Source: Fibrisoma limi BUZ 3
GTDB lineage: Bacteria; Bacteroidota; Bacteroidia; Cytophagales; Spirosomataceae
Assembly: GCF_000296815.2 (NCBI RefSeq)
Contig: NZ_CAIT01000005.1
Span: forward strand, 372,001-436,000
Reading direction: 5' to 3'
DNA length: 64,000 bases
Shown here in pieces: positions 1 to 64,000 of the stretch. Each line of letters opens with the position of its first letter. Within the stretch, counting starts at the first letter, position 1. A program made the translations under genes and the position numbers. The notes beneath the pieces were generated by a model. The model saw nothing but the letters and a program-made list of their open reading frames with translations, ran no database searches and was not told where the DNA came from.

Positions 1-450
1 CTGGTCGATCAGGTTGTCCGGTTGGAGACGATACTGCCCGCTGAGCTAATCCAGCGCATTAAACGGCTAACTGCGTTTGAAGAACGAATCGAACTGCTTG
101 AGTCATTCTTTTTAAGCCAATACCTGAGCCGGAAACGAGCGGATCATTACCAAACCATCGTGTCCAATACAATTGGTACGTTTGAAGCGAGCGGATTAGT
201 CCTTAACCCTGGCCAACTGGCCGACCGGACATTCGTGACATCTAAAACCATCAACCGCTACTTTCACCGGGTCGTTGGTACGTCACCCAAGCAGTACTTG
301 TCTGCCGTAAGAGTCAGGGCGGCCCTAACTGGCTACGTCGCCAATCGCAACCAATTCTCGCCCGACGACTTCGGCTACTACGACATGAGCCATTTTTATA
401 AAGATGTCGTCAGGTTCACGGGGCAGAAATTGAGTCGGTTAAGGAAGTAG
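1..450 (+). CDS. AraC-family transcriptional regulator, C-terminal part (5' end outside window)
   Basis: The reading frame is open from the first base of the window, so the TTG at 22 is probably not the real start and the gene begins upstream. The visible ~149 residues end in an AraC-type DNA-binding domain: a first helix-turn-helix around LADRTFVTSKTINRYF and the family signature region around GTSPKQYLSAVRVRAAL, followed by a second helix-turn-helix with FGYYDMSHFYKDVVRFTG near the C-terminus. Proteins of this shape are cytoplasmic one-component regulators, and the effector-binding half would lie in the missing N-terminal part. The target genes cannot be told from this fragment. No operon partner is visible; the next gene on this strand starts about 390 bp downstream. 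Confidence 0.75.
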   Translation: MVDQVVRLETILPAELIQRIKRLTAFEERIELLESFFLSQYLSRKRADHYQTIVSNTIGTFEASGLVLNPGQLADRTFVTSKTINRYFHRVVGTSPKQYLSAVRVRAALTGYVANRNQFSPDDFGYYDMSHFYKDVVRFTGQKLSRLRK

Positions 451-839
451 CGCTGGATTTATGACGTAGCGGTTAATAACCCGAAGAAAGGCCTGCTTAA
501 GCCAGTAGCCTTAGAAGCTGTTTGAGTTAGCGAAAAACCATTTGATGGTTCGTCGAATATAGACACAAATGAAATTTCGGGCCGAAACATGTGAATAACC
601 AGCTTATCCCCAGCCGGTTGCCTTCTACTGGTCCGCTCCTTTGAAGTCACCATATACTCCTGAGGGAACGTTTAGACTAAAAAAAGCAAGTTAATCGAGT
701 CAATGACTAGGCTTGATATGTTTATTTGATATGTTTTTGAACAGTCACGTAAAATAGTAAGTTACTAAAACTATTTTAGTGCATAAGACGCAAGTCAATG
801 TCTGGTCCTGATTTGTTCGATACTTAGTATCTTCCTTCG
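451..839. other. Intergenic stretch between the AraC gene and the sensor kinase gene
   Basis: This 389 bp holds no recognisable gene. A 64-codon open frame on the minus strand (459-653) has no family resemblance I can see and is treated as chance. The AT-rich part at about 680-830 is the likely promoter region of the downstream kinase, but no convincing TAnnTTTG box was found. Confidence 0.4.
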
Positions 840-2870
840 ATGAACGGTGATGAAAAAACATCTGATTCAACAAAGAATTTATATGAACAACTTAATATCC
901 AGTTCGCCTTACAGGTATCTGGGCTAGGCGTTTGGGAGCTCGATCCGAAAACGTACCAAGTCCGTTGGGATGACCGCTGCCGGGAGTTATTTGGACTGGT
1001 AAAGGATAACGTCCTGCCTTACCAACAGGTCATCCAACATATCCATCCGGAAGATGCAGAGCGCGTCAATCAGGCCCTGCAGCAAGTATTGACTGGCGAG
1101 TCTGACGGAATCTATGATCAAACCTACCGTACCATCGGGGCTGACGATGGCCAGTTGCGGTGGGTACGTTTCTACGGCAGAGCTTATTTTGCTCAAACTG
1201 GTGATCTGTATCGATTTGCCGGGGTGGCTCAGGATGTCACCCAGCAGGTACTGGACCAGCAACAGGAAGCGGCCACCCGCCAGCAGGCCCAGCGGCAGCA
1301 GCGGATCTACGAAGCCATTACGGCCAGTACCCCCGATCTGATATATGTCTTTGATCGTTCGTATCGGTTTACCTATGCCAATCGAGCCCTGCTGGAGATG
1401 TGGGGCAAAAGCTGGGAAGACTCGATTGGAAAAAGCTTGCTGGAAATTGGCTACGAGCCCTGGCACGCCCAGATGCACGAACGGGAAATCGACCAGGTGG
1501 TGGCTACCAAACAATCTATTCGGGGCGAGGTGTCCTTTATCCATGCCACCTTGGGCAAACGAATTTATGACTACGTATTTGCGCCTGTGCTCAATGAGCA
1601 GGGCGAGGTAGAGGCCATAGCCGGCACCACTCGCGATATTACGGACATCAGGCAAGCGCAGGATCGTTTGCAGGAACGGGAAGCCTTCCTGCAGTCTATC
1701 ATTGACTTAGCCGAGGTAGGCATCTACACGATCGATTTAAGTACGAATCAACTAATCAAGTCGCCACGGGTTGCTGGCTGGTATGGATTACCGGAAGTGA
1801 CCGATGTTGCAACATCGGTCAGTGTTATTGAGGTCAGCGATCAGGAGCGCGTTTTTCAGACGTATACGGAAGCGCTTGCATCGAATGCCAGTGGGTATTT
1901 CAACTTGGAGTATGGGGTTGTCAATGCCCTGAATGGTCAGCGACGTGTGCTACGTACATCTGGCCAAATTGTTTATAATCGGGAAGGTCAACCCGTGCGT
2001 GTGAATGGCTCGGTCCATGATATCACCAGCCAACGCTCAATACAACTTACTTTAGAACAGCAGGTTCAACAACGCACGGAAGAATTAGCCGCTGCTAATG
2101 AGGAATTGGCGGTTACTAATGAAGAACTGGAAGAAGCGAACGCATTGCTAGTTCGCTCGAACGACAACCTCCAGCAATTTGCCTACGTAGCTTCTCACGA
2201 CCTGCAGGAGCCACTACGGAAGATTCAACAATTCGGCGATTTACTGAAAGGGCGTCAGAACTCCTTGTCCAGGGATGAGTTGGGGTATATAGAACGGATG
2301 CAATCCGCGGCCAGTCGCATGGCTATTCTGATTCGGGACATATTGGACTTCTCCCGCATTGCCACCCAGCGAGGCAGTGATAAGCTGGTGTCGCTAAACG
2401 AGGTTGTTGAGCAGGTTCTCACCACCTTAGAGCTGGTCATTGCCGAAACCAACGCCGAAATTAACGTGGACCTCCTACCGTCTGTATTGGGGGATGCTTC
2501 TCAACTCACCCAGCTCTTTCAGAACCTGCTGGGCAATGCCCTTAAGTTCCACCGCCCATCGGTTGCTCCGCTCATTCATATTCGTTCTTATACCGTGGAA
2601 GGGGGGGCGTTGCCAGCTTCGGTAAAGCCCACGCGAGTGAGCAAGGTCTACTACCAAATTGATGTAGTGGATAACGGAGTTGGTTTTGATGAGAAGTATC
2701 TGGACCGCATTTTTCAGGTTTTCCAACGGCTGCATGGCAAAACCCAGTTTGCCGGAACAGGAATTGGCTTAGCGATCTGTGAGCGCGTGGTGGCCAATCA
2801 TGGCGGAGCCATCACGGCCAGCAGTCAACCGGGACAAGGGGCCACCTTTACCGTTTACCTTCCGGCGTAG
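840..2870 (+). CDS. PAS-domain sensor histidine kinase
   Basis: This 676-residue protein is a sensor kinase that would autophosphorylate and pass the phosphate to a response regulator. Three PAS modules can be placed at roughly residues 18-135, 150-270 and 280-400; the first shows the WDDRCRELFG and HPEDAERV elements typical of PAS_3 folds. A Glu/Asn-rich coiled coil (about 400-445) leads to the HisKA domain, with the phospho-acceptor His453 in ASHDLQEPLRK. The ATPase domain follows with its N box (NLLGNALKFH), G1 (DNGVGFD), F box (FQVFQRLHG) and G2 (GTGIGLAIC). There is no obvious membrane segment, so it is probably a cytoplasmic sensor related to phytochrome-like kinases. No adjacent response regulator is present, so it is an orphan kinase here. 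Confidence 0.93.
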   Translation: MNGDEKTSDSTKNLYEQLNIQFALQVSGLGVWELDPKTYQVRWDDRCRELFGLVKDNVLPYQQVIQHIHPEDAERVNQALQQVLTGESDGIYDQTYRTIGADDGQLRWVRFYGRAYFAQTGDLYRFAGVAQDVTQQVLDQQQEAATRQQAQRQQRIYEAITASTPDLIYVFDRSYRFTYANRALLEMWGKSWEDSIGKSLLEIGYEPWHAQMHEREIDQVVATKQSIRGEVSFIHATLGKRIYDYVFAPVLNEQGEVEAIAGTTRDITDIRQAQDRLQEREAFLQSIIDLAEVGIYTIDLSTNQLIKSPRVAGWYGLPEVTDVATSVSVIEVSDQERVFQTYTEALASNASGYFNLEYGVVNALNGQRRVLRTSGQIVYNREGQPVRVNGSVHDITSQRSIQLTLEQQVQQRTEELAAANEELAVTNEELEEANALLVRSNDNLQQFAYVASHDLQEPLRKIQQFGDLLKGRQNSLSRDELGYIERMQSAASRMAILIRDILDFSRIATQRGSDKLVSLNEVVEQVLTTLELVIAETNAEINVDLLPSVLGDASQLTQLFQNLLGNALKFHRPSVAPLIHIRSYTVEGGALPASVKPTRVSKVYYQIDVVDNGVGFDEKYLDRIFQVFQRLHGKTQFAGTGIGLAICERVVANHGGAITASSQPGQGATFTVYLPA

Positions 2871-3190
2871 CTGAAAGATAACCTTATATCACGGTCACGA
2901 ACTGGCGAATAAAAAACCTCAATAACGCTCGCCCTGAAAGACGAAAAAACTTCCATGTATGGGCTGATCCAACGCGAGCCATTATTGTAAACAGAGCCCC
3001 AAGTTTATCGGCAAAAAGAACCGAAACGCTGTAACCTCATCCCCAATCACGAATTTCCTCCGTTTATCTGCGCCCGCAGGAGCCTGGTTTCACTCCGCTA
3101 TGGCCTGAATACGTGTTGTTTGACCTGAAAATGTCCGTTTTTTACTAAAAACACTAAAGACTATCGCGTTGCTTTGCCCAAAAACAGCAC
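2871..3190. other. Intergenic stretch before the hydrolase gene
   Basis: These 320 bp contain no credible open frame. The only recognisable motif is a single ATGTCCG half-site near 3130, about 60 bp before the hydrolase start, similar to half-sites found upstream of the permease blocks, but there is no partner half-site at the expected spacing. I see no terminator hairpin for the kinase gene. Confidence 0.35.
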
Positions 3191-4630
3191 ATGCTTATGA
3201 ATCATGTTCGGAAGGTCGCCTTAGCTGCCGTTCTCCATTGGGCATCGATTTTATTGGCGCAGGCCCAAATCGGCGTTGTTCGTAAACTCGAGACCTGCCC
3301 CTGTCCCGTTAAGATTGACAGCAGCTTTCGGACCCGCTGCGCGTACCTGATCGTGCCGGAGAACCGCAAAAAGAACAATGGAAAAACCATTAAGCTGCCG
3401 TTCATTCTGGTTGAAAGTAAAAATCCTCACAAAAAGAAGGACCCGCTGCTGTATACGGCTGGCGGTCCCGGTGGGAGTTCGCTGGGGTGGGCCAGAGGGG
3501 CCAGTCAATCCCCACTTATCAATGACCGGGATTGTATTGCGTTCGAGCAGCGTGGGACTCATTTCGCAGTGCCTAACCTATGGAGCAACGAGTTGTCTGA
3601 TGCCATCAGCGAGTCGTACCGGAAAAATCTGGACAAGGATAGTATGGTGGTGGTGGGCGTAAAGCGTTATAAAAAAGCACTGGAAGCGAAAGGAATTGAC
3701 CTCGCCGGATACAACACCGACGAAACCGTTTCCGACATACACGATCTGCTGGCCACGCTACGTATCGATTCGGTAAATCTGACCGGCGGCTCCTACAGTG
3801 GCGGACTCATGACGGCTGTACTTCAGCGCGATCCGTCACGCATCCGGTCACTCATTCTGGATTCACCTCTGCCTACGTTTGTGCCAATTGATGAAGACGA
3901 GCCGGCCAACTTCGCCGAATCGCTAAACGTATTGTTTCGGAACGTAGAACGTGATTCGACGGATACAGCGCGATACGGCCATCTGAAGGCAAAATTCGAG
4001 CAGTATTTCACCGCGATTGACGGCAAAAAATTTTCAATGCCCTACATAGCAACAGGTTCGACCGACACGCTACGTATCGAGTACACACGTAGCGACTTGC
4101 TGGATATTCTGGTTAATACGCAGATGAAGCACGTGCCCTATGCGATCACCGACATGATCACCGGCAACCACGATCGGTACATTCAGCCCTATCTGGTGCG
4201 TAAACTCGAACGGGAAAACGGTCCATCGGGGATGCGTATTTCCGTGTATTGCGCCGATCAGCAGGCCTATCACAGCGAAAAAGTACTTCAGCAACTCTAC
4301 GATATCTATCCGTACCTGAGAGGGTATCACATCAACGATGTGTATCGAGCCATGTGTGATTGCTGGAACGTACCGCCCATAAAACCAGAAACCAAACAGC
4401 CGTTTTATTCAACGAAACCGGCCTTGCTGGCTGATGGTGAACTGGATAATGCCGTGCGTCCGCTGTATATCGACATGATGCACCATTATATGCCCAACAG
4501 CCAGCGACTATTGTTCAGAAATAAAGCGCACGGCGTTGGCGGTGCCGACTGGAATCGATTTATGCAACAGTTTCTTAACAATCCCTATCAGAAACTCATC
4601 TCGGATAAGCCGGAAATTGTGGTGTGTTGA
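3191..4630 (+). CDS. Secreted alpha/beta hydrolase of the proline-iminopeptidase/TAP type
   Basis: The 479-residue protein begins with a hydrophobic signal peptide ending near AQAQ (residue ~26), so it should be exported to the periplasm. The alpha/beta hydrolase fold is shown by a GGPGG oxyanion-loop motif (residues ~91-95), the nucleophile elbow GGSYSGG with candidate Ser201, a late acid in DGELDNAVRP and a His in NKAHGVGG. This arrangement, with a lid region between strand 6 and the acid, is that of proline iminopeptidases and tripeptidyl aminopeptidases, which remove residues from peptide N-termini. The substrate cannot be stated. Two Cys close together (CPCP) after the signal peptide may form a disulphide. 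It stands alone, with the permease block beginning downstream on the opposite strand. Confidence 0.85.
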   Translation: MLMNHVRKVALAAVLHWASILLAQAQIGVVRKLETCPCPVKIDSSFRTRCAYLIVPENRKKNNGKTIKLPFILVESKNPHKKKDPLLYTAGGPGGSSLGWARGASQSPLINDRDCIAFEQRGTHFAVPNLWSNELSDAISESYRKNLDKDSMVVVGVKRYKKALEAKGIDLAGYNTDETVSDIHDLLATLRIDSVNLTGGSYSGGLMTAVLQRDPSRIRSLILDSPLPTFVPIDEDEPANFAESLNVLFRNVERDSTDTARYGHLKAKFEQYFTAIDGKKFSMPYIATGSTDTLRIEYTRSDLLDILVNTQMKHVPYAITDMITGNHDRYIQPYLVRKLERENGPSGMRISVYCADQQAYHSEKVLQQLYDIYPYLRGYHINDVYRAMCDCWNVPPIKPETKQPFYSTKPALLADGELDNAVRPLYIDMMHHYMPNSQRLLFRNKAHGVGGADWNRFMQQFLNNPYQKLISDKPEIVVC

Positions 4631-4864
4631 GTAGCCGGGCAAGGGGCAAAGGGCTCATCCCGTAGTTACTGACTACTAAAAACGACTTTGAGTGCTACCG
4701 GTTGCTGGAACGATGTTGCGCTTTATTGAAAGACGGCCACTCCGAAATCTCCATGCTCTAAGTCGAAGGCGTCAAAAAGATGAACAAAACCTTCGGAGAA
4801 CCTTTGCTGGTTTTAAAAACGTACTCGGCCAAAATCAATACGCTTTTTGATAGCTTGGCTCCCA

Positions 4865-7540
4865 CTATTCAGTACGTAAACTCTTCACCGGGTCCATCAG
4901 GGCCGCTTTGATACTCTGGAAGCTGACGGTCACGAAGGCCACTAAAATGGCCAGTGCCGCAGCCAGCGCAAAGACCCACCACGCCATGTCAATCTTGTAC
5001 GCAAAATCCTGCAGCCACTGACGCATAGCGTACCAGGCCAAAGGGGTAGCAATACCAATGGCGATCACTACTAACCGTAAGAAATCTTTCGTCAGCAGGA
5101 CAACCACGCTGGCTACGGATGCGCCCAGGACTTTCCGAACGCCAATTTCTTTCGTCCGCTGGTGGGTGGTAAAAGCGGCTAATCCGAACAACCCCAGGCA
5201 GGCAATCAGCACGGCTAAACCGGCGAAGACACCAAACAGTTGGCCAATCCGTTGTTCAGACTGGTACATGGTATTGAATCGTTCGTTCAGGAAGGAATAG
5301 GCAAAGGGGGTGTCTGTCTGGGCCTTCCACTGCCGTTCAATAGTGGCTAGCAGGCTGGGTAGATCGTCCGTCTGGATGCGTAGGGCAAGTTGCTCATTGT
5401 TGCCACCATAGAACATAAGTAGCGGGGCAATACGCTGGTGCATGGATTCGAAATGGAAGTCCTCCACCACGCCAATGACCGTATACGTCCGTTTGCTCCC
5501 TTCGGTCCCGTCGCCCAGCGTAGAAAGCTGCTGACCGATGGGCTGTTTGAAGCCATACGCCCGGGCGGCTGCTTCGTTAAGCAGTACCGCTGAACTGTCA
5601 GAGGGAAACGACTTCGAAAAGTTGCGGCCCTGCTTGAGACGAATACCTAACGTAGGCAGGTAATCTTCGTTGATGAAATAACTCTTATTTCGGTGCGTAC
5701 TGATCCGCGCTCCATTCCGGACCTGAATACCATCTACACTATAACTGGAGGCTCCGGCCGGCAAAAAACCGGCCAGCGATACGTTGTCAATGGATGATAA
5801 TCTGGCCAGCTCGGCCTTAAACGCATTTAGTTTTGAGCCCAGTACGTGCGTATCGTGTAAGACCAGCACCTGCTCTTTGTCGAAACCAACCTTCTTGTTT
5901 TGTATGAAACGTAGTTGCTGATTCGCGACGATTGTAGCAATGGTCATACCAATCGATACGACAAACTGAACTGTCACCAACGTATTGCGCAACCAGCCAC
6001 TCCGCGAGCCAGCCTGTATCCGGCCTCTAAGCACCGTAATGGGCTTGAATGCGGACAGTACAAAGGCGGGATAGCTGCCGGCCAATAGACCGATCACCAC
6101 GCAGGCCAGTACGGCCCCGGAAAGCATTCGCCCGTTGACAATAGCACCGGAGGTAAACTCTTTGCCGGCCAACGCATTGAAGCTGGGCAAAAGCAGGAAG
6201 ACGAGCCCCAGCGCTAGTACTAAAGCGAGCAAGGTCAGCAGGACAGATTCGGTCAGGAACTGACTAACTAATTGTTTCTGAACAGAGCCGAGTACTTTGC
6301 GGATGCCCACTTCTTTGGAGCGCCCGGCCGATCCGGCAGTAGACAGGTTCATGAAATTGATGCAGGCCAGCAGCAGGATGAACAGCGCAATCGCCGAGAA
6401 AATGTACACATATTTGATGTCGCTGTTTGCCTCTAATTCGTCATCTAGATCAGAATGAAGATGAATGGCGGTTATGGGTTGGAAGCCAAAACGGAACCCA
6501 TTGCCTTTTTGCAGAAACTCAGGCAGTGTAATGCCGAAAAACTCCTGAATCTCCGACGCCATATACTTGCTGACGAACCCCCGGCTGATGGCTTCTACGC
6601 GCTGGATGGAATAGCCTTCCCGAAGGCGCAGATAGGTGTAGGCACCGCTGGCCAGCCATTTTGTCCCTGTCTTCACAGAGGGTAAGGAGCCAAACATATT
6701 GTAGTGGAAATGCGTATTGGCCGGAACGTCTTCGCAGACGCCGATTACCCGGAAAAGGCCTAACTCGCCCATCGACAGCGTTTTCCCGATGGGGTCTGCC
6801 TGACCAAAATATTTCCGGGCGATTGTTTCTGTAATAACCAGTGTGTTGGGCTCAGTGAGTACGCTTGTCCGGTTGCCTTTCAGCATCGGAATGGAAAACA
6901 TGGAGAAGAAGTTTGAGTCAACGAAGGCTACATTCTCTTCTTTTATGACTTCCTGACCGTGTTTGACCAGAAAAGCACCTTCCTTACGCAGCCGGGTAAC
7001 GGCCTCCACACCCGGGCAGTCGCGCAGGAGGGCTTGCCCGGCCGGGCCGTTGGCATAGGCCAGCTTGATCTCTTTTTCATCCAATCGCCCATGTAAAGTC
7101 ATTCGATACAGTCGGTCGGCGTTGGCGTGGTAACTGTCGTAGCTCAGTTCATGCACCACGAAGAGGACAATCAGCAGGCACGTAGCCAGCCCCACGGCCA
7201 GGCCGACAATGTTGATGGCGGTAAACGCCTTGTGCCGCCACAGGTTCCGAAAAGCGATGGTCAGATAGTTACGAATCATGGCAGGACTTAGAAAAGAAGG
7301 GGATGTATATTGTTCTTTTGCGTTTGATGTAGCCAGGGGCCGTAATAGCTTCACTACGTTGGCTACGTAGCGCCAGTTGGCTCGTCGTGGCCCTACTGTT
7401 TGCACCCAGGAATCATACAGTTCCAGCAAATCGCCCTGCACTTCTTCCAGGGTGTCTGGGTGGCCCCACCACGATAGTAGTGTGGTAGCCCAGCGTGGCG
7501 GGATCGCAGACCGACGATTCGGTTTCTGAGCGTTTGGCAT
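4865..7540 (-). CDS. Block A permease 3: prefix-containing FtsX/MacB-type orphan permease
   Basis: This 891-residue inner-membrane protein is the last gene of the PadR-led block A. Residues ~15-70 form the permease prefix, with the block-specific WGHPDTLEEVQGDLLELY and RRANWRY elements. The permease proper starts at MIRNYLTIAFRNL (residue 88), with a first membrane span at ~109-130, a large periplasmic MacB-type domain to ~375 and an FtsX module with KEVGIRKVLGS. A second periplasmic domain (~555-760) and a second FtsX module with KEIGVRKVLGAS follow, giving two half-permeases in one chain. The C-terminus NPVKSLRTE is shared by the family. There is no ATPase domain. It may act in efflux, lipid or lipoprotein handling, or mechanotransmission; the cargo is unknown. 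The gap to the upstream permease is a G-rich hairpin spacer. Confidence 0.9.
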   Translation of the reverse strand: MPNAQKPNRRSAIPPRWATTLLSWWGHPDTLEEVQGDLLELYDSWVQTVGPRRANWRYVANVVKLLRPLATSNAKEQYTSPSFLSPAMIRNYLTIAFRNLWRHKAFTAINIVGLAVGLATCLLIVLFVVHELSYDSYHANADRLYRMTLHGRLDEKEIKLAYANGPAGQALLRDCPGVEAVTRLRKEGAFLVKHGQEVIKEENVAFVDSNFFSMFSIPMLKGNRTSVLTEPNTLVITETIARKYFGQADPIGKTLSMGELGLFRVIGVCEDVPANTHFHYNMFGSLPSVKTGTKWLASGAYTYLRLREGYSIQRVEAISRGFVSKYMASEIQEFFGITLPEFLQKGNGFRFGFQPITAIHLHSDLDDELEANSDIKYVYIFSAIALFILLLACINFMNLSTAGSAGRSKEVGIRKVLGSVQKQLVSQFLTESVLLTLLALVLALGLVFLLLPSFNALAGKEFTSGAIVNGRMLSGAVLACVVIGLLAGSYPAFVLSAFKPITVLRGRIQAGSRSGWLRNTLVTVQFVVSIGMTIATIVANQQLRFIQNKKVGFDKEQVLVLHDTHVLGSKLNAFKAELARLSSIDNVSLAGFLPAGASSYSVDGIQVRNGARISTHRNKSYFINEDYLPTLGIRLKQGRNFSKSFPSDSSAVLLNEAAARAYGFKQPIGQQLSTLGDGTEGSKRTYTVIGVVEDFHFESMHQRIAPLLMFYGGNNEQLALRIQTDDLPSLLATIERQWKAQTDTPFAYSFLNERFNTMYQSEQRIGQLFGVFAGLAVLIACLGLFGLAAFTTHQRTKEIGVRKVLGASVASVVVLLTKDFLRLVVIAIGIATPLAWYAMRQWLQDFAYKIDMAWWVFALAAALAILVAFVTVSFQSIKAALMDPVKSLRTE

Positions 7541-7617
7541 AGGGCAGGGGGAGGGGCCTGGAGCAAAGAGCCTGGAGTGCTTTTACCCCATGCCCTCTGC
7601 CCCAGGCCCTTTGCTTA
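7541..7617 (-). repeat. G-rich hairpin spacer, copy 1
   Basis: The whole gap between permeases A2 and A3 is low-complexity and self-complementary: GGGCCTGG on one side and CCAGGCCC on the other, with CTTTT in the loop region. On the minus (coding) strand positions 7609-7586 have four G-runs (GGG, GGGG, GGG, GGGG) with 3-4 nt loops, fitting the usual G-quadruplex pattern. Similar spacers lie at 10297, 13089, 54440, 57199 and 59888. Confidence 0.6.
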
Positions 7618-10296
7618 TTACTCAGCAGTACGTATCGATTTGATGGGGTCCGACGTAGCCGCTTTGATGCTCTGGAAGCTGACCGTCAGCAGCGCGATCA
7701 CGATTGACAGGATAGCGGCACTGACGAACGTCCAGGCGCTGATGTCGATCCGGTACGGATAGTTTTTGAGCCATTCATCAATGGCGTAATAAGCAGCCGG
7801 GAATGCCAGGATAAACGAAAGGCTGACCAGTTTCAGGAAATCCGACGACAGCAGTTGCACCAGACTCGGCACGGATGCCCCCAGCACTTTCCGGATACCG
7901 ATTTCCTTCGTGCGCCGTTCGGCCGAGAGCGTTGCCAGTCCGAACAGGCCGATGCACGAAATAAAGATGGTCAGGATGGCACCGAACAGCATGATCTGCT
8001 TCCATTTGGCTTCGGCTTCGTACTTACTACGGTTGTCCTCATCCAGAAATTTGTACGAGTAAGGCGTAATCGGAAATAGCCGTTTGAAGGTTTTGGCTAT
8101 ATGATGCAGGCTGGCGGTTTCAGAACCCGGTTTAATTTTGACGAAGAATCGGCCATAGCTGTTGCCGGGCTTCATGGTGAATAACTGCGGCCCAATCGCT
8201 TCGTTCAACGCTGCGTAATGGTAATCTTTCACGACACCCACCACCCGGTATTTTTCGTTGTTGTACCAGAAATCGACCACCTGCCCAAGTGGATTTTTCC
8301 AGCCCGCTTTCTTTACGAACGATTCGTTGACCAGTACAGACTGGGTGGAATCGGTCGGTAAGTCAGCCGAGAAGTTACGCCCTCTGCTGATCGGGATTCG
8401 GAACAAGGGCAGGTAGGTCGGATCGACAGTCTCATACGTAAAATGCATCTGGGTCTCTCCGTTAATTTTAGCGATCGTACCCCAGTTGCCGCCATTTTTG
8501 GGCGCAATGCTTACAATGTTCGGCTGTTTTAGTAGTTCCTCCCGCAGCAGTTTAACTTCATCGCGGGTGAGTCCTGATTTACCAATATCGATTACGTGCC
8601 TGTCGTCGTAACCCAGGTTCTTATTCGTGAGATAATCAAATTGCGAGTAGATCGTCAGGGTACCGATAATGAGGAACGATGCAATCGCAAACTGTAAAAC
8701 GACCAGCGACTTCTGGAGGTAGTTCTTCCCCGACAAGTTGAACCGGCTGTACAGCGTTTGAACGGGACTATAACTGGATAGCACCAGGGCCGGATAAAAG
8801 CCCGCCAGCAGGCCCGTAGCCAGGAAAAGCGTAATGTAGCCGGCCACCAACCGTACGTCGAATAAATACGAAAGGGCCAGGGCTTTGTTGGAGAGCTGGT
8901 TGAAGGTGGGCAGTACGAGCTGAACCAGAATCAGGGCAAAGACAAACGCAGCGAAACACAGCAAAAACGATTCACCCAGGAACTGGAACGTCAGTTGCGA
9001 GCGGCCGCCACCGACTACTTTCCGGATACCAATCTCCTTGGCCCGCTTCAGTGACCGCGCTACGGTCAGGTTCACGAAGTTGATGCAGGCGATAAGCAAA
9101 ATGAACAGGGCAATACCCGACAGAATGTAGGAGTACATCGGATTACTGCGGTCCACCAACCCATTATCAGGGGGCAGGTCCTTGTTCAGGTGCATGTCCG
9201 TGTAGGGCTGGAGCCTATAATCCATTCGGTTCTTCATGCCGTACTGGGCAGCCATCGTTTTGATCGCGTCGCGGGCATCGGCCACATAGATCCGATTCAT
9301 CTGCTTTTCTACGTTAGCCACATTGGCATTTGGATTGAGCAGGACGAACGTATTGAGAAAGAAGTTGAACCAGTTGTTTTTATCGGTTATTGCCTCCTGC
9401 GGTACAATAAGCGGCATGAGCAGATCGAACTTGATTGACGAGTTCTGCGGGCAGTTGGCCGAAACACCGGTTACGGTGTAGGGCTTGAACTGGCTATTGT
9501 CCTCGTACGAATCTTTCAGGAGAAGAACCTTGCCCAGAACATCCGTAGTGCCAAATTCCCGTTCCGCAGCCTCTTCAGACAATACGACCGAATTAGGATC
9601 TTGCAGCGCCGTTCTGGGATTGCCGCTCAGCAAGGGAAAGCTGAACACCGAGAAAAAGCTGGAGTCCGTCTGAAAACCCTCCTGGCTTTTTACCGCATTG
9701 CCGTGTTTCAGGTCGACCCGGTGCCCCTTAAAGCGAACGAACGACTGTATTTCGGGCACACCATCGGTAAATTTAGGTCCCTGAAAATAGCCGGTGTTCG
9801 TCGATAGTCGTTCCTGAACGCCCGCCGGGGTAAACTCCTTACTGGTGATCCGGTAGATATTCGGGTTGTTGGCATGGAAGCGGTCGTAGCTGACTTCGTC
9901 TTTGGTGTACAGCATGATCAGCATGGCCGCGGCCAAACCTATGCTGAGCCCAATAACGTTGATGAGCGAATACACTTTGTTGTGGGCCAGCGTACGCCAG
10001 GCGATGGTGAAATAATTTCGTAGCATATCGGGACTCAATAAGAAAGGGGGAGGATACTCAGGTGCTTGTTTCGATTTGGCCAGGGGCCGTAAAAGCTTTA
10101 ACACATTCAGTACGTAGCGCCAGTTGGCCCGCCGTTCACCTACGGTCTCCACCCAGTAGGCGTATAGCTCCAGCAGGTCGCCCTGCACTTCCTCACGCGT
10201 ATCGGGGTGGCCCCACAACGAGAGGAGTCGGGTGGCCCAGCGTGGTCCCGCACCAGCGGACTGGTCGTTACGGGGTGGTTGAGTAGCGTTTGGCAT
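7618..10296 (-). CDS. Block A permease 2: prefix-containing FtsX/MacB-type orphan permease
   Basis: An 892-residue two-module permease in the middle of block A. The prefix (residues ~18-72) carries WGHPDTREEVQGDLLELY and is almost identical to that of permease A1, while the rest is much more divergent. The permease body starts at MLRNYFTIAWRTL, with one membrane span, a MacB-type periplasmic domain, a first FtsX module with KEIGIRKVVGG, a second periplasmic domain, and a second FtsX module with KEIGIRKVLGAS. It ends in SIRTAE, slightly different from the usual SLRTE ending. The periplasmic domains differ in sequence from those of A1 and A3, suggesting a different ligand or partner. No ATPase is linked. 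Expression is expected from the promoter before the PadR gene at 13502. Confidence 0.9.
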   Translation of the reverse strand: MPNATQPPRNDQSAGAGPRWATRLLSLWGHPDTREEVQGDLLELYAYWVETVGERRANWRYVLNVLKLLRPLAKSKQAPEYPPPFLLSPDMLRNYFTIAWRTLAHNKVYSLINVIGLSIGLAAAMLIMLYTKDEVSYDRFHANNPNIYRITSKEFTPAGVQERLSTNTGYFQGPKFTDGVPEIQSFVRFKGHRVDLKHGNAVKSQEGFQTDSSFFSVFSFPLLSGNPRTALQDPNSVVLSEEAAEREFGTTDVLGKVLLLKDSYEDNSQFKPYTVTGVSANCPQNSSIKFDLLMPLIVPQEAITDKNNWFNFFLNTFVLLNPNANVANVEKQMNRIYVADARDAIKTMAAQYGMKNRMDYRLQPYTDMHLNKDLPPDNGLVDRSNPMYSYILSGIALFILLIACINFVNLTVARSLKRAKEIGIRKVVGGGRSQLTFQFLGESFLLCFAAFVFALILVQLVLPTFNQLSNKALALSYLFDVRLVAGYITLFLATGLLAGFYPALVLSSYSPVQTLYSRFNLSGKNYLQKSLVVLQFAIASFLIIGTLTIYSQFDYLTNKNLGYDDRHVIDIGKSGLTRDEVKLLREELLKQPNIVSIAPKNGGNWGTIAKINGETQMHFTYETVDPTYLPLFRIPISRGRNFSADLPTDSTQSVLVNESFVKKAGWKNPLGQVVDFWYNNEKYRVVGVVKDYHYAALNEAIGPQLFTMKPGNSYGRFFVKIKPGSETASLHHIAKTFKRLFPITPYSYKFLDEDNRSKYEAEAKWKQIMLFGAILTIFISCIGLFGLATLSAERRTKEIGIRKVLGASVPSLVQLLSSDFLKLVSLSFILAFPAAYYAIDEWLKNYPYRIDISAWTFVSAAILSIVIALLTVSFQSIKAATSDPIKSIRTAE

Positions 10297-10367
10297 AAGG
10301 CTTGGGGCGAAGGGTGTGGGGCGAAGGGCCAGGAAGTTACCCCATGCCCCACGCCCCCGGCCCTTTG
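10297..10367 (-). repeat. G-rich hairpin spacer, copy 2
   Basis: The gap between permeases A1 and A2 repeats the copy 1 pattern: a G-rich half with GGGGCGAAGGG units, GTTAC in the middle, then a C-rich half. On the minus strand 10363-10340 contains four G-runs (GGG, GGGGG, GGGG, GGGG), a G-quadruplex-type pattern directly downstream of the A1 stop codon. Confidence 0.6.
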
Positions 10368-13088
10368 CTATTCAGTACGTAGCGACTTTACCGGATTCAT
10401 CAACGCGGCTTTGATGCTTTGAAAACTGACGGTCAGTAAGGCAATGACGATGGCCATTAGACCCGCCAGAGCAAACATCCACCAGGAAAGATCAATCTTG
10501 TAGGCAAAGTCTTGCAGCCACTGGCTCATGGCCCACCACGCAACCGGCGAAGCCAGCAGAATGGCAACCAGAACGGGCTTCAGGAAGTCAGCAGACAGTA
10601 ACCTCACGATGTTTGGCACGGATGCCCCCAGCACTTTCCGGACACCGATTTCTTTGGTTCGTTGTTCAGCTACGAACGTAGCCAGACCGAACAGGCCCAG
10701 ACAGGCGACGAAAATGGTCAGTCCGGCAAACAGGCCAAGAATCCGCCCAATCTTTTGTTCCGAGCGGTACGTTGCCGTAAAATTCTCGTCCAGAAACGTG
10801 TAATCCAGGGGCGCTTCGACGCCAAACCTGGCCCATTGCTTTTCTACTGAACCCAGCAAACCGGCAATGTCTTTGGTCTTGACCCGCGCAATGACGTAGC
10901 CGGAGTTACTACCCAATGTCATGACCAGCGGAGCAATACGTTCGTGCAAAGACCGGAAATGAAAATCCTTGACGATGCCGATTACTTGATACGACGCTTT
11001 CCGGCCCTCATTGTCCGGTCGCGTGATGGTATGACCCAGCGCGTTCTTACCCCAGCCAAACGCTTTGGCGGCTGTTTCGTTGAGGATAATGCCGGTCGAA
11101 TCGGTGCCGAAATCTTTCGAAAAATTACGTCCGGCGACCATCTTCATACCCAGCGTGGCAATGTAATCTTCGTCAACTTCGTACCGGAGTGTCTTCACGA
11201 ACTGGGACGTATTGTCGTCGGCGTAGACCATGAAGTTGTTGTTATTGGAAGGACCTGCCGGTAAATAGCCAGAAACCGTTGCATTCGCTACCCGGGCATC
11301 CTGCAGGAGTTGATTCCGCAGCACTGTCTCGTTTGTGCCCAGCCGCCAGGTCTCCTGCAACACCAGCACCTGGTCTTTGTCATAACCTAACTTGGTCGTC
11401 TGAATGTACTGCAACTGCCGGTACACGACGGTCGTGCCGACGATGAGCATAAACGAGATCGAAAACTGCACTACGACCAGGGCACTACGTAAGCTTATGC
11501 CGCCTGAGCTTAGCTTCGCCCGGAGGGCCGAGCCACTGCCTTTCAGCACCGTAACGGGCTTGAAGGAAGAGAGAAAGAAAGCCGGATAGCTACCCGCCAG
11601 CACACCCACCACCAGCCCAAACAGGAGCAATGCCGGCAGCAGCCACGGAGCGGCCATAAGGTTAAAGGTCAGTTGTTTGCCGGACAGGTCGTTGAAAAGC
11701 GGTAGGGCCAGATAAACAATGCCAACGGCCAGAACCAGTGCCAGAAAGGTCAGGAGTACAGATTCGGTCAGGAATTGGTTAACCAACGCACCTTTCAGGG
11801 AGCCCAGTGCTTTCCGAATGCCAACTTCCTTACTACGCTTGGAAGCACCGGCCGTCGACAGGTTCATGAAGTTGATACAGGCAATGACCAACATAAACAC
11901 CGCAATGGCCCCGAAGATGTAGACGTAGCGGATATCGCCCGCCGGTGACAAATCAAAGGCGAAGTCGGCATGCAGGTGAATGTCTGTGAGCGGTTGCAGA
12001 AACAGCCCGACGTCATTGCCTTTTTTGCGGAACTCCGCCAGGCTCATGCCAAAGGCCTGCTGTAGCTGTGGCCCCATGTACTTCTCGACTACGTGGGGCA
12101 GTTTGGCTTCCAACTGTTTATAATCGTAGCCTTTGGGAAGCACCAGGTACGTAAAGTAGCTGGAAGTCATCCAGGATGGCGATTTGGCGTCGGGTTCACT
12201 CGCCATCGACACGAAAAAATTGAAATGAAAGTGTGAATTGGCCGGTACCTCGTCCACAACACCCGTTACTGTACAGGTAGCGTTAGCTGTTTTGATGGTC
12301 AATACCTTACCAATAGGGTCTTCATTGCCAAAATACTTTGTTGCCATGGCTTCAGTGATGACCAGGGTGTTGGGTTGTGTCAACGCCGTTTTGGGATCAC
12401 CTTTCAGGAAGGGGAGGGTAAAGACCTGGAAGAAGTTAGCGTCAACAAAGGCAACGCCGGTTTCTTTGAAGGTTTGATTACCGTACGCGATGATGGGTAC
12501 GCCACCATCACGCACTCGAGTAGCTTCCAGTACTTCCGGGTATTCTTGTTTCAATGTTTGAGCCGTAGGCGGCATGACGACGGCTTCCTTGATTTTGCCC
12601 CCGTTCATGGAGCCCTGAAAATAGACCCGCACAATACGGTCGGCCTTTTCGTTGTAGCGGTCGTAGCTCAGCTCGTCGAGCACGAACAGGCTGATGAGAA
12701 TGCACGTTGCCAGCCCGATCGACAGCCCGACAATGTTGATAGCCGAAAAAGCCCGGTTGCGGTTGAGGTTTCGCCAGGCAATGGTAACGTAATTGCGGAT
12801 CATAGCAGGACTCATTGAAAAAGGTTGAGGGTACTCATCGAATCGTCGAACCGTTGATTGTTTTGGTTTGGCAAGCGGTCGTAGTAGTTTCAGGACACTC
12901 AGGCTGTAGCGCCAGTCGGCTCGTCGCTTCCCCACCGTCTGCACCCAGTACGTATACAGTTCCAGCAGGTCGCCCTGCACTTCCTCGCGCGTGTCGGGGT
13001 GGCCCCACCACGCCAGAAGCTTGGTGGCCCAGCGCGGTCCCGCACCGGCGGACCGGTCGCTACGGGGTGGTTTCGTGGCGTTTGGCAT
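10368..13088 (-). CDS. Block A permease 1: prefix-containing FtsX/MacB-type orphan permease
   Basis: The 906-residue first permease of block A, 75 bp downstream of the PadR gene. The prefix occupies residues ~18-75 (WGHPDTREEVQGDLLELY, RRADWRY); the body begins at MIRNYVTIAWRNL near residue 95. Module one has the KEVGIRKALGS motif and a span triplet starting YIFGAIAVFMLVIACINF; module two has KEIGVRKVLGAS and a final DFAYKIDLSWWMFAL hairpin. The order prefix, TM1, periplasmic domain, FtsX, second periplasmic domain, FtsX is that of MacB-like permeases doubled in one chain, but without the MacB ATPase domain. It is most similar by eye to A3. The substrate is unknown. Confidence 0.9.
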   Translation of the reverse strand: MPNATKPPRSDRSAGAGPRWATKLLAWWGHPDTREEVQGDLLELYTYWVQTVGKRRADWRYSLSVLKLLRPLAKPKQSTVRRFDEYPQPFSMSPAMIRNYVTIAWRNLNRNRAFSAINIVGLSIGLATCILISLFVLDELSYDRYNEKADRIVRVYFQGSMNGGKIKEAVVMPPTAQTLKQEYPEVLEATRVRDGGVPIIAYGNQTFKETGVAFVDANFFQVFTLPFLKGDPKTALTQPNTLVITEAMATKYFGNEDPIGKVLTIKTANATCTVTGVVDEVPANSHFHFNFFVSMASEPDAKSPSWMTSSYFTYLVLPKGYDYKQLEAKLPHVVEKYMGPQLQQAFGMSLAEFRKKGNDVGLFLQPLTDIHLHADFAFDLSPAGDIRYVYIFGAIAVFMLVIACINFMNLSTAGASKRSKEVGIRKALGSLKGALVNQFLTESVLLTFLALVLAVGIVYLALPLFNDLSGKQLTFNLMAAPWLLPALLLFGLVVGVLAGSYPAFFLSSFKPVTVLKGSGSALRAKLSSGGISLRSALVVVQFSISFMLIVGTTVVYRQLQYIQTTKLGYDKDQVLVLQETWRLGTNETVLRNQLLQDARVANATVSGYLPAGPSNNNNFMVYADDNTSQFVKTLRYEVDEDYIATLGMKMVAGRNFSKDFGTDSTGIILNETAAKAFGWGKNALGHTITRPDNEGRKASYQVIGIVKDFHFRSLHERIAPLVMTLGSNSGYVIARVKTKDIAGLLGSVEKQWARFGVEAPLDYTFLDENFTATYRSEQKIGRILGLFAGLTIFVACLGLFGLATFVAEQRTKEIGVRKVLGASVPNIVRLLSADFLKPVLVAILLASPVAWWAMSQWLQDFAYKIDLSWWMFALAGLMAIVIALLTVSFQSIKAALMNPVKSLRTE

Positions 13089-13163
13089 AAGGCTTGGCGC
13101 TAAGGGCTTGGGGCGAAGGGCCAGGGAGTTACCCCATGCCCCACGCCCTTAGCCCTACGCTGG
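13089..13163 (-). repeat. G-rich hairpin spacer, copy 3
   Basis: The gap between the PadR gene and permease A1 carries the same spacer type. Minus-strand positions 13155-13132 show four G-runs separated by CTAA, CGT and CAT. It lies inside the presumed PadR-permease transcript, so it may reduce readthrough or change mRNA stability between the regulator and the permeases. Confidence 0.55.
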
Positions 13164-13502
13164 TTATCCGGTTATCAGTTGCAATGTCTGCGGAGGCAAT
13201 GAACGCCACAGTTCTTCCCGCACTTGTTTCACATCTCGTAGCGCCTTTCGACCAGCGGCCGTAACCGTAAAGAACCGTTTGCGCCGACCACCGCGCTCGG
13301 CGGTGGCACCTCCCATCTGAGAGGATAAAAAGCCCTTCTCTTCCAGGCGCTGTAGCGTGGTATGAACCGTACTGAAGCCAACGGAACGCCCGGTTTTGCG
13401 CTCGATTTCCTGCGTGACGGTGACGCCGTAAGCTTCTTCATCAAGGATGGCTACGGTTAGCATGACCACTTCTTCAAACTCTCCCAGTAAGGCTCGCTTC
13501 AT
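13164..13502 (-). CDS. PadR-family transcriptional regulator of block A
   Basis: A 112-residue winged-helix protein of the short PadR type. It starts MKRALLGEFEEVVMLTVA, matching the first residues of the two other PadR proteins in the window. The recognition region is TTLQRLEEKGFLSSQMG, followed by the basic wing GGRRKRFFTVTAAGRKAL. The longer frame from 13571 is rejected because the sigma-54-like promoter (13531-13547) lies within it and the paralogs begin at this Met. PadR proteins are usually repressors released by ligand binding. Here it heads the three-permease operon and probably controls its own transcription. It resembles the acidobacterial PadR group that sits next to duplicated orphan permeases. 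Confidence 0.9.
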   Translation of the reverse strand: MKRALLGEFEEVVMLTVAILDEEAYGVTVTQEIERKTGRSVGFSTVHTTLQRLEEKGFLSSQMGGATAERGGRRKRFFTVTAAGRKALRDVKQVREELWRSLPPQTLQLITG

Positions 13503-13530
13503 GACATTGGCATTTTCTCCGATAATGCCG

Positions 13531-13547
13531 AACAAATGCGGTGCCAA
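13531..13547 (-). promoter_or_regulatory. Sigma-54-like -24/-12 promoter of block A
   Basis: The minus strand reads TTGGCACCGCATTTGTT. The TGGCAC at -24 is perfect, with ten bases between GG and the -12 dinucleotide, which is GT here rather than GC. The -12 element is 30 nt from the PadR ATG at 13502. It aligns with equivalents at 46823-46839 and 62879-62895. Confidence 0.65.
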
Positions 13548-13610
13548 GTAGATAAAAAGGCTTCTACGCATTGTGGGGGCTATTCTAGTCGATTATGCAC
13601 GTGCTCAACT

Positions 13611-13647
13611 TGTCCGCTTTTGGACATCGGACGTACCGAAACGGACA
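13611..13647 (-). promoter_or_regulatory. Activator-site-like dyad upstream of block A
   Basis: A dyad TGTCC-N6-GGACA lies at 13611-13626, then GTAC at 13633-13636, then a third GGACA at 13643-13647. The same parts at nearly the same spacing occur upstream of blocks C and D. The dyad starts 65 bp from the -24 GG, a typical distance for the binding site of a sigma-54 enhancer-binding protein. Confidence 0.65.
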
Positions 13648-13673
13648 AGCCAACCTGCGCAGGTTGGCTTGTC
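13644..13673. terminator. Perfect 30-bp palindrome between blocks B and A
   Basis: Arms of 15 bases, GACAAGCCAACCTGC and its exact complement, meet without a loop. It lies 39 bp downstream of the last block B permease (minus strand) and has no T-tract, so it is either a Rho-independent terminator without a U-tail or a DNA palindrome. Its outer edge overlaps the third GGACA half-site of the block A activator element. Confidence 0.45.
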
Positions 13674-13711
13674 TTACAAAGGGGAACAATATGGATGGTA
13701 TAGAATTAGTG

Positions 13712-16126
13712 CTATTCGGAACGTATCGATTTGACCGGATTCACCAGCGCGGCTTTAAGCACCTGCAAACTGACCACTACGCTCGTGAGTAGTGCCAGCA
13801 GGAAACCAACCTGCACGAACGGTTGCCAACTAATCTGGGTATGATAGGCGTAGTCGGCCAGCCAGTCGGAGATAAACCAGTAGGCGAGGGGCCAGGCTAC
13901 CAAATTGGCGATACCCATTACCCAGACGTATTCCTTCAGAAACAGGGTTACGATGTTGGGCACCGATGCCCCCAGTACTTTGCGAATCCCCACTTCTTTC
14001 GTCCGACGAGCTACACTCAGGGAAACCAGACCGATGACGCCCAGCAACACGATCAGTAAAGCCAGACCAGTGGCTACGTAAGCGGCTTTCTCCAGTTGAA
14101 GCTCGGTGCGGTACAGCTTTTCGAGGGTTTGATCGATAAAGGCGTAATCGAACGGCGCATCAGGAAAGAGTTCACGCCATTTGCGTTCAATGCCTTCGAT
14201 GGTCTGTTGTGTATTGCCTGGAGCGAGCCGAAATGAGAAGAAGCGGTAGATCGGCAACGCCTGAATCTGACCAATAGCGATGGGCTGGATCGCCTTGTGC
14301 ATGGTGCCAACGTGGAAGTTCTGCACCACGCCCCGGACCCGGTACGTACGCGGAAAATTCTGGAAGCGAACGGACTGCCCAATGGCCGCGTCTGTAGTCC
14401 TGTATCCTAATGCTTTGACGGCGGCTTCGTTGAGAACAACGCTGGTCGAATCGTAGCCACCCCGTTCATAATGAAAGTACCGGCCACTTTTCAGGGGTAT
14501 TCCGTATGTTTCGGCGTAGTTTTCGTCGGTGGTCATAATATCAACACTAACGGCCTGGGTTGAATCGCGACCCTGGGGATACAGGTTACCGCTGTTGCCT
14601 ACGTTGCCGTTCGGAATCTCATAGGAGAGACTCGCCGAACGAATACCAGGCAGCCGGGCAAACTGGTTGCGGGCGGCTTCCATCCGGGCGACGCCTTCTT
14701 TCGACCAGTTGCGGGGGAGTGATGATACGGTCAGGACCGCTTCTTTCTTAAAGCCAAGATCGGTATCGAAAAAATAAGCGATTTGCCGGGATACGATAAC
14801 GGCTCCGACGAATACAAATACGGCAATGGCAAACTGCACCGTAACGAGACTGCGCCGAAACAAAATGCCTTCGCGGGCGGATCTCTCTTTGCCTTTCAAC
14901 GAATCAACGGACGAATAGGCCGACAGGTAGAGCGCCGGATAACCGCCCGCCAGTCCGCCGACGATCAACACCAGCCCCACCAATAACCAGCTGTACTGCC
15001 AGGGTAGATTGATTAGCGTCGGAATACTCTTACCGACGACCTCATTAAACAGAGGCCGGAACACAACGTATAACCCTATTGACAGCACCGTAGCAATGGC
15101 CGTCAGCACGAAGGCTTCGGTCAGGAACTGGGCGGTAAGCTGCCGGCGAAGTCCCCCCAGCGCTTTTCGGACACCAATCTCCCGTAGTCGCGACGACGAA
15201 TTTCCCATCGACATATTGATGAAGTTGACGACCGCCATCAGCAGGATAAATAAGGCAACGGACGCCAGCGTAATGATCATTTTTCTGACCAATCCGTTGT
15301 TACTTTGCAGGTAGAAGTCGGTTAGGGGCGTGACGTAAGCCGTCAGGTTTTTCTGCGTTTCGGCGGGGGTGTTCGTTCGGATCAACTGAGCCAGCGGCTT
15401 TTCCAGATCCTTTGGGGTTACGCCCGGTTGCAGTTCTACGTAGGAAACGATGTATTGATTAAGCCAGGTCTGCATGCTGGCTTCGCCACCAAAATACCGC
15501 ACACTGCTTACGGGCATGAAGATTTCGTTCGACTCCGCCAGCAGATGCGATACCGAATTGTCGGGCAGTGGTTGCAATACGCCCGTGACCAAAAACTCCT
15601 GCTTCCCCGCGCCAGTCGTTTCGACCGTCAGCGACTGATTCAGTACATCGGTTCTGCCAAAGTAGTTTAAGGCTTTCGCGGCTGTAATCACTATGGAGTT
15701 GGGGCCGGCCAAGGCCGTGCGTGGATTCCCCTGCAACAGCTTGAAGCCATACATGGGCAGTAGGGTGGAGTCGCCAATCTGGATGGATTCCCGGAAATGA
15801 TTGTTGCCTTTGGATACCGTAGCGCTGATGCCGTAAAAACGGTAAAAGTCGGCTACCAGATTGGGATAAGCGGCTTTGAGCGCCGGACCAAGCGGGGCCA
15901 GGGTCGTGATATCCATACCCATGTTCTCCTGCTTCCAGCGACTCTGGACGAGGCACTGCCGGTCGGCGTTCCGTAGTTGGCGGTTCACCTGAAACTCACC
16001 CCAGACGTAGCTGCCAATCAATAGGGTGAACGTAATGCCGACGGCCAGCCCGACGATGTTGAGGAAGGCGTACAGCTTGCGTCGAAGCAGGTTTCGCCAG
16101 GCGATCTTGAGGTAGGATTGAAGCAT
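13712..16126 (-). CDS. Block B permease 3: FtsX/MacB-type orphan permease without prefix
   Basis: An 804-residue permease beginning directly with MLQSYLKIAWRNLLRRK, so the cytoplasmic prefix of blocks A, C and D is absent. The first membrane span is at ~20-42. Module one has LREIGVRKALGG with spans near residues 280-400; module two has KEVGIRKVLGASVPN, followed by a chain ending NPVKSIRSE. Its sequence is clearly apart from the other two block B proteins. No ATPase is fused or adjacent. A plus-strand Uma2 gene lies between it and permease B2, so it may have lost transcription from the block B promoter or use its own. Confidence 0.88.
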   Translation of the reverse strand: MLQSYLKIAWRNLLRRKLYAFLNIVGLAVGITFTLLIGSYVWGEFQVNRQLRNADRQCLVQSRWKQENMGMDITTLAPLGPALKAAYPNLVADFYRFYGISATVSKGNNHFRESIQIGDSTLLPMYGFKLLQGNPRTALAGPNSIVITAAKALNYFGRTDVLNQSLTVETTGAGKQEFLVTGVLQPLPDNSVSHLLAESNEIFMPVSSVRYFGGEASMQTWLNQYIVSYVELQPGVTPKDLEKPLAQLIRTNTPAETQKNLTAYVTPLTDFYLQSNNGLVRKMIITLASVALFILLMAVVNFINMSMGNSSSRLREIGVRKALGGLRRQLTAQFLTEAFVLTAIATVLSIGLYVVFRPLFNEVVGKSIPTLINLPWQYSWLLVGLVLIVGGLAGGYPALYLSAYSSVDSLKGKERSAREGILFRRSLVTVQFAIAVFVFVGAVIVSRQIAYFFDTDLGFKKEAVLTVSSLPRNWSKEGVARMEAARNQFARLPGIRSASLSYEIPNGNVGNSGNLYPQGRDSTQAVSVDIMTTDENYAETYGIPLKSGRYFHYERGGYDSTSVVLNEAAVKALGYRTTDAAIGQSVRFQNFPRTYRVRGVVQNFHVGTMHKAIQPIAIGQIQALPIYRFFSFRLAPGNTQQTIEGIERKWRELFPDAPFDYAFIDQTLEKLYRTELQLEKAAYVATGLALLIVLLGVIGLVSLSVARRTKEVGIRKVLGASVPNIVTLFLKEYVWVMGIANLVAWPLAYWFISDWLADYAYHTQISWQPFVQVGFLLALLTSVVVSLQVLKAALVNPVKSIRSE

Positions 16127-16166
16127 ATTGGCCTGTTTTAAGGTTATATTTAGAAAAACTCGTGCT

Positions 16167-16646
16167 ATGGAAGCAGTCGTTGAGCAGTTGTCGGATTACG
16201 AACGCGAGCGCGGAAAACCCATCCCCACCTTAAATCATTCAGTTATTCAAGGCAACCTTATGTTTGCCTTGCAATTGCACTACCGTCAACAGTATAGCCT
16301 TCTGCCGGAAATCAATCTGTCAATGCCTGAACGGCCCGATGCGGTACCTGACATCGCGATCTATCCGAAGCTGCAAATTGACTTCCTGCACGATGTTACA
16401 GCGATGACAGAAATGCCACTAACGGCGATTGAGATTGTCTCACCTTCTCAGTCCGATGCCGAAATTCTGGCCAAGTTCGAACGCTATTTCAACGCGGGTA
16501 TCAAGTCATGTTGGTTAGTTATGCCTAGTTTTAAAGCCATTGCTGTCTACACATCTATTGATCAATATGAGTTTTTTAAGTCAGACACGACACTCTCTGA
16601 CCCCGTGACAGGCATTTCGATACCGTTGGGCGAAGTGTTCGCATAA
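16167..16646 (+). CDS. Uma2-family (DUF820) putative restriction-endonuclease-fold protein
   Basis: The start is placed at MEAVVEQ (16167) rather than 16128, because the first 13 residues of the longer frame do not fit the family; this gives 159 residues. Uma2 features are the central VPDIAIYP and TAIEIVSPSQS elements, which carry the D and E of a PD-(D/E)XK-like active site, then KFERYFNAGIKSCWLV. Members occur in many paralogs in Cyanobacteria and Bacteroidota, and their biological role is not established. It is the only plus-strand gene in block B, lies between two permeases, and its TAA directly abuts the stop codon of permease B2. The usual lysine after the SPS motif is not obvious, so activity is uncertain. 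Confidence 0.85.
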   Translation: MEAVVEQLSDYERERGKPIPTLNHSVIQGNLMFALQLHYRQQYSLLPEINLSMPERPDAVPDIAIYPKLQIDFLHDVTAMTEMPLTAIEIVSPSQSDAEILAKFERYFNAGIKSCWLVMPSFKAIAVYTSIDQYEFFKSDTTLSDPVTGISIPLGEVFA

Positions 16647-19001
16647 TTACTCACTTCGTAAACTCTTCACTGGATTCGTCAGGGCCGCCCGAATGCTTTG
16701 GAAGCTAACCGTGAGCAAGGCAATGCCGATAGTCACGATACCCGCCAGCACAAACATCCACCAGGCGATGTCGATCTTGTAGGCGAAGTCATGCAACCAC
16801 TGATTCATGACATACCACGCCAGCGGTGACGCCAGCACAAAAGCAATCAGCACCAGTTTCAACGTATCTTTCGACAGCAGGGCGACGATACTTGTCACGC
16901 TGGCCCCCAGCACTTTGCGGATACCAATCTCTTTCGTCCGCTGTTCGGCGGTGTAGGTCGACAGGCCAAATAGCCCCAGGCACGACACGAGTACGGTCAG
17001 TACGGCAAACCCGTTGAAAAGCGTCATCATGAGCCGGTCCTTGCGGTATTGGGCATCAACCGATTCATCCAGAAACGAGTAGTCAAACGGCACGTTCGGG
17101 TAATGGGATTTCCAGGCGGTCTGCACGATCGGTAAGTGTTCCGGTCGCAGTTTCAGCGTCAAATTGGCAGGTGGTAAGGTATTGTAGACTAACACCAATG
17201 GCTCGACCGGGTTGTGCAGCGAACGGTAGTTGAAGTTTTTGACCACGCCAACCACCTTTCCCTTGTGCATAAATCCTTCTATATCCTGGCCAACGGCCTG
17301 CTGCCAGCCGGCCATTTTAACAAAGGCTTCGTTCACCAGGAAGGCACCCGTTCGGTCAGCTTCGGATGTACTCATTAGGTTGCGTCCGCTGATGAGTTTC
17401 ATATTCAGCAAGGGCACAAACCGTTCATCAATAAAGAAATAGTTGCTGGTTACTTCCCGTTTTTTGCCGTTCGCGCGGAAGAACGTGGTGCCAACGGGCA
17501 GTATGGCGTCGGGTTGTAGACCGGAACCGAGGGTTACGTCGGTGATTTCGCTACGTTGCCGCAGGGTGTTCGCCAGGGCCGGTGCCGATGCTCTCGCCAG
17601 TGAGTCGTCGGGTAGCGGAATGGTTAGAACCTGGTCAGTAGAGAAGCCCAACGACAGACGCTGGAGGTAGGTCATCTGACTACGGATAACCACTACGCCG
17701 ACAATCATGGCGACGGTGAGTGTGAACTGAAATACGGTTATGCTTCGGCGCAGCCATAACCCTTTGCCGAAATGCCCAAACCGTCCGCGTAGTACGTTCG
17801 CGGAATCATAGCCGGACAGCACGAAAGCCGGATATAAACCACCCAGGATAGTCGTAGCCACTACAGCCACAGCCGCCATCAGCAGCCCATCTGTCCAGGC
17901 TATTGAAAGCCGTATTTGTAATAGGGTGTTAAAATACGGAATAGCGATCAGCAGCAACCCAACCGCCAGGCTAACGGTTAGCAGACTGAGCAGGAACGAC
18001 TCTGACAAAAACTGTCCGATCAACTGACCTCGCATGGCTCCGTTGGCTTTTCGGATGCCAACCTCTTTGGCGCGGTTCGTCGCCCGGGCAGTGAGCAGAT
18101 TAATGTAATTCAGGATGGCGATAGCGAACACAAAAGCAGCCAGGAATGCAAACAGATAGCCGTACTGACGGTTGCCCTTGGGCGTATCGGCCATCTTGCC
18201 CTGACTAAAATGCACATCGGCCAGCGGCTCCGTTTGAAACCGAACCGCATACCCTTCGGCCCCCATCTGCTTAAATTCCGGCTGAATGTAGGTCTGGCTG
18301 AGCAAGGCCAGCTTCTGCTCAAACGCGGGTATGTTCGGCTGGTTCCGGAACAACACAAAGGTGTAGGCGGGGAAGTCTTCACCCAACCAAGACGTAGAGG
18401 TCGAAAAATCCTTGTGCAACAGCGCACTGATGCGTAAGTCGGCGTTGGAGGGCAAATCAGCAATGACGCCCGTAATCTGGTATGTCTTCTTGTTGCATTG
18501 GAAGAGTTCGCCCAGGGCATTGGTCCGTCCGACGTACTTCTGCGCGAACGACTCAGTAACCACAGCACTGTTCGGTTTGGCTAACGCTTCGAGCGGATCG
18601 CCAGCCAGAAAATCGTAGGAAAACACGTTGAAAGCATCCGGGTCGGCATAAAAGACGTCGGGCTGGTTGAACAGCTTGTCAACATACTGAACCGTGGCGG
18701 AAAGCGGCTCGAAGCGTACGGCCGCTTCCACTTCGGGGTAATTTCGGGTCAGTACATCAGCCAGCAGAATCGGAGAGGAAGCCACGGACATCGGTGCTTC
18801 GGGAGTTTTCAGACTGGTTGTAATCCGGGCAATCCGATCCGCATTGCTGTGATAACCGTCGAACGTAAACTCGTGCTTCACGTACAGAAACATGAGCAAA
18901 CAAGCAGCTAATCCGATGGCCAGCCCCCCAATGGTTAAAGTGGTGTATAATCGGTTTCGGCGCAGGTTCCGCCAGGCGATAGTGAGGTAGTTGCGAAGCA
19001 T
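16647..19001 (-). CDS. Block B permease 2: FtsX/MacB-type orphan permease without prefix
   Basis: The protein has 784 residues and starts MLRNYLTIAWRNLRRNRLYTTL, so there is no prefix. One membrane span (~20-42) leads to the first MacB-type periplasmic domain; the first FtsX module carries KEVGIRKANGAM and the second KEIGIRKVLGAS. The last hairpin (DFAYKIDIAWWMFVL) and NPVKSLRSE ending are as in the prefixed permeases. It closely resembles its neighbour 19053-21410 in the first 50 residues, which suggests a tandem duplication. The gap between them is a short perfect hairpin. It converges with the Uma2 gene with no intergenic base. Confidence 0.9.
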   Translation of the reverse strand: MLRNYLTIAWRNLRRNRLYTTLTIGGLAIGLAACLLMFLYVKHEFTFDGYHSNADRIARITTSLKTPEAPMSVASSPILLADVLTRNYPEVEAAVRFEPLSATVQYVDKLFNQPDVFYADPDAFNVFSYDFLAGDPLEALAKPNSAVVTESFAQKYVGRTNALGELFQCNKKTYQITGVIADLPSNADLRISALLHKDFSTSTSWLGEDFPAYTFVLFRNQPNIPAFEQKLALLSQTYIQPEFKQMGAEGYAVRFQTEPLADVHFSQGKMADTPKGNRQYGYLFAFLAAFVFAIAILNYINLLTARATNRAKEVGIRKANGAMRGQLIGQFLSESFLLSLLTVSLAVGLLLIAIPYFNTLLQIRLSIAWTDGLLMAAVAVVATTILGGLYPAFVLSGYDSANVLRGRFGHFGKGLWLRRSITVFQFTLTVAMIVGVVVIRSQMTYLQRLSLGFSTDQVLTIPLPDDSLARASAPALANTLRQRSEITDVTLGSGLQPDAILPVGTTFFRANGKKREVTSNYFFIDERFVPLLNMKLISGRNLMSTSEADRTGAFLVNEAFVKMAGWQQAVGQDIEGFMHKGKVVGVVKNFNYRSLHNPVEPLVLVYNTLPPANLTLKLRPEHLPIVQTAWKSHYPNVPFDYSFLDESVDAQYRKDRLMMTLFNGFAVLTVLVSCLGLFGLSTYTAEQRTKEIGIRKVLGASVTSIVALLSKDTLKLVLIAFVLASPLAWYVMNQWLHDFAYKIDIAWWMFVLAGIVTIGIALLTVSFQSIRAALTNPVKSLRSE

Positions 19002-19016
19002 AAGTGTATGGGTATT

Positions 19017-19048
19017 GGGCTTGGGGGAGGGTTTGTTGCCCCAAGCCC
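19017..19048 (-). repeat. Hairpin spacer between block B permeases
   Basis: GGGCTTGGGG at 19017-19026 pairs exactly with CCCCAAGCCC at 19039-19048 across a 12-nt loop. It fills the 51-bp gap between permeases B1 and B2 and resembles the longer G-rich spacers of blocks A and D. It may act as an intercistronic stem-loop. Confidence 0.65.
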
Positions 19049-19052
19049 TGAG

Positions 19053-21410
19053 CTATTCCGTTCGTAAGCTCTTTACTGGATTCATCAACGCGGCTTTGAT
19101 ACTTTGAAAACTCACAGTCAAAAGGGCTATACCAATCGCCAATCCACCGGCCAGGGCAAACAGCCACCACGATAAATCAATCTTGTAGGCAAACTGCTGT
19201 AGCCACTGCTGCATGGCGTACCAGGCCAGGGGCATAGCGATGAGGATGGCGATGCCCACCAGTTTGAGAAAGTCCTGCGAGAGCAATGCAACGATGCCGG
19301 TTACGCTGGCCCCGAGTACTTTGCGGATGCCAATCTCCTTCCTACGTTGCTCGGTCGCGTAGGTGGCCAGCCCGAACAGACCCAGGCAGGCGACAAGAAC
19401 AAGAAGGGCCGAAAACCAGCTCAACAAGGTTTTGATCTTATCTTCCTGATGATACTGCTGTTGAAACGACGAATCCAAGAAGTTGGCTTCGAAGGGATGG
19501 TTGGGCACCAGACGGGCCCAGGCCGACCGGACAACCGGAACGTCTGAGGGCTTGAGCCGTACCAACACATTGGGCGGTGTATCCGGCCGGTAATACAGCA
19601 GCAACGGCTCAATACGGTTGTGCAGCGAGGCAAAGTGATAATCGTTTACGACACCAATCACCTGTTGGTCGAGCGAATCGCCCGCCGAGGTCTTGACCGT
19701 TTGGCCGACGGCCTGATCCAGGCGCCACCCCATCCACTTGACAAAGCTTTCGTTGACGATGACCGCCCGATTTTTATCGCTCGTAACGGCAGGATTGAAG
19801 TTTCGGCCGGCTCGCAGCTTAATCCGCAGCAGATTCAGATAGGCTTCGTCAATGCGGGCGAAAAACACCATTTGTTCGGTTTTTTGCCCGTTGTTTTCCC
19901 GAATAATGCCTGCTTTGCCATCCAGTGTTATCGGATTCAGCCCCAACGATACGGCCCCAACCCGACTGTTCTGGCTTAACGATGCTTTCAGTACGGTCAT
20001 CTTCCGGCGGATTGTTTCGTCGGCCGGGACGTTCACGACCAGCACCTGATCTTTGACAAAACCGGGGTCTTTGCTTTGGAGGTACTTGGTTTGTTGACGT
20101 ACCGTCAGCGTCCCGATAAGCAGAACGACCGAGAGCGTAAACTGACACACGACCAGCGAGCGCCGAACCCATTGGCGGCCTGCTCCATACATTTGCCCTT
20201 TTAATACACGTACCGGTTGAGCCGACGACAGCATAAGGGCCGGGTATAAGCCCGTCAGTAGGCCAACCAGACCAACAACGCCTAAACCAATGGCGATGAA
20301 CGAAACAGGGGGCATGATGAGCGGAATAGCCGTGAGCTGCTCAAACACGGGTCGTATGCTCAGCAGCAACAACGGCGATAGTACCGTACTGATGGAAAGC
20401 ATCAGGAGTGTTTCGCCCATAAACTGACTCACTAACTGCGGTTTGCCGGCTCCCATCACTTTCCGGATACCTGCTTCCTGCTGACGTTTGATGGCCTGTG
20501 CTACGTACAGATTCATGTAGTTGATGCAGGCCACCAGCAGGATAAAGACGGCTACGACGGAAAAAATGGACAGGTACAGGCGATTGCCTTTGGGTGTATC
20601 ATCATACAGGCCTCCAACGAAATGCAGTTCGGTCAGCGGCTGTACCTGATGCTCCAGCTTAATATCGTAGCCCAGTGCCTTAACGCGGAGGAGTACCTGC
20701 GTCCGATCAAATTGATACAGCTTCTGACGAAACTTGTCGGCTTTCGTCTGATCGGCCAGTAATATGTACGTAAAGCAGGACGTATCAAATACGGCTTCGT
20801 CGGAAGGCGGGGCGTCCTGCCAGGTGAGCAGGGCGCTGAATGTCAGGTCTGTATTGGTCGGCAGATTTTGCAGTACGCCGGTTACGGTATAAAGCTGGTT
20901 GTTTATTTGGAGCGATTGCCCGGTCGGGTCGGCAACGCCAAAATAGGTTTCGGCCAGACGCTTCGTCAGCACGATGCTGTTTGGTCGGTTCAGGGCGGTT
21001 CTGGTACCGAAAAGCAGGGGATACGAGAATACATCAAACACGCTGCTGTCAACCTGATACAGGTCGCTCTCGTTGATTAATGCGTTGCCTTTCCGGACCG
21101 TAGCGACTGGTACCGACTTGAACCGAACCGTCTGGATGACTTCCGGATACGTCTGTCGCAGGCGCGGGCCGACGTCCTCGCTCGACAGCGCCAGGCCATC
21201 GTCCGAACCCGACATTTTGAACCGGGTAATCACGCGAAAGATGGAGTCGGCGCGGTCGTGGAACTGGTCGAAGGTCAGTTCGTGCCAGACGTACAGCGAT
21301 ATCAGCCAGCAGGCGGCCAGGCTAATCGACAACCCGCCGATGTTCAGGGCTGAATACAACCGATTACGGCGCAGGTTCCGCCAAGCGATGATGAGGTAGT
21401 TCTGAAACAT
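19053..21410 (-). CDS. Block B permease 1: FtsX/MacB-type orphan permease without prefix
   Basis: The 785-residue first gene of block B. It starts MFQNYLIIAWRNLRRNRLYSAL with no prefix and has no PadR gene upstream. Module one has QEAGIRKVMGAG, a variant of the usual KEVGIRK; module two has KEIGIRKVLGAS. The periplasmic domains follow the family pattern, including YTVTGVLQNLP and the late VIGVVNDYHFASLHNRIEPL element seen in nearly all 14 paralogs. A 12-bp perfect inverted repeat ends right before its ATG and shares half-sites with the activator-like elements of the PadR-led blocks, so this block may belong to the same regulon. Confidence 0.9.
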   Translation of the reverse strand: MFQNYLIIAWRNLRRNRLYSALNIGGLSISLAACWLISLYVWHELTFDQFHDRADSIFRVITRFKMSGSDDGLALSSEDVGPRLRQTYPEVIQTVRFKSVPVATVRKGNALINESDLYQVDSSVFDVFSYPLLFGTRTALNRPNSIVLTKRLAETYFGVADPTGQSLQINNQLYTVTGVLQNLPTNTDLTFSALLTWQDAPPSDEAVFDTSCFTYILLADQTKADKFRQKLYQFDRTQVLLRVKALGYDIKLEHQVQPLTELHFVGGLYDDTPKGNRLYLSIFSVVAVFILLVACINYMNLYVAQAIKRQQEAGIRKVMGAGKPQLVSQFMGETLLMLSISTVLSPLLLLSIRPVFEQLTAIPLIMPPVSFIAIGLGVVGLVGLLTGLYPALMLSSAQPVRVLKGQMYGAGRQWVRRSLVVCQFTLSVVLLIGTLTVRQQTKYLQSKDPGFVKDQVLVVNVPADETIRRKMTVLKASLSQNSRVGAVSLGLNPITLDGKAGIIRENNGQKTEQMVFFARIDEAYLNLLRIKLRAGRNFNPAVTSDKNRAVIVNESFVKWMGWRLDQAVGQTVKTSAGDSLDQQVIGVVNDYHFASLHNRIEPLLLYYRPDTPPNVLVRLKPSDVPVVRSAWARLVPNHPFEANFLDSSFQQQYHQEDKIKTLLSWFSALLVLVACLGLFGLATYATEQRRKEIGIRKVLGASVTGIVALLSQDFLKLVGIAILIAMPLAWYAMQQWLQQFAYKIDLSWWLFALAGGLAIGIALLTVSFQSIKAALMNPVKSLRTE

Positions 21411-21450
21411 AATGTCCGTACCCTGATTTGGTGGTCAAGGTACGGACATT
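21411..21450 (-). promoter_or_regulatory. Inverted repeat immediately upstream of block B
   Basis: AATGTCCGTACC at 21411-21422 and GGTACGGACATT at 21439-21450 are exact complements separated by 16 nt. The arms contain the TGTCC and GTAC elements of the block A, C and D upstream sites. Its position against the ATG suggests either an operator or a leader stem-loop. Confidence 0.55.
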
Positions 21451-21504
21451 GCTAGTAGACAGTCTGTTAAAAAACGTTAAGCCTTGCGTATGGTAAGTAT
21501 AGCA

Positions 21505-22653
21505 TCACCCCACGTACCGAAGCAACAGGCCAATGATGGCCGCTCCACCGATTACAGTAAGCTCGGGTAGTTTTTTGAACCGGTACAGCAGTCCCACCGT
21601 CGTGAGCGCCAGAATGATCGCTGGCCAATCCGTTAGTTGCCGACGAGCCAGCACGACAACTGCCCCGGCGATGGCCCCCACAGCCGCCATGGTAATACCG
21701 TCTACAAACGCTTTCACACCCGGATGTTTGCCCCAGCGCTTGAAATAAGGAGCGGGTAAAACAGTCAGTACGTAACAAGGCAGAAACGTGGCTAGAGCCG
21801 CTACGCAGGCTCCCGGAAAACCGGCGACCAGGTAGCCGATAAACGCCACCGTAATGACCACAGGACCAGGGGTGATCATGGCCACCGCGACTGCATCCAA
21901 GAACTGCTGTTCGGTGAGCCAGCCATACTCTTTGACCACGCCCCCGTACAGAAACGGCACGATGGCCAGCCCACTTCCAAAGACAAACGCACCCGCTTTG
22001 GTGAAAAATAAGGCCAGTTGCCACAAGGTCGAGTCGGCAGGAAGCGCCAGCATCTGGCCAAGGAACGGAGCCAGGCTATTGCCCGCGTTGAATCGAATCA
22101 GTTGTGGTGGACTTTTAACCAGCCAGTAAACGCCCCCCGACAACAGCACCAGCCACAGTAGCTCGGTTTCCATAATCGCGGTTGCTAAGGCGGAAATTCC
22201 AAATAACGTCCAGCCCAGCCAATCGTCGGACTGGACGGTTTTGCGGGTGAGTTTGTACGTCCCCACGGCGATGATGCCGATGACGGCAGCTCCAATGCCG
22301 TAAAACAGCGCCTGCATCCAGGGTAACCCCTCAAACTGCACGTACGCCCAACCCAGCGCAAGTACCATCAGAAACGAGGGCAGTACAAAAGCTATGCCCG
22401 TCAGCGTAGCGCCCCAGACGCCGTAATGCACGTAGCCCAGGTAGATTGCCAGTTGAGCCGCCAGCGGGCCGGGCGCTAATTGAGCCAGGGCCAGTCCTTC
22501 GCGGTAGTCATTCTCGGCAATCCAGCCCCGCTCCGCCACCAGGTCGCGGTGCATGGCACTGACCAGCGCCGGAGGGCCACCAAAACCCAACGTACCTAAT
22601 CGCAGGAAATACCGAACTAACTCTGTCAGGGAGTAGGAAGCTTGTGTCGCCAT
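21505..22653 (-). CDS. chrA: ChrA-type chromate transporter (two CHR domains)
   Basis: The start is set at MATQASYSLTELV (22653), because the frame extended to 22824 overlaps the upstream gene and has no family match. The 382-residue protein has two homologous CHR halves: the first with FLRLGTLGFGGPPALV and AQLAPGPLAAQLA, the second with FTKAGAFVFGSGLAIVPFL and AMITPGPVVITVAFIGY, each with ~5-6 membrane spans. ChrA exports chromate from the cytoplasm, driven by the membrane potential. It is the last gene of a three-gene operon with a DUF1259 gene (19 bp away) and a ChrB-domain regulator, which strongly supports the chromate assignment. Confidence 0.92.
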   Translation of the reverse strand: MATQASYSLTELVRYFLRLGTLGFGGPPALVSAMHRDLVAERGWIAENDYREGLALAQLAPGPLAAQLAIYLGYVHYGVWGATLTGIAFVLPSFLMVLALGWAYVQFEGLPWMQALFYGIGAAVIGIIAVGTYKLTRKTVQSDDWLGWTLFGISALATAIMETELLWLVLLSGGVYWLVKSPPQLIRFNAGNSLAPFLGQMLALPADSTLWQLALFFTKAGAFVFGSGLAIVPFLYGGVVKEYGWLTEQQFLDAVAVAMITPGPVVITVAFIGYLVAGFPGACVAALATFLPCYVLTVLPAPYFKRWGKHPGVKAFVDGITMAAVGAIAGAVVVLARRQLTDWPAIILALTTVGLLYRFKKLPELTVIGGAAIIGLLLRYVG

Positions 22654-22672
22654 TGGTATCGAATGCTCTGAT

Positions 22673-23680
22673 TTAATGTTGCATGGCACCAGTTTTGCCT
22701 TTCCCCAATACGTCGAGTGCGGCCCGAAACCCCTTCGCGAGGTCGGTAGCCGGACCCCGACCGTAGTAGTGCAGAAAGACCGTGCGCGGTTGTTCGCCGA
22801 GCATGTGGTGGTGTAGCGCCACAACCTCCAGGTTATTTTTCCGCAAGGCCTTTACTACGTCGTTGACCTCCCCTTCCAGCATGGCAATGTCGCCCGCAAT
22901 GTGAGCGGCTTCCTGCTTACCAGCAAACGAAGCCCAGGAGTTGAGCCCAATAGCGGCCGTCATTTCGGCTCCCATGGCTGTAATCTGTACGTCGTCGCGC
23001 CCGACCGTGTACTTGTAGGTAGGACCATTCACTACGCCCTTGTACTTAACCAGCTCGTCCAACGCGGGCAGGTTAAAGAGCTCTTTGCCAGTCGGGGCCG
23101 CATTCTGAGAAGCAGGGGTGGCGGTGTTACCCGATTGTGCCGCCGACGTACCGACCGTAGCGGCAGCTTGACCCGGAAACAGTTTCGTATTCCGAATTGC
23201 CTGTGCGTATTTTTGGGCCAGTTCGGCTGTATTGCCCATGCCGTGCAGGTGCATGTAGAAGATGCGGGGCTGCTCATAAAAGAAGTGATTGTGAATCGCG
23301 CCGACTTCCAGTCCTGCCGCGTGGGTCGCATCGATAAGCGGGTTAACCTCCGCTTCCAGCAGGACCGTATCGCTCATCATCACGGTTTGCTTGCCATCGA
23401 GCGTTTTTTTGAAAGCTACCCAACCCCCGAAACCAAATGGAATCGGTACTGACTCCCCTTTTACGGTTACGCTCAGGTCATTTCGGGGCAGGGGTATGGA
23501 ATAGGTGGCCTGGGCCTCGTTATACGTTCCTTTTTTGCCTAATGCGGTCGCAATAGCCTCCTGCTCCTCTGTTGACAGCGCAGGGGTTTTAAACGGTTGA
23601 CCTGTTTTGTTGAGGGGGGCACCACAGATCGGAATGGTTGTGGCTACGGCGGCAGTTTGTAGAAAATTTCGACGTTTCAT
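22673..23680 (-). CDS. Exported DUF1259 (LppY/LpqO-like) protein with duplicated domain
   Basis: A 335-residue protein with a possible twin-arginine-like export signal (MKRRNFLQTAAVATT). The body contains two copies of the DUF1259 domain, at about residues 35-175 and 195-330. Each copy has a His-rich segment: VGAIHNHFFYEQPRIFYMH in the first and VALHHHMLGEQPRTVFLHY in the second, which could bind metal or oxyanion. A low-complexity Ala/Thr linker joins them. DUF1259 proteins are often found next to chromate transporters; their biochemical role is not known to me. It sits between the ChrB-AraC regulator (58 bp) and ChrA (19 bp), so a periplasmic role in chromate handling is inferred from context. 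Confidence 0.85.
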   Translation of the reverse strand: MKRRNFLQTAAVATTIPICGAPLNKTGQPFKTPALSTEEQEAIATALGKKGTYNEAQATYSIPLPRNDLSVTVKGESVPIPFGFGGWVAFKKTLDGKQTVMMSDTVLLEAEVNPLIDATHAAGLEVGAIHNHFFYEQPRIFYMHLHGMGNTAELAQKYAQAIRNTKLFPGQAAATVGTSAAQSGNTATPASQNAAPTGKELFNLPALDELVKYKGVVNGPTYKYTVGRDDVQITAMGAEMTAAIGLNSWASFAGKQEAAHIAGDIAMLEGEVNDVVKALRKNNLEVVALHHHMLGEQPRTVFLHYYGRGPATDLAKGFRAALDVLGKGKTGAMQH

Positions 23681-23738
23681 GGCTTGTCAGCGCTTTCCGC
23701 AAAGGAAACCGGTTGACCCTGGTCGAAATAGAACGTAT

Positions 23739-24596
23739 TTAACCTTTTGTATCAGTTTTACCTTTTTGCCGCTGCTTCCGATAGTCCGAAGGATTCTGCC
23801 CCATTTGTTTCTTAAAAATCCGGGTGAAGTGGCTCTGGTCCGAGAAGCCCGTCAGGTAGGCAATCTCCGTAAGGGTGTAGGTGGTCGTCTCCAGCAGATT
23901 AAGTGCCTTCTCAATCCGCAGCTTGCGAATGTAGTCGCCGAATGACAAATCATCAAAATACCGCGCGAACGTTCGGGAGACATAAGCGGGATTGACATCC
24001 AGACTTTCGGCTAGTTCAGTCAGGCTCAGCGTCAGATTGGTATCAATCTGGTCCTGAATGGCATCTTTCAGTTCATGCACCCATGCCGGAATTTTGCGTT
24101 TACCCGTGGGTTTCATGTACGTATGCAACACCTCCAGCAGCAGCCGTTCCGTGGGGCTTTGCGTGTGTTTCTCCGATTGCAGGTGTTTAGCCCAACTGTA
24201 AAGCGCATCGTAAATCACCAGGCCCTGCGCCAGAAGCTGCTGATCGTCCTGGATGTTGTAGGCCAGCCCCGCCGAAATGGCCCACAAACCCGCCGACTGA
24301 GCCGCCAGTGCATGGTCGTCGGTATCGGCCCCGCGCACGATGGGCGCGATGACGTGCAGAGCAGGGTCCGTCAGGGCGTGTTTTTGCAGAAAATAATCAA
24401 ACGTACAGCGGTCTTCGTAGTGGGTGTATTCCACCCCGGGTATATCGAAGGGGATAGCCCCGGTTTCTTCAGCCTGGGTCAACACGTCGGTTTCCGGCAC
24501 AAACCCGATGGTTGCCAAGGGATCAATAAAGCGTAAAATAAGCCAGGGGCAAGCCAGCCGGTCAATTTTGGGGCGTTCGCGAGTAATCCATTGCAT
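23739..24596 (-). CDS. ChrB C-terminal domain fused to AraC-type DNA-binding domain
   Basis: A 285-residue fusion. Residues 1-~135 match the ChrB C-terminal domain: ITRERPKIDRLACPWLILRFID, a conserved HYEDRCTFDYFL segment and the IVRGADTDD region. Residues ~180-280 form an AraC helix-turn-helix pair with LAESLDVNPAYVSRTF and IAYLTGFSDQSHFTRIFKKQMG. In proteobacteria ChrB is the chromate-responsive regulator or a reductase-like resistance factor; here the sensing-type domain is joined directly to a DNA-binding domain, so it is most likely the chromate-responsive activator of this operon. It is the first gene, and a TACCTTTG box precedes it. The Cys in the RLACPWL segment is a candidate ligand. 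Confidence 0.9.
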   Translation of the reverse strand: MQWITRERPKIDRLACPWLILRFIDPLATIGFVPETDVLTQAEETGAIPFDIPGVEYTHYEDRCTFDYFLQKHALTDPALHVIAPIVRGADTDDHALAAQSAGLWAISAGLAYNIQDDQQLLAQGLVIYDALYSWAKHLQSEKHTQSPTERLLLEVLHTYMKPTGKRKIPAWVHELKDAIQDQIDTNLTLSLTELAESLDVNPAYVSRTFARYFDDLSFGDYIRKLRIEKALNLLETTTYTLTEIAYLTGFSDQSHFTRIFKKQMGQNPSDYRKQRQKGKTDTKG

Positions 24597-24633
24597 GGTT
24601 CAGTACGCCGAAGGGCGTCAGCAAGTTACTCTA

Positions 24634-24641
24634 CAAAGGTA
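24634..24641 (-). promoter_or_regulatory. Candidate -7 box of the chromate operon
   Basis: The minus strand reads TACCTTTG, an exact match to the Bacteroidota TAnnTTTG -7 consensus, 38 nt upstream of the regulator ATG at 24596. I do not see a clear -33 TTG at the right distance. Confidence 0.4.
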
Positions 24642-24650
24642 TTCACTAAC

Positions 24651-25886
24651 CTATTTTAACACCACCCACTTATTGACCGAGTTAGCGGGCCCTTCAATCC
24701 AGATTTTATAGAACGACGAAGGTTTGCCCTTGACCGGTACGCTGAACTGCTGCTGCTTGAGCGGGACTTTGCCGACAAGTTGATACGTATCTTTGCCGCC
24801 GGTTTCAAACTGATTGGCCGTGGCCAGCCAGACGTTGACAGTGCCGGTCGGTTCCAGCGCTTTCCACTGAATCTTTAACGTGTCGTCTTCCAGCGTAGCC
24901 TGCGGATTGGCCAGCGATACCGGACCTGTCAGGGGTACGCCGTCCACTTCCTGCGCTACGTCTTTTGGGAACTGGATGCGCATAAACCGGGCGATGGTCG
25001 GCATCAGGTCAACGATGCCGGGCTCAAGTTGCTGCCCATAAGCGTTCAGGCCCGGTTGGTTGGATACTACCCAGGTAGTACGTTCGCGATCCGACTGCCC
25101 ACCGTGATTGAGCCCGGTTTTGACGTCGCGGCCGTGGTCGGTGGTGATGATTAGCAGCCAGTCTTCCGGAAATTGTTGCTGACGTTGCTGTAACGCACGA
25201 CTTAGTTGCCCGATCTGTGCGTCCATCTTCCTGACGGCCTCGTCCATCTGTGGACTATCACCGTATTTATGACCAATGTCGTCGGTGAATTCCAGGTATA
25301 CCCACGACAGATCGGGAGCCTGTTTGGTCAGGCAGGCAACGGCTTCGTCAATGACCCGGTTGTCGATCCGGTTCATAAACGTGCGTTCCTTGTCGTGGGG
25401 AAAATTGACCGTATCCAGCTCGTAGCCGTCGGCGTGGTAGTCCACTTTCAGGTTGCCGGTTTGGGGTAGACCATCACCGACAAGTTTGGTTCGGTTGTCG
25501 AGCCAACTGCTGAACACCGCCGTTTTTTTGTTGGGGTACTGGTTCTTAAGCAGTCGAAAAAGGGTGGGGTAGTGGTAGTTGGGCGCTTTAATGTCGTTAC
25601 CCCAGACATTGTGTTTGTTGACCCAGGTACCCGTCAGCAGGCTATTATAGCCCACCGCCGAGATCGTGGGTGTCTGCGAATACGTCCCCTTCTGTCCGCC
25701 AACGTGAGCGCGTTTGTAGAAACCAATGTTGGCCAGACTATCCAGGTGGGGCGTCGGCACCTTCTCAATCACATCGGCCGGAATGCCGTCGACAATGACG
25801 AAGACCGCTTTGGGCGTGCGGTTTTGAGCCAATAGAGGTGATTGAAAAAAAAACGCCAGTACGATAATAGCGGATAGATGTTTCAC
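24651..25886 (-). CDS. Secreted alkaline-phosphatase-superfamily phosphodiesterase/nucleotide pyrophosphatase
   Basis: The GTG at 25886 is preferred as start because it yields a clean signal peptide (MKHLSAIIVLAFFFQSPLLAQN); an ATG frame extends to 25958 and would add 24 residues without homology signals. The mature protein shows the superfamily metal sites: VFVIVDGIPADVI, the nucleophile region PTISAVGYNSLLTG, the late Asp/His set in TDDIGHKYGD, ITTDHGRD and the NHGGQS loop. This fits type I phosphodiesterase/nucleotide pyrophosphatase enzymes that cleave phosphodiester or pyrophosphate bonds in the periplasm. The last ~90 residues resemble a fibronectin-III-like domain. The true substrate is not evident. 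It is downstream of the NamZ gene on the same strand. Confidence 0.85.
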   Translation of the reverse strand: MKHLSAIIVLAFFFQSPLLAQNRTPKAVFVIVDGIPADVIEKVPTPHLDSLANIGFYKRAHVGGQKGTYSQTPTISAVGYNSLLTGTWVNKHNVWGNDIKAPNYHYPTLFRLLKNQYPNKKTAVFSSWLDNRTKLVGDGLPQTGNLKVDYHADGYELDTVNFPHDKERTFMNRIDNRVIDEAVACLTKQAPDLSWVYLEFTDDIGHKYGDSPQMDEAVRKMDAQIGQLSRALQQRQQQFPEDWLLIITTDHGRDVKTGLNHGGQSDRERTTWVVSNQPGLNAYGQQLEPGIVDLMPTIARFMRIQFPKDVAQEVDGVPLTGPVSLANPQATLEDDTLKIQWKALEPTGTVNVWLATANQFETGGKDTYQLVGKVPLKQQQFSVPVKGKPSSFYKIWIEGPANSVNKWVVLK

Positions 25887-26048
25887 GACACTTGCGTTTG
25901 CGAGTAAGAGTAGTTGGCCGTAAACGTAACGCTTCGTTTCTGGAGCTATATTAAGCATTCGTTACGTTGGCGGATACGTAGTAGAGCTTTTGTCCTGCCG
26001 CTCCGGCGTACCGGTCAGCAGGATAAAAGCTTATTAGACAGGCTATTT

Positions 26049-27299
26049 TTACGGATAAAGCAGATACTTCTTCCGCATTTTCTTGTACTCGGACAAACCC
26101 GGCTCCCAGCTCTGGCGAATCTCTTTTTCGCTCGCTCCGGCGATGATCTGCTTTTTCAGGTTTTCGGTACCAGCCAGCTTATCAATGTTGCCGATCTCTT
26201 TGCTCTGGCTCATGTCGAAGAAGCGGTCTTTGTCGGGGTACGCTTTGTATAGTTCCATCAGCCATTGCAGGTTGAGTTGCCGGGTTTTGCGAAAGAGGCT
26301 GGTGTCGTATTTTCGTAAATCCAGACCGTAGCAATCGGTATCCTGATGCAACGGCGCTTCCTTCATGCCTTTGATACTGATCGGGCGAAACGAGAACGAA
26401 TACTGCCCTTTCAGCGCCGGTGCACCCAGGACGGTAAAAGGAATGTACGTACCGCGTCCCTGGCTGACGATGGTGCCTTCGAACAGGCAGACACTTGGGT
26501 AGAGCAGAATGGATTGCTGCGTATTCAGGTTCGGGGAAGGCGCTACCGGCAGGACGTACGGCGTGTCGTGCGTATAATTGGCTACCTTGATGATCTTTAG
26601 TTTGCAGGCGTTTTTGGGTAAGCTCCAGCCCTCGCCGTTGATCATCTGCGCAAACTCACCGATCGTCATGCCGTGCGTAATGGGAATCTTGTGCTTGCCG
26701 ATCCCCGAGTGCAGGTGATCTTCCAGAACGGGGCCATCTACGATAAAGCCGTTTGGATTGGGCCGGTCCAGAATCAACAGTTCTTTGTTGTTCTCGGCGC
26801 AGGCTTCCATGATGTCGTTCAACGTATTGATGTACGTGTAGAAGCGGGCACCGACGTCCTGAATGTCGAAGATCAGCAGGTCAATCTTGTCCAACTGCTC
26901 CTTCGAGGGTTTGCGGTTTCTGCCGTACAGGGAAATAATGGGAATGCCGGTTTTGGCGTCCACTTCATCGGCGACCTTCGCGCCGTTGCTGGCGTTGCCG
27001 CGAAAGCCGTGCTCGGGTCCAAACACCATGACGATGTTCACGCCCAGGCTTTGCAGGCTGTCGACGCTGGATTTGCTGCCGATGATGGAGGTCGGGTTCA
27101 CGACCATCCCGATACGTTTCCCTTTGAGGTAGGGCAGATAGGCCGACACCTGATCTGCGCCCGTCATGAGCTTCGGAGCGGTTGCGGTTGTGCCGGCGTT
27201 TTCGGTGACTACCGGGGCGGGTTGCAGCGGAAACGGACGACTGAGTAATCCGAACAAGCCAAAGAGGAAAAGGACTGAGACGGAAGCGAAAATTTTCAT
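26049..27299 (-). CDS. namZ: NamZ-type exo-beta-N-acetylmuramidase (DUF1343)
   Basis: A 416-residue exported protein with an N-terminal hydrophobic signal (MKIFASVSVLFLFGLFGLL). The DUF1343/NamZ family is recognised by GKRIGMVVNPTS near the N-terminus, VFGPEHGFRGNASNG, FDIQDVGARFYTYINTL, ILDRPNPNG and the GMTIGEFAQMINGE segment. NamZ removes terminal N-acetylmuramic acid from peptidoglycan fragments and so feeds cell-wall recycling. The Glu in the GPEHGFRG motif and nearby Asp residues are candidate catalytic residues. It is followed on the same strand by the phosphodiesterase gene and is divergent from the MATE exporter gene. Confidence 0.9.
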   Translation of the reverse strand: MKIFASVSVLFLFGLFGLLSRPFPLQPAPVVTENAGTTATAPKLMTGADQVSAYLPYLKGKRIGMVVNPTSIIGSKSSVDSLQSLGVNIVMVFGPEHGFRGNASNGAKVADEVDAKTGIPIISLYGRNRKPSKEQLDKIDLLIFDIQDVGARFYTYINTLNDIMEACAENNKELLILDRPNPNGFIVDGPVLEDHLHSGIGKHKIPITHGMTIGEFAQMINGEGWSLPKNACKLKIIKVANYTHDTPYVLPVAPSPNLNTQQSILLYPSVCLFEGTIVSQGRGTYIPFTVLGAPALKGQYSFSFRPISIKGMKEAPLHQDTDCYGLDLRKYDTSLFRKTRQLNLQWLMELYKAYPDKDRFFDMSQSKEIGNIDKLAGTENLKKQIIAGASEKEIRQSWEPGLSEYKKMRKKYLLYP

Positions 27300-27403
27300 G
27301 AACGTAATAAACAGCGGTGATTAGTCGGCAAGTTGCTGAGAAAAGCGGTTGAGTACAAGTAATAAACGCACGATCCCCCGTGCAGAATTGCGAAACCAAC
27401 GGC

Positions 27404-27411
27404 TATCTTTG
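27404..27411 (+). promoter_or_regulatory. Candidate -7 box for the MATE gene
   Basis: TATCTTTG matches the Bacteroidota TAnnTTTG box and lies 27 nt upstream of the MATE ATG, leaving a leader of about 20 nt. No clear -33 element was found. Confidence 0.4.
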
Positions 27412-27437
27412 CGCCCCCGTCTCCACTTCCTCCTACC

Positions 27438-28808
27438 ATGACCGCATCAACTTCGCTGGGTGAAACACCCATCCGACCTTTATTTTTCCAATACTACGTA
27501 CCGGCGCTGATCAGCATTGCATCCACGACCCTGCACCAGCTCATCAACGGCATCATCCTGGGGCAGCAGGTCGGCAAAGAAGGGCTGGGCGCGGTTGGCC
27601 TGTACGGCCCGGTCGTGATTGTCTTCGTATCGCTGACGCTGCCGATCATGATTGGCGGAGGCATCCTGATCGGCAAACGCATTGGGGCCGGTGACTATGA
27701 TAAGGTGCAGCAGGTATTTCGGTTTGCCACAACGCTGGTACTGCTCACGGGCGGTGTGGTGGCCCTGATGGCACCGTTGCTTGCCCGGCCGCTGGCCCAG
27801 TTTCTGGCGGGTGCTCAAAACGCGGCCCTGGCAGACAAGGTAGCCGATTATGCTTTCTGGCAGTTGATTAGCTTACCGGTTTTCTTTCTGGGTATGATCT
27901 GGGGTAACTTCGTCCGTACGGACAACGCGCCCCGAGTTTCCCGAAACGCGTCCTTAACCGCTGTCGCCATTAACCTCGTCCTGGACCTACTGCTGATTGT
28001 TGGCTTGCGGATGGGCGTGGAGGGGGCTTCCATCGCGACGGCCGTAGCCTTTGCTTCGGGCGCGCTCTATCTATTGGTTTACATCTGGAAGGGGAAGAGC
28101 CATTTCAGCGTCCGCCCGTTTCAATTTACGCTTCGGTTGGCCGAGTGGAAGGAACTGCTGACACTGGGCATTCCATCGTTCGCGTCCGAACTCGCTTTCT
28201 CGGCGGGACTGCTCTTCATCAGTCGGTCCCTTACGACCTACGGACCGGGCGCGGTGGCGGCTTTCGGGCTGGTAAACTATGTCAGTTTTATCTTCATCCG
28301 ACCGCTCACGGCCGCTATGATTGCGTCCCTGCCGATCATGTCGTTCAACATTGGTGCCGGTCGGCCGGATCGGGTGCTGGCTACGTTTCGCTTTGCGTTT
28401 GGGTTCACCTTCGGGCTGGGCGTACTCGTTACAGCTATAGGGCTGTTCATACCTCAACTGCTGATTACGCTCTTCGCCGGTGACGAAACAGGCGAGTTCA
28501 GACAGACCGCCAGTGAGGCCATTCGGTTGTATTTTCTGCTGTTTCTGGCGGCCGGACCCAACTACGTCGTGGGCGCTTACTTGCAAAGCATCGGGCGGGC
28601 CAACCTGTCCAGCCTGATCAGTGTGTTGAAAGGTGCCGGGCTCGTTACGTTATTTCTGTACGTATTGCCGGGCTATTTCGGGCTGGGGCTGAGCGGCATC
28701 TGGCTGTCCCGGTCGCTGGCGGAGCTGAGTGCGTTGCTCTTGGTCGGTCTGTACATGCTGTACCGCCAATCCGAATTTTTCAGCGAGCAGGTGATTCGGC
28801 GGAGTTGA
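27438..28808 (+). CDS. MATE-family multidrug/sodium or proton antiporter
   Basis: The 456-residue integral membrane protein has about twelve hydrophobic segments in two homologous MatE halves (residues ~15-225 and ~235-445). Family hallmarks are FQYYVPALISIASTTLHQLINGIILG in the first helix pair and the matching LLTLGIPSFASELAFSAG plus PLTAAMIASLPIMSFNIGAGRP in the second half. MATE proteins export cationic drugs and other organic compounds using sodium or proton gradients; the subfamily and substrate cannot be read from the sequence. It is divergent from namZ and convergent with the LytTR gene, with 9 bp between the stop codons. Confidence 0.92.
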   Translation: MTASTSLGETPIRPLFFQYYVPALISIASTTLHQLINGIILGQQVGKEGLGAVGLYGPVVIVFVSLTLPIMIGGGILIGKRIGAGDYDKVQQVFRFATTLVLLTGGVVALMAPLLARPLAQFLAGAQNAALADKVADYAFWQLISLPVFFLGMIWGNFVRTDNAPRVSRNASLTAVAINLVLDLLLIVGLRMGVEGASIATAVAFASGALYLLVYIWKGKSHFSVRPFQFTLRLAEWKELLTLGIPSFASELAFSAGLLFISRSLTTYGPGAVAAFGLVNYVSFIFIRPLTAAMIASLPIMSFNIGAGRPDRVLATFRFAFGFTFGLGVLVTAIGLFIPQLLITLFAGDETGEFRQTASEAIRLYFLLFLAAGPNYVVGAYLQSIGRANLSSLISVLKGAGLVTLFLYVLPGYFGLGLSGIWLSRSLAELSALLLVGLYMLYRQSEFFSEQVIRRS

Positions 28809-28817
28809 GTTAACGCC

Positions 28818-29504
28818 TTACAACCGCGACCGAATTCCGGTTATGGCTTCTTCGTAAGAGGCACCGATAGGAATAACGTAGGGCCCGATCGTAATCTCCT
28901 GGCGGGACAGCCTGGTGATTTTATCGACCGCGATGATAAACGAGCGGTGTACCCGCACAAAACGATCGGGAGGTAGTAATTGTAAAAACTCAGTCAACGT
29001 CTGGCGCGTAAGCAGCTTCCGGCTGGGCAAGACCAGCGACAGGTAATTACCGTCGGCTTCCACATACAGCAGGTCGTCGAGCATTACTTTCTCATCTTCG
29101 TAGCCCGTCTTCACAAAAATAAAACTGGGTACGTTGCCCACCCGCAGCGTGTGGATGTCCAGCGCTTTGGTACAGGCTTTCAGAAACCGGGCGGGCGAAA
29201 ACGGCTTCAGCAGGTAATCTACGGCGTCGAGTTCAAAACCCTGCACGGCGTAGTCGGAGTAGGCCGTCGTGAAGATCACCAGTTGCGGCCGGGGCAGGCA
29301 GTTGACCACTTCCACGCCCGAGATGTCGGGCATGTTGATGTCCAGAAACAGCAGATCGACGCGGTTGGTCTGCAACCAGGCAATGGCCTCGTACGCATCC
29401 GTAAACCGGGCTTTCAGGTCCAGAAACGGCACTTTGGCTGCGTGCAGGCTGATGACATCCAGCGCCTGGGGCTCGTCGTCGATGGCAATAGCGGTTAAGG
29501 GCAT
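28818..29504 (-). CDS. LytTR-family response regulator
   Basis: The 228-residue protein has a receiver domain (residues 1-~118) with acidic pocket DDE at 9-11, phospho-acceptor Asp55 in LLFLDINMPDISG, and Lys in LLKPFSP. A LytTR DNA-binding domain (~128-228) follows, with VEADGNYLSLVL and RFVRVHRSFIIAVDKI. It belongs to the LytR/AlgR type that acts with LytS-like kinases. The matching kinase is probably the gene at 31578-33161, separated from it by a serine hydrolase gene and an opposite-strand ExbD-like gene. Its start is 7 bp from the stop codon of the serine hydrolase gene, so the two are probably co-transcribed. Confidence 0.93.
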   Translation of the reverse strand: MPLTAIAIDDEPQALDVISLHAAKVPFLDLKARFTDAYEAIAWLQTNRVDLLFLDINMPDISGVEVVNCLPRPQLVIFTTAYSDYAVQGFELDAVDYLLKPFSPARFLKACTKALDIHTLRVGNVPSFIFVKTGYEDEKVMLDDLLYVEADGNYLSLVLPSRKLLTRQTLTEFLQLLPPDRFVRVHRSFIIAVDKITRLSRQEITIGPYVIPIGASYEEAITGIRSRL

Positions 29505-29511
29505 GCGAAGA

Positions 29512-30969
29512 TCAATTTACTTTCGTCCAGCGTTCACGACCAAACGCCAGCAAGCCCGTAATGGTACCGTCAGTTGCGGTTTCAAACCGGACGGAGCCGC
29601 CGTCGTCTTCGGCAAAATACGCAAGATTCGATTCGGGTAGAAGTCTGAACTCGTATTGGTTCCAGAGCTGTTTGACCAGCAGCCCGTTGTTGGCCGTCGC
29701 TATTTCCAGAATTAGGTTGGGCCGCTCTCTGAACGTGTAACGACCCGCCAGCTTACCGAGTTGCTTAGACGATACCTGCGCCAGCTTTTTCGTAACGGGC
29801 TTAAAGTCAGTCCATCCGTAAGCCGCCGACACGCTACGCATCAATTCCTGGATGATTTCCATGCCCCGGTCGGCGTTGGTCATGATCACTACGCCCTGCC
29901 CTTTGTCGGCTGAGGCCCAGAACTGACATTTGTAGCCCGCATTACTGCCACCGTGCGAGAAGGCCAGCGTACCATCTTTCTCCGTTACGGCGGGTCCCAG
30001 CCCGTGTCCACCGATCTGTGGCGTCAGCATAGCCTTGGTCATGGCCGCCGACAGGATGTGTGTCGACTCACCTTTAAAAGAGTGTTGGACGTCAATAATG
30101 TACCGGGCCAGGTCGGAGGGGGTAGTCCACAGACCGGCGGGTGCCATCTCGGGGTACGTGTGCCAGTTGCCGGGAATGGTGCGGCCATTGCCGTAGTGAG
30201 CCACGCTGGCGTTGGCCGTCAGCGATGCGGGTAAAGGCTGTTCGTAGGTGCTACGGGTCATGCCGAACGGACCGAGTACCGTTTTCTGCATGAAGGCCGG
30301 AAACGTTTCGCCCGTTACGTCTTCAATGGCCTGCTGCATCACGACGTAACCACCTCCTGAATATTTCACGCGAACGCCGGGCGTTGTGTCCGAGACGACG
30401 GCGGGGGAGTTAGCGGGTTTTGCGCCGTTCAGAATCTGCACCAGTGTCGGTACATCCTTGTCTTTAGCGTAGCCGCCGAAGCCGTGTACCGTGAGGCCGG
30501 CCGTGTGCGACAGCAGCCCACGAAGCGTTACGGGCTGTTTTTCGGTGAACCAGGAGGGTTGGATTTTCCAGCTTTTCAGGTACTGGTTTATGTCGGCGTC
30601 TAGGCTCAACTCCCCTTGTTCAACCAGCTTCAGGGCACCCAGAGCCGCTACGGGTTTGCTGATCGAAGCCGCCTGAAACAGTGTCTGCGTATCGGCCGGG
30701 TTCAGGCTGTCGCGACTCAGGTAACCGTACGCTTTGGCCCATTCGAGCTGGCCATTATTAATGACGGCGATGCTCACGGCCGGGATAGCCAATTGACGCA
30801 TCCGGTCGGTAAGGGTGTACCGAACGGGTGTTTGGTCGGCAATCTGAACGGCGGGCATCAGGCCGGTTTCAACTTGTTTAACCCGCTGCTCTACGTCGAA
30901 AGGGCGCTGTTGGCCAAACACAATCGGAATAAGCCAAAGGAGAAGGAGGGGTGTGAGGAGGTATTTCAT
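29512..30969 (-). CDS. Periplasmic serine hydrolase of the beta-lactamase/class C family
   Basis: A 485-residue protein with a signal peptide ending near FGQQ (residue ~21). The class C-type active site is visible: SISK at residues 102-105 gives catalytic Ser102 and Lys105; YSGGGY stands at the YxN position, and SHGGSNAGY corresponds to the third (KTG/HGG) motif. The ~80 C-terminal residues form an added small beta domain. Such proteins act as esterases, D-amino-acid peptidases or carboxypeptidases, rarely as true beta-lactamases. It is in an apparent operon with the LytTR regulator gene. The replacement of N by G in YxN occurs in several hydrolases of this group. Confidence 0.9.
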   Translation of the reverse strand: MKYLLTPLLLLWLIPIVFGQQRPFDVEQRVKQVETGLMPAVQIADQTPVRYTLTDRMRQLAIPAVSIAVINNGQLEWAKAYGYLSRDSLNPADTQTLFQAASISKPVAALGALKLVEQGELSLDADINQYLKSWKIQPSWFTEKQPVTLRGLLSHTAGLTVHGFGGYAKDKDVPTLVQILNGAKPANSPAVVSDTTPGVRVKYSGGGYVVMQQAIEDVTGETFPAFMQKTVLGPFGMTRSTYEQPLPASLTANASVAHYGNGRTIPGNWHTYPEMAPAGLWTTPSDLARYIIDVQHSFKGESTHILSAAMTKAMLTPQIGGHGLGPAVTEKDGTLAFSHGGSNAGYKCQFWASADKGQGVVIMTNADRGMEIIQELMRSVSAAYGWTDFKPVTKKLAQVSSKQLGKLAGRYTFRERPNLILEIATANNGLLVKQLWNQYEFRLLPESNLAYFAEDDGGSVRFETATDGTITGLLAFGRERWTKVN

Positions 30970-31044
30970 AATGAGTGACAGATGAATAGCTTGTTATGGA
31001 TTTTAAATGGTAGGGACATCATTACGCAAACCGATTATTGTAGC

Positions 31045-31614
31045 ATGAGAGCCATTCGACAAACGCACCGGATTCCGCGCGTAGACCTGACCCCCTTTGT
31101 GAGTATTGCCATGATTCTGATTACATTTTTCATCTGGATGAAGCAGGTACAGCGCTCCTCCGTTGTGTCGCTCTACATGGCCAATAATGCCAAATTCGAA
31201 TCTTATCAGCCATTGTCAGCGTGCTTATATCTGCTTGAGCAGGATAAAATTGGCTACCTCACATACGTGGCTGATGATATGGCCAGCTACGTAGAGACAA
31301 CCTATTCCGCAAACGGTTTACGGGCCAGACTGCTTACAATGGCTTCGGCAAAAGATCCGGTTGTACTGATCAAACCAACAGCACAGTCTACGATCAAAAA
31401 TCTGGTTGACGTAGTAGATGAGTTAGCTATAAATAAACGAATCAAATTTGAACTGGTGAATCGGTTGGCTAAAGAGGAACAGCAGATGATTCTGGCGTAT
31501 AAAAACTACATAAAAAGTAGTTCAAGACAACCTATTCCTCTGAACGTCAGACTGTATCGAAGGGGTCAGTACGTTGTTCATTGCCAATATACCAGCGTGA
31601 GGGCAACAAAATAA
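31045..31614 (+). CDS. Solitary ExbD/TolR-like biopolymer transport protein
   Basis: The start is set at MRAIRQTHRIPRVDLTP (31045), which matches how ExbD proteins begin; an in-frame ATG at 30982 would add 21 unrelated residues. The 189-residue protein has the ExbD layout: a short basic cytoplasmic tail, PRVDLTPFVSIAMILITFFIWM as the single membrane span with the Asp ahead of it, and a periplasmic domain. Within it, ACLYLLEQDKIGYLTYV resembles the ExbD region that carries a small-molecule or residue-binding motif. ExbD normally works with ExbB in proton-driven energisation, but no exbB is nearby. Its last 37 bp overlap the 3' end of the opposite-strand kinase gene. Confidence 0.72.
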   Translation: MRAIRQTHRIPRVDLTPFVSIAMILITFFIWMKQVQRSSVVSLYMANNAKFESYQPLSACLYLLEQDKIGYLTYVADDMASYVETTYSANGLRARLLTMASAKDPVVLIKPTAQSTIKNLVDVVDELAINKRIKFELVNRLAKEEQQMILAYKNYIKSSSRQPIPLNVRLYRRGQYVVHCQYTSVRATK

Positions 31615-33161
31615 TCCTGTTCCGACTGCTGGATGACGAGCTGGTGACGACCGGGGTAAATCAGTTCCAGCCGCTTGCTGACGTTGGCCAGCCCCACACC
31701 GGAATTGCCGGCTTCTGGGTCGTGACGATCCGGTCGGTCTTCGGGCGGTTTAAGGTGCCGTGAGTTGTGTACTTTGAAGTACAGTTGCGTATCGTCCAGT
31801 GTCAGGGTGATGAAAATCCAGGAGGGTTGCCGCAGACTGATGCCGTGCTTAAAGGCGTTCTCGACAAAGGGTGTCAGTAGCATTGGGGCCAGATAAATCG
31901 GCCGTTCTGGCTCCTGAATGGTAACCCGGATGTCGATGTCGTGCCTTTCGTCGATACGTATCCGTTGAATGTCGATGTAGTTGCGCAGGTATTCAATTTC
32001 CTTGTCGAGCGGAATGCGGTCACGGTTGTTTTCCTGGAGCATGAACCGCATCATGTCGCCCAGTTTCTGGATACCGTCGGCGGTTTTTTCGCTGTTCTCC
32101 TTCAGGGCGGTAGCATACAGGCTGTTGAGCGCGTTGAACAGAAAATGCGGGTTAATCTGTGCCCGCAGGCTCGATAGCTCCGCCGACTGCACCGATACTT
32201 TTGTCTCCAGTACGGTTTTTTCCCGGTTCCGTGCCTGTCGCCCAAACGCTATCACCACCGAACCGATCACAACAGCAAGGGACCATTGAATGATCGAGCT
32301 ACTGGGACGGAAATAAAAGCTCGTGGCCGCCCCCCACAGTACGGTGGTGGTCAGGAGTACCACCAGCAGAAACAATCCAATTCGGTTAAGCAGAATAGGC
32401 TCCTCGGAACGGGCGGTTTTTAGAGCCGGTAAGATGTAGCCATACACGTACTGCTGAAGCAGTAAAATCTGTACCCCAATGCTCAATCTGATCAGCGCCA
32501 TACGCAATTCACCACGCCACAGGGTTGGAGGTAGGTAACCATTCAGGGAGAAGGTGAACGCTAACACCGTTACCCCGCCCAGCAGCAGAAAGCTCACGAG
32601 TCGAAAATGGGTTTCTGACTCTGGACCGATGCGCCGGGTTAGGAATTGATAATACTGAAAGGCCAGTTCGTAGGCACTTAGCAGGACGGCAAAACCGATG
32701 GCGTCGGCCAATACAGTGCGTTTGCGATACAGCCACTCGACCCGCAGCCCAATGATGTTGTCAGCACCGTCGTACTGGTACCGCACGTGGTGTTTGAGGT
32801 AATGGTACACGAACGTACCCATGAGCAGCAGCAGCATTGTTAATCCGATGAGCAGCCAGCCCCGCTGGTCATCAATGCGTTGCTGCAACGTCGGGTACGC
32901 CAGGTTGTGGAAGACGTACCAGGCTGCCAGGACCAAAATTGCTCCGGTGATGAGTGGTACGTTGTTGTTCAGGGTATGATCGTAGCGGCCGTCTAAAATT
33001 CGCCAGAACGTACCGGCCGGAATGCCGTTGCCGGAAGCTCCCAACCCGATCAGGCCATCCAGCCGACTCACCTCTTCGACCAATCGTCTGACCACATAAA
33101 TGACGACGAGGCTGACGATAAAAATCAATTCATAGCGACGAAAGGGTGATAAATCCCGCAT
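31578..33161 (-). CDS. LytS-like membrane sensor histidine kinase (His_kinase family)
   Basis: A 527-residue protein with about seven hydrophobic segments in residues 1-310, then a short linker and the His_kinase domain of the LytS/YpdA type: LRAQINPHFLFNALNSLY with phospho-acceptor His339, then PLDKEIEYLRNYIDIQ. The ATPase part follows with MLLTPFVENAFKHGI and GNSGVGLANVSKRLELIY. These kinases pair with LytTR regulators; the only one in the window is 28818-29504. The gene is monocistronic by position, with a TAGCTTTG box 20 nt upstream of the start. The stimulus is unknown. Confidence 0.9.
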   Translation of the reverse strand: MRDLSPFRRYELIFIVSLVVIYVVRRLVEEVSRLDGLIGLGASGNGIPAGTFWRILDGRYDHTLNNNVPLITGAILVLAAWYVFHNLAYPTLQQRIDDQRGWLLIGLTMLLLLMGTFVYHYLKHHVRYQYDGADNIIGLRVEWLYRKRTVLADAIGFAVLLSAYELAFQYYQFLTRRIGPESETHFRLVSFLLLGGVTVLAFTFSLNGYLPPTLWRGELRMALIRLSIGVQILLLQQYVYGYILPALKTARSEEPILLNRIGLFLLVVLLTTTVLWGAATSFYFRPSSSIIQWSLAVVIGSVVIAFGRQARNREKTVLETKVSVQSAELSSLRAQINPHFLFNALNSLYATALKENSEKTADGIQKLGDMMRFMLQENNRDRIPLDKEIEYLRNYIDIQRIRIDERHDIDIRVTIQEPERPIYLAPMLLTPFVENAFKHGISLRQPSWIFITLTLDDTQLYFKVHNSRHLKPPEDRPDRHDPEAGNSGVGLANVSKRLELIYPGRHQLVIQQSEQDYFVALTLVYWQ

Positions 33162-33180
33162 AGCTTGCTCGTTTTTTGAC

Positions 33181-33188
33181 CAAAGCTA
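33181..33188 (-). promoter_or_regulatory. Candidate -7 box of the LytS-like kinase gene
   Basis: The minus strand reads TAGCTTTG, fitting TAnnTTTG, 20 nt upstream of the kinase start codon at 33161. Confidence 0.4.
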
Positions 33189-33286
33189 AGCGGGTGAAAC
33201 CGGCCCGTGGTTGAAATGGGATGAAGACGCCAAAAAATGGGTTGAATGTTGGAGAAGCAAACTCGTGTCGGTCGAGAATGGGACGC

Positions 33287-33313
33287 AAAAAGGAGGTAAC
33301 GTTGACTACCTCC
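33287..33313 (-). terminator. Rho-independent terminator after the short secreted protein gene
   Basis: On the minus strand GGAGGTA (33313-33307) pairs with TACCTCC (33298-33292), followed by five T residues. It lies 25 bp after the stop codon of the gene at 33339-33665. Confidence 0.7.
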
Positions 33314-33338
33314 CTGTTAGGATGAACTCTTGTGGGAG

Positions 33339-33665
33339 TTATTCCCGGAAATTGAACGGACGGAAATACACCACATCGTACGTAAGCGTATCCACCCCGT
33401 GAAAGGCAATACCCAGAAAACTTTGCAGAAAAACATCCTTGCCGCGTAGGTCTACGTCAATCGTGCCCTGCTTAAAATTGAGTCCTTTCAGCCACACAAT
33501 CCCTTTCGCCGATACGCCCGGATGCGCTTTGTCGTTCAACGCCTGTATGTTATTGGCTGGTGTCGTAATGAGTCGATTTTCCCGGAGCAGGAGAGGTAGG
33601 TTGTAGGTGGTTTGGGCCGCGGCCGTCAGGTAGCTGCTGAAGAACAGGAGTGTAAAAATCAGCAC
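33339..33665 (-). CDS. Short secreted protein, truncated paralog of the neighbouring gene
   Basis: This 108-residue protein starts with GTG and a signal peptide (MLIFTLLFFSSYLTAAAQ). Its core, IVWLKGLNFKQGTIDVDLRGKD followed by QSFLGIAFHGVDTLTYDVVYFRPFNFR, aligns with residues ~70-125 of the protein encoded at 33740-34417. It then stops with one further residue, where the longer paralog continues for about 100 residues. It has its own terminator 25 bp downstream. It may be a decayed duplicate, or a short stand-alone form. The fold looks like a concanavalin-type beta-sandwich (as in DUF1080/LamG proteins), of which only the first half is present. Confidence 0.6.
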   Translation of the reverse strand: MLIFTLLFFSSYLTAAAQTTYNLPLLLRENRLITTPANNIQALNDKAHPGVSAKGIVWLKGLNFKQGTIDVDLRGKDVFLQSFLGIAFHGVDTLTYDVVYFRPFNFRE

Positions 33666-33739
33666 TGGGTTACGTTGCTGGCTATTCGAAAGAAAAGGTT
33701 GTCACAAGGTTTTATGAGGAGCTATTCGGGAGCGATTGG

Positions 33740-34417
33740 TTAAGGGACCGGGGTGATCGTAAGGTTAGCGAAATCACCGCCGGAACCGTTGCCCACCCAA
33801 AGGCCCACCCGACCGTTCTGCGTCTGAACAAGTCGCTCGACTTCCAGAGCTGGGGTCGTGTTCTGGTTGACGAAGACCCGCACGCTGGATGCCTTGATCT
33901 CTACCCGCGCGTGAAACCAGTCGTTGGGGTCGGGAGGGGAGGTCAGGGCGGCTTCGAACTTGTCCGGAAAGTCGGCGCGGAGCTTCTGCCAGGTGTAGGT
34001 AGGGTGGGCCACATACTGTACGGCGTGCACCCGCCGGACGGGATCGGTGCTGCGAAAGTTGAAGGGCCGGAAATAAATCGCTTCGTAGGTTTTGTCGTCC
34101 TGCCCATGAAAGGCGATGCCTACGAAGCTCCGCTGTAGTACGTCCTTACCCCGGACATCAAATTCCAGAGTCCCATTGGTTAGTTGAACGTCGGGTATCC
34201 AGACCAGTCCTTCGCCGGGTTTTTCGTCTATCCGGATGCCGTTGCGCCGGCCTTCCGTTAGTACTGTTGCCGCGCGGTTGACGGCGGCTTTGGGATTGCC
34301 GGCAAGACTTGTCAGATCGGGCGATATGGGCGTGACCGATTGGGCCGAGCTATGGCCGTTCATCAGCAGGCTACACAGCAGATACAGTAGGATTGGCGCG
34401 TTATGAATTTGTTTCAT
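33740..34417 (-). CDS. Secreted concanavalin-like (LamG/DUF1080-type) protein of unknown function
   Basis: A 225-residue protein with a signal peptide ending near SSAQS (residue ~27). The mature domain has the alternating strand pattern of carbohydrate-binding LamG/DUF1080 folds: TLEFDVRGKD, SFVGIAFHGQDDKTYEAIYFRPFNF, WFHARVEIKASSVRVFVN and the closing VGLWVGNGSGGDFANLTI. Proteins of this type often bind or cleave sugars, but no catalytic signature is clear. It is divergent from the membrane protein gene at 34560, whose C-terminal domain has a similar predicted beta-sandwich, and lies 74 bp upstream of its truncated paralog on the same strand. Confidence 0.75.
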   Translation of the reverse strand: MKQIHNAPILLYLLCSLLMNGHSSAQSVTPISPDLTSLAGNPKAAVNRAATVLTEGRRNGIRIDEKPGEGLVWIPDVQLTNGTLEFDVRGKDVLQRSFVGIAFHGQDDKTYEAIYFRPFNFRSTDPVRRVHAVQYVAHPTYTWQKLRADFPDKFEAALTSPPDPNDWFHARVEIKASSVRVFVNQNTTPALEVERLVQTQNGRVGLWVGNGSGGDFANLTITPVP

Positions 34418-34559
34418 TACTTATGAGGTCAATTGCCGTGAATCAATGAACAGGGGAAACCGCCGTAAACGTAGTCGATAGTGTTTAGGGAGCCCAATCA
34501 ATCGTGTTCAAGTGTTGTACAAGTTGTGTCAAATTGGTAAGTAGCTAATCAACAGCGGT

Positions 34560-35867
34560 ATGGTGGTGAAAATAGATCAGGATAATTTGGCCCGCTGCCG
34601 GCAGCAGATCGAGCAGGTTAGCGGCCTGGGTAGCGCCGAAGGATGGACGACCGCCGACTTTGAGCGATTGAGTGAGGCCATTCTGGAGAAGACCGGCGCT
34701 TGCCTGAGCGTAACGACACTCAAGCGGGTCTGGGGTAAAGTGCGCTACGATTCCTCGCCCACGACAACGACGCTAAACGTACTGGTGCAGTATCTGGGTT
34801 ACCCAAACTGGCACGACTTTCAGCACCAGACCGATCGGCCATCTACCGTAGTAAATACGCTTTCGACTCCAATTAGCGATCAGCCTCCCGTCCGTATCGG
34901 CTGGCGTCGGCTTCCGGGCCGGGTTGTTCTGTATGTGGTTGGCATTGGCCTGGTTGGCTTGCTAGCGCTGATGCTGGCATCTCATGAACGCGGCCCCCTT
35001 TCGCCCCAGGACTTTTCGTTTCGCAGCCGACCTGTCACGCAGGGGATTCCGAACTCGGTGGTGTTCGATTACGACGCGACCGCTTCGCCCACTGATTCGG
35101 TGTTCATTCAGCAGTCCTGGGACCCGACCCGGCGTAAACGTGTGTCAAGAACTGGTCATCAGCATACGTCTATCTACTACTATCCGGGCTACTTCCGGGC
35201 TAAACTGGTGGTTGGAAAACAGGTTGTTCGGGAGCACGACCTGCTCATCCGCTCGGATGGCTGGCACGTTGCCGTATTGCAGGAGCCGGTGCCTGTCTAT
35301 TTCAGCCCTAACGAGGTGATCCAGCAAGGAAAACTTAGCCTGCCCCCATCACTTATTGAAGCCAGTCACATCGCCATGCAACCCCAGCCGCCCGTCGTGC
35401 GCTATCGCTACATCCAAGAGTTGCCGGGGCTGCGGTCCGACAATTTTATTATGGAAACCCGACTTCGTCATGACTACCGGGCGGGAGCCGCAGCCTGTCA
35501 GCAGACACGCCTGATGATCCACGGCAAGAACGAAATGTTTTTCATACCCTTGTCGGCTAAAGGGTGTATCTCCGATCTGTCGCTGGGGTTAGCGGGACAT
35601 CATGTAGATGGACGTAATACGGACTTATCGGCCTTCGGTGTTGACTTTTCGAATTGGGTAGATCTGCGTTGCGAGGTCGTCAATAAACAAGCGCGCATCT
35701 GGGTGAACGGGCGGCTGGCCTATCAGGCAACCATTCCGTCGGCTCCGGTCGATCTGGTTGGTATTACGTATGAATTTGCCGGAACGGGTTCGGTTGATTA
35801 TTGCCGTTTCAGCCGACCGGATGGCTCGGTGGTGTTTGCTGATGGGTTTGACCGAGCCATCCAGTAA
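34560..35867 (+). CDS. Single-span membrane protein with N-terminal helical and C-terminal LamG-like domain
   Basis: A 435-residue protein of unrecognised family. Residues 1-~85 form a helical domain (LSEAILEKTGACLSVTTLKRVWGK) that looks like a helix-turn-helix or a small protein-binding module, followed by one membrane span near 118-140 (VVLYVVGIGLVGLLALML). The remaining ~290 residues would be periplasmic; the last ~150 (MIHGKNEMFFIPLS, NWVDLRCEVVNKQARIWVNGRLAY, GTGSVDYCRFSRPDG) resemble a concanavalin-type beta-sandwich. This architecture, cytoplasmic domain plus TM plus ligand-type domain, suggests a one-component membrane sensor. Its divergent position opposite the secreted LamG-like gene makes a functional link plausible, though unproven. 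Confidence 0.6.
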   Translation: MVVKIDQDNLARCRQQIEQVSGLGSAEGWTTADFERLSEAILEKTGACLSVTTLKRVWGKVRYDSSPTTTTLNVLVQYLGYPNWHDFQHQTDRPSTVVNTLSTPISDQPPVRIGWRRLPGRVVLYVVGIGLVGLLALMLASHERGPLSPQDFSFRSRPVTQGIPNSVVFDYDATASPTDSVFIQQSWDPTRRKRVSRTGHQHTSIYYYPGYFRAKLVVGKQVVREHDLLIRSDGWHVAVLQEPVPVYFSPNEVIQQGKLSLPPSLIEASHIAMQPQPPVVRYRYIQELPGLRSDNFIMETRLRHDYRAGAAACQQTRLMIHGKNEMFFIPLSAKGCISDLSLGLAGHHVDGRNTDLSAFGVDFSNWVDLRCEVVNKQARIWVNGRLAYQATIPSAPVDLVGITYEFAGTGSVDYCRFSRPDGSVVFADGFDRAIQ

Positions 35868-35909
35868 GACAACTGACTTCCAGCCGTAACCTTTCAAGAG
35901 CAACCTTAT

Positions 35910-38522
35910 TTATTCACTACGCAAACTCTTGACCGGGTTGATCAGGGCGGCTCTGACGGCCTGGTAACTGACCGTTAGTAATGTAATCAGCAAAGCGCCC
36001 GCGCCGGCCAAAGCAAAAATCCACCACGACAGGTCGGTGCGGTACTCGTAGTTCTGCAGCCAGCCCGACAAGACGTAGTAGGCGAGGGGAGCGCCCAGGC
36101 AGAACGCAATGAGAACCAGCGCCACAAACTCTTTCGAGAGTAGACGCCAAACGTTGAAAACCGACGCGCCGAGTACTTTCCGAATGCCAATTTCCTTAGT
36201 GCGTTGCTCAGCGATGAACGAAGCTAAGCCAAACAGGCCCAGGCAGCTAATCAGAATCGCCAGGACGGCAAAACCACCGGCCAGCCGGCCGATACGTTCT
36301 TCGGTACCAAACTTTTGGGCGTACTGGTCGTCCACAAATTTATAGTCGAAAGGCGAATCAGGACTGTAGCTTTTGAAGACCTGCTCTATTGTAGCCAGTG
36401 CTTCGTGGGCCGATAGTTGCGGAGCCAAACGGATAGTAAGGGTATTGACATTGCCATAGTCGAGGGCAAAAAAAGACGGACTAACCGGCCTGAACGGATT
36501 TTCTTTCACCATGTCTTTGACCACGCCAATGACCCTGTAATCGCGATTAGGCGAACCGCGTCGAACAACTTCGCCAATCGGGTTTTTGAAGCCCATCAGC
36601 CTGACTGCCGCTTCGTTCAGGACAATCGAAGCGGTGTCGGTTGAATAAGCCCTGGAAAAATCCCGACCTTCTTTTAGCTGCCAGCCCACCGTTTTGCCAT
36701 AATCGTGTGTTACGTAATTCGACATGACCAGTGGCTTACTGCCTGTCTTTTTGCCCTTCCACGAAATAGCGGTTGTGCCACCAGACTGTTCGGTTATTGA
36801 ATTCGACGATTCCGCCATATCAACTATAGCGCCCGTATTGAGCAAATCCTTCCGGAGGGCCGTATAATGCCTATACAACTCAGGTGCATTCATCCCGATT
36901 TCGATTAACCCACTGCGGTTATACCCCACCGGGCGGTCTTTGGCGTGCTCAATCTGTCGGAATACAATGATGGTACCAATGATGAGTGTGACCGAAACCG
37001 TAAATTGAAAACCAACCAGTACCCGGCGAGGAATGGTAGCTGAACGATTGGCTCGTAGAATACCCTTGAGCACTTTGACGGGCTGGAACGAGGATAAGTA
37101 CAGCGCCGGATAACTACCCGCAATCAAACCCGTTAGCAGACTGAACCCCAATCCGGCAAACCAAAACCAGGGGTTTGCCCAGAGAATGGTTACCTGCTTC
37201 TCGGCCACCTGATTAAAGAAGGGAAGTGTGAGTTGTACGAACAGAATGGCAAGGACAAAAGACAGTAATGCTATCAGCAGCGATTCGCTGAAAAACTGCG
37301 AAATTAACTGGCTACGCAGCGAGCCAAGCGCCTTCCGAATCCCGACTTCCTTGGCCCGTTTCTCGCTTCGGGCCGTACTCAGGTTCATGAAATTGATGCA
37401 GGCCAGCAGCAACACAATGACGCCGATGCTCCCGAATAACCACACAAACGTGATGAGCCCACCCGTATTGACGCCGTCTTTAAAATCGCCGAACAAATGC
37501 CATTTCGCCATCGGGTGCAGGAAAAACTCGGGTTTGTAGCCCGGTGGGTTATCCCGCTTCATGCGAATGTCTTTGATCTTCGCCGATACCTGATCGAAAT
37601 CGGCCTCGGGCCTGAGCTGGACGAAAATCTGGTACGAATTGGAGTCCCATTCATTCTGGTCGAGTTTCGCATTTTCATCGTTGGCTGCGAAGAATTTCCA
37701 GGGAACCAGGAATGTCACGTCGGTAAACGTGCTATTGGCCGGAAAATCTTTGTAAACGCCCGCTACCTTCACCGTCTGTTTATTGTCCAGTTTGATCAGC
37801 TTATTAAGTGGATTCCCGGTGCCGAACATCGCATTGGCGAGCGATTGCGACAGCAGAATCGTATTCACGTCGTTGCTTCCGAACCGAGTGCCCGCTACGA
37901 CGTTCAGCGATAGCATGTCGATAAAATCAGGCTCAACATAATTGCCGGTTTTCAACAGCTTTCGTTCCCCGGCCGCTACAATAACGTTGCGCGTTTTGGA
38001 TAGACCAACCGCTTCGAAATCAGGGTAGTTGCTTCGTAATTCCTGCGCCAGCGGAATCGGCATCACATCATAAGATGCCTTCTCCACGTCGAACTTTACA
38101 AACTGCCAGAGCATTGCCAGTCGATCGTGGTTTTTGAACTGCTTGTTGAACGACAGCTCGTCGTATACCCACAGGCCAATCAACATCGCTACGGCCATGC
38201 CTGAAGCCAGCCCAAAAATGTTGATGAAGGAATAGACCCGGTTCTTAGCCAGGTTTCGGAAGGCGACGGTCAGATAGTTGCGGATCATGGTAGTATTTGT
38301 TGGTCTGGGATAATCAGTGTGTTGGCGTTTGATAACAAAAGGCCGCATCAGACTTAGTACATCCCGCCAGTAGCGCCAGCGAGCCCGGCGCAACCCCACT
38401 TCCTGCGCCCGTTGCTGAAACAGTTCGTCCAGGTCGCCTTCCAGCTCATCGAGCCGGTGGGGGGCGCAGAACCAGCGCAGCAGGCGCTGGGCGAAGCGCG
38501 GAGGGGTTGGGGCCGAGCGCAT
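35910..38522 (-). CDS. Block C permease 4: prefix-containing FtsX/MacB-type orphan permease
   Basis: The 870-residue last gene of block C. The block-specific prefix (residues ~5-65) has PPRFAQRLLRWFCAPHRLDELEGDLDELF and an RRARWRYWRDVLSLMRPFV stretch. The body begins at MIRNYLTVAFRNLAKNRVYS, with the GMAVAMLIGLWVYDELSFN first span. FtsX motifs are KEVGIRKALGSLRSQ and KEIGIRKVLGASVFN. It differs from C1-C3 in prefix residues (QQRAQEVGLRRAR instead of QDRIKSVGVHRAR). Only 3 bp (CCT between TAG and ATG) separate the gene from the upstream permease, favouring translational coupling. It converges with the gene at 34560-35867, with 42 bp between them. Confidence 0.9.
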   Translation of the reverse strand: MRSAPTPPRFAQRLLRWFCAPHRLDELEGDLDELFQQRAQEVGLRRARWRYWRDVLSLMRPFVIKRQHTDYPRPTNTTMIRNYLTVAFRNLAKNRVYSFINIFGLASGMAVAMLIGLWVYDELSFNKQFKNHDRLAMLWQFVKFDVEKASYDVMPIPLAQELRSNYPDFEAVGLSKTRNVIVAAGERKLLKTGNYVEPDFIDMLSLNVVAGTRFGSNDVNTILLSQSLANAMFGTGNPLNKLIKLDNKQTVKVAGVYKDFPANSTFTDVTFLVPWKFFAANDENAKLDQNEWDSNSYQIFVQLRPEADFDQVSAKIKDIRMKRDNPPGYKPEFFLHPMAKWHLFGDFKDGVNTGGLITFVWLFGSIGVIVLLLACINFMNLSTARSEKRAKEVGIRKALGSLRSQLISQFFSESLLIALLSFVLAILFVQLTLPFFNQVAEKQVTILWANPWFWFAGLGFSLLTGLIAGSYPALYLSSFQPVKVLKGILRANRSATIPRRVLVGFQFTVSVTLIIGTIIVFRQIEHAKDRPVGYNRSGLIEIGMNAPELYRHYTALRKDLLNTGAIVDMAESSNSITEQSGGTTAISWKGKKTGSKPLVMSNYVTHDYGKTVGWQLKEGRDFSRAYSTDTASIVLNEAAVRLMGFKNPIGEVVRRGSPNRDYRVIGVVKDMVKENPFRPVSPSFFALDYGNVNTLTIRLAPQLSAHEALATIEQVFKSYSPDSPFDYKFVDDQYAQKFGTEERIGRLAGGFAVLAILISCLGLFGLASFIAEQRTKEIGIRKVLGASVFNVWRLLSKEFVALVLIAFCLGAPLAYYVLSGWLQNYEYRTDLSWWIFALAGAGALLITLLTVSYQAVRAALINPVKSLRSE

Positions 38523-38525
38523 AGG

Positions 38526-41141
38526 CTACTCGCTACGTAGCGATTTAACCGGATTGACCAAGGCCGCTTTGATGGCCTGGAAGCTGACCGTCAGCAATAC
38601 AATCAGGATGGCGGACAAGAGCGTTACTGTGAAAACATCAATGCCAATGGTGATGCGGTACGTATAGTCTTCTAACCATCGGTGCATGGCATACCAGCCA
38701 ATCGGTGCGCCAATGAGGAAGGCCGCAAGGGTTAAATAAATGAACTCCTTGGTTAAGAGCTGTACGATGCTGGCTACGGATGCGCCCAATGTTTTTCGGA
38801 TGCCTATTTCTTTGGTCCGTTGTTGAGCGGTGTAGGCGGCCAATCCGAATAAGCCCAGGCAAGCAATGAAGATGCTCAACCCGGAGAACAGACTGGTCAG
38901 GACTCCAACCCGTTGCTCGTCGGCAAACTTGGCTTTGTACGACTCATCCGCAAACGTGTATTCGAATGGGTAGCCGGGATTATACTTCTTAAAAACCGCT
39001 TCGATCACCTCCAGATTTTTGGCGGTAGCGTTAGCCGGATTTAACCGCATACTCGTCCAGCCCAGCGAGACTGACTGGCCGGGGCCTGAAACGATGACCG
39101 GATTAATTGGGTCGTAGGGTGAGGCAAAAACGAAGTCCTTAAGAACGCCTACTACCTGCCAATCCTGTTTGAGAAATCGAATGCTCGTTCCCACCGGATT
39201 TTTCAGATGCATCGTTTTGACGGCCGTTTCATTTAACATGACCGCATTGGAGTCCGTTGGGAACTGACGAACGTCAAGTGCCCGGCCTGCGGTTAGTTTC
39301 GTACCCATGGTTGTCAGAAAATCGGTGTCGGTGCCGAATCGGTCGAACTCAATATCTTTATCGGCTTTGGTACTACCGGGCCATGATACACCCCACTGTC
39401 GGGAGTTGATATCGGTCAGTGGACCGAGTGATCGACCAACCGAAACAGCCGCCCCGCTTCGAAGTAAGTCCTGTTGCAATGCTTCGTAATGGGAGGGTAA
39501 GTCGCCGTGCAGGTAGGCGAAGAGGAGATTGTTCTGATCGTAGCCACTTTCCCGGTTCTGGGCGTGATGAATCTGCTGTCTGATGACCAGCGTGGCAATG
39601 ATCAGGACAATGGTAAAGGTGAACTGAGCAACTACCAGTCCTTTCCGGGGTGAGAACACAGCCGCGACTGGCTGGTACGTCCCTTTCATAACCCGTATCG
39701 GCTGGAAACTGGCGAGATAAAAAGCGGGGTAGCTTCCTGCCAGTAAACCAGTGAATAGAACAAATCCAGGAGCCGCGAGCCAGAAGCTAACCGAACCGAA
39801 TGCTAAGGATAACTGCTTGCCCGTAATGGTATTGAACAACGGAATACAAAGGACAATGAGCAGTAAGGCCAGTAGACCGGCAAAGAAGGCCAGCAGCACT
39901 GACTCACTGATGAACTGAAAAACCAGCGATCGTTTCTGTGCACCGGCTACTTTCCGGATACCGACTTCTTTCGCCCGTTTTTCACTACGTGCTGTGCTTA
40001 GATTGATAAAATTGACAGCGGCAATCAGGAGAATAAAAGCCGCAATGATTCCGAACAACCGAACCGTAACGATCTTGCCATCGACCAGTTGCCCGTTGTC
40101 CTGTTTTGAATACAAGTGCCATTTGCTGGCCGGATGGAGAAAAATATGTCGGTGTGATACATCGTCCAGAACGCCTTTAAGGTGTTGAGCCGTAACCCGC
40201 TTGATTTTGTTTTCAGCCATCGCCGGGTCTACCTTATCCTTCAGCAGAACGAAGGTGTATTCATTGTTTGAAGACCAATCGTCAGATCCCCAGCCTAACG
40301 AAATGAAATAATTGTAGGGAAGCAGATAGGATATACTGCTGAATCGGGAGTTATCGGGTAGGTCGTCCAGAACACCGGTTACTGAAAAACTGTCTTTATG
40401 GTCAACCTGAATGATTTTACCCAGTGCCTGGGTTGTACCAAACAGGCTTTCGGCCAGGGACTTGGTGATAACGATACCATTCGGTTCGGAAAGAGAGGCT
40501 TGAGCATTGCCGGTTAAGAATGGGAAATCAAATAAGTTCAGAAACGTAGGGTCGGCAAATGCACCATCGATGTTTACGTTTTTGTCGTTAGCCGTCAGGA
40601 CAAACGTTATGGGCCTATACCGGGACGCATCGTCAATATCGGGGTAGTCTTGTTTTAACGCCGGAGCCAGCGGGCGTGGGGTGGTTTCCCAGGCCTGCGT
40701 AGTGCCATTGAACGTATCCCGGTTATAGACCTGAAAAAGCCGATCGGTTTTGCTATAAAACTGGTCGTAGGTTAGTTCGCTTTGTATCCACAGTGCAATG
40801 AGCGCGGAAGCGGCCATCCCAACAGACAGACCCGCAATGTTGATAAACGCGTAACTTTTTGCACGTGCCAGGTTTCGGAAGGCGACAGTCAGGTAATTGC
40901 GAATCATGGTCGTATGTGTTGGGCTGGGGTAATCAGTGTGTTGTCGTCTAATCACAAAAGGCCGCATCAGGCTCAGCACATCCCGCCAGTAGCGCCACCG
41001 CGCCCGATGAACGCCCACCGATTTGATACGGTCCTGAAACAGTTCGTCCAGATCGCCCTCCAGCTCATCGAGCCGGTGTGGAGCGCAGAACCAGCGCAGC
41101 AGGCGCTGGGCGAAGCGCGGAGGGGTTGGGGCCGAGCGCAT
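38526..41141 (-). CDS. Block C permease 3: prefix-containing FtsX/MacB-type orphan permease
   Basis: An 871-residue permease with the block C prefix (identical DNA to permease C2 over about 120 bp) but a distinctive body: the first membrane span is GMAASALIALWIQSELTYD rather than the GLWVYDELS form of its neighbours. The FtsX motifs are KEVGIRKVAGAQ and KEIGIRKTLGAS. Its final hairpin (YTYRITIGIDVFTVTLLSA) lacks the Trp pair found in most paralogs. A recent swap or gene conversion of the prefix onto an older body would explain this. The ATG lies 3 bp after the stop codon of C2. Substrate and ATPase partner are unknown. Confidence 0.9.
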   Translation of the reverse strand: MRSAPTPPRFAQRLLRWFCAPHRLDELEGDLDELFQDRIKSVGVHRARWRYWRDVLSLMRPFVIRRQHTDYPSPTHTTMIRNYLTVAFRNLARAKSYAFINIAGLSVGMAASALIALWIQSELTYDQFYSKTDRLFQVYNRDTFNGTTQAWETTPRPLAPALKQDYPDIDDASRYRPITFVLTANDKNVNIDGAFADPTFLNLFDFPFLTGNAQASLSEPNGIVITKSLAESLFGTTQALGKIIQVDHKDSFSVTGVLDDLPDNSRFSSISYLLPYNYFISLGWGSDDWSSNNEYTFVLLKDKVDPAMAENKIKRVTAQHLKGVLDDVSHRHIFLHPASKWHLYSKQDNGQLVDGKIVTVRLFGIIAAFILLIAAVNFINLSTARSEKRAKEVGIRKVAGAQKRSLVFQFISESVLLAFFAGLLALLLIVLCIPLFNTITGKQLSLAFGSVSFWLAAPGFVLFTGLLAGSYPAFYLASFQPIRVMKGTYQPVAAVFSPRKGLVVAQFTFTIVLIIATLVIRQQIHHAQNRESGYDQNNLLFAYLHGDLPSHYEALQQDLLRSGAAVSVGRSLGPLTDINSRQWGVSWPGSTKADKDIEFDRFGTDTDFLTTMGTKLTAGRALDVRQFPTDSNAVMLNETAVKTMHLKNPVGTSIRFLKQDWQVVGVLKDFVFASPYDPINPVIVSGPGQSVSLGWTSMRLNPANATAKNLEVIEAVFKKYNPGYPFEYTFADESYKAKFADEQRVGVLTSLFSGLSIFIACLGLFGLAAYTAQQRTKEIGIRKTLGASVASIVQLLTKEFIYLTLAAFLIGAPIGWYAMHRWLEDYTYRITIGIDVFTVTLLSAILIVLLTVSFQAIKAALVNPVKSLRSE

Positions 41142-41144
41142 AGG

Positions 41145-43784
41145 CTATTCGCTACGTAGCGATTTGACCGGATTCACTAAAGCCGCTTTGATGGCCTGGA
41201 AGCTGACCGTCAGCAACGTAATGACTAGGGCACCAACACCCGCTATCGCAAAAATCCACCATGATAGGTCGGTGCGGTACTCGTAGTTCTGAAGCCAGTT
41301 GTGAAGTGAGTAGTAGGCGATGACCGTAGCGATGCCAAAGGCGATGCTAACCAACACCACAAAATCTTTTGAAAGTAAAGCCCATAAATCAGCTACCGAC
41401 GCGCCCAGCACTTTGCGCACGCCGATCTCCTTGGTCCGCTGCTCGGCCACGAACGACGCTAACCCGAACAGGCCAAGGCAGGAGATGAAGATGGCTAGAC
41501 CGGCAAATAGACTGGCAAGGGTGCCGATGCGCTCTTCGCTTCGGAACTTCTGGTCGTACTCTTCGTCGACAAATGTGTAGTTAAAGGGTGCCTCGGGCAG
41601 GTGTTCCTTCAATACCTCACCAATAGTAGCCAGAGAGGCTTGGGGACTGCGCTCGGGATTAAGCCGCATGGTCAGGAATTTGCCGGGTGTCTGACCGATA
41701 AAAAAGATTGAGGGCTGGGCTGGCTCGTAGGGCGAATCCATTACCATATCCTTAATCACGCCGATCACGTGAAAACGAACGTTGAAGTCATTGCCGGTCC
41801 AGGTGATGGTTTTACCCACTACATCCCGCATTCCCATAAACGCCACCGCTGATTCGTTCAGGACCACACCCAGGGAGTCGGAGGCCAGTTTTCGGGAGAA
41901 GTCGCGCCCCTGTGAGAACTGCCAGCCGACCGCTTTGCCAAACTCATGCGATATCCCGATCGTCCCAAAGTTGACCTGTAAGGTTGGGTCTTTACCTTCC
42001 CAATTAAAACCACCATTAGTCGACCGAACCTCCGTCAGGGGGCTAGCTGACTCGCCGACTTCCAGCACGGCTCCCGACCTAATCAACTCGTTCCGAACTG
42101 TCTCCCGTTGCTGTTCGTAGTGAGGGACGTTGAGGAGCAGCGAAATTAGCCCATTCCGGCTGTAGCCAATTGGGCGGTTCTTTGCGTGCTGAATTTGTCG
42201 ATAAACAACCAGCGTACCAATGATCAGCGTAATCGACACCGTAAACTGCACGACAACCAGTACCCGGCGGGGCGTGACGATGCTGCTCCCCCGGAATTGG
42301 CTCGCCGTTATAGTACCTTTCAATACGGCTATGGGTTTGAACGACGACAGATAAAGCGCCGGGTAGCTTCCTGCAATCAGACCTGTTAGCAGGGTGAAGC
42401 CCAGCCCCAGCACCCAGAAAAGTGGAGAGACAAGAGGAACGGTCATGTGTTTGTCGGCCACCTGATTAAACAAGGGCACCGCTATATAGACCAGCCCAAG
42501 GGCAACGACATACGCAAGGGCAACAACCAGTAATGATTCGCCAAAGAATTGAACAATCAGCTCCTGTGGCCGGGAGCCAATGGCTTTGCGGATGCCCACC
42601 TCTTTCGCTCGTTTGACGGAGCGGGCCGTGCTGAGATTCATGAAGTTGATACAGGCCAGCAGCAATACGAAAATGCCGATGATCCCAAACAGCCAGACAA
42701 ACTGAATACGACCGCCCTCATTCACGCCGTTTTTCCAGTCGGAGTACAAATGCCAGCGAGCCATCGGATAAAGCAGGACCTCGGATTTCAGCGCCGGATT
42801 CACCTGGGTGTTATTGGCCAATAAATTCTTGATTTTGGCTGACACATCCGCCATCGTGGCCTGGGGGGCAAGCTCAACGAATACCTCAAACGACGTATTT
42901 GTCCAGTCGTCTTTTGCCTCGTTTACCCAAGGCGTTGAAGCCGCGTAGAGAGCCCAGGGCGCAATGAACTGCACATCGTCAAAGCTGTTCCCGGCGGGAA
43001 TGTCTTCATAAACGCCCGTTACGTTGACCGTCATGGTGTTATCGAGGGTCAGGGTTTTGTGCAGTGGGTTCGCATCACCGAACAATGCCTGCGCCACCGA
43101 CGCGGATAATAAGATCGATCCCGGCTCTTTCAGTCCATCGCGACTTCCTTTGAGCATGGTCAGCGATAACATCTCGGGGACTCCGGGCGTCATAAATTTG
43201 CCGCTTTTTGAAAACACCTGGTTGTTCAGCTTGATCGTGTGCCAACTGGTCCACCAGGCTAGTTCAACGTGTCTGAACGACTCACCGTAGGAATCTTTTA
43301 AGCGTTGAGCCAACGGAATCGGCAAGCCCGCCCGGGTATCGGTTTCGCCATTAATCGTTCGATTGCGCATAAGCTGAGCAATTCGGTCGTAATTCTGGAA
43401 GGATTTATTAACCGACAGCTCGTCGTAAATCCAAAGGCCAATCAGTATGGCCACCGCCATGCCTACAGCCAGTCCACCAATATTGATGAAGGAATAAGCT
43501 TTCTGCTTGACCAGATTGCGAAAGGCGATTTTAAGGTAATTCCGCAGCATGTCCATATGACTTGGGTTTGGATACTCTTGAGGTTGTCGTCTCATAAACT
43601 GAGGCCGCATCAGGCTCAGTACATCGCGTAGGTAGCGCCACCGCGCCCGATGAACGCCCACCGATTTGATACGGTCCTGAAACAGTTCGTCCAGATCGCC
43701 CTCCAGCTCATCGAGCCGGTGTGGAGCGCAGAACCAGCGCAGCAGGCGCTGGGCGAAGCGCGGAGGGGTTGGGGCCGAGCGCAT
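41145..43784 (-). CDS. Block C permease 2: prefix-containing FtsX/MacB-type orphan permease
   Basis: An 879-residue permease. Its prefix is the block C type (PHRLDELEGDLDELFQDRIK) and the body begins at MLRNYLKIAFRNLVKQKAYS. The first span is GMAVAILIGLWIYDELSVN. FtsX signatures are KEVGIRKAIGSRPQ and KEIGVRKVLGASVAD. The last hairpin NYEYRTDLSWWIFAIAGVGALVITLLTV closely matches C4, suggesting they are near relatives. The C-terminal codons for SLRSE and the 3-bp junction with the next gene (TAG CCT ATG) are identical to the other block C junctions. Confidence 0.9.
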   Translation of the reverse strand: MRSAPTPPRFAQRLLRWFCAPHRLDELEGDLDELFQDRIKSVGVHRARWRYLRDVLSLMRPQFMRRQPQEYPNPSHMDMLRNYLKIAFRNLVKQKAYSFINIGGLAVGMAVAILIGLWIYDELSVNKSFQNYDRIAQLMRNRTINGETDTRAGLPIPLAQRLKDSYGESFRHVELAWWTSWHTIKLNNQVFSKSGKFMTPGVPEMLSLTMLKGSRDGLKEPGSILLSASVAQALFGDANPLHKTLTLDNTMTVNVTGVYEDIPAGNSFDDVQFIAPWALYAASTPWVNEAKDDWTNTSFEVFVELAPQATMADVSAKIKNLLANNTQVNPALKSEVLLYPMARWHLYSDWKNGVNEGGRIQFVWLFGIIGIFVLLLACINFMNLSTARSVKRAKEVGIRKAIGSRPQELIVQFFGESLLVVALAYVVALGLVYIAVPLFNQVADKHMTVPLVSPLFWVLGLGFTLLTGLIAGSYPALYLSSFKPIAVLKGTITASQFRGSSIVTPRRVLVVVQFTVSITLIIGTLVVYRQIQHAKNRPIGYSRNGLISLLLNVPHYEQQRETVRNELIRSGAVLEVGESASPLTEVRSTNGGFNWEGKDPTLQVNFGTIGISHEFGKAVGWQFSQGRDFSRKLASDSLGVVLNESAVAFMGMRDVVGKTITWTGNDFNVRFHVIGVIKDMVMDSPYEPAQPSIFFIGQTPGKFLTMRLNPERSPQASLATIGEVLKEHLPEAPFNYTFVDEEYDQKFRSEERIGTLASLFAGLAIFISCLGLFGLASFVAEQRTKEIGVRKVLGASVADLWALLSKDFVVLVSIAFGIATVIAYYSLHNWLQNYEYRTDLSWWIFAIAGVGALVITLLTVSFQAIKAALVNPVKSLRSE

Positions 43785-43787
43785 AGG

Positions 43788-46472
43788 CTATTCGCTACGT
43801 AACGATTTGACCGGATTCACTAGAGCCGCTTTGATGGCCTGGAAGCTGACCGTCAGCAACGTAATGACTAAGGCACTACCACCCGCCAGGGCAAATACCC
43901 ACCACGACAATTGTGTGCGGTAGGTGTACTGCTGAAGCCAGCCGTTCAGGAAATACCAGGCAATAGGAGAGGCCACCAGAAAGGCAATGAGCACCAGCAA
44001 CACAAAGTCTTTTGACAACAGGCCCCACAGGTTCAGAACAGTAGCCCCCAGCACTTTCCGGACGCCTATTTCCTTAGTACGTTGTTCGGCCGTAAATGAA
44101 GCCAGACCAAACAGGCCCAGGCAGGAGATCAGAATGGCCAGTATGGTAAAGACCAGTGCCAGTTTGCCAATCCGCTGCTCAGCCGCGAACTTGGCCGCAA
44201 AGTCCTGGTCGACAAATGAGAACTTGAAGAGGGCCGACGGAACTATCTTCTTAATGACAGCTTCTATCTGGGGCAACGCCTGCTGTGGACTGACCTGCGG
44301 GTTGAGCCGAATGTTGAGCCGGGCTGCATCTGAATAGGTTGGGTCCAGGAAATACATACCGCGTTTCACTGGCTCAAACGGCGACTGCATAACCATATCC
44401 CTGATGACGCCGATGATCTGAAGCTTTCGTTTGCCGTCATCCATCGTAATAAACTCACCAATCGGTAGTCCGGCCGCTCCGGCGGACCGGCTGCGGTTTT
44501 TCAGGTTCAGGTATTTTGCCGCCGTTTCGTTCAGAATAACAGCCGAGGAATCGGAACGGAAGGAGCGGGAAAAGTCACGACCGGCCAGGAATTGCCAGCC
44601 TGCCAGGGCACCAAAATCGTGCGAAACATGCGTGATCGAGAAATCCGATTCGGTTTTCGGGTCTTTGTCTTTCCAGTTAAAGCCACTCATGTTATTCCAA
44701 ACGTTGGTCAGTGGGCTCGACGAAAAAGCGGTACGGACTACCATCCCCGTACGCATCAGTTCGCGTTGAATGGTTTCTTCCCGTCCCTTGTAGTTAGGGT
44801 CGTTGGTGGGGATGGACAGTAACCCTTCCCGGTTGTAGCCGACGGGTCGGTTTTGGGCGTGAATGATCTGTTTGTACACCATCGACACTCCGATTATCAG
44901 GACCACCGACACCGTAAACTGCACCACCACCAGAATTTTACGGGGGAGCGCAGCCATGTTGCCAAGCCGAAACGAGCCTTTTAAAACCTTGATCGGCTGA
45001 AACGACGACAGGTAGAAGGCCGGGTACAGACCCGACAGTAATCCCGTAAGCCCCAGAAAGGCCGCGCTGATAGACCAGAAATAGAGGTTCGACCAGGGGA
45101 AGGCGATGGCTTTGTCGGCCAGCTCATTAAACCACGACAGCGAAACCGAAACCAACAACAAAGCTCCAATAAAGGCCAGAAAGACGACCAGGAACGATTC
45201 GCTCAAAAACTGATTAATCAATTGGGATCTGAGGGAACCAATTGCTTTACGAATACCCACCTCTTTGGCGCGCTTTTCGGAACGGGCTGTGCTGAGGTTC
45301 ATGAAGTTGATACAGGCCAGCAGTAGCACAAAACCGCCAACTATGCCAAAAAGCCACACAAACGTCAGCCGGCCGGGCGCGGGTAGGCCATCTTTAAACT
45401 CTGAGTACAGATGCCATTGCTGCATAGGGTACAGATAAAGCACCATTTTGTACTTTTTCGCGTCCTCAACCATGTCTTTCGGAACGTTCTTGACGTAGAA
45501 ATCCGTCAGGGCTGCATTGGCGGTTTCCAGTGAGGTGCGATCAGCCAGTTGGACCAGCACCGAAAACGAGCTGTTATCCCAACTGTTCTCCACATTCTTG
45601 ACCCACGTGTTAGAGGAGACCCAGAGTGCCCAGGGCGCGAAAAACTCAATATGGCTGAAACTGGTATTCTCGGGTAAATCTTCGTACACCCCAGTTACCG
45701 TTACGTCCATGCGGTTGTCGATTTTCAGTGTTCGGGCGATGGGGTCTTCATCGCCAAAAATAGCTTTAGCTGTCGACTGCGATAGAATAACGGAGTGCGG
45801 GTCGTTCAGGGCGGTTTGGCTTCCTTTTAGCATCCGGAGCGAGAGCATATCGATGACATCACCCTCGATGAATTTACCCCGGCGTGTTAGTTTTTTCTCG
45901 CCCATCGAGACAGCGTAGTCGCCGTCCCAGAATCCGAGCAGAATGTGCTTGAAATTTTGACCGTAGCGGACTTTCAAGGCGGTAGCCAACGGAATCGGGT
46001 TGGCCTCGCTACCCCGGATAATACCGGTAGATGGTACTGTGCCGTAATGCCTGACTTCCGCAATGTGTTCGTAATGAGTAAAATGCGTATTGTACGATAG
46101 CTCGTCATACACCCACAGGCCAATGAGCATTGCCACCGCCATGCCTATGGCTAACCCACCAATGTTAATGACGGAGTAAGCCCGATTCTTGAGGAGATTG
46201 CGGAAGGCAATTTTTACGTAGTTGCGGATCATCGTAATTGTTGTTGATTTGGGGTGATACTTCTCTTCGCGCTTGATAAACTGAGGCTGCATCAGACTCA
46301 GTACATCGCGTAGGTAGCGCCACCGCGCCCGATGAACGCCCACCGATTTGATACGGTCCTGAAACAGTTCGTCCAGATCGCCCTCCAGCTCATCGAGCCG
46401 GTGGGGGGCGCAGAACCAGCGCAGCAGGCGCTGGGCGAAGCGAGGTGGTCTGCAAAGAGGTGCTTTGCTCAT
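43788..46472 (-). CDS. Block C permease 1: prefix-containing FtsX/MacB-type orphan permease
   Basis: The start is set at MSKAPLCRPPRFAQ (46472), because its ATG overlaps the TGA of the PadR gene as ATGA, an arrangement also seen in block D; the longer frame to 46502 would lie inside padR. The protein has 894 residues: block C prefix, body from MIRNYVKIAFRNLLKNRAYS, first span GMAVAMLIGLWVYDELSYN, FtsX motifs KEVGIRKAIGSLRSQ and KEIGVRKVLGATVLN. It has an insertion (NRSRSAGAAGLPIG) near residue 690 not seen in its relatives. As the first permease after PadR it is probably translationally coupled to the regulator. Confidence 0.9.
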   Translation of the reverse strand: MSKAPLCRPPRFAQRLLRWFCAPHRLDELEGDLDELFQDRIKSVGVHRARWRYLRDVLSLMQPQFIKREEKYHPKSTTITMIRNYVKIAFRNLLKNRAYSVINIGGLAIGMAVAMLIGLWVYDELSYNTHFTHYEHIAEVRHYGTVPSTGIIRGSEANPIPLATALKVRYGQNFKHILLGFWDGDYAVSMGEKKLTRRGKFIEGDVIDMLSLRMLKGSQTALNDPHSVILSQSTAKAIFGDEDPIARTLKIDNRMDVTVTGVYEDLPENTSFSHIEFFAPWALWVSSNTWVKNVENSWDNSSFSVLVQLADRTSLETANAALTDFYVKNVPKDMVEDAKKYKMVLYLYPMQQWHLYSEFKDGLPAPGRLTFVWLFGIVGGFVLLLACINFMNLSTARSEKRAKEVGIRKAIGSLRSQLINQFLSESFLVVFLAFIGALLLVSVSLSWFNELADKAIAFPWSNLYFWSISAAFLGLTGLLSGLYPAFYLSSFQPIKVLKGSFRLGNMAALPRKILVVVQFTVSVVLIIGVSMVYKQIIHAQNRPVGYNREGLLSIPTNDPNYKGREETIQRELMRTGMVVRTAFSSSPLTNVWNNMSGFNWKDKDPKTESDFSITHVSHDFGALAGWQFLAGRDFSRSFRSDSSAVILNETAAKYLNLKNRSRSAGAAGLPIGEFITMDDGKRKLQIIGVIRDMVMQSPFEPVKRGMYFLDPTYSDAARLNIRLNPQVSPQQALPQIEAVIKKIVPSALFKFSFVDQDFAAKFAAEQRIGKLALVFTILAILISCLGLFGLASFTAEQRTKEIGVRKVLGATVLNLWGLLSKDFVLLVLIAFLVASPIAWYFLNGWLQQYTYRTQLSWWVFALAGGSALVITLLTVSFQAIKAALVNPVKSLRSE

Positions 46473-46795
46473 GACCAGGCGGTTCGGGGAATAGCGTCCC
46501 ACATCTGATTACGCAGTTGCCGAACCTCCTCCAATACCCGTCGTCCGTAGGCCGTTACCGAATACAGCCGCTTCCGGCGACCACCCCGTTCGGGCGAGAT
46601 ACCACCCATCTCCGATTTGACCAGCCCTTTTTCCTGGAGCCGATGCAGGGCTGAGTGTACCGCGCCCAGATTGACCGAGCGCCCCATTTGCTGCTCAATC
46701 TCGTTGACGACGGCAGCCCCGTAGGCGTCGCCGTCCCGGATCGCTACGGCCAGTAGCACCACCTCTTCGAACTCGCCTAAGTAAGTCCCCTTCAT
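46469..46795 (-). CDS. PadR-family transcriptional regulator of block C
   Basis: A 108-residue winged-helix regulator starting MKGTYLGEFEEVVLLAVAIRDGDAYGAAV, similar to the other two PadR proteins. The recognition helix region is SALHRLQEKGLVKSEMG and the wing is GGRRKRLYSVTAYGRRVL. It heads the four-permease operon and overlaps the first permease by 4 nt (ATGA). Upstream are a sigma-54-like promoter (46823-46839), a terminator-like hairpin and an activator-like dyad (46905-46941). It is expected to act as an autoregulatory repressor; the ligand is unknown. Confidence 0.92.
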   Translation of the reverse strand: MKGTYLGEFEEVVLLAVAIRDGDAYGAAVVNEIEQQMGRSVNLGAVHSALHRLQEKGLVKSEMGGISPERGGRRKRLYSVTAYGRRVLEEVRQLRNQMWDAIPRTAWS

Positions 46796-46822
46796 GATAC
46801 TGTATTAGTTGTGTAAATGTAT

Positions 46823-46839
46823 AACAAATGCCTTGCCAG
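46823..46839 (-). promoter_or_regulatory. Sigma-54-like -24/-12 promoter of block C
   Basis: The minus strand reads CTGGCAAGGCATTTGTT: TGGCA at -24 and TTTGT at -12 with the standard ten-base interval (GT instead of GC at -12). The -12 element is 29 nt from the PadR ATG. It shares GCATTTGTT with the block A promoter. Confidence 0.6.
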
Positions 46840-46846
46840 GATAAGG

Positions 46847-46880
46847 AAAAAGGCCACTCCAGTGCTGGAATGGCCTTTTT
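46847..46880 (-). terminator. Terminator-like hairpin upstream of the block C promoter
   Basis: AAAAAGGCCA (46847-46856) and TGGCCTTTTT (46871-46880) are exact complements, with CTCCAG/CTGG pairing inside. It has T-runs on both strands, so it works as a bidirectional Rho-independent terminator. Its place between the activator-like dyad and the -24 element suggests it stops clpP readthrough into the padR operon. Confidence 0.7.
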
Positions 46881-46904
46881 GGCTGAGAGTTGACACGAGA
46901 TAGT

Positions 46905-46941
46905 TGTCCAGAAACGGACAGTTTTTGTACGCTGGTGGACA
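46905..46941 (-). promoter_or_regulatory. Activator-site-like dyad upstream of block C
   Basis: TGTCC-N6-GGACA at 46905-46920, GTAC at 46927-46930 and a third GGACA at 46937-46941. The element spacing is identical to block A (dyad to third half-site, 32 bp), and the dyad is 110 bp from the PadR start codon. Confidence 0.65.
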
Positions 46942-46967
46942 GGATTGCTCGGCCTTGGCATGGTAAG

Positions 46968-47003
46968 CGAGCCGTCAGAACCTGGATTCAGGCTGACGGC
47001 TCG
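46968..47003 (-). terminator. GC-rich hairpin downstream of clpP
   Basis: CGAGCCGTCAG (46968-46978) pairs with CTGACGGCTCG (46993-47003), and the loop contains a further CCTG/CAGG pair. It begins 21 bp after the clpP stop codon. There is no T-tract, so it may be an mRNA-stabilising stem or a U-tail-less terminator. Confidence 0.5.
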
Positions 47004-47024
47004 TTGGGAACATTAAGGGTGATT

Positions 47025-47702
47025 TTACCGTTGCAGCACATCATCAATGAAGCCGTATTCCCTGGCTTCTTCAGCTTTCATCCAGTAATCGCGGTCGGCG
47101 TTACGTTCGAGTTCTTCCGCCGACCGGCCCGTGTGACGGGCCATGATTTCGTACAGCTCATTTCTAAGCTTAACAATTTCGCGGGCGGTGATTTCAATGT
47201 CAATCGACTGGCCCTGGGCCCCGCCGTGCGGCTGGTGAATCATAACGCGGGCGTGGGGGAGGGCCGACCGTTTACCAGCCGCTCCGGCGCAGAGCAGTAC
47301 GGCCCCGAACGACAAGGCGATACCGGTGCAGATCGTTGCTACGTCGGGGCGGACGTACTGCATGGTATCGTAAATGCCTAAACCGGCGTAGACCGACCCT
47401 CCCGGACTGTTGATATACATCAGGATGTCTTTCTTCGCATCGGCCGACTCCAGGAACAGCAACTGGGCGATGATGATGTTGGCAATGTTGTCGTCAACGG
47501 CCGCACCCATGAACACAATCCGATCGGCCATGAGCCGCGAAAAGACGTCTACTTCGCGGAAATTCATCGGGCGTTCTTCAATGACGGCTCGTGTCATGTT
47601 TTCGACCTGGTGCAGATACCGGTCGACCGTCAGGCCGTTCAGATACTGATGATGCACGGCGAACCGGCGGAACTCGTTGCGGCTAAGTTCTGGGTAATAC
47701 AT
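47025..47702 (-). CDS. clpP: ATP-dependent Clp protease proteolytic subunit
   Basis: This 225-residue protein is ClpP. The fold motifs are VDDNIANIIIAQLLFLESAD, the MYINSPGGSVYAG oxyanion loop, and the catalytic triad Ser131 (ALSFGAVLL), His156 (MIHQPHGG) and Asp205 (ADRDYWM). It forms a tetradecameric chamber in the cytoplasm and degrades proteins delivered by ClpX or ClpA/C. The N-terminus (about 45 residues before the first conserved strand) is longer than in E. coli ClpP and may be a propeptide or an adapted docking segment. The usual AASMGA around the active serine is ALSFGA here. No clpX is nearby, so this could be a second ClpP paralog. Confidence 0.93.
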   Translation of the reverse strand: MYYPELSRNEFRRFAVHHQYLNGLTVDRYLHQVENMTRAVIEERPMNFREVDVFSRLMADRIVFMGAAVDDNIANIIIAQLLFLESADAKKDILMYINSPGGSVYAGLGIYDTMQYVRPDVATICTGIALSFGAVLLCAGAAGKRSALPHARVMIHQPHGGAQGQSIDIEITAREIVKLRNELYEIMARHTGRSAEELERNADRDYWMKAEEAREYGFIDDVLQR

Positions 47703-47827
47703 AAGACAGGAAAACTAGTAGGGATGAGAATTGATTTGTATGAACACTGGTTGGCAAGGGCAATACAAAGCCGGATGGCTTGTATGGAGCCATTGCGCAA
47801 CGTCAGCCAGGCAGGATTATAAAGGGG

Positions 47828-48046
47828 TTATCCGAACAATCGGACGTGGATGGTCTCTAACTCGGTGCGGAGCTTTCGACGACCAAATAAGCGTAAGATT
47901 TTATAGGCCAGTTTCTGCCCAGCCAGCTTCCGTTGCAGTTCCTGATCCCATAACAAGCGAACCGCTACGTCGAGCTGTTGCTCTTCGGGTAAGGCACCAG
48001 CCAGGTACTCCTCCAGCCGTTGGATTTCTTCCAGTTCGGGACGCAT
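47828..48046 (-). CDS. Small acidic protein downstream of the sigma factor (possible sigma partner)
   Basis: A 72-residue protein (MRPELEEIQRLEEYLAGALPEEQQ...) predicted to be mostly helical and without a membrane span. Its start is 5 bp after the stop codon of the sigma factor gene, a spacing typical of a translationally coupled anti-sigma factor or sigma-linked partner. The N-terminal EYLxGxLPEEQ pattern resembles the beginning of anti-sigma zinc-finger proteins, but no Cys or His cluster is present. A role in controlling the sigma factor is inferred from position only. Confidence 0.65.
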   Translation of the reverse strand: MRPELEEIQRLEEYLAGALPEEQQLDVAVRLLWDQELQRKLAGQKLAYKILRLFGRRKLRTELETIHVRLFG

Positions 48047-48051
48047 GGTCT

Positions 48052-48603
48052 TTATGATTTTAACTGCTCGATGGACAAGTGACTCACGGCTTTACGTAGC
48101 CGTTCCAGGCATTTGAATTTCTGCACCGTGGCCGACCGAACGCTCCGGTACCCGTGCTGGGTGGCAATTTGCTCCAGCCGCTGGCCGAAGTAATAGAAAC
48201 TGACCAGAATGGATTGGCAGGTTTCGCCCAGTTGTTCAACAAAGGTCATCAGGGCCACCGTTGGCTGATCAGGGTCAACATCAGGTTCTTCGACAAGTTC
48301 CTCGGTTTCGGGTAGGGACGCCTGGAGGGATCGCTTCGCCAGCTCCTGCCGCCAGAGGTTTTTGCCAATGCCCATGAGGTACGTACTCACCGACGACGTT
48401 AACGTGAGCTGGTCGAAAACGGCTTTTTCATAAAACGTAATCAAGGCTTCCTGAAAAACATCTTTGGCGTCGTCGTCCGTACCGCCGTGCTCCCGGACGT
48501 AATGCCGCACCAGCGGGTAGGCTTTTGCATAGATACGCTCCAGAGTACGTTCCCGATCGGTCAGCAGGGCTGTTTTCATCGATACGCGTTGAGTTGAGAC
48601 CAT
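48052..48603 (-). CDS. ECF-type RNA polymerase sigma factor
   Basis: The 183-residue protein has a sigma region 2 (DDAKDVFQEALITFYEKAV, then STYLMGIGKNLWRQELAKR) and a region 4 helix-turn-helix (YYFGQRLEQIATQHGYRSVRSATVQKFKCLERLRK). Such factors direct RNA polymerase to small stress or envelope regulons. An alternative start at MKTALLTDRE (48579) would shorten it by eight residues and is quite possible. It is followed by a 72-residue partner gene and lies 43 bp after BlaR1 on the same strand, so BlaR1/BlaI and the sigma factor could be co-regulated, although a hairpin repeat separates them. Confidence 0.88.
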   Translation of the reverse strand: MVSTQRVSMKTALLTDRERTLERIYAKAYPLVRHYVREHGGTDDDAKDVFQEALITFYEKAVFDQLTLTSSVSTYLMGIGKNLWRQELAKRSLQASLPETEELVEEPDVDPDQPTVALMTFVEQLGETCQSILVSFYYFGQRLEQIATQHGYRSVRSATVQKFKCLERLRKAVSHLSIEQLKS

Positions 48604-48646
48604 ACGCTTACGCTTTTTACAGGTTAATCAGGAATTGCCGCAACTA

Positions 48647-50110
48647 TCACCCTAAGAAACGAAAAATTTTAATGGAAGGCACAGGGGCAAAGGGAGCTTT
48701 TAACCCCTTCGCCCTGTGCCCAAAGCGCACGCTATTTCGCTTTAAGCGAATTTCTTTCGACAAGAACCAGAAATGGATTCTGTAGCTTTCTTTTAAATAA
48801 GCTTCGTAATACGAATTCGTCATCAGATCCATCTGGTACAGATAACCCTCCGGCTGACGGGCATTTTTGTGCACGTAACTGCCCGAATACGACGCAATAT
48901 CGCTGGCTTTGAGCGACGTGTTGGCAAAATTGCGGGCACGTTTGCCGTCGACCCACACACCAAATTTCTTCGGATTTTTCCAGGAATTAAACTCGGCCTC
49001 GGAAGGGGTTTTTCGATCCTGAGGAGGGATGAGTACCACCCGTTTCTTCTCGTCGGGCGACAGTTCTGAATACGTCTTCCTCACGATAGGCTTACCACGA
49101 CGAACGGGAATGGCCACGAATTTATCACCGTAGCGTTGCTCAAAGTCCGAAACGTTAGTAGTACGTGGTGCCTGGCGAGGGGCTGTTACCATAGGGGGCT
49201 GGGTTGGCTGAGTGGTCTGAGCTACCGTTGGCGCGCTTAAAAAGGCCACTAGTACGAGCAAGAGGGCAAAGGTTGCCCCACCAGCCAGCCATACCCGGAA
49301 AAGAGACGTGTGTTTGGTCATCATCATGAATCGTTGTTTTGTGGTTTGGAACGTCAGGGCACTGGTTAGGGCAACCGAAGCGGGTTGATGCATCCGGCTC
49401 AGAATAAGCGTTTGGTAATGACTAATCCGCTGATACGTCTGGTTAACGGCTTCGTCGGCCAGGAATTCGTGATTGAGTTGAATGGCCTTCCTGAACTGCC
49501 AGAGCAACGGATTGAACCACCCGATGCACAGCAGCAGTTCAATCAGCAATACGTCGAGGGTGTGCCACTGCCGGGCGTGAGCGAGTTCATGGGTGAGCAA
49601 TTCGCCATCCATATCGTCCCGGTCGAAAGCCGCTTCGTCGATGAAAATGTACCAGAGAAACGTGTAAGGTACGTTAGGCCCAGTCGCTCGAATCAGTGTG
49701 GCTCCCGGTGTTAAACGCTTGGGCTGACGGTGGGCCTGGTGCAACAGAGAGGCACAGTTTCGCACAAATCGCAGCGTCAGAAGGGCAGTCACCATGAAAT
49801 AGAGAAGCAACCACCAGTAAGCCCAGAGCGTATCAGCCGGCGAAGTGACTACGTCCGGTTCCGGTAGGGAAACGACCGCCGGACGATCTAACAATACCGA
49901 GGGCAAATCCGGGCTGATGGCCGCCATCTGATGGTCGGGCCAGAGATTGAAAAGGGTGCCTGGAATAAATGGGATGCCTGCCGACGCCAGCAGGCTCGCT
50001 AACAGATAAAAGCGCTTAAACCGGTGTATTGACTCATTTTCGAGCCAGATTTTATAGAGCCCGTACGTGAGCAGCAGGCAAAGGCAGGAGTTGAGGAGAT
50101 AGGCGGTCAT
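48647..50110 (-). CDS. BlaR1/MecR1-type M56 metallopeptidase signal transducer
   Basis: The 487-residue protein has about four membrane spans in residues 1-~300 and the M56 zinc site THELAHARQWHTLD (HExxH type) in the cytoplasmic loop, with a late Glu/Asn segment LNHEFLADEAV. In this family the periplasmic part senses beta-lactam or envelope signals and the peptidase leads to cleavage of the BlaI repressor. The ATG overlaps the blaI TGA (ATGA). The last ~25 codons (FGHRAKGLKAPFAPVPSIKI) are encoded by a G-rich hairpin repeat, so the native C-terminus may have been replaced. There is no penicillin-binding sensor domain at the C-terminus, so the signal may not be a beta-lactam. Confidence 0.88.
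   Translation of the reverse strand: MTAYLLNSCLCLLLTYGLYKIWLENESIHRFKRFYLLASLLASAGIPFIPGTLFNLWPDHQMAAISPDLPSVLLDRPAVVSLPEPDVVTSPADTLWAYWWLLLYFMVTALLTLRFVRNCASLLHQAHRQPKRLTPGATLIRATGPNVPYTFLWYIFIDEAAFDRDDMDGELLTHELAHARQWHTLDVLLIELLLCIGWFNPLLWQFRKAIQLNHEFLADEAVNQTYQRISHYQTLILSRMHQPASVALTSALTFQTTKQRFMMMTKHTSLFRVWLAGGATFALLLVLVAFLSAPTVAQTTQPTQPPMVTAPRQAPRTTNVSDFEQRYGDKFVAIPVRRGKPIVRKTYSELSPDEKKRVVLIPPQDRKTPSEAEFNSWKNPKKFGVWVDGKRARNFANTSLKASDIASYSGSYVHKNARQPEGYLYQMDLMTNSYYEAYLKESYRIHFWFLSKEIRLKRNSVRFGHRAKGLKAPFAPVPSIKIFRFLG
48678..48720. repeat. G-rich hairpin repeat within the 3' end of the BlaR1 gene
   Basis: Left arm 48678-48694 and right arm 48704-48720 begin and end with GGCACAGGG and its complement, around a TTTTAA loop. 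It matches the type of spacer found between permeases, but here it is translated as part of BlaR1. Confidence 0.6.
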
Positions 50111-50478
50111 GACTTTTTCTTTTGGATCTGTTGGTCAATGATCTTCTTCAGGGCTTCTAATTCGCCGGCCGATAGATCCGTTTCGGTGGTGAAGAAAGAG
50201 GCAAATTGCGCGGCCGAATTGTTAAAGAAAGTCTTGATCAACCCGTTTACGTGACGAGCGAAGTAATCGTTGCGACTGACGAGCGGGTAATACTCCCGTG
50301 AACTGCCGTATTCGCGGTACCCGACAAACCCTTTATCGATCATCCGTTTCAGCAACGTAGCAACAGTCGTGGCGGCCGGTTTGGGATCGTCGTAAGCGTC
50401 CAGTAAGTCCTTCATAAACGCTTTCTCCTGCGTCCAGAGGTAGTGCATTAAGAGTTCTTCGGAAGCGGATAATTTCAT
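50107..50478 (-). CDS. BlaI/MecI/CopY-family repressor
   Basis: The 123-residue protein is a BlaI-type winged-helix repressor: SASEELLMHYLWTQEKAFMKDLLDA at the N-terminus, then AATTVATLLKRMIDKGFVGY as the recognition helix with YGSSREYYPLV as the wing, and a C-terminal dimerisation helix ending in a Lys-rich tail. It binds TACA-type operators and is inactivated by proteolysis through the BlaR1 partner, which follows with a 4-nt overlap. Two palindromes of the expected TTCTACA/TGTAGAA type stand right upstream, one containing the -7 box. The regulated genes probably include this operon itself and possibly the sigma factor. Confidence 0.92.
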   Translation of the reverse strand: MKLSASEELLMHYLWTQEKAFMKDLLDAYDDPKPAATTVATLLKRMIDKGFVGYREYGSSREYYPLVSRNDYFARHVNGLIKTFFNNSAAQFASFFTTETDLSAGELEALKKIIDQQIQKKKS

Positions 50479-50479
50479 T

Positions 50480-50534
50480 TTCTACAATGTTAGAAATATT
50501 TCTACAAATGTAGAATAAAAGCTGATGAATTCAA
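50480..50534 (-). promoter_or_regulatory. BlaI operator-promoter region
   Basis: A perfect dyad TTCTACA-AA-TGTAGAA at 50500-50515 and an imperfect one at 50480-50495 are 20 bp apart, center to center. The -7 box TACATTTG (minus strand, 50512-50505) lies in the first dyad, and a TTG -33 element (50534-50532) is exactly 19 nt upstream, matching the Bacteroidota consensus TTG-N19-TAnnTTTG. Repressor bound here would cover the promoter. Confidence 0.75.
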
Positions 50535-50690
50535 GTTTTATTGGTTTTATTTTTCATGACAGAGCCCGGTAGTGCCTCACTTTGAATTCTGGCTTGCTCT
50601 GCTATTATAAAAAAAGTCGTCTACGACGGTTATACGCTGACACGTCAGCCCTTATCAACATAAATCAAATTATACAATAACTAGGAAACT

Positions 50691-51032
50691 ATGATTAATG
50701 AGCAAACCCTACGTAAATTAGCTCTCTCACTACCGCATGCTCTGGAAAAAGCCCAGTAGCAACGACCTGCTTTTCGGGTCAATGATAAAATCTTCGCTAC
50801 AATCTGGCCTCTTGAACAACGGATTGTAGTTCGGTTGAGCTTAGTTGAACAAGCTCGGTTAATCAGTCAAGACGCGATTACGTATTCAGCGGTAGCAGGC
50901 AAATGGGGGCAGCAAGGCTATACGATAGTCCAATTCGATAATCCAGAGCCAGCCGAATGCTATGAGCTTTTAAAGCAGTCTTGGTGTTCGATGGCTCCGA
51001 AGCGATTCATTAACCTATTTAACAGTGAGTAG
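50691..51032 (+). pseudogene. MmcQ/YjbR-family gene interrupted by an amber codon
   Basis: A frame starting at ATG 50691 (MINEQTLRKLALSLPHALEKAQ) continues through RPAFRVNDKIFATIWPLEQRIVVRL to NLFNSE at 51032, and is broken only by a TAG at 50757-50759 (codon 23). The family, MmcQ/YjbR (a DNA-binding-like double-wing fold of unknown role), is recognised from LALSLPHALEK, FRVNDKIFAT, and the end WCSMAPKRFI. No frame shift is needed to join both halves. The residue at the stop codon is usually His, Phe or Trp near the PHALEK site. The remaining 65-codon part could be translated from TTG at 50835, but is probably not functional. Confidence 0.7.
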
Positions 51033-51114
51033 GGTAAGCTGAGTGATCAGCTTACCCTAAGGCACTTATACAACTAGATTTTATTTGAAGTACAAACTCT
51101 AACTCCTTTATAAA

Positions 51115-51477
51115 ATGAAAAATGTTAAGCATCTCATTTCTAAATATTCAGAGGGGTATTTGATAGTCATAACGTTTCTTTGTGGCTATTTACCTCCTCT
51201 GACTATTGCCCCTATCTTCTTAGGATTGATTGCCATCCTGGCGTTTCAACTCATTTCCAAAAACAGAATAACAGGAATTATCATTGCCAGTTTGTTTCTT
51301 CTTATCAACGTTTTGATGCTGCTGGCCGTTGTCTCTGAATTCAATGAGTTTTTAACGGCCACTCCTAATGCTATACAACTGTTATTAATTGGATTCCTAA
51401 TTTTTGGATTCAACTTAATAGTGTCTGCGCTTATGATGTCAAAATACTTACCTGAAGGCGAAAGAGTATCAGTTTAA
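51115..51477 (+). CDS. Small four-helix membrane protein of unknown function
   Basis: A 120-residue protein with four hydrophobic segments (about residues 14-34, 36-50, 53-75 and 85-110), little charge in the loops and a short cytoplasmic C-terminus (KYLPEGERVSV). It does not match a family I recognise. It is AT-richer than its neighbours. It follows the MmcQ/YjbR remnant by 82 bp. Nothing in the context suggests its function. Confidence 0.6.
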   Translation: MKNVKHLISKYSEGYLIVITFLCGYLPPLTIAPIFLGLIAILAFQLISKNRITGIIIASLFLLINVLMLLAVVSEFNEFLTATPNAIQLLLIGFLIFGFNLIVSALMMSKYLPEGERVSV

Positions 51478-51706
51478 TGATTAATAAAACGCTTAAAACA
51501 TAATATTCTGTAGATAGAACAATTTGCTTGGTCTGAGTTATTTTTTGGGACAGTCGAATGATATAACGTTCGTTACTGAACTCGTCTGGAAAAAAGACAA
51601 CTTATAAACTGACTGCTTAGTGGTATTCTGACTAGGTTGATCGCACTCGCTAAACGATCATGCAGGAAATGGCAAAGCGATTGACTGTCAAACCGAGATT
51701 CTACCC

Positions 51707-51740
51707 AAAGCCCCGACAACTATAGAAGCTGTCGGGGCTT
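51707..51740 (-). terminator. Terminator hairpin of block D
   Basis: AAGCCCCGACA (51708-51718) and TGTCGGGGCTT (51730-51740) are exact complements with an 11-nt loop, 30 bp after the stop codon of the last block D permease. On the minus strand the stem is followed by TTTGGG rather than a long T-run. Confidence 0.65.
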
Positions 51741-51769
51741 ACCCTTCGCTGCTACATTCCCTGAACCGA

Positions 51770-54439
51770 TTACTCGCTACGTAGGGACTTCACCGGGTTC
51801 ATCAGGGCGGCTTTGATGCTTTGGTAACTGACGGTTAGCAAAGCAATGATCAGGGCTAACAGGCCAGCGACGGCAAATACCCACCAATCGAGGTCAATCT
51901 TGTAGGCAAAGTCCTGCAGCCACAGATTCATTGCCCACCAGGCCAGAGGAGAGGCCACGATGATAGCGATCAACACCAGCTTGAGGAAGTCTTTTGACAA
52001 CAGCGCCACAACACTGACCACCGTAGCGCCCAGTACTTTGCGAACGCCAATCTCTTTGGTTCGTTGTTCAGTAGTGAAAGTTGTCAGAGCAAACAGCCCC
52101 AGGCAGGCAATGAAAATGGCGATGCCGGCGAATAAGCTGACCAGGGTAGAAACGCGTTGTTCGGTCTGGTACTGACGGTTGAAATCTTCGTCCAAAAAGT
52201 AATAATCGAAGTCATAACCCGGAAACCGACGTTGCCAGAACTGTTCAATCTGGGCAACTGAAGCGTGTACGTCGCCCGCACCCAAACGAATAGCCAGATA
52301 GCGATAGGTATAGGCCGGGGTAATGAACGTAAGGATTGGCGTAATCTTCTGTTGCAGACCGTGCTGATGGAAGTCTTTGATAACGCCCACCACCTGGCCG
52401 TTCTCCAGCCCGGGGGTACCTATGCTCTTGCCAACGGCTTCGGCTGGCTTCCAGCCAATGGCCTTACAGGCGGCTTCGTTCAGCAAAACGGCATGACCGG
52501 CGTCCGTGGTAAACTGGGTTGAGTAGTCGCGGCCGTTGCGAATGGCCAGACCCAACGTTTTTACGTAGTCGTGATCAACCGGAATGACTTCGAGCGAAAA
52601 GGCCTGCTCCCGCGGTCGCCCCTGTGGGTAAACCATCTGGCCGTTCCATCCATCGCGGCCGGGCAGCGCCGATACACCCGTTACGGCCTGCACATTTGGT
52701 AAAGATGCTACCTGTTGCTTGATTGACTCGTAATTATTGATAAAATCGAGCCGGGGCAGCTTTCGTAACTCCACTGTCAACACGCGTTCTTTGGTAAAGC
52801 CCAGCTCCTGGCTTTGCATGAAGCGCAGTTGACGAACCACTACGATGGTGCCGACGATCAGACTTAGGGAAATGGAGAATTGAAATACTACTAATCCCTG
52901 GCGCAGCCATGCCCCTTTGGCTCTGGCGTGTTGTCCTTTCAGGGTCTCAACCGGTCGAAACCTGGCGAGCACGAGGGCCGGGTACCAGCCCGCGAGCAGG
53001 CCCGTCAGCAGTAGAAAAACAAAACTCAGCCCGATCGTAACAGGATGAAACAAGGTGGTCAGCGGGATGGCTTTGCCGGTCAGGTTGTTCAGCAAAGGGA
53101 GAGCTGCTGCCATGATCAGGATGGCCAGAAAACCGGCTAAGTAAGCCAGCATCAAGGATTCGCCCAGGAACTGCCCAATCAGCGACGAGTAAGCCGCGCC
53201 GATGGCCTTTCGAATGCCTACTTCTTTGGCTCGTTGCCCTTGATAGGATGTGGTCAGATTGACGAAGTTGATACCCGCCAGCAAGAGCAGAAACAAGCCG
53301 ATGAGACCTACTACGTAAAGCTGCTTAGCGCTGCCGTACGACCGGTTGTTAGCCCCGCCCATATCAGGCATTCCAAACGAATGCAGGTAAATCCAGGGAA
53401 GAGGTTCCAGCGAATGTGTTACGTAGATGCCGTTGTTGCGGTACTCCTGGCCGTTGTGTTTCATCGGCAAGGCGGCAATTTTCTTTTCTGCTGCCACCGG
53501 GTCGGCCCGCTCCGGAAGCAGCACGTAGCAGTACTCATCCCAGGTAAACCATTGTCCGTCTTTTTTGCCTTCCAGGGCGTAGAACGTTGGCAGGGACAAC
53601 AGCAGGTTGAAGTCGATATGCGATGGTTGTGGGTCTGCCGTAACGCCCGTTATCTTAAACGGTAACGTATCCTGCAACATCAATGTCCTTCCCAGCACAG
53701 CCGTAGTTCCGAAGTATTTCCGGGCGGTACTTTCCGTCAGAACGACCGCGTAAGGATCTCGTAACGCCGTTTTAGGGTCGCCTTCAATCAGCGGAAATGA
53801 GAAGGTAGTCAGGAAATCGTTGCTGACAAATAACTCCTTGTCGAAGAAATACCGGTTGTTATGCCTGATGGATAAGTTAGCCCGCCGTACCGGAATGACG
53901 GCCTCCACATCGGGCACTTCCTGCCGAATAGCTTCCGCCACGGGACGGCCCACCGTATTGGAAGCCATCGTTGCTGCTCCCTTCTCGACGGTGTTGGTCA
54001 CTACGCGGTAAATGCGATCGCCTTTTTCGTGGAAACGATCGACCCGCCACTCATCAACGATGTACAGGGCAATTAGCCCGCAGGCTGCTAAGCCAACCGA
54101 CAAGCCCGACAGGTTGGTAAAGGTGTATACCTTGTTTTTGACCAGCGAACGAATCGCGACTTTTACGTAATTCTGTATCATGGTAAAAGTTGATGGATTT
54201 GGATACTCACTCTTCTCACGCCTGATCACATACGGCCTGACAAAGCCCAGCACATCGCGCCAGTACCGCCACCGCGCCCGACGTTCGCCAACCCGCTCCA
54301 CCTGGTAAGCAAACTCCTCGTGCAGGTCACCTTGCAGGGTTTCCAGCAAGTGTGGAGCCACGAACCATTCTAACAAGCGGTCGGCTAAGCGCGGAGGGGT
54401 TGGGCGGTCCGGCGATCCGGCGTTGGGCTTGGGGGGCAT
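51770..54439 (-). CDS. Block D permease 4: prefix-containing FtsX/MacB-type orphan permease
   Basis: An 889-residue permease, the last gene of block D. The prefix (residues ~15-75) is the block D type: PPRLADRLLEWFVAPHLLETLQGDLHEEF and GERRARWRYWRDVLGFVRPYV. The body starts at MIQNYVKVAIRSLVKNKVYT with a first span containing GLAACGLIALYIVDEWRVD. FtsX motifs are KEVGIRKAIGAA and KEIGVRKVLGATVVS. The AIRSL in place of AFRNL or AWRNL in the first amphipathic helix is unusual for the family. The end of the operon is marked by a hairpin 30 bp downstream. Confidence 0.9.
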   Translation of the reverse strand: MPPKPNAGSPDRPTPPRLADRLLEWFVAPHLLETLQGDLHEEFAYQVERVGERRARWRYWRDVLGFVRPYVIRREKSEYPNPSTFTMIQNYVKVAIRSLVKNKVYTFTNLSGLSVGLAACGLIALYIVDEWRVDRFHEKGDRIYRVVTNTVEKGAATMASNTVGRPVAEAIRQEVPDVEAVIPVRRANLSIRHNNRYFFDKELFVSNDFLTTFSFPLIEGDPKTALRDPYAVVLTESTARKYFGTTAVLGRTLMLQDTLPFKITGVTADPQPSHIDFNLLLSLPTFYALEGKKDGQWFTWDEYCYVLLPERADPVAAEKKIAALPMKHNGQEYRNNGIYVTHSLEPLPWIYLHSFGMPDMGGANNRSYGSAKQLYVVGLIGLFLLLLAGINFVNLTTSYQGQRAKEVGIRKAIGAAYSSLIGQFLGESLMLAYLAGFLAILIMAAALPLLNNLTGKAIPLTTLFHPVTIGLSFVFLLLTGLLAGWYPALVLARFRPVETLKGQHARAKGAWLRQGLVVFQFSISLSLIVGTIVVVRQLRFMQSQELGFTKERVLTVELRKLPRLDFINNYESIKQQVASLPNVQAVTGVSALPGRDGWNGQMVYPQGRPREQAFSLEVIPVDHDYVKTLGLAIRNGRDYSTQFTTDAGHAVLLNEAACKAIGWKPAEAVGKSIGTPGLENGQVVGVIKDFHQHGLQQKITPILTFITPAYTYRYLAIRLGAGDVHASVAQIEQFWQRRFPGYDFDYYFLDEDFNRQYQTEQRVSTLVSLFAGIAIFIACLGLFALTTFTTEQRTKEIGVRKVLGATVVSVVALLSKDFLKLVLIAIIVASPLAWWAMNLWLQDFAYKIDLDWWVFAVAGLLALIIALLTVSYQSIKAALMNPVKSLRSE

Positions 54440-54516
54440 AGCGTTGGGGTTGGGGCTTAGGGCGCAGAGCCGGGCTTGGTGTTACCCTTCGGCCCACGCC
54501 CCCGGCTCCATGCGAT
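54440..54516 (-). repeat. G-rich hairpin spacer, copy 4
   Basis: The gap between D3 and D4 contains the family spacer: GGGGTTGGGGCTTAGGGCGCAGAGCCGGG, then GTTACCC, then a C-rich half CCCACGCCCCCGGCTCC. It is longer in G-runs on the plus strand than on the minus strand. Confidence 0.55.
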
Positions 54517-57198
54517 TTACTCACTACGTAGGGACTTTACGGGGTTCGTCAGGGCGGCTTTCGCACTTTGCAGGCTGACCGTTAACAAAGCCACCAGCAG
54601 GGCCAGCAGACCCCCCAGCGCGAATATCCACCAATCAATAGTAACCTTATACGCGAAGGCTTGCAGCCAGCGGTTCATCGCATACCAGGCAATGGGTGAG
54701 GCAATGACGATGGCGATCAGCACCAGTTTCAAAAAGTCTTTGGAAAGCAGCGCTACTACGCTGGCCACCGACGCACCGAGCACTTTACGAATGCCAATTT
54801 CTTTTTGACGTTGCTCGGTCGACAGGGCCGCCATGCCTAATAATCCCATGCAGGAAATTAAAATGCTTAGCCCCGAAAACAGCAGCATAAACTGCAATGA
54901 CTTCTGGTCCTTGCGGTAAAGCTTATCGAATTCTTCATCCATGAAGGAGTAAAAAAGGGGCAGTTTAGGAAACATCGTTTTGAATGAAGTCAAGGTCAGG
55001 TTCAGAGCCGTAATGGCTTGTCCTGGCTGACTCTCAATCAGAAAAGAAGTCCTGTTGGGCGAGTTCGCCCGGATCACGACCGGGCCGATCCGCTCATGTA
55101 CCTTCTGGTAATAGAAATCCTTTACGACGCCAATGACAATCCCATTATTAAAGCGTTTGCCGATTACGGGCTCACTCAGTCCAAATTGTCTGACGGCCGT
55201 TTCGTTAAGCACAATGTTGTCTTTGTCCGAAGTAATCGTTTTATCAAACCAGCGCCCTCGTATTAATTTGAACTTCGTAATCTCATTAAGGTCCATATCG
55301 GCCCCATAGTCAACGTAAGCTGGTTGAAAGGCGGGATCACGACCATCCCAATCGATACCGCCTGATGTGGTGTATCCATGATTGACGACGGACTCTTCAT
55401 TCATCCGAACTACGTGTCTGATGGGGGCTTGGGCTACCAAATGCTGTTTCAACGCGATCAGACGTGACTCTAACAGGGAATCGTACGCTAGTCTATCCGC
55501 AAAGCTGGAAATGGTAGGGTGTTCGTCGGGCACTTGAATGGTCAGCAGTTGACTCCGGTTATAAGCGTTGTGTTGCTGCTGCATGAACACAACCTGCCGG
55601 TACACGACAATTACCCCGATCACCATGACTACAGTGATGCTGAATTGCACCGTAATCAATCCTTTACGAATGGACGTGTTTTTAACCTGAAACAGTCCGG
55701 CTCCCCGAAACAGATTGAGGGGATTAATGGAAGAGAGCAGCAAAGCGGGATAGACGCTAATGAGCAGTAACGTAACTACCCATGTTCCAAGCAGCAGTTT
55801 CCAAATGTGCCATTCGGTCAGATCAAGGGTAAATTGCTTGTCGGTGAAGGTGTTGAACGCCGGAAGGCAAACGTTGGCCAGCAAGACGGACAGTACAATG
55901 GCAATCAGGCTGATCAACACCGATTCGGTCATGATCTGGCTGAACAACTGGCCACGATTAGCGCCAACGATCTTTCGAATGCCGATTTCTTTGGAACGTA
56001 TCCCGGTTCTGGCAATGGATAAATTTACGTAGTTGACGCAGGCGCTCACCAACAACGCCAGCGCCAGCAGTGTGAAGATATTAACGTTCCGGGCTTCTGT
56101 GTGCTCGAAAGCTGTTATGTCGAAGTTTGTCTGAAAATGGAGCGCCTGTAGAGGAAGCAGGGCCGGGGTTAAGTCATCTTCATCTCGGTTGGCTTTGTAA
56201 AGAGCGGCAACGGCCTGTGCTGTCCGGGTTGGATCAGCCGAAGGGCGCAGCCTGACGAACGTTTTATGAGTGGCATACAGCCAGGTGTTGGCTTCCTGCA
56301 ACCGACGGGCTGTATTGAGCCTGGCCGAGAGGGGAATGAGTACGTTGAACTGCAGGCTGGAATTAACCGGATTGTCTTTGACCACCGCTCGAACTACGTA
56401 GTCGGTTGAATCGATACGTACATGGTTTCCCGCAACGTCTACTTTACCAAAGAGCTGTTTTGCTTTTGACTGCGTTAGTAGGAGGCTGTACGGGTGGGCC
56501 AGAAAAGATTGCCAACTGCCTTGCAGAACGTCGTAATGAAACATCTTAAACCAGTTCTGGTCCACATAGGCGGTGTATTCTTCGACAAAGTAATTGTCGT
56601 TTACCTTCAGCGTTACATCATTCTTGAAGGACCTTTGCATGTGCGTTACCAACTCAACCTGGGGTAGCTTTTGAACCATGGAGGCCGCCAGTGGGTAAGG
56701 ACTATTTTCGCCAATGACGTTCTGCGCAATACCTGACTGGTGCTGGTTCGTTACCAGAAAAATACGGTCGGCGGCTGGGTGATAGCTATCAAACCGCAAC
56801 TCGTTCTGCACCCACATCATGATCAGCAAGGCCGCCGTTATGGCTACGGATAAGCTACCAATACTGAGCGTACTGTGTAGCTTTTGATTGACGCTATTGC
56901 GCCAGGCGATTTTGAAATAATTGCGAATCATGGTCGGGTTTAGAAAAAAGGGACTGGGGTATTCATTCGGTTTACGGGTAATGACATACGGCCTGACAAA
57001 GCCCAGCACATCGCGCCAGTAGCGCCACCGCGCCCGGCGTTCACCCACGCGCTCGACCTGGTAAGCAAACTCCTCGTGCAGGTCGCCCTGCAGGGTTTCC
57101 AGCAAGTGGGGAGCCACAAACCATTCCAGCAGTCGGTCGGCGAGGTGCGGTGGGCGTGGGGCAGAGGGCTTGGGGTTAGTGCTCATGGCGTTGGGCAT
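54517..57198 (-). CDS. Block D permease 3: prefix-containing FtsX/MacB-type orphan permease
   Basis: An 893-residue permease. The start MPNAMSTNPK may be read from either Met; the paralog D2 has lost the first ATG. The prefix (PHLADRLLEWFVAPHLLETLQGDLHEEF) is the block D type. The body MIRNYFKIAWRNSVNQKLHSTLS is the most divergent of the set; the first span (ITAALLIMMWVQNELRFD) and periplasmic domain differ. FtsX motifs are KEIGIRKIVGAN and KEIGIRKVLGAS, and the chain ends in NPVKSLRSE. Its distinct periplasmic part suggests a different ligand from D1, D2 and D4. Confidence 0.9.
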   Translation of the reverse strand: MPNAMSTNPKPSAPRPPHLADRLLEWFVAPHLLETLQGDLHEEFAYQVERVGERRARWRYWRDVLGFVRPYVITRKPNEYPSPFFLNPTMIRNYFKIAWRNSVNQKLHSTLSIGSLSVAITAALLIMMWVQNELRFDSYHPAADRIFLVTNQHQSGIAQNVIGENSPYPLAASMVQKLPQVELVTHMQRSFKNDVTLKVNDNYFVEEYTAYVDQNWFKMFHYDVLQGSWQSFLAHPYSLLLTQSKAKQLFGKVDVAGNHVRIDSTDYVVRAVVKDNPVNSSLQFNVLIPLSARLNTARRLQEANTWLYATHKTFVRLRPSADPTRTAQAVAALYKANRDEDDLTPALLPLQALHFQTNFDITAFEHTEARNVNIFTLLALALLVSACVNYVNLSIARTGIRSKEIGIRKIVGANRGQLFSQIMTESVLISLIAIVLSVLLANVCLPAFNTFTDKQFTLDLTEWHIWKLLLGTWVVTLLLISVYPALLLSSINPLNLFRGAGLFQVKNTSIRKGLITVQFSITVVMVIGVIVVYRQVVFMQQQHNAYNRSQLLTIQVPDEHPTISSFADRLAYDSLLESRLIALKQHLVAQAPIRHVVRMNEESVVNHGYTTSGGIDWDGRDPAFQPAYVDYGADMDLNEITKFKLIRGRWFDKTITSDKDNIVLNETAVRQFGLSEPVIGKRFNNGIVIGVVKDFYYQKVHERIGPVVIRANSPNRTSFLIESQPGQAITALNLTLTSFKTMFPKLPLFYSFMDEEFDKLYRKDQKSLQFMLLFSGLSILISCMGLLGMAALSTEQRQKEIGIRKVLGASVASVVALLSKDFLKLVLIAIVIASPIAWYAMNRWLQAFAYKVTIDWWIFALGGLLALLVALLTVSLQSAKAALTNPVKSLRSE

Positions 57199-57256
57199 AG
57201 GGCGAGGAGCTGGGCTTGGTGTTACCCTTCACCCCACGCCCCCGGCCCCATGCGAT
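57199..57256 (-). repeat. G-rich hairpin spacer, copy 5
   Basis: The gap between D2 and D3 has the family pattern; minus-strand 57249-57225 gives four G-runs (GGGG, GGGGG, GGGG, GGG) with loops CC, CGT and TGAA, a strong G-quadruplex-type motif a few bases after the D2 stop codon. Confidence 0.6.
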
Positions 57257-59887
57257 TTACTCACTACGTAGGGACTTGACTGGATTCATCAGAGCCGCTT
57301 TGATGCTTTGGAAGCTGACCGTTAAAAGCGTGATGAGTAATGCACCAGCGCCCGTTGCGGCAAAAATCCACCACGAAATAGTTGAGCGATACGGGTACTG
57401 CTGAAGCCAGTCATTCATAAAGTAATAGGCCAATGGGGAAGCGATCAGCAATGATATGAGTACGAGTATGATAAAGTCTTTGGAGAGGAGTTGCCATAGT
57501 GTAAAGACCGATGCGCCTAATACTTTCCGGACGCCGATCTCCTTGGTACGTTGCTCGGCCGTGAAGGACGCCAGACCGAACAATCCCAGACAGGAGATGA
57601 AGATTGCCAGGATAGCGAAAACGGTCGATAACTGGCCGATACGCTCCTCAGTACGAAATTTCTGGTCGTATTCGTCGCTGGCAAATTTGTAGTCGAACGG
57701 ACTACCCGGGTTGTATTTGCGAAAAACGGGCTCGATCCGATTCAACGCTTCGCCAGCACTCAGTTGTGGGTTCAGTTTAACGAGGATCAAGTTGGCCCAG
57801 TCGTAGTCCAGCAGGAAAACGGTTGGCTTAACCGGCTCAAAGGGCGAACTCATAACCACGTCTTTTACTACGCCGATGATAGAATAAATCTTGCCGTTCC
57901 ACTGAACATACTCGCTAATCGGGTTTTTAAAACCCATAAATTTTACGGCCTTTTCATTGACGATTATGCCGAGGGAATCGGTCGCAAAATCGCGTGAAAA
58001 GTCACGGCCCTGCTTGAACTGCCAACCCACTGTCCGGCCGTAATCATGCGTAACGGCAACCGTTCCAAAATCACCGATCTGATTGTGCGCTTTGCCTTTC
58101 CAGTTAAAACTTGCGTCCGTCGCCCACAAATCGGTGGTTGGGCTCGATGTTTCAGCCATGTTTACGGCAGCATCAGTACGCATCAGTTCGTTACGGATTG
58201 CGTCATAATGACCGTAAAAATCCGGGGTATTCATTAACACAGTGAGCAGCCCACTTCGGTCGTACCCAACCGGGCGATCTTTGGCGTGTTGAATCTGACG
58301 AAAAACGATAATCGTACCAATGATGATTGTGATCGATACCGTGAATTGTACAACAACCAACGCTTTACGGGGAGTAGCCGCCGATCGCCCAACGCGAATG
58401 GTTCCTTTCAATACTTTAATTGGCTGGAAAGAAGATAGATAGAAAGCTGGATAACTACCGGCAATAAAACCCGTTAGTAAACTCAGGCCTAAGCAGATAC
58501 TCCAAAGCACCGGATTAGTCCACGGAATAGCTGTTTTTTTGTCGGCGATCTCGTTAAACCACGGCAGTGAGAGTTGAACAAGCAACAACGACAGCGACAA
58601 CGCAAGTAGGACCACCAGAAACGACTCGCTAAAAAACTGATTGACAAGCTGACTTCGTAATGAACCAACTGCCTTACGAATACCAACTTCTTTAGCGCGT
58701 TTCTCTGAACGAGCAGTACTTAAATTCATGAAGTTGATACAGGCCAGCAGTAGCACGAATACACCGATGGTTCCAAAAAGCCAGACGAATTGAATGCGCC
58801 CCCGAAGCAACACACCATTCTCCCAATCCGAATACAGGTGCCAGCGGGACATGGGGTGGAGTATCTCGGTGGGATTGAATCTGGCTTCGTCTTTGGCATG
58901 TCGGGCTTTTATCTTACTAATTTTTGCCGAAACGCGCTCAAAATCTGTGTTCGGAGCAATCTCGACAAACAGTTGAAATGAGTTGTTGCCCCAGTTATTC
59001 TCTGAACGTTTCACCCAGGGCTGATCGACCAGATATTGTTGCCACGAAAGCAGAAACGTGACCAGCCTGAATTCAGTGTTGTAAGGGAAGTCTTCATAAA
59101 CGCCTGTCACTTTAACGAACTGCTTATTATTTACTTTGATGATTTTGTTGATCGGATCAGCAGTGCCAAAAAGCGCATTAGCTACCGATTCCGATAGTAG
59201 AATAGAAGCCGGGTCGTCCAGCCCATTCTGACTCCCTTTCACCATTTTCAAGGGAAGCATTTGGGTGAACTCGGACTCAACGTAGTTTCCCGTTTTGGTG
59301 AACTTATTACCTCCATTAGCGAGAATGTACTCCTGTGTCCAGGACGAGAGTGCCAGATGGGTAAAATCACTGCTATGTTCGTTTTGTAGGGCGGCCCGGA
59401 GGGGAATAGCAATAGCATTCGATGTAAAGGTTGTTCCGTTTGCAGTTTGCTGTTCGATTACTCTGGCAATCCGGCTGTAGTTCGCGTAGTAGTTGTCAAA
59501 CGATAGTTCATCGTAAATCCACAAACCAATCAGCATAGCCACGGCCATACCAGTCGCTAATCCACCAATATTGATTGCAGAATAACCTTTGTGCCTGACC
59601 AGATTCCGAAAAGCGACTTTGAGATAATTGCGGAGCATAGTACTGTTGTTTGGCGTTGAATACTCGTTCGGTTGACGCTTGATGACATACGGCCTGACAA
59701 AGCCCAGCACATCGCGCCAGTAGCGCCACCGCGCCCGGCGCTCACCTACGCGCTCGACCTGGTACGCAAACTCCTCGTGCAGGTCACCCTGCAGGGTTTC
59801 CAGCAAGTGCGGAGCCACGAACCATGCCAGCAGGTGGTCGGCGAGGTGCGGTGGGCGTGGGGCAGAGGGCTTGGGGTTAGTGCTCAT
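57257..59887 (-). CDS. Block D permease 2: block D prefix with a block C-like body
   Basis: The start is set at MSTNPKPSAPRPPHLADHLL (59887); the frame to 59965 runs into the preceding gene and lacks the ATG seen in D3. The protein has 876 residues. The prefix is block D type (LLETLQGDLHEEF), but the body MLRNYLKVAFRNLVRHKGYS with GMAVAMLIGLWIYDELSFD and KEVGIRKAVGSLRSQ matches block C permeases C1, C2 and C4 far better than its own block. The second module has KEIGVRKVLGASVFT. It is therefore a mosaic, explained by recombination between blocks or by prefix replacement. Confidence 0.9.
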   Translation of the reverse strand: MSTNPKPSAPRPPHLADHLLAWFVAPHLLETLQGDLHEEFAYQVERVGERRARWRYWRDVLGFVRPYVIKRQPNEYSTPNNSTMLRNYLKVAFRNLVRHKGYSAINIGGLATGMAVAMLIGLWIYDELSFDNYYANYSRIARVIEQQTANGTTFTSNAIAIPLRAALQNEHSSDFTHLALSSWTQEYILANGGNKFTKTGNYVESEFTQMLPLKMVKGSQNGLDDPASILLSESVANALFGTADPINKIIKVNNKQFVKVTGVYEDFPYNTEFRLVTFLLSWQQYLVDQPWVKRSENNWGNNSFQLFVEIAPNTDFERVSAKISKIKARHAKDEARFNPTEILHPMSRWHLYSDWENGVLLRGRIQFVWLFGTIGVFVLLLACINFMNLSTARSEKRAKEVGIRKAVGSLRSQLVNQFFSESFLVVLLALSLSLLLVQLSLPWFNEIADKKTAIPWTNPVLWSICLGLSLLTGFIAGSYPAFYLSSFQPIKVLKGTIRVGRSAATPRKALVVVQFTVSITIIIGTIIVFRQIQHAKDRPVGYDRSGLLTVLMNTPDFYGHYDAIRNELMRTDAAVNMAETSSPTTDLWATDASFNWKGKAHNQIGDFGTVAVTHDYGRTVGWQFKQGRDFSRDFATDSLGIIVNEKAVKFMGFKNPISEYVQWNGKIYSIIGVVKDVVMSSPFEPVKPTVFLLDYDWANLILVKLNPQLSAGEALNRIEPVFRKYNPGSPFDYKFASDEYDQKFRTEERIGQLSTVFAILAIFISCLGLFGLASFTAEQRTKEIGVRKVLGASVFTLWQLLSKDFIILVLISLLIASPLAYYFMNDWLQQYPYRSTISWWIFAATGAGALLITLLTVSFQSIKAALMNPVKSLRSE

Positions 59888-59957
59888 GGCGTTGGGCTTA
59901 GGGCGCAGAGCCGGGCCTGGTGTTACCCTTCGCCCCACGCCCCCGGCCCCATGCGAT
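59888..59957 (-). repeat. G-rich hairpin spacer, copy 6
   Basis: The gap between D1 and D2 carries GGGCTTAGGGCGCAGAGCCGGGCC, GTTACCC and a C-rich half. Minus-strand 59950-59926 reads GGGG-CC-GGGGG-CGT-GGGG-CGAA-GGG, again a four-run G-quadruplex-type motif. Confidence 0.6.
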
Positions 59958-62516
59958 TTATTCACTACGTAATGATTTGACGGGATTCATCAACGCGGCT
60001 TTGATGGCTTGTGAACTGACCGTCATCAGGGCAATCCCCACTGCCAGTAAACCTGCTACGGCAAACATCCACCATTCGATGTTGATGCGGTAGGTGAAGT
60101 TTTGTAGCCATTGGCTCATGGCGTACCAGGCAAGCGGGGTCGCGATAACGATGGCGATTAGCACCAGCTTCAGGAAGTCTTTCGACAAGAGCGCAATAAC
60201 GTTGGGTACGGATGCGCCGAGCACTTTCCGGATGCCGATTTCCTTGGTACGTTGCTCCGCAGTAAAGGCCGCCAAACCAAACAAACCCAGGCATGAGATG
60301 AGGATGGCCAGCAGACCAAAGTAATTTGTGAGCGTATTGACCAGTGTTTCGCTCCGATAGAGTTTTTCGTATGCCTCATCTAAAAAATGGTAGGTAAACG
60401 GATAGCTTGGATTAAGCCGGTGAGCCGTCTGCTCGACTACCTGTAGGGCTTCCGCTGTTTTTCCGGGTGCCGTTTTTATCAGGAAGTCATTGGTCCATTT
60501 CGGGTAATAGGTAAGCACCAGGGGCCGAATGGGTTCATGCAGTGAGCTGATATGAAAATCGTTCATGATCCCGATAATACGGCCCTTCCCGCGCGAGAAC
60601 ATGATTTCCATGCCAAGTGGATTTTTTAGGTTCATCATTTTAACCGCCGACTCATTTACGATGTAGCTGTTGGTATCGGAAGGGCTGAAATCATGCCCAG
60701 CGATGAATTTAATTCCCAGTGTTTTGGCAAAATCAAGGCCTACTTTCATCGTATTGACGGAAGCATTCAGGTTGGGGTCTTTGCCCGCCCAATTCAGGAC
60801 GTTTGTGCTCCCGATATGAATGGGAAGCTCACCTGTCGAGGTCACCGAACTGATGGTATTCGAGCGCTGCAACTCCTGTCTGAACGTTTCCATCTTTGGG
60901 AGCAGCTCTCCTTCTACGGGTATGTAAATGAGGTTCTGACGGTCAAGACCAAGCTGCTTTGTCCGGACGTAGTCCATCTGCCGGCCAATGATCAGCATGC
61001 CGACGATTAAAAACAGCGACAGCGAAAACTGAAACACGACCAATGATTTGCGGAATGCAGCGCCGGATGCGACATTAGTGAAAGCGCCCTTCAGGACCCT
61101 GACCGGCTGCATGGCGGATAAAAACAAGGCTGGATAGCTCCCCGCCACCAAACTCGTACCGACAACGAGCGTAATCACATACAACCACAGAGTTGGGGAT
61201 GAGAAATCAAGGGCTAAGGGCTTACCAACAAGTTCATTGATCGTCGGTAAAAGACATAGAGTCAAGCCAATGGCTGCTGAGGCAGACAGCAAACTCAAGA
61301 GCGTTGATTCACCAATGAACTGCCCTACCAGCGACAGACGCCCGGCACCTACCACTTTTCGGACACCTATTTCTTTTGCCCGCAGTGATGAACGGGCGGT
61401 GGCTAAATTCATGAAGTTGACGCAGGCAATCAGCAGGATAAGCAGAGCGATCAGACTAAAGGATTTTACGTAGCTGATACGTCCGCCAACGGCTTTGCCA
61501 TTTTCATAATTGCCATACAAATACGTATCGGCAATGGGTTGAAGGACAGGGACCTCCTTTGTGTCGGGCAGATAACGCTTTACTAGCGTACGCATGCTGG
61601 CTTCGGCCTGGGCATGAGTCGTATTCGGCTTCAACTTTATGTAGTTGAGAAACGAGCGGCTTTGCCAACCTTTCATCCAGTCTTCTTCGGCTACTTTGAA
61701 ATTTACCAGCCAGTTAAACTGAATGGAGGAGTTGTGAGGGATATTTTCAATGACGGCGCCGACCCTATAATACTTATCATTATTGAGTTGGAGCGTCTTT
61801 CCTACAGCCTCCGTTGTGCCGAAAAGTGTCTCGGCAATACTTCGCGTAATGACGATGGCGTTGGGCGACTGAATCGCGACGCGCGGATTACCCTGCAACA
61901 CCGGATATTGGAAAATATCGAAGAAGTCTTCCGTTACATAATTGCCCTCTTTTTTGCTGAACCGCTGGCCTGCTTTGAGCAGAAAATCGTTACTCCATAC
62001 CGTAAACTTGGTTGCCTTGTCTACCTGTGGTACGTCTTTCTTCAGCGCTTCGGCCAGTGAGCCGGGCATGATTTCTCCGGTATTGATACCATCTGTAAGC
62101 CGAACAAAATAGATGCGTTCGGCGTCCTTATACCCTTTGTTAAAGCTTAATTCATCATTTACCCATAAGCCAATCAGCAGGCTACAGGTCATGCCGAGCG
62201 ACAGACCAAAGATGTTAATCAGGCTTAACAGGCGATTATGCTGTAAGCTTCGCCAAGCGATTTTGACGTAATTCTGTAACATAACAGGGCTTACTAGTGA
62301 GGGGGTTATATATTCTGAAGGTTTACGTTTGATCACATACGGCCTGACAAAGCCCAGCACATCGCGCCAATACCGCCACCTGGCCCGTTGCTCACCCACG
62401 CGTTCGACCTGGTAGACGAACTCCTCGTGCAGGTCGCCCTGCAGGGTTTCCAGCCGGTGTGGAGCTACGAACCATGCCAGCAGTCGGTCGGCGAGTTTCG
62501 GGGGCCTAGGGGTCAT
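59958..62516 (-). CDS. Block D permease 1: prefix-containing FtsX/MacB-type orphan permease
   Basis: An 852-residue permease that starts MTPRPPKLADRLLAWFVAPHRLETLQGDLHEEF; the ATG overlaps the TGA of the PadR gene as ATGA. The prefix covers residues ~5-65 (GEQRARWRYWRDVLGFV). The body starts MLQNYVKIAWRSLQHNRLLSLI, with GMTCSLLIGLWVNDELSFN as first span, KEIGVRKVVGAG and KEIGIRKVLGASVPN as FtsX motifs, and the last hairpin NFTYRINIEWWMFAV. It is probably translationally coupled to PadR and controlled by the sigma-54-like promoter at 62879-62895. The cargo and ATPase are unknown. Confidence 0.9.
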   Translation of the reverse strand: MTPRPPKLADRLLAWFVAPHRLETLQGDLHEEFVYQVERVGEQRARWRYWRDVLGFVRPYVIKRKPSEYITPSLVSPVMLQNYVKIAWRSLQHNRLLSLINIFGLSLGMTCSLLIGLWVNDELSFNKGYKDAERIYFVRLTDGINTGEIMPGSLAEALKKDVPQVDKATKFTVWSNDFLLKAGQRFSKKEGNYVTEDFFDIFQYPVLQGNPRVAIQSPNAIVITRSIAETLFGTTEAVGKTLQLNNDKYYRVGAVIENIPHNSSIQFNWLVNFKVAEEDWMKGWQSRSFLNYIKLKPNTTHAQAEASMRTLVKRYLPDTKEVPVLQPIADTYLYGNYENGKAVGGRISYVKSFSLIALLILLIACVNFMNLATARSSLRAKEIGVRKVVGAGRLSLVGQFIGESTLLSLLSASAAIGLTLCLLPTINELVGKPLALDFSSPTLWLYVITLVVGTSLVAGSYPALFLSAMQPVRVLKGAFTNVASGAAFRKSLVVFQFSLSLFLIVGMLIIGRQMDYVRTKQLGLDRQNLIYIPVEGELLPKMETFRQELQRSNTISSVTSTGELPIHIGSTNVLNWAGKDPNLNASVNTMKVGLDFAKTLGIKFIAGHDFSPSDTNSYIVNESAVKMMNLKNPLGMEIMFSRGKGRIIGIMNDFHISSLHEPIRPLVLTYYPKWTNDFLIKTAPGKTAEALQVVEQTAHRLNPSYPFTYHFLDEAYEKLYRSETLVNTLTNYFGLLAILISCLGLFGLAAFTAEQRTKEIGIRKVLGASVPNVIALLSKDFLKLVLIAIVIATPLAWYAMSQWLQNFTYRINIEWWMFAVAGLLAVGIALMTVSSQAIKAALMNPVKSLRSE

Positions 62517-62851
62517 AAGTTAATGGCGAGTTTGGGGGTAGGGGGCACCTCGTTCCACAACTGCGCCCGCATTGCCTTGATGTCCTGCAACGTCCGGTAG
62601 CCGTAGGCCGTTACGGTAAACAGCAGCTTTCGCCGGCCACCGCGCTCGGGCGTGGGATCGCCCATCCGCGATGCCACCATGCCTTTCTCCTGCAACCTAT
62701 GCAGGGCTGCGTGTACCTGGTTGAGCCGTACTGATCGGTCAGTTTCTTCGTTCAGCTTATGGGTGATTCCCACGCCGTACGCTTCGCCATCCATACCCGC
62801 CACCAGCAGCAGCACGATCTCTTCAAACTCGCCTAAGTAGGTTCGTTTCAT
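62513..62851 (-). CDS. PadR-family transcriptional regulator of block D
   Basis: A 112-residue winged-helix protein starting MKRTYLGEFEEIVLLLVAGMDGEAYGVGI. The recognition region is AALHRLQEKGMVASRMG and the wing is GGRRKLLFTVTAYGYRTL. It heads the block D operon and overlaps the first permease by 4 nt. The upstream region contains a sigma-54-like promoter with the canonical GC at -12, an overlapping AT-rich palindrome that could be a PadR operator, and an activator-like dyad at 62958-62995. Confidence 0.92.
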   Translation of the reverse strand: MKRTYLGEFEEIVLLLVAGMDGEAYGVGITHKLNEETDRSVRLNQVHAALHRLQEKGMVASRMGDPTPERGGRRKLLFTVTAYGYRTLQDIKAMRAQLWNEVPPTPKLAINL

Positions 62852-62863
62852 AGCCTGGAATTA

Positions 62864-62890
62864 AATCTATTTTTGCTGAGCAAATAGATT
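62864..62890 (-). promoter_or_regulatory. AT-rich palindrome over the block D transcription start (candidate PadR operator)
   Basis: AATCTATTT (62864-62872) and AAATAGATT (62882-62890) are exact complements with a 9-nt spacer. The element covers the -12 region and expected start site, where a repressor would block the promoter. Confidence 0.5.
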
Positions 62891-62895
62891 GCCAA
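62879..62895 (-). promoter_or_regulatory. Sigma-54-type -24/-12 promoter of block D
   Basis: The minus strand reads TTGGCAATCTATTTGCT, with GG and GC separated by ten bases, matching the consensus TTGGCA-N6-TTGCT. The -12 GC is 29 nt upstream of the PadR ATG at 62851. Confidence 0.75.
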
Positions 62896-62957
62896 CAAAG
62901 AAGAACCGCTTCGTACGTTTCAGAACGGGCGTTTTATTGAAATAGGCCGATGCAAAA

Positions 62958-62995
62958 TGTCCGTTACCGGACACGTAAACGTACGCTTCAGGACA
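62958..62995 (-). promoter_or_regulatory. Activator-site-like dyad upstream of block D
   Basis: TGTCCG-TTAC-CGGACA at 62958-62973 is a perfect dyad, followed by GTAC at 62981-62984 and GGACA at 62991-62995. Spacing to the third half-site is 33 bp, one more than in blocks A and C. The dyad lies 65 bp from the -24 GG. Confidence 0.7.
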
Positions 62996-63180
62996 GAACG
63001 ATTCGCTTGATCAGAGTCCCACGTAGAATTAATAACCAATCGAAGGCTTCAGGAAAATTTTCTATTGTAGTACAAAGCCGGGGAAAAATTATGTATGGCC
63101 AATAACCTGCTCCTAGATATTTATTTCTGAGTAAATGGTGACTAACTTGGAAGATTATTACGTTCCCTTTATTCATAAGC

Positions 63181-64000
63181 ATGAAAAACCAATTACTCGT
63201 CGCTGGTCTGCTGCTGGGCAGTTCGGTGCTGGCCTATGGGCAGGATGAAAAACTCGACCTGACAACCCTCGACAAAATTCGACAGGAGGGTATGCAGCGA
63301 TCGCAGGTGATGGAAACGGCGTTTTACCTCACCGATGTCAACGGGCCACGTATTCAGGGGCCGGGCTACGTGAAGGCCGCCAACTACGCCAAAGGAAAAC
63401 TGGCGGGCTGGGGACTGCAAAATGCTAAGCTGGAAGCCTGGGGCAACTGGGGCAAAGGCTGGGCCGTCGAGCGTTGTTATTTTGCCATGACTGCGCCGTA
63501 CTATAAGTCGATGATTGCTGTGCCCCGTGCCTGGAGTGGCAGCACCAACAAGCTCCAGACCGCCGATATTCTGTTCATCAGCGAAACTGACACCACCGCG
63601 CTGGAAAACTACAAAGGCAAGCTGAAAAATAAAGTCATTCTGATCGACCAGTCGTACAAAGTGACGCCGTCGTTTAAAGCCGATGCCGACCGCTTTACTG
63701 ACGAAGAACTGCAAAAAATGGCCGGCGAAACAGCCGGATTGCGCGGGCAGCGGATGCAGGGCGACTCGGCTATGCGTCGGCGTATGATGGCCATGCGGGT
63801 TGGCAACCTTTTCAACCAAAAGATGCGCAGGATGGCGAAAGCAGAAGGAGCCGTGGGCATTTTGAACAGTACGCAGAACAGTAAAGACGGTACGCTCTTC
63901 GTCAGCGGTGACTACGCCAACGCGGCTTTGGGGGCAACACCCGACGATCTGGCGGACCTGTCGATTGCGGTGGAGGATTATCTCATGCTTTGCCGGTTGA
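63181..64000 (+). CDS. M28-type exported metallopeptidase, N-terminal part (3' end outside window)
   Basis: The frame starts with ATG at 63181 and is open to the last base of the window, giving 273 residues. A signal peptide (MKNQLLVAGLLLGSSVLAYGQ) directs it to the periplasm. DKIRQEGMQRSQVMETAFYLTDVNGPRI followed by GPGYVKAANYAKGKLAGWGL is the usual N-terminus of M28/M20-like peptidases in Bacteroidota. The region from ~residue 125 (LQTADILFISETD, YKGKLKNKVILID) fits the start of a protease-associated (PA) insert. The zinc-binding catalytic part would lie beyond the window. It is divergent from the block D PadR gene. Confidence 0.8.
   Translation, partial: MKNQLLVAGLLLGSSVLAYGQDEKLDLTTLDKIRQEGMQRSQVMETAFYLTDVNGPRIQGPGYVKAANYAKGKLAGWGLQNAKLEAWGNWGKGWAVERCYFAMTAPYYKSMIAVPRAWSGSTNKLQTADILFISETDTTALENYKGKLKNKVILIDQSYKVTPSFKADADRFTDEELQKMAGETAGLRGQRMQGDSAMRRRMMAMRVGNLFNQKMRRMAKAEGAVGILNSTQNSKDGTLFVSGDYANAALGATPDDLADLSIAVEDYLMLCRL

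Follow-up and report, generated by a model that had tools for sequence, protein, structure and literature searches.

Predicted sigma-54 enhancer control and apparent local PadR locks at permease operons of Fibrisoma limi BUZ 3

The window analysed here, a stretch of 64,000 nucleotides from Fibrisoma limi BUZ 3, holds three operons on the minus strand (blocks A, C and D) in which a PadR gene comes first and MacB_PCD/FtsX permease genes follow. A preliminary description of this DNA, made from the letters alone, had placed a sigma-54-like promoter in front of each operon and pointed out that such a promoter together with a PadR repressor would be an unusual two-layer switch. This raises the question of whether the sites are sigma-54 promoters at all, and if so, which activator would serve them and where the PadR proteins would act.

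Sigma-54-like sites in the window and the genome

Direct reading of the sequence gave the following sites.

13531..13547, minus strand, sigma-54 -24/-12 site of block A, TTGGCACCGCATTTGTT
46823..46839, minus strand, sigma-54 -24/-12 site of block C, CTGGCAAGGCATTTGTT
62879..62895, minus strand, sigma-54 -24/-12 site of block D, TTGGCAATCTATTTGCT

All three stand where the preliminary description had put them and with the bases it gave, and A, C and D share the TGGCA -24 element and the ten-base spacing (GG-N10-G) reported for them. As claimed, D has GC for its -12 dinucleotide while A and C have GT, and the distance of 29-30 nt from the -12 element to PadR also holds, as we count 30 nt (A), 29 nt (C) and 29 nt (D) from the second base of the dinucleotide to the A of the ATG (13502, 46795 and 62851, respectively). 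The same description had proposed looking for rpoN and for further PadR-permease operons with the motif. We found one copy of rpoN (Sigma54_DBD, E 5e-55), and the motif precedes nine of the ten PadR genes of this type in the genome and, when scored by a matrix, 52 of 80 relatives' loci. The rpoN product contains ARRTVAKYR, which we take to be the RpoN-box motif. As a discriminating test the presence of rpoN was rejected, since 379 of 390 genomes of the order carry it, including all 46 genomes with the composite pattern described below.

The pattern [CT]TGGC[AT]N5TTTG has five matches on both strands of the 64-kb window, and three of these are the sites of blocks A, C and D. Thirteen proteins of the genome match PF03551, and ten of them begin with LGEFEE. 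Ahead of the start codon of nine of the ten LGEFEE-type genes we found YTGGCW-N5-TTTG with GG-N10-G; the -12 dinucleotide is GT at six sites, GA at two and GC at only one (block D), with the G present in all nine. No sigma-54 site was seen at the tenth gene (L013), which encodes 95 aa, shorter than the others, and has a permease remnant downstream, nor at the three unrelated, non-LGEFEE PadR genes of the same genome. At the sequence level the sigma-54 interpretation is thus supported.

Sigma-54 control of FtsX-type COG0577 permeases in Bacteroidia has been predicted before by Carrera-Reyna et al. 2025 (PMC12316311), in a passage that calls it the first evidence for the FtsX family. The prediction concerns the same permease class as here, also in Bacteroidota. 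The main text of that paper does not use the word PadR, and its passages on these permeases name no enhancer sequence, activator or repressor layer, unlike the present analysis. The sigma-54 regulon of Flavobacterium psychrophilum provides -24/-12 promoters with transcript-start evidence in the phylum (PMC9723704), and the targets in the selection shown there comprise chaperones as well as gliding, exported and other proteins, with no PadR-permease operon among them. In the main text of PMC3162934 no word begins with Bacteroid, Cytophaga, ABC, permease, TGTCC or PadR. Our search covered the CC-licensed PMC literature, closed-access papers being outside its scope, and among the matches listed we recognised none on sigma-54/PadR control of permeases. 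What looks new is the combination of sigma-54 enhancer control with apparent local PadR locks.

PadR genes and the block after the -12 element

The PadR genes, the putative operators and the permeases of the three blocks are as follows.

13164..13502, minus strand, PadR gene of block A, 112 aa, PF03551 at 42.7 bits
46469..46795, minus strand, PadR gene of block C, 108 aa, PF03551 at 47.2 bits
62513..62851, minus strand, PadR gene of block D, 112 aa, PF03551 at 33.2 bits
13509..13532, minus strand, putative PadR operator of block A, 24 nt after the -13 G, proposed from co-variation with the PadR subfamily
46801..46824, minus strand, putative PadR operator of block C, proposed from the same co-variation
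62857..62880, minus strand, putative PadR operator of block D, proposed from the same co-variation
4865..13088, minus strand, three MacB_PCD/FtsX ADOP-like permeases of block A (10368-13088, 7618-10296 and 4865-7540)
35910..46502, minus strand, four ADOP-like permeases of block C (870, 871, 879 and 904 aa)
51770..62516, minus strand, four ADOP-like permeases of block D (889, 893, 902 and 852 aa)

All three PadR proteins score above the PF03551 gathering score of 27. The mechanical ORF start of PadR A, 13571, lies upstream of the promoter, and alignment with the paralogues favours 13502. In ADOP systems (TIGR03434, with padR_acidobact, TIGR03433) a duplicated MacB/FtsX permease is found beside a PadR gene, and the operon has no ATPase; the blocks described here share this layout of duplicated permease, PadR gene and missing ATPase. 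Against TIGR03434 the five permeases tested score 285-328 bits where the cut-off is 622.3, and against TIGR03433 the three PadRs score 26-42 where it is 101.8; they are related to ADOP and padR_acidobact, and are not members of these families by the NCBI cut-off. Permease prefix domain 2 is present in all four PadR-block permeases tested, including the first of block A.

To locate a possible PadR layer we compared the proteins with different parts of their promoters. In Mantel comparisons over 57 of 94 sites (left after an 85% identity cut, with sub-threshold loci removed beforehand, and 19 of them retrieved with the composite pattern, in which an exact palindrome at 45-75 bp is a fixed requirement), PadR identity correlates with the 24 nt after the -13 G at r 0.559 (P 0.0005, 0 of 2000 permutations as high), with the spacer upstream of the -24 element at r 0.085 (P 0.025) and with the enhancer described in the next section at r 0.068 (P 0.063). 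The 24-nt block ends ahead of the start codon, and PadR subfamilies share their blocks across genera: PadRs with a VGF-type helix typically have (A/T)TCG(A/G)CATTATC, RLNQ PadRs a CAGCAAAAATAGA-like block and TFGTVH PadRs a ACGAYAAAATAKAAACTAAT-like one. Because the block after the -12 element tracks the PadR subfamily, while spacer and enhancer hardly do so, private PadR operators are suggested, and a private operator over the start region seems the simplest reading.

The same correlation would arise from shared descent of the paralogous promoters, with no PadR binding involved, as more similar PadRs belong to more recently separated loci and the spacer too correlates weakly. However, for pairs with 65-75% PadR identity the identity of the block is 0.66, whereas that of the spacer, at 0.35, stays at the level of the lower-identity pairs (0.34-0.36), and we find it rather unlikely that descent accounts for the co-variation. 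With their matching blocks under one common type of promoter, the PadR subfamilies also offer a natural series in which to work out how PadR proteins recognise DNA.

Upstream palindromes and the candidate activator RR47

Farther upstream, each of the three promoters carries two copies of a palindrome, which we list as predicted enhancer elements.

13611..13626, minus strand, proximal enhancer palindrome of block A, TGTCCAAAAGCGGACA, 79 bp before the -24 Y
13632..13647, minus strand, distal degenerate copy of block A, TGTCCGTTTCGGTACG, 2 mismatches, 21 bp from the proximal one
46905..46920, minus strand, proximal enhancer palindrome of block C, TGTCCGTTTCTGGACA, 81 bp before the -24 Y
46926..46941, minus strand, distal copy of block C, TGTCCACCAGCGTACA, 1 mismatch, 21 bp from the proximal one
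62958..62973, minus strand, proximal enhancer palindrome of block D, TGTCCGGTAACGGACA, 78 bp before the -24 Y
62980..62995, minus strand, distal degenerate copy of block D, TGTCCTGAAGCGTACG, 2 mismatches, 22 bp from the proximal one

Enhancers and activator are absent from the preliminary description, though the pair of block D falls within the interval it dealt with (62851-62995).

The 16-bp palindrome TGTCC-N6-GGACA is present upstream of all nine promoters of the genome, exact at seven and with one mismatch (TGTAC) at two, and its start is separated from the -24 element by 67-69 or 78-81 bp. At eight of the nine a second, more degenerate copy lies 21-22 bp farther out; at L012 no second copy was found within two mismatches. 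The exact palindrome occurs at eight places in the 7.63-Mb genome, seven at PadR operons and the eighth ahead of a small protein in a permease array. It should be noted that the reversed control of the bare palindrome is equally frequent, with eight places genome-wide, and the weight of the palindrome therefore lies in its locations. Among the 57 non-redundant PadR promoters, 56 have a best palindrome matching at least 8 of 10 positions, and 54 of these 56 palindromes are found at -67 to -69, -77 to -81 or -88 to -90, which corresponds to a periodicity of roughly 10.5-11 bp. The helical phasing of the positions is R 0.83 (n=56, 56 of the 57 promoters, related loci being treated as independent). 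For the second copy the most raised upstream offset is 21 bp, with a mean of 5.35 of 10 matches against 1.5-3.5 at other offsets.

Paired and phased upstream sites are the layout expected of an activator that loops to the sigma-54 polymerase, as in NtrC-type systems, and the best reading of the palindrome pair is a predicted NtrC-type enhancer. At the enhancer of L049 TTGGCA is present, with no -12 element at the right spacing. A relaxed search of the F. limi genome (eight matches against one for the control) also returned C9:1131370 and C10:638778, which lie inside long open frames and were treated as chance.

The genome contains eleven strong and four weak Sigma54_activat matches. We draw attention to RR47, a response regulator of 472 aa (C11:897532-898947) with a receiver (PF00072), a Sigma54_activat AAA+ domain (PF00158) and a Fis-type HTH (PF02954), all above cut-off. 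A histidine kinase gene adjoins RR47, and the operon divergent from RR47 encodes a membrane-fusion protein, the ABC ATPase ATP47 (225 aa) and a permease; the promoter of this operon carries CGTCCGAAAGCGGACA and TTGGCACGACTATTGGG. In 15 of 17 RR47 neighbourhoods the interval separating RR47 from the exporter genes contains the palindrome with no more than one mismatch, and the two neighbourhoods lacking it (both of genus g4) have no exporter genes nearby either. In Runella genomes RR47 and PadR-permease operons carrying this enhancer stand together in a single array. Of the 46 composite genomes, 45 have an RR47 match (E <= 1e-130), as opposed to 248 among all 390, a comparison confounded with kinship. 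As 203 genomes have an RR47 match and no exact composite, the presence of RR47 alone is weak evidence; one composite genome (G223) gave no RR47 match.

The loop of RR47 reads GAFTDA where the exact motif would be GAFTGA, as is the case for 29 of 30 orthologue loci and for the paralogue RR45, so that we class RR47 as NtrC-type by its domain make-up only, with a variant loop. GAFTDA is counted among the loop variants expected to retain activity in the relevant passage of PMC4641369, while sigma-54 was not recovered in a pull-down with a GAFTDA protein in PMC10714721, where the passage on this result leaves the effect of the G to D change open. From its domains and its neighbourhood we infer that RR47 most likely binds the shared TGTCC-N6-GGACA enhancer.

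With eleven strong activator matches in the genome, another protein could bind the enhancer, and the sigma-54 and enhancer parts of the reading would stand with one of the ten other enhancer-binding proteins as activator. The paralogue RR45 would be an example: it is 46% identical to RR47 with the same domains, it adjoins an exporter promoter of sigma-54-like type, and in two f12 genomes (L064 and L065) the RR45-type operon carries TGTCC-N6-GGACA. In F. limi itself, however, the palindrome of the RR45 exporter operon (L045, about 890-1002) is another one, TGTGCGATTTCGCACA, which is partly repeated upstream and accompanied by TTGGCACATCATTTGG, whereas it is the RR47 neighbourhoods that carry the PadR-type palindrome (15/17 genomes). 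We regard an activator other than RR47 as improbable. Because the palindrome of the RR45 operon differs, RR45 and RR47 may form a specificity pair.

Relatives, the proposed switch and the permease family

The relatives' loci are the best 80 of 544 confirmed ones, picked by conserved PadR peptides. In these 80 of 544 the strict pattern occurs at N10 in 31 loci (shuffled 0.2) and at N7, N8, N9, N11, N12 and N13 in 0, 1, 2, 0, 0 and 0, respectively; the looser TGG...TTG is found in 45 of the 80 at N10 and in 1-6 at the six other spacings (shuffled 2.4). All shuffles, also those of the matrix and housekeeping tests, preserve base content and not dinucleotides. A matrix built from the nine F. limi sites matches 52 of the best 80 loci against 12 of 336 control ORF upstreams from the same loci, a control rate somewhat above the 1% threshold. 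By group, assigned by hand from genus names, the placing of genera in Spirosomaceae being our own, the matrix matches 42 of 50 loci in Spirosomaceae genera, five of seven in unplaced Cytophagales MAGs and five of 23 elsewhere (best 80 of 544).

All eight misses in the Spirosomaceae genera are Dyadobacter loci, and 18 of the 23 loci elsewhere (the seven MAGs counted apart) have no sigma-54 site. In five Dyadobacter loci (L104, L117, L125, L144 and L145) the -24 element lies one base nearer to TTT (GG-N9), the G after TTT being present in three and missing in two. Five of the 52 matrix matches (L122, L127, L134, L142 and L154) have TTTT and lack the -12 G; one of these comes from a MAG and the other four from Runella, which contributes five loci in all. 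One further match (L110) is without the GG. The Runella loci L127, L134, L142 and L154 keep TTGGCA or CTGGCA and have ATTTTAT at the -12 position in place of ATTTGNT. By these counts the sigma-54 layer belongs mainly to one family-level group. PadR-permease operons without this layer occur in relatives such as Roseivirga, where five loci with no sigma-54 site (L123, L133, L140, L148 and L164) have repeated ACTAAT/ACTAAA-type blocks before PadR; these are perhaps ancestral operators.

The distribution also bears on whether the housekeeping sigma factor could read the operons, with TTTG as part of the Bacteroidota promoter and TGGCA incidental. TTTG does belong to the housekeeping -7 box of the phylum, TAnnTTTG, in the part of PMC9723704 that treats it, the sigma-54 site is missing from most loci outside the Spirosomaceae genera, and TAnnTTTG is slightly above shuffles both in loci with the sigma-54 site (5/61 vs 2.8) and in loci without it (5/28 vs 1.9). 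Yet the box lies within 120 nt of PadR in only five of the 61 sigma-54-site loci, TTTG-N17..23-TAnnTTTG is found in one of the 61, and a housekeeping promoter would leave the conserved GG, the strict N10 and the phased palindromes unexplained. With so little support from the TAnnTTTG counts near PadR we consider it highly improbable, and keep to the sigma-54 promoter.

We searched the 390 genomes for a composite of the palindrome, 45-75 bp and TGGCAN5TTTG, which gave 156 matches in 46 genomes (six in F. limi) against one match of the reversed pattern. Not all composite counts in other genomes are PadR operons: the 30 loci listed comprise 19 PadR-first, five permease-first, two MFP-first, one ATPase-first and three unassigned units, and 20 further hand-picked loci comprise 13 PadR-first, six permease-first and one ATPase-first. 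That TGTCC-N6-GGACA is the PadR operator and no enhancer is hardly credible and was rejected by the Mantel contrast and the non-PadR-first units, for although the element is palindromic and upstream of the nine F. limi promoters, it does not follow the PadR subfamily (r 0.068, P 0.06, against r 0.559 for the block after the -12 element), it also heads units without PadR first (11 permease-first, two MFP-first and two ATPase-first of 70 loci) and is present in the RR47/exporter region, and its helical phasing to the promoter fits looping activation.

Promoter spacing, enhancer copies, phasing, rpoN, activator domains, enhancer conservation at RR47 loci and PadR/operator co-variation are all computed results, to which the switch that we propose adds RR47-enhancer binding, PadR repression and the signals, which we infer. 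Judged on sequence, it is probable that the operons have a sigma-54 licence in common, given by an enhancer-bound activator (most likely RR47), and a local PadR lock on each. The sigma-54 promoter of each PadR-permease operon would need an NtrC-type activator on TGTCC-N6-GGACA sites, as a rule two in tandem, about 70-80 bp upstream, and the same enhancer would serve nine PadR operons and the ABC exporter operon of membrane-fusion protein, ATP47 and permease. RR47, partnered by the adjoining histidine kinase, would most likely be the protein that binds it; a signal would act on the kinase, phosphorylated RR47 would promote the sigma-54 open complex, and the operons would be licensed together. 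Each PadR, on its own block just 3' of the -12 element, would keep its operon blocked until displaced by its own ligand or state, the net logic being global activation AND local de-repression. The two-layer switch foreseen in the preliminary description is in this way backed by the shared palindrome pair and the subfamily-specific start-region sequence, repression by PadR itself being presumed. The shared phased enhancer with its probable cognate regulator is a stronger finding than the promoter observation it started from. If the proposal is true, the cell could license an exporter family at once and release its members one by one from nine scattered operons.

The proposed switch resembles sigma-54/NtrC-family systems in the -24 TGGCA, GG-N10-G, rpoN, an activator of receiver-AAA-Fis type and the paired phased palindromes; it differs from them in that the -12 dinucleotide is mostly GT or GA, the loop is GAFTDA and the targets are scattered PadR-permease operons.

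In Spirosoma-type genomes we noticed a second composite class, consisting of the palindrome, a TGATAATCA-like box and then a TTGGCACA-type or TTGGCACAnCCTTTGG-like site. It was found at 18 Spirosoma-type g3 loci (L196 and L198-L214), out of a set of 20 hand-picked for a secreted-protein look, before small proteins that appear secreted by eye and have MLPLMSKVAASLLLSASTLxNPTTPK-like starts. The TGATAATCA-like box may bend the DNA in an IHF-like manner, and RR45 may be the activator of this class.

The genome has 56 ADOP-like permease matches above 200 bits, 27 of them on C11:807-893 kb, 24 on C10 and five elsewhere; the best TIGR03434 score is 345.9 bits, below the cut-off of 622.3, which leaves all of them outside ADOP proper. 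ATP47-type ATPases at E <= 1e-40 number only eight, and ATP47 is 77.7-98.7% identical in 12 of 16 other-genome RR47 neighbourhoods, those with a match. Gene numbers and shared control lead us to the hypothesis that one ATPase serves many permeases. Further, we speculate, tentatively, that one two-component system, acting via the enhancer and sigma-54, licenses much of a 56-permease orphan family that borrows ATP47, and that the private PadRs choose which permeases are powered. ADOP-like permeases occur as large arrays that lack an ATPase of their own; as the shared enhancer would tie these permeases to one kinase/regulator pair and one ATPase, the questions of which ATPase and which signal drive them become directly testable.

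The 27 matches of C11 fill 85 kb (C11:807592-892909) on one strand, running up to the RR47/ATP47 exporter operon, and none of the 13 PF03551 matches falls within this stretch. In the window, 13712-21410 encodes three ADOP-like permeases (784-804 aa) with no PadR gene alongside. Upstream of them, near 21410, a search for the palindrome that allowed up to one mismatch found none, and the permease at 13712-16126 gave no prefix-domain match. Next to them, at 21505-24596, lie genes for a chromate transporter, a DUF1259 protein and a ChrB_C-AraC-type protein.
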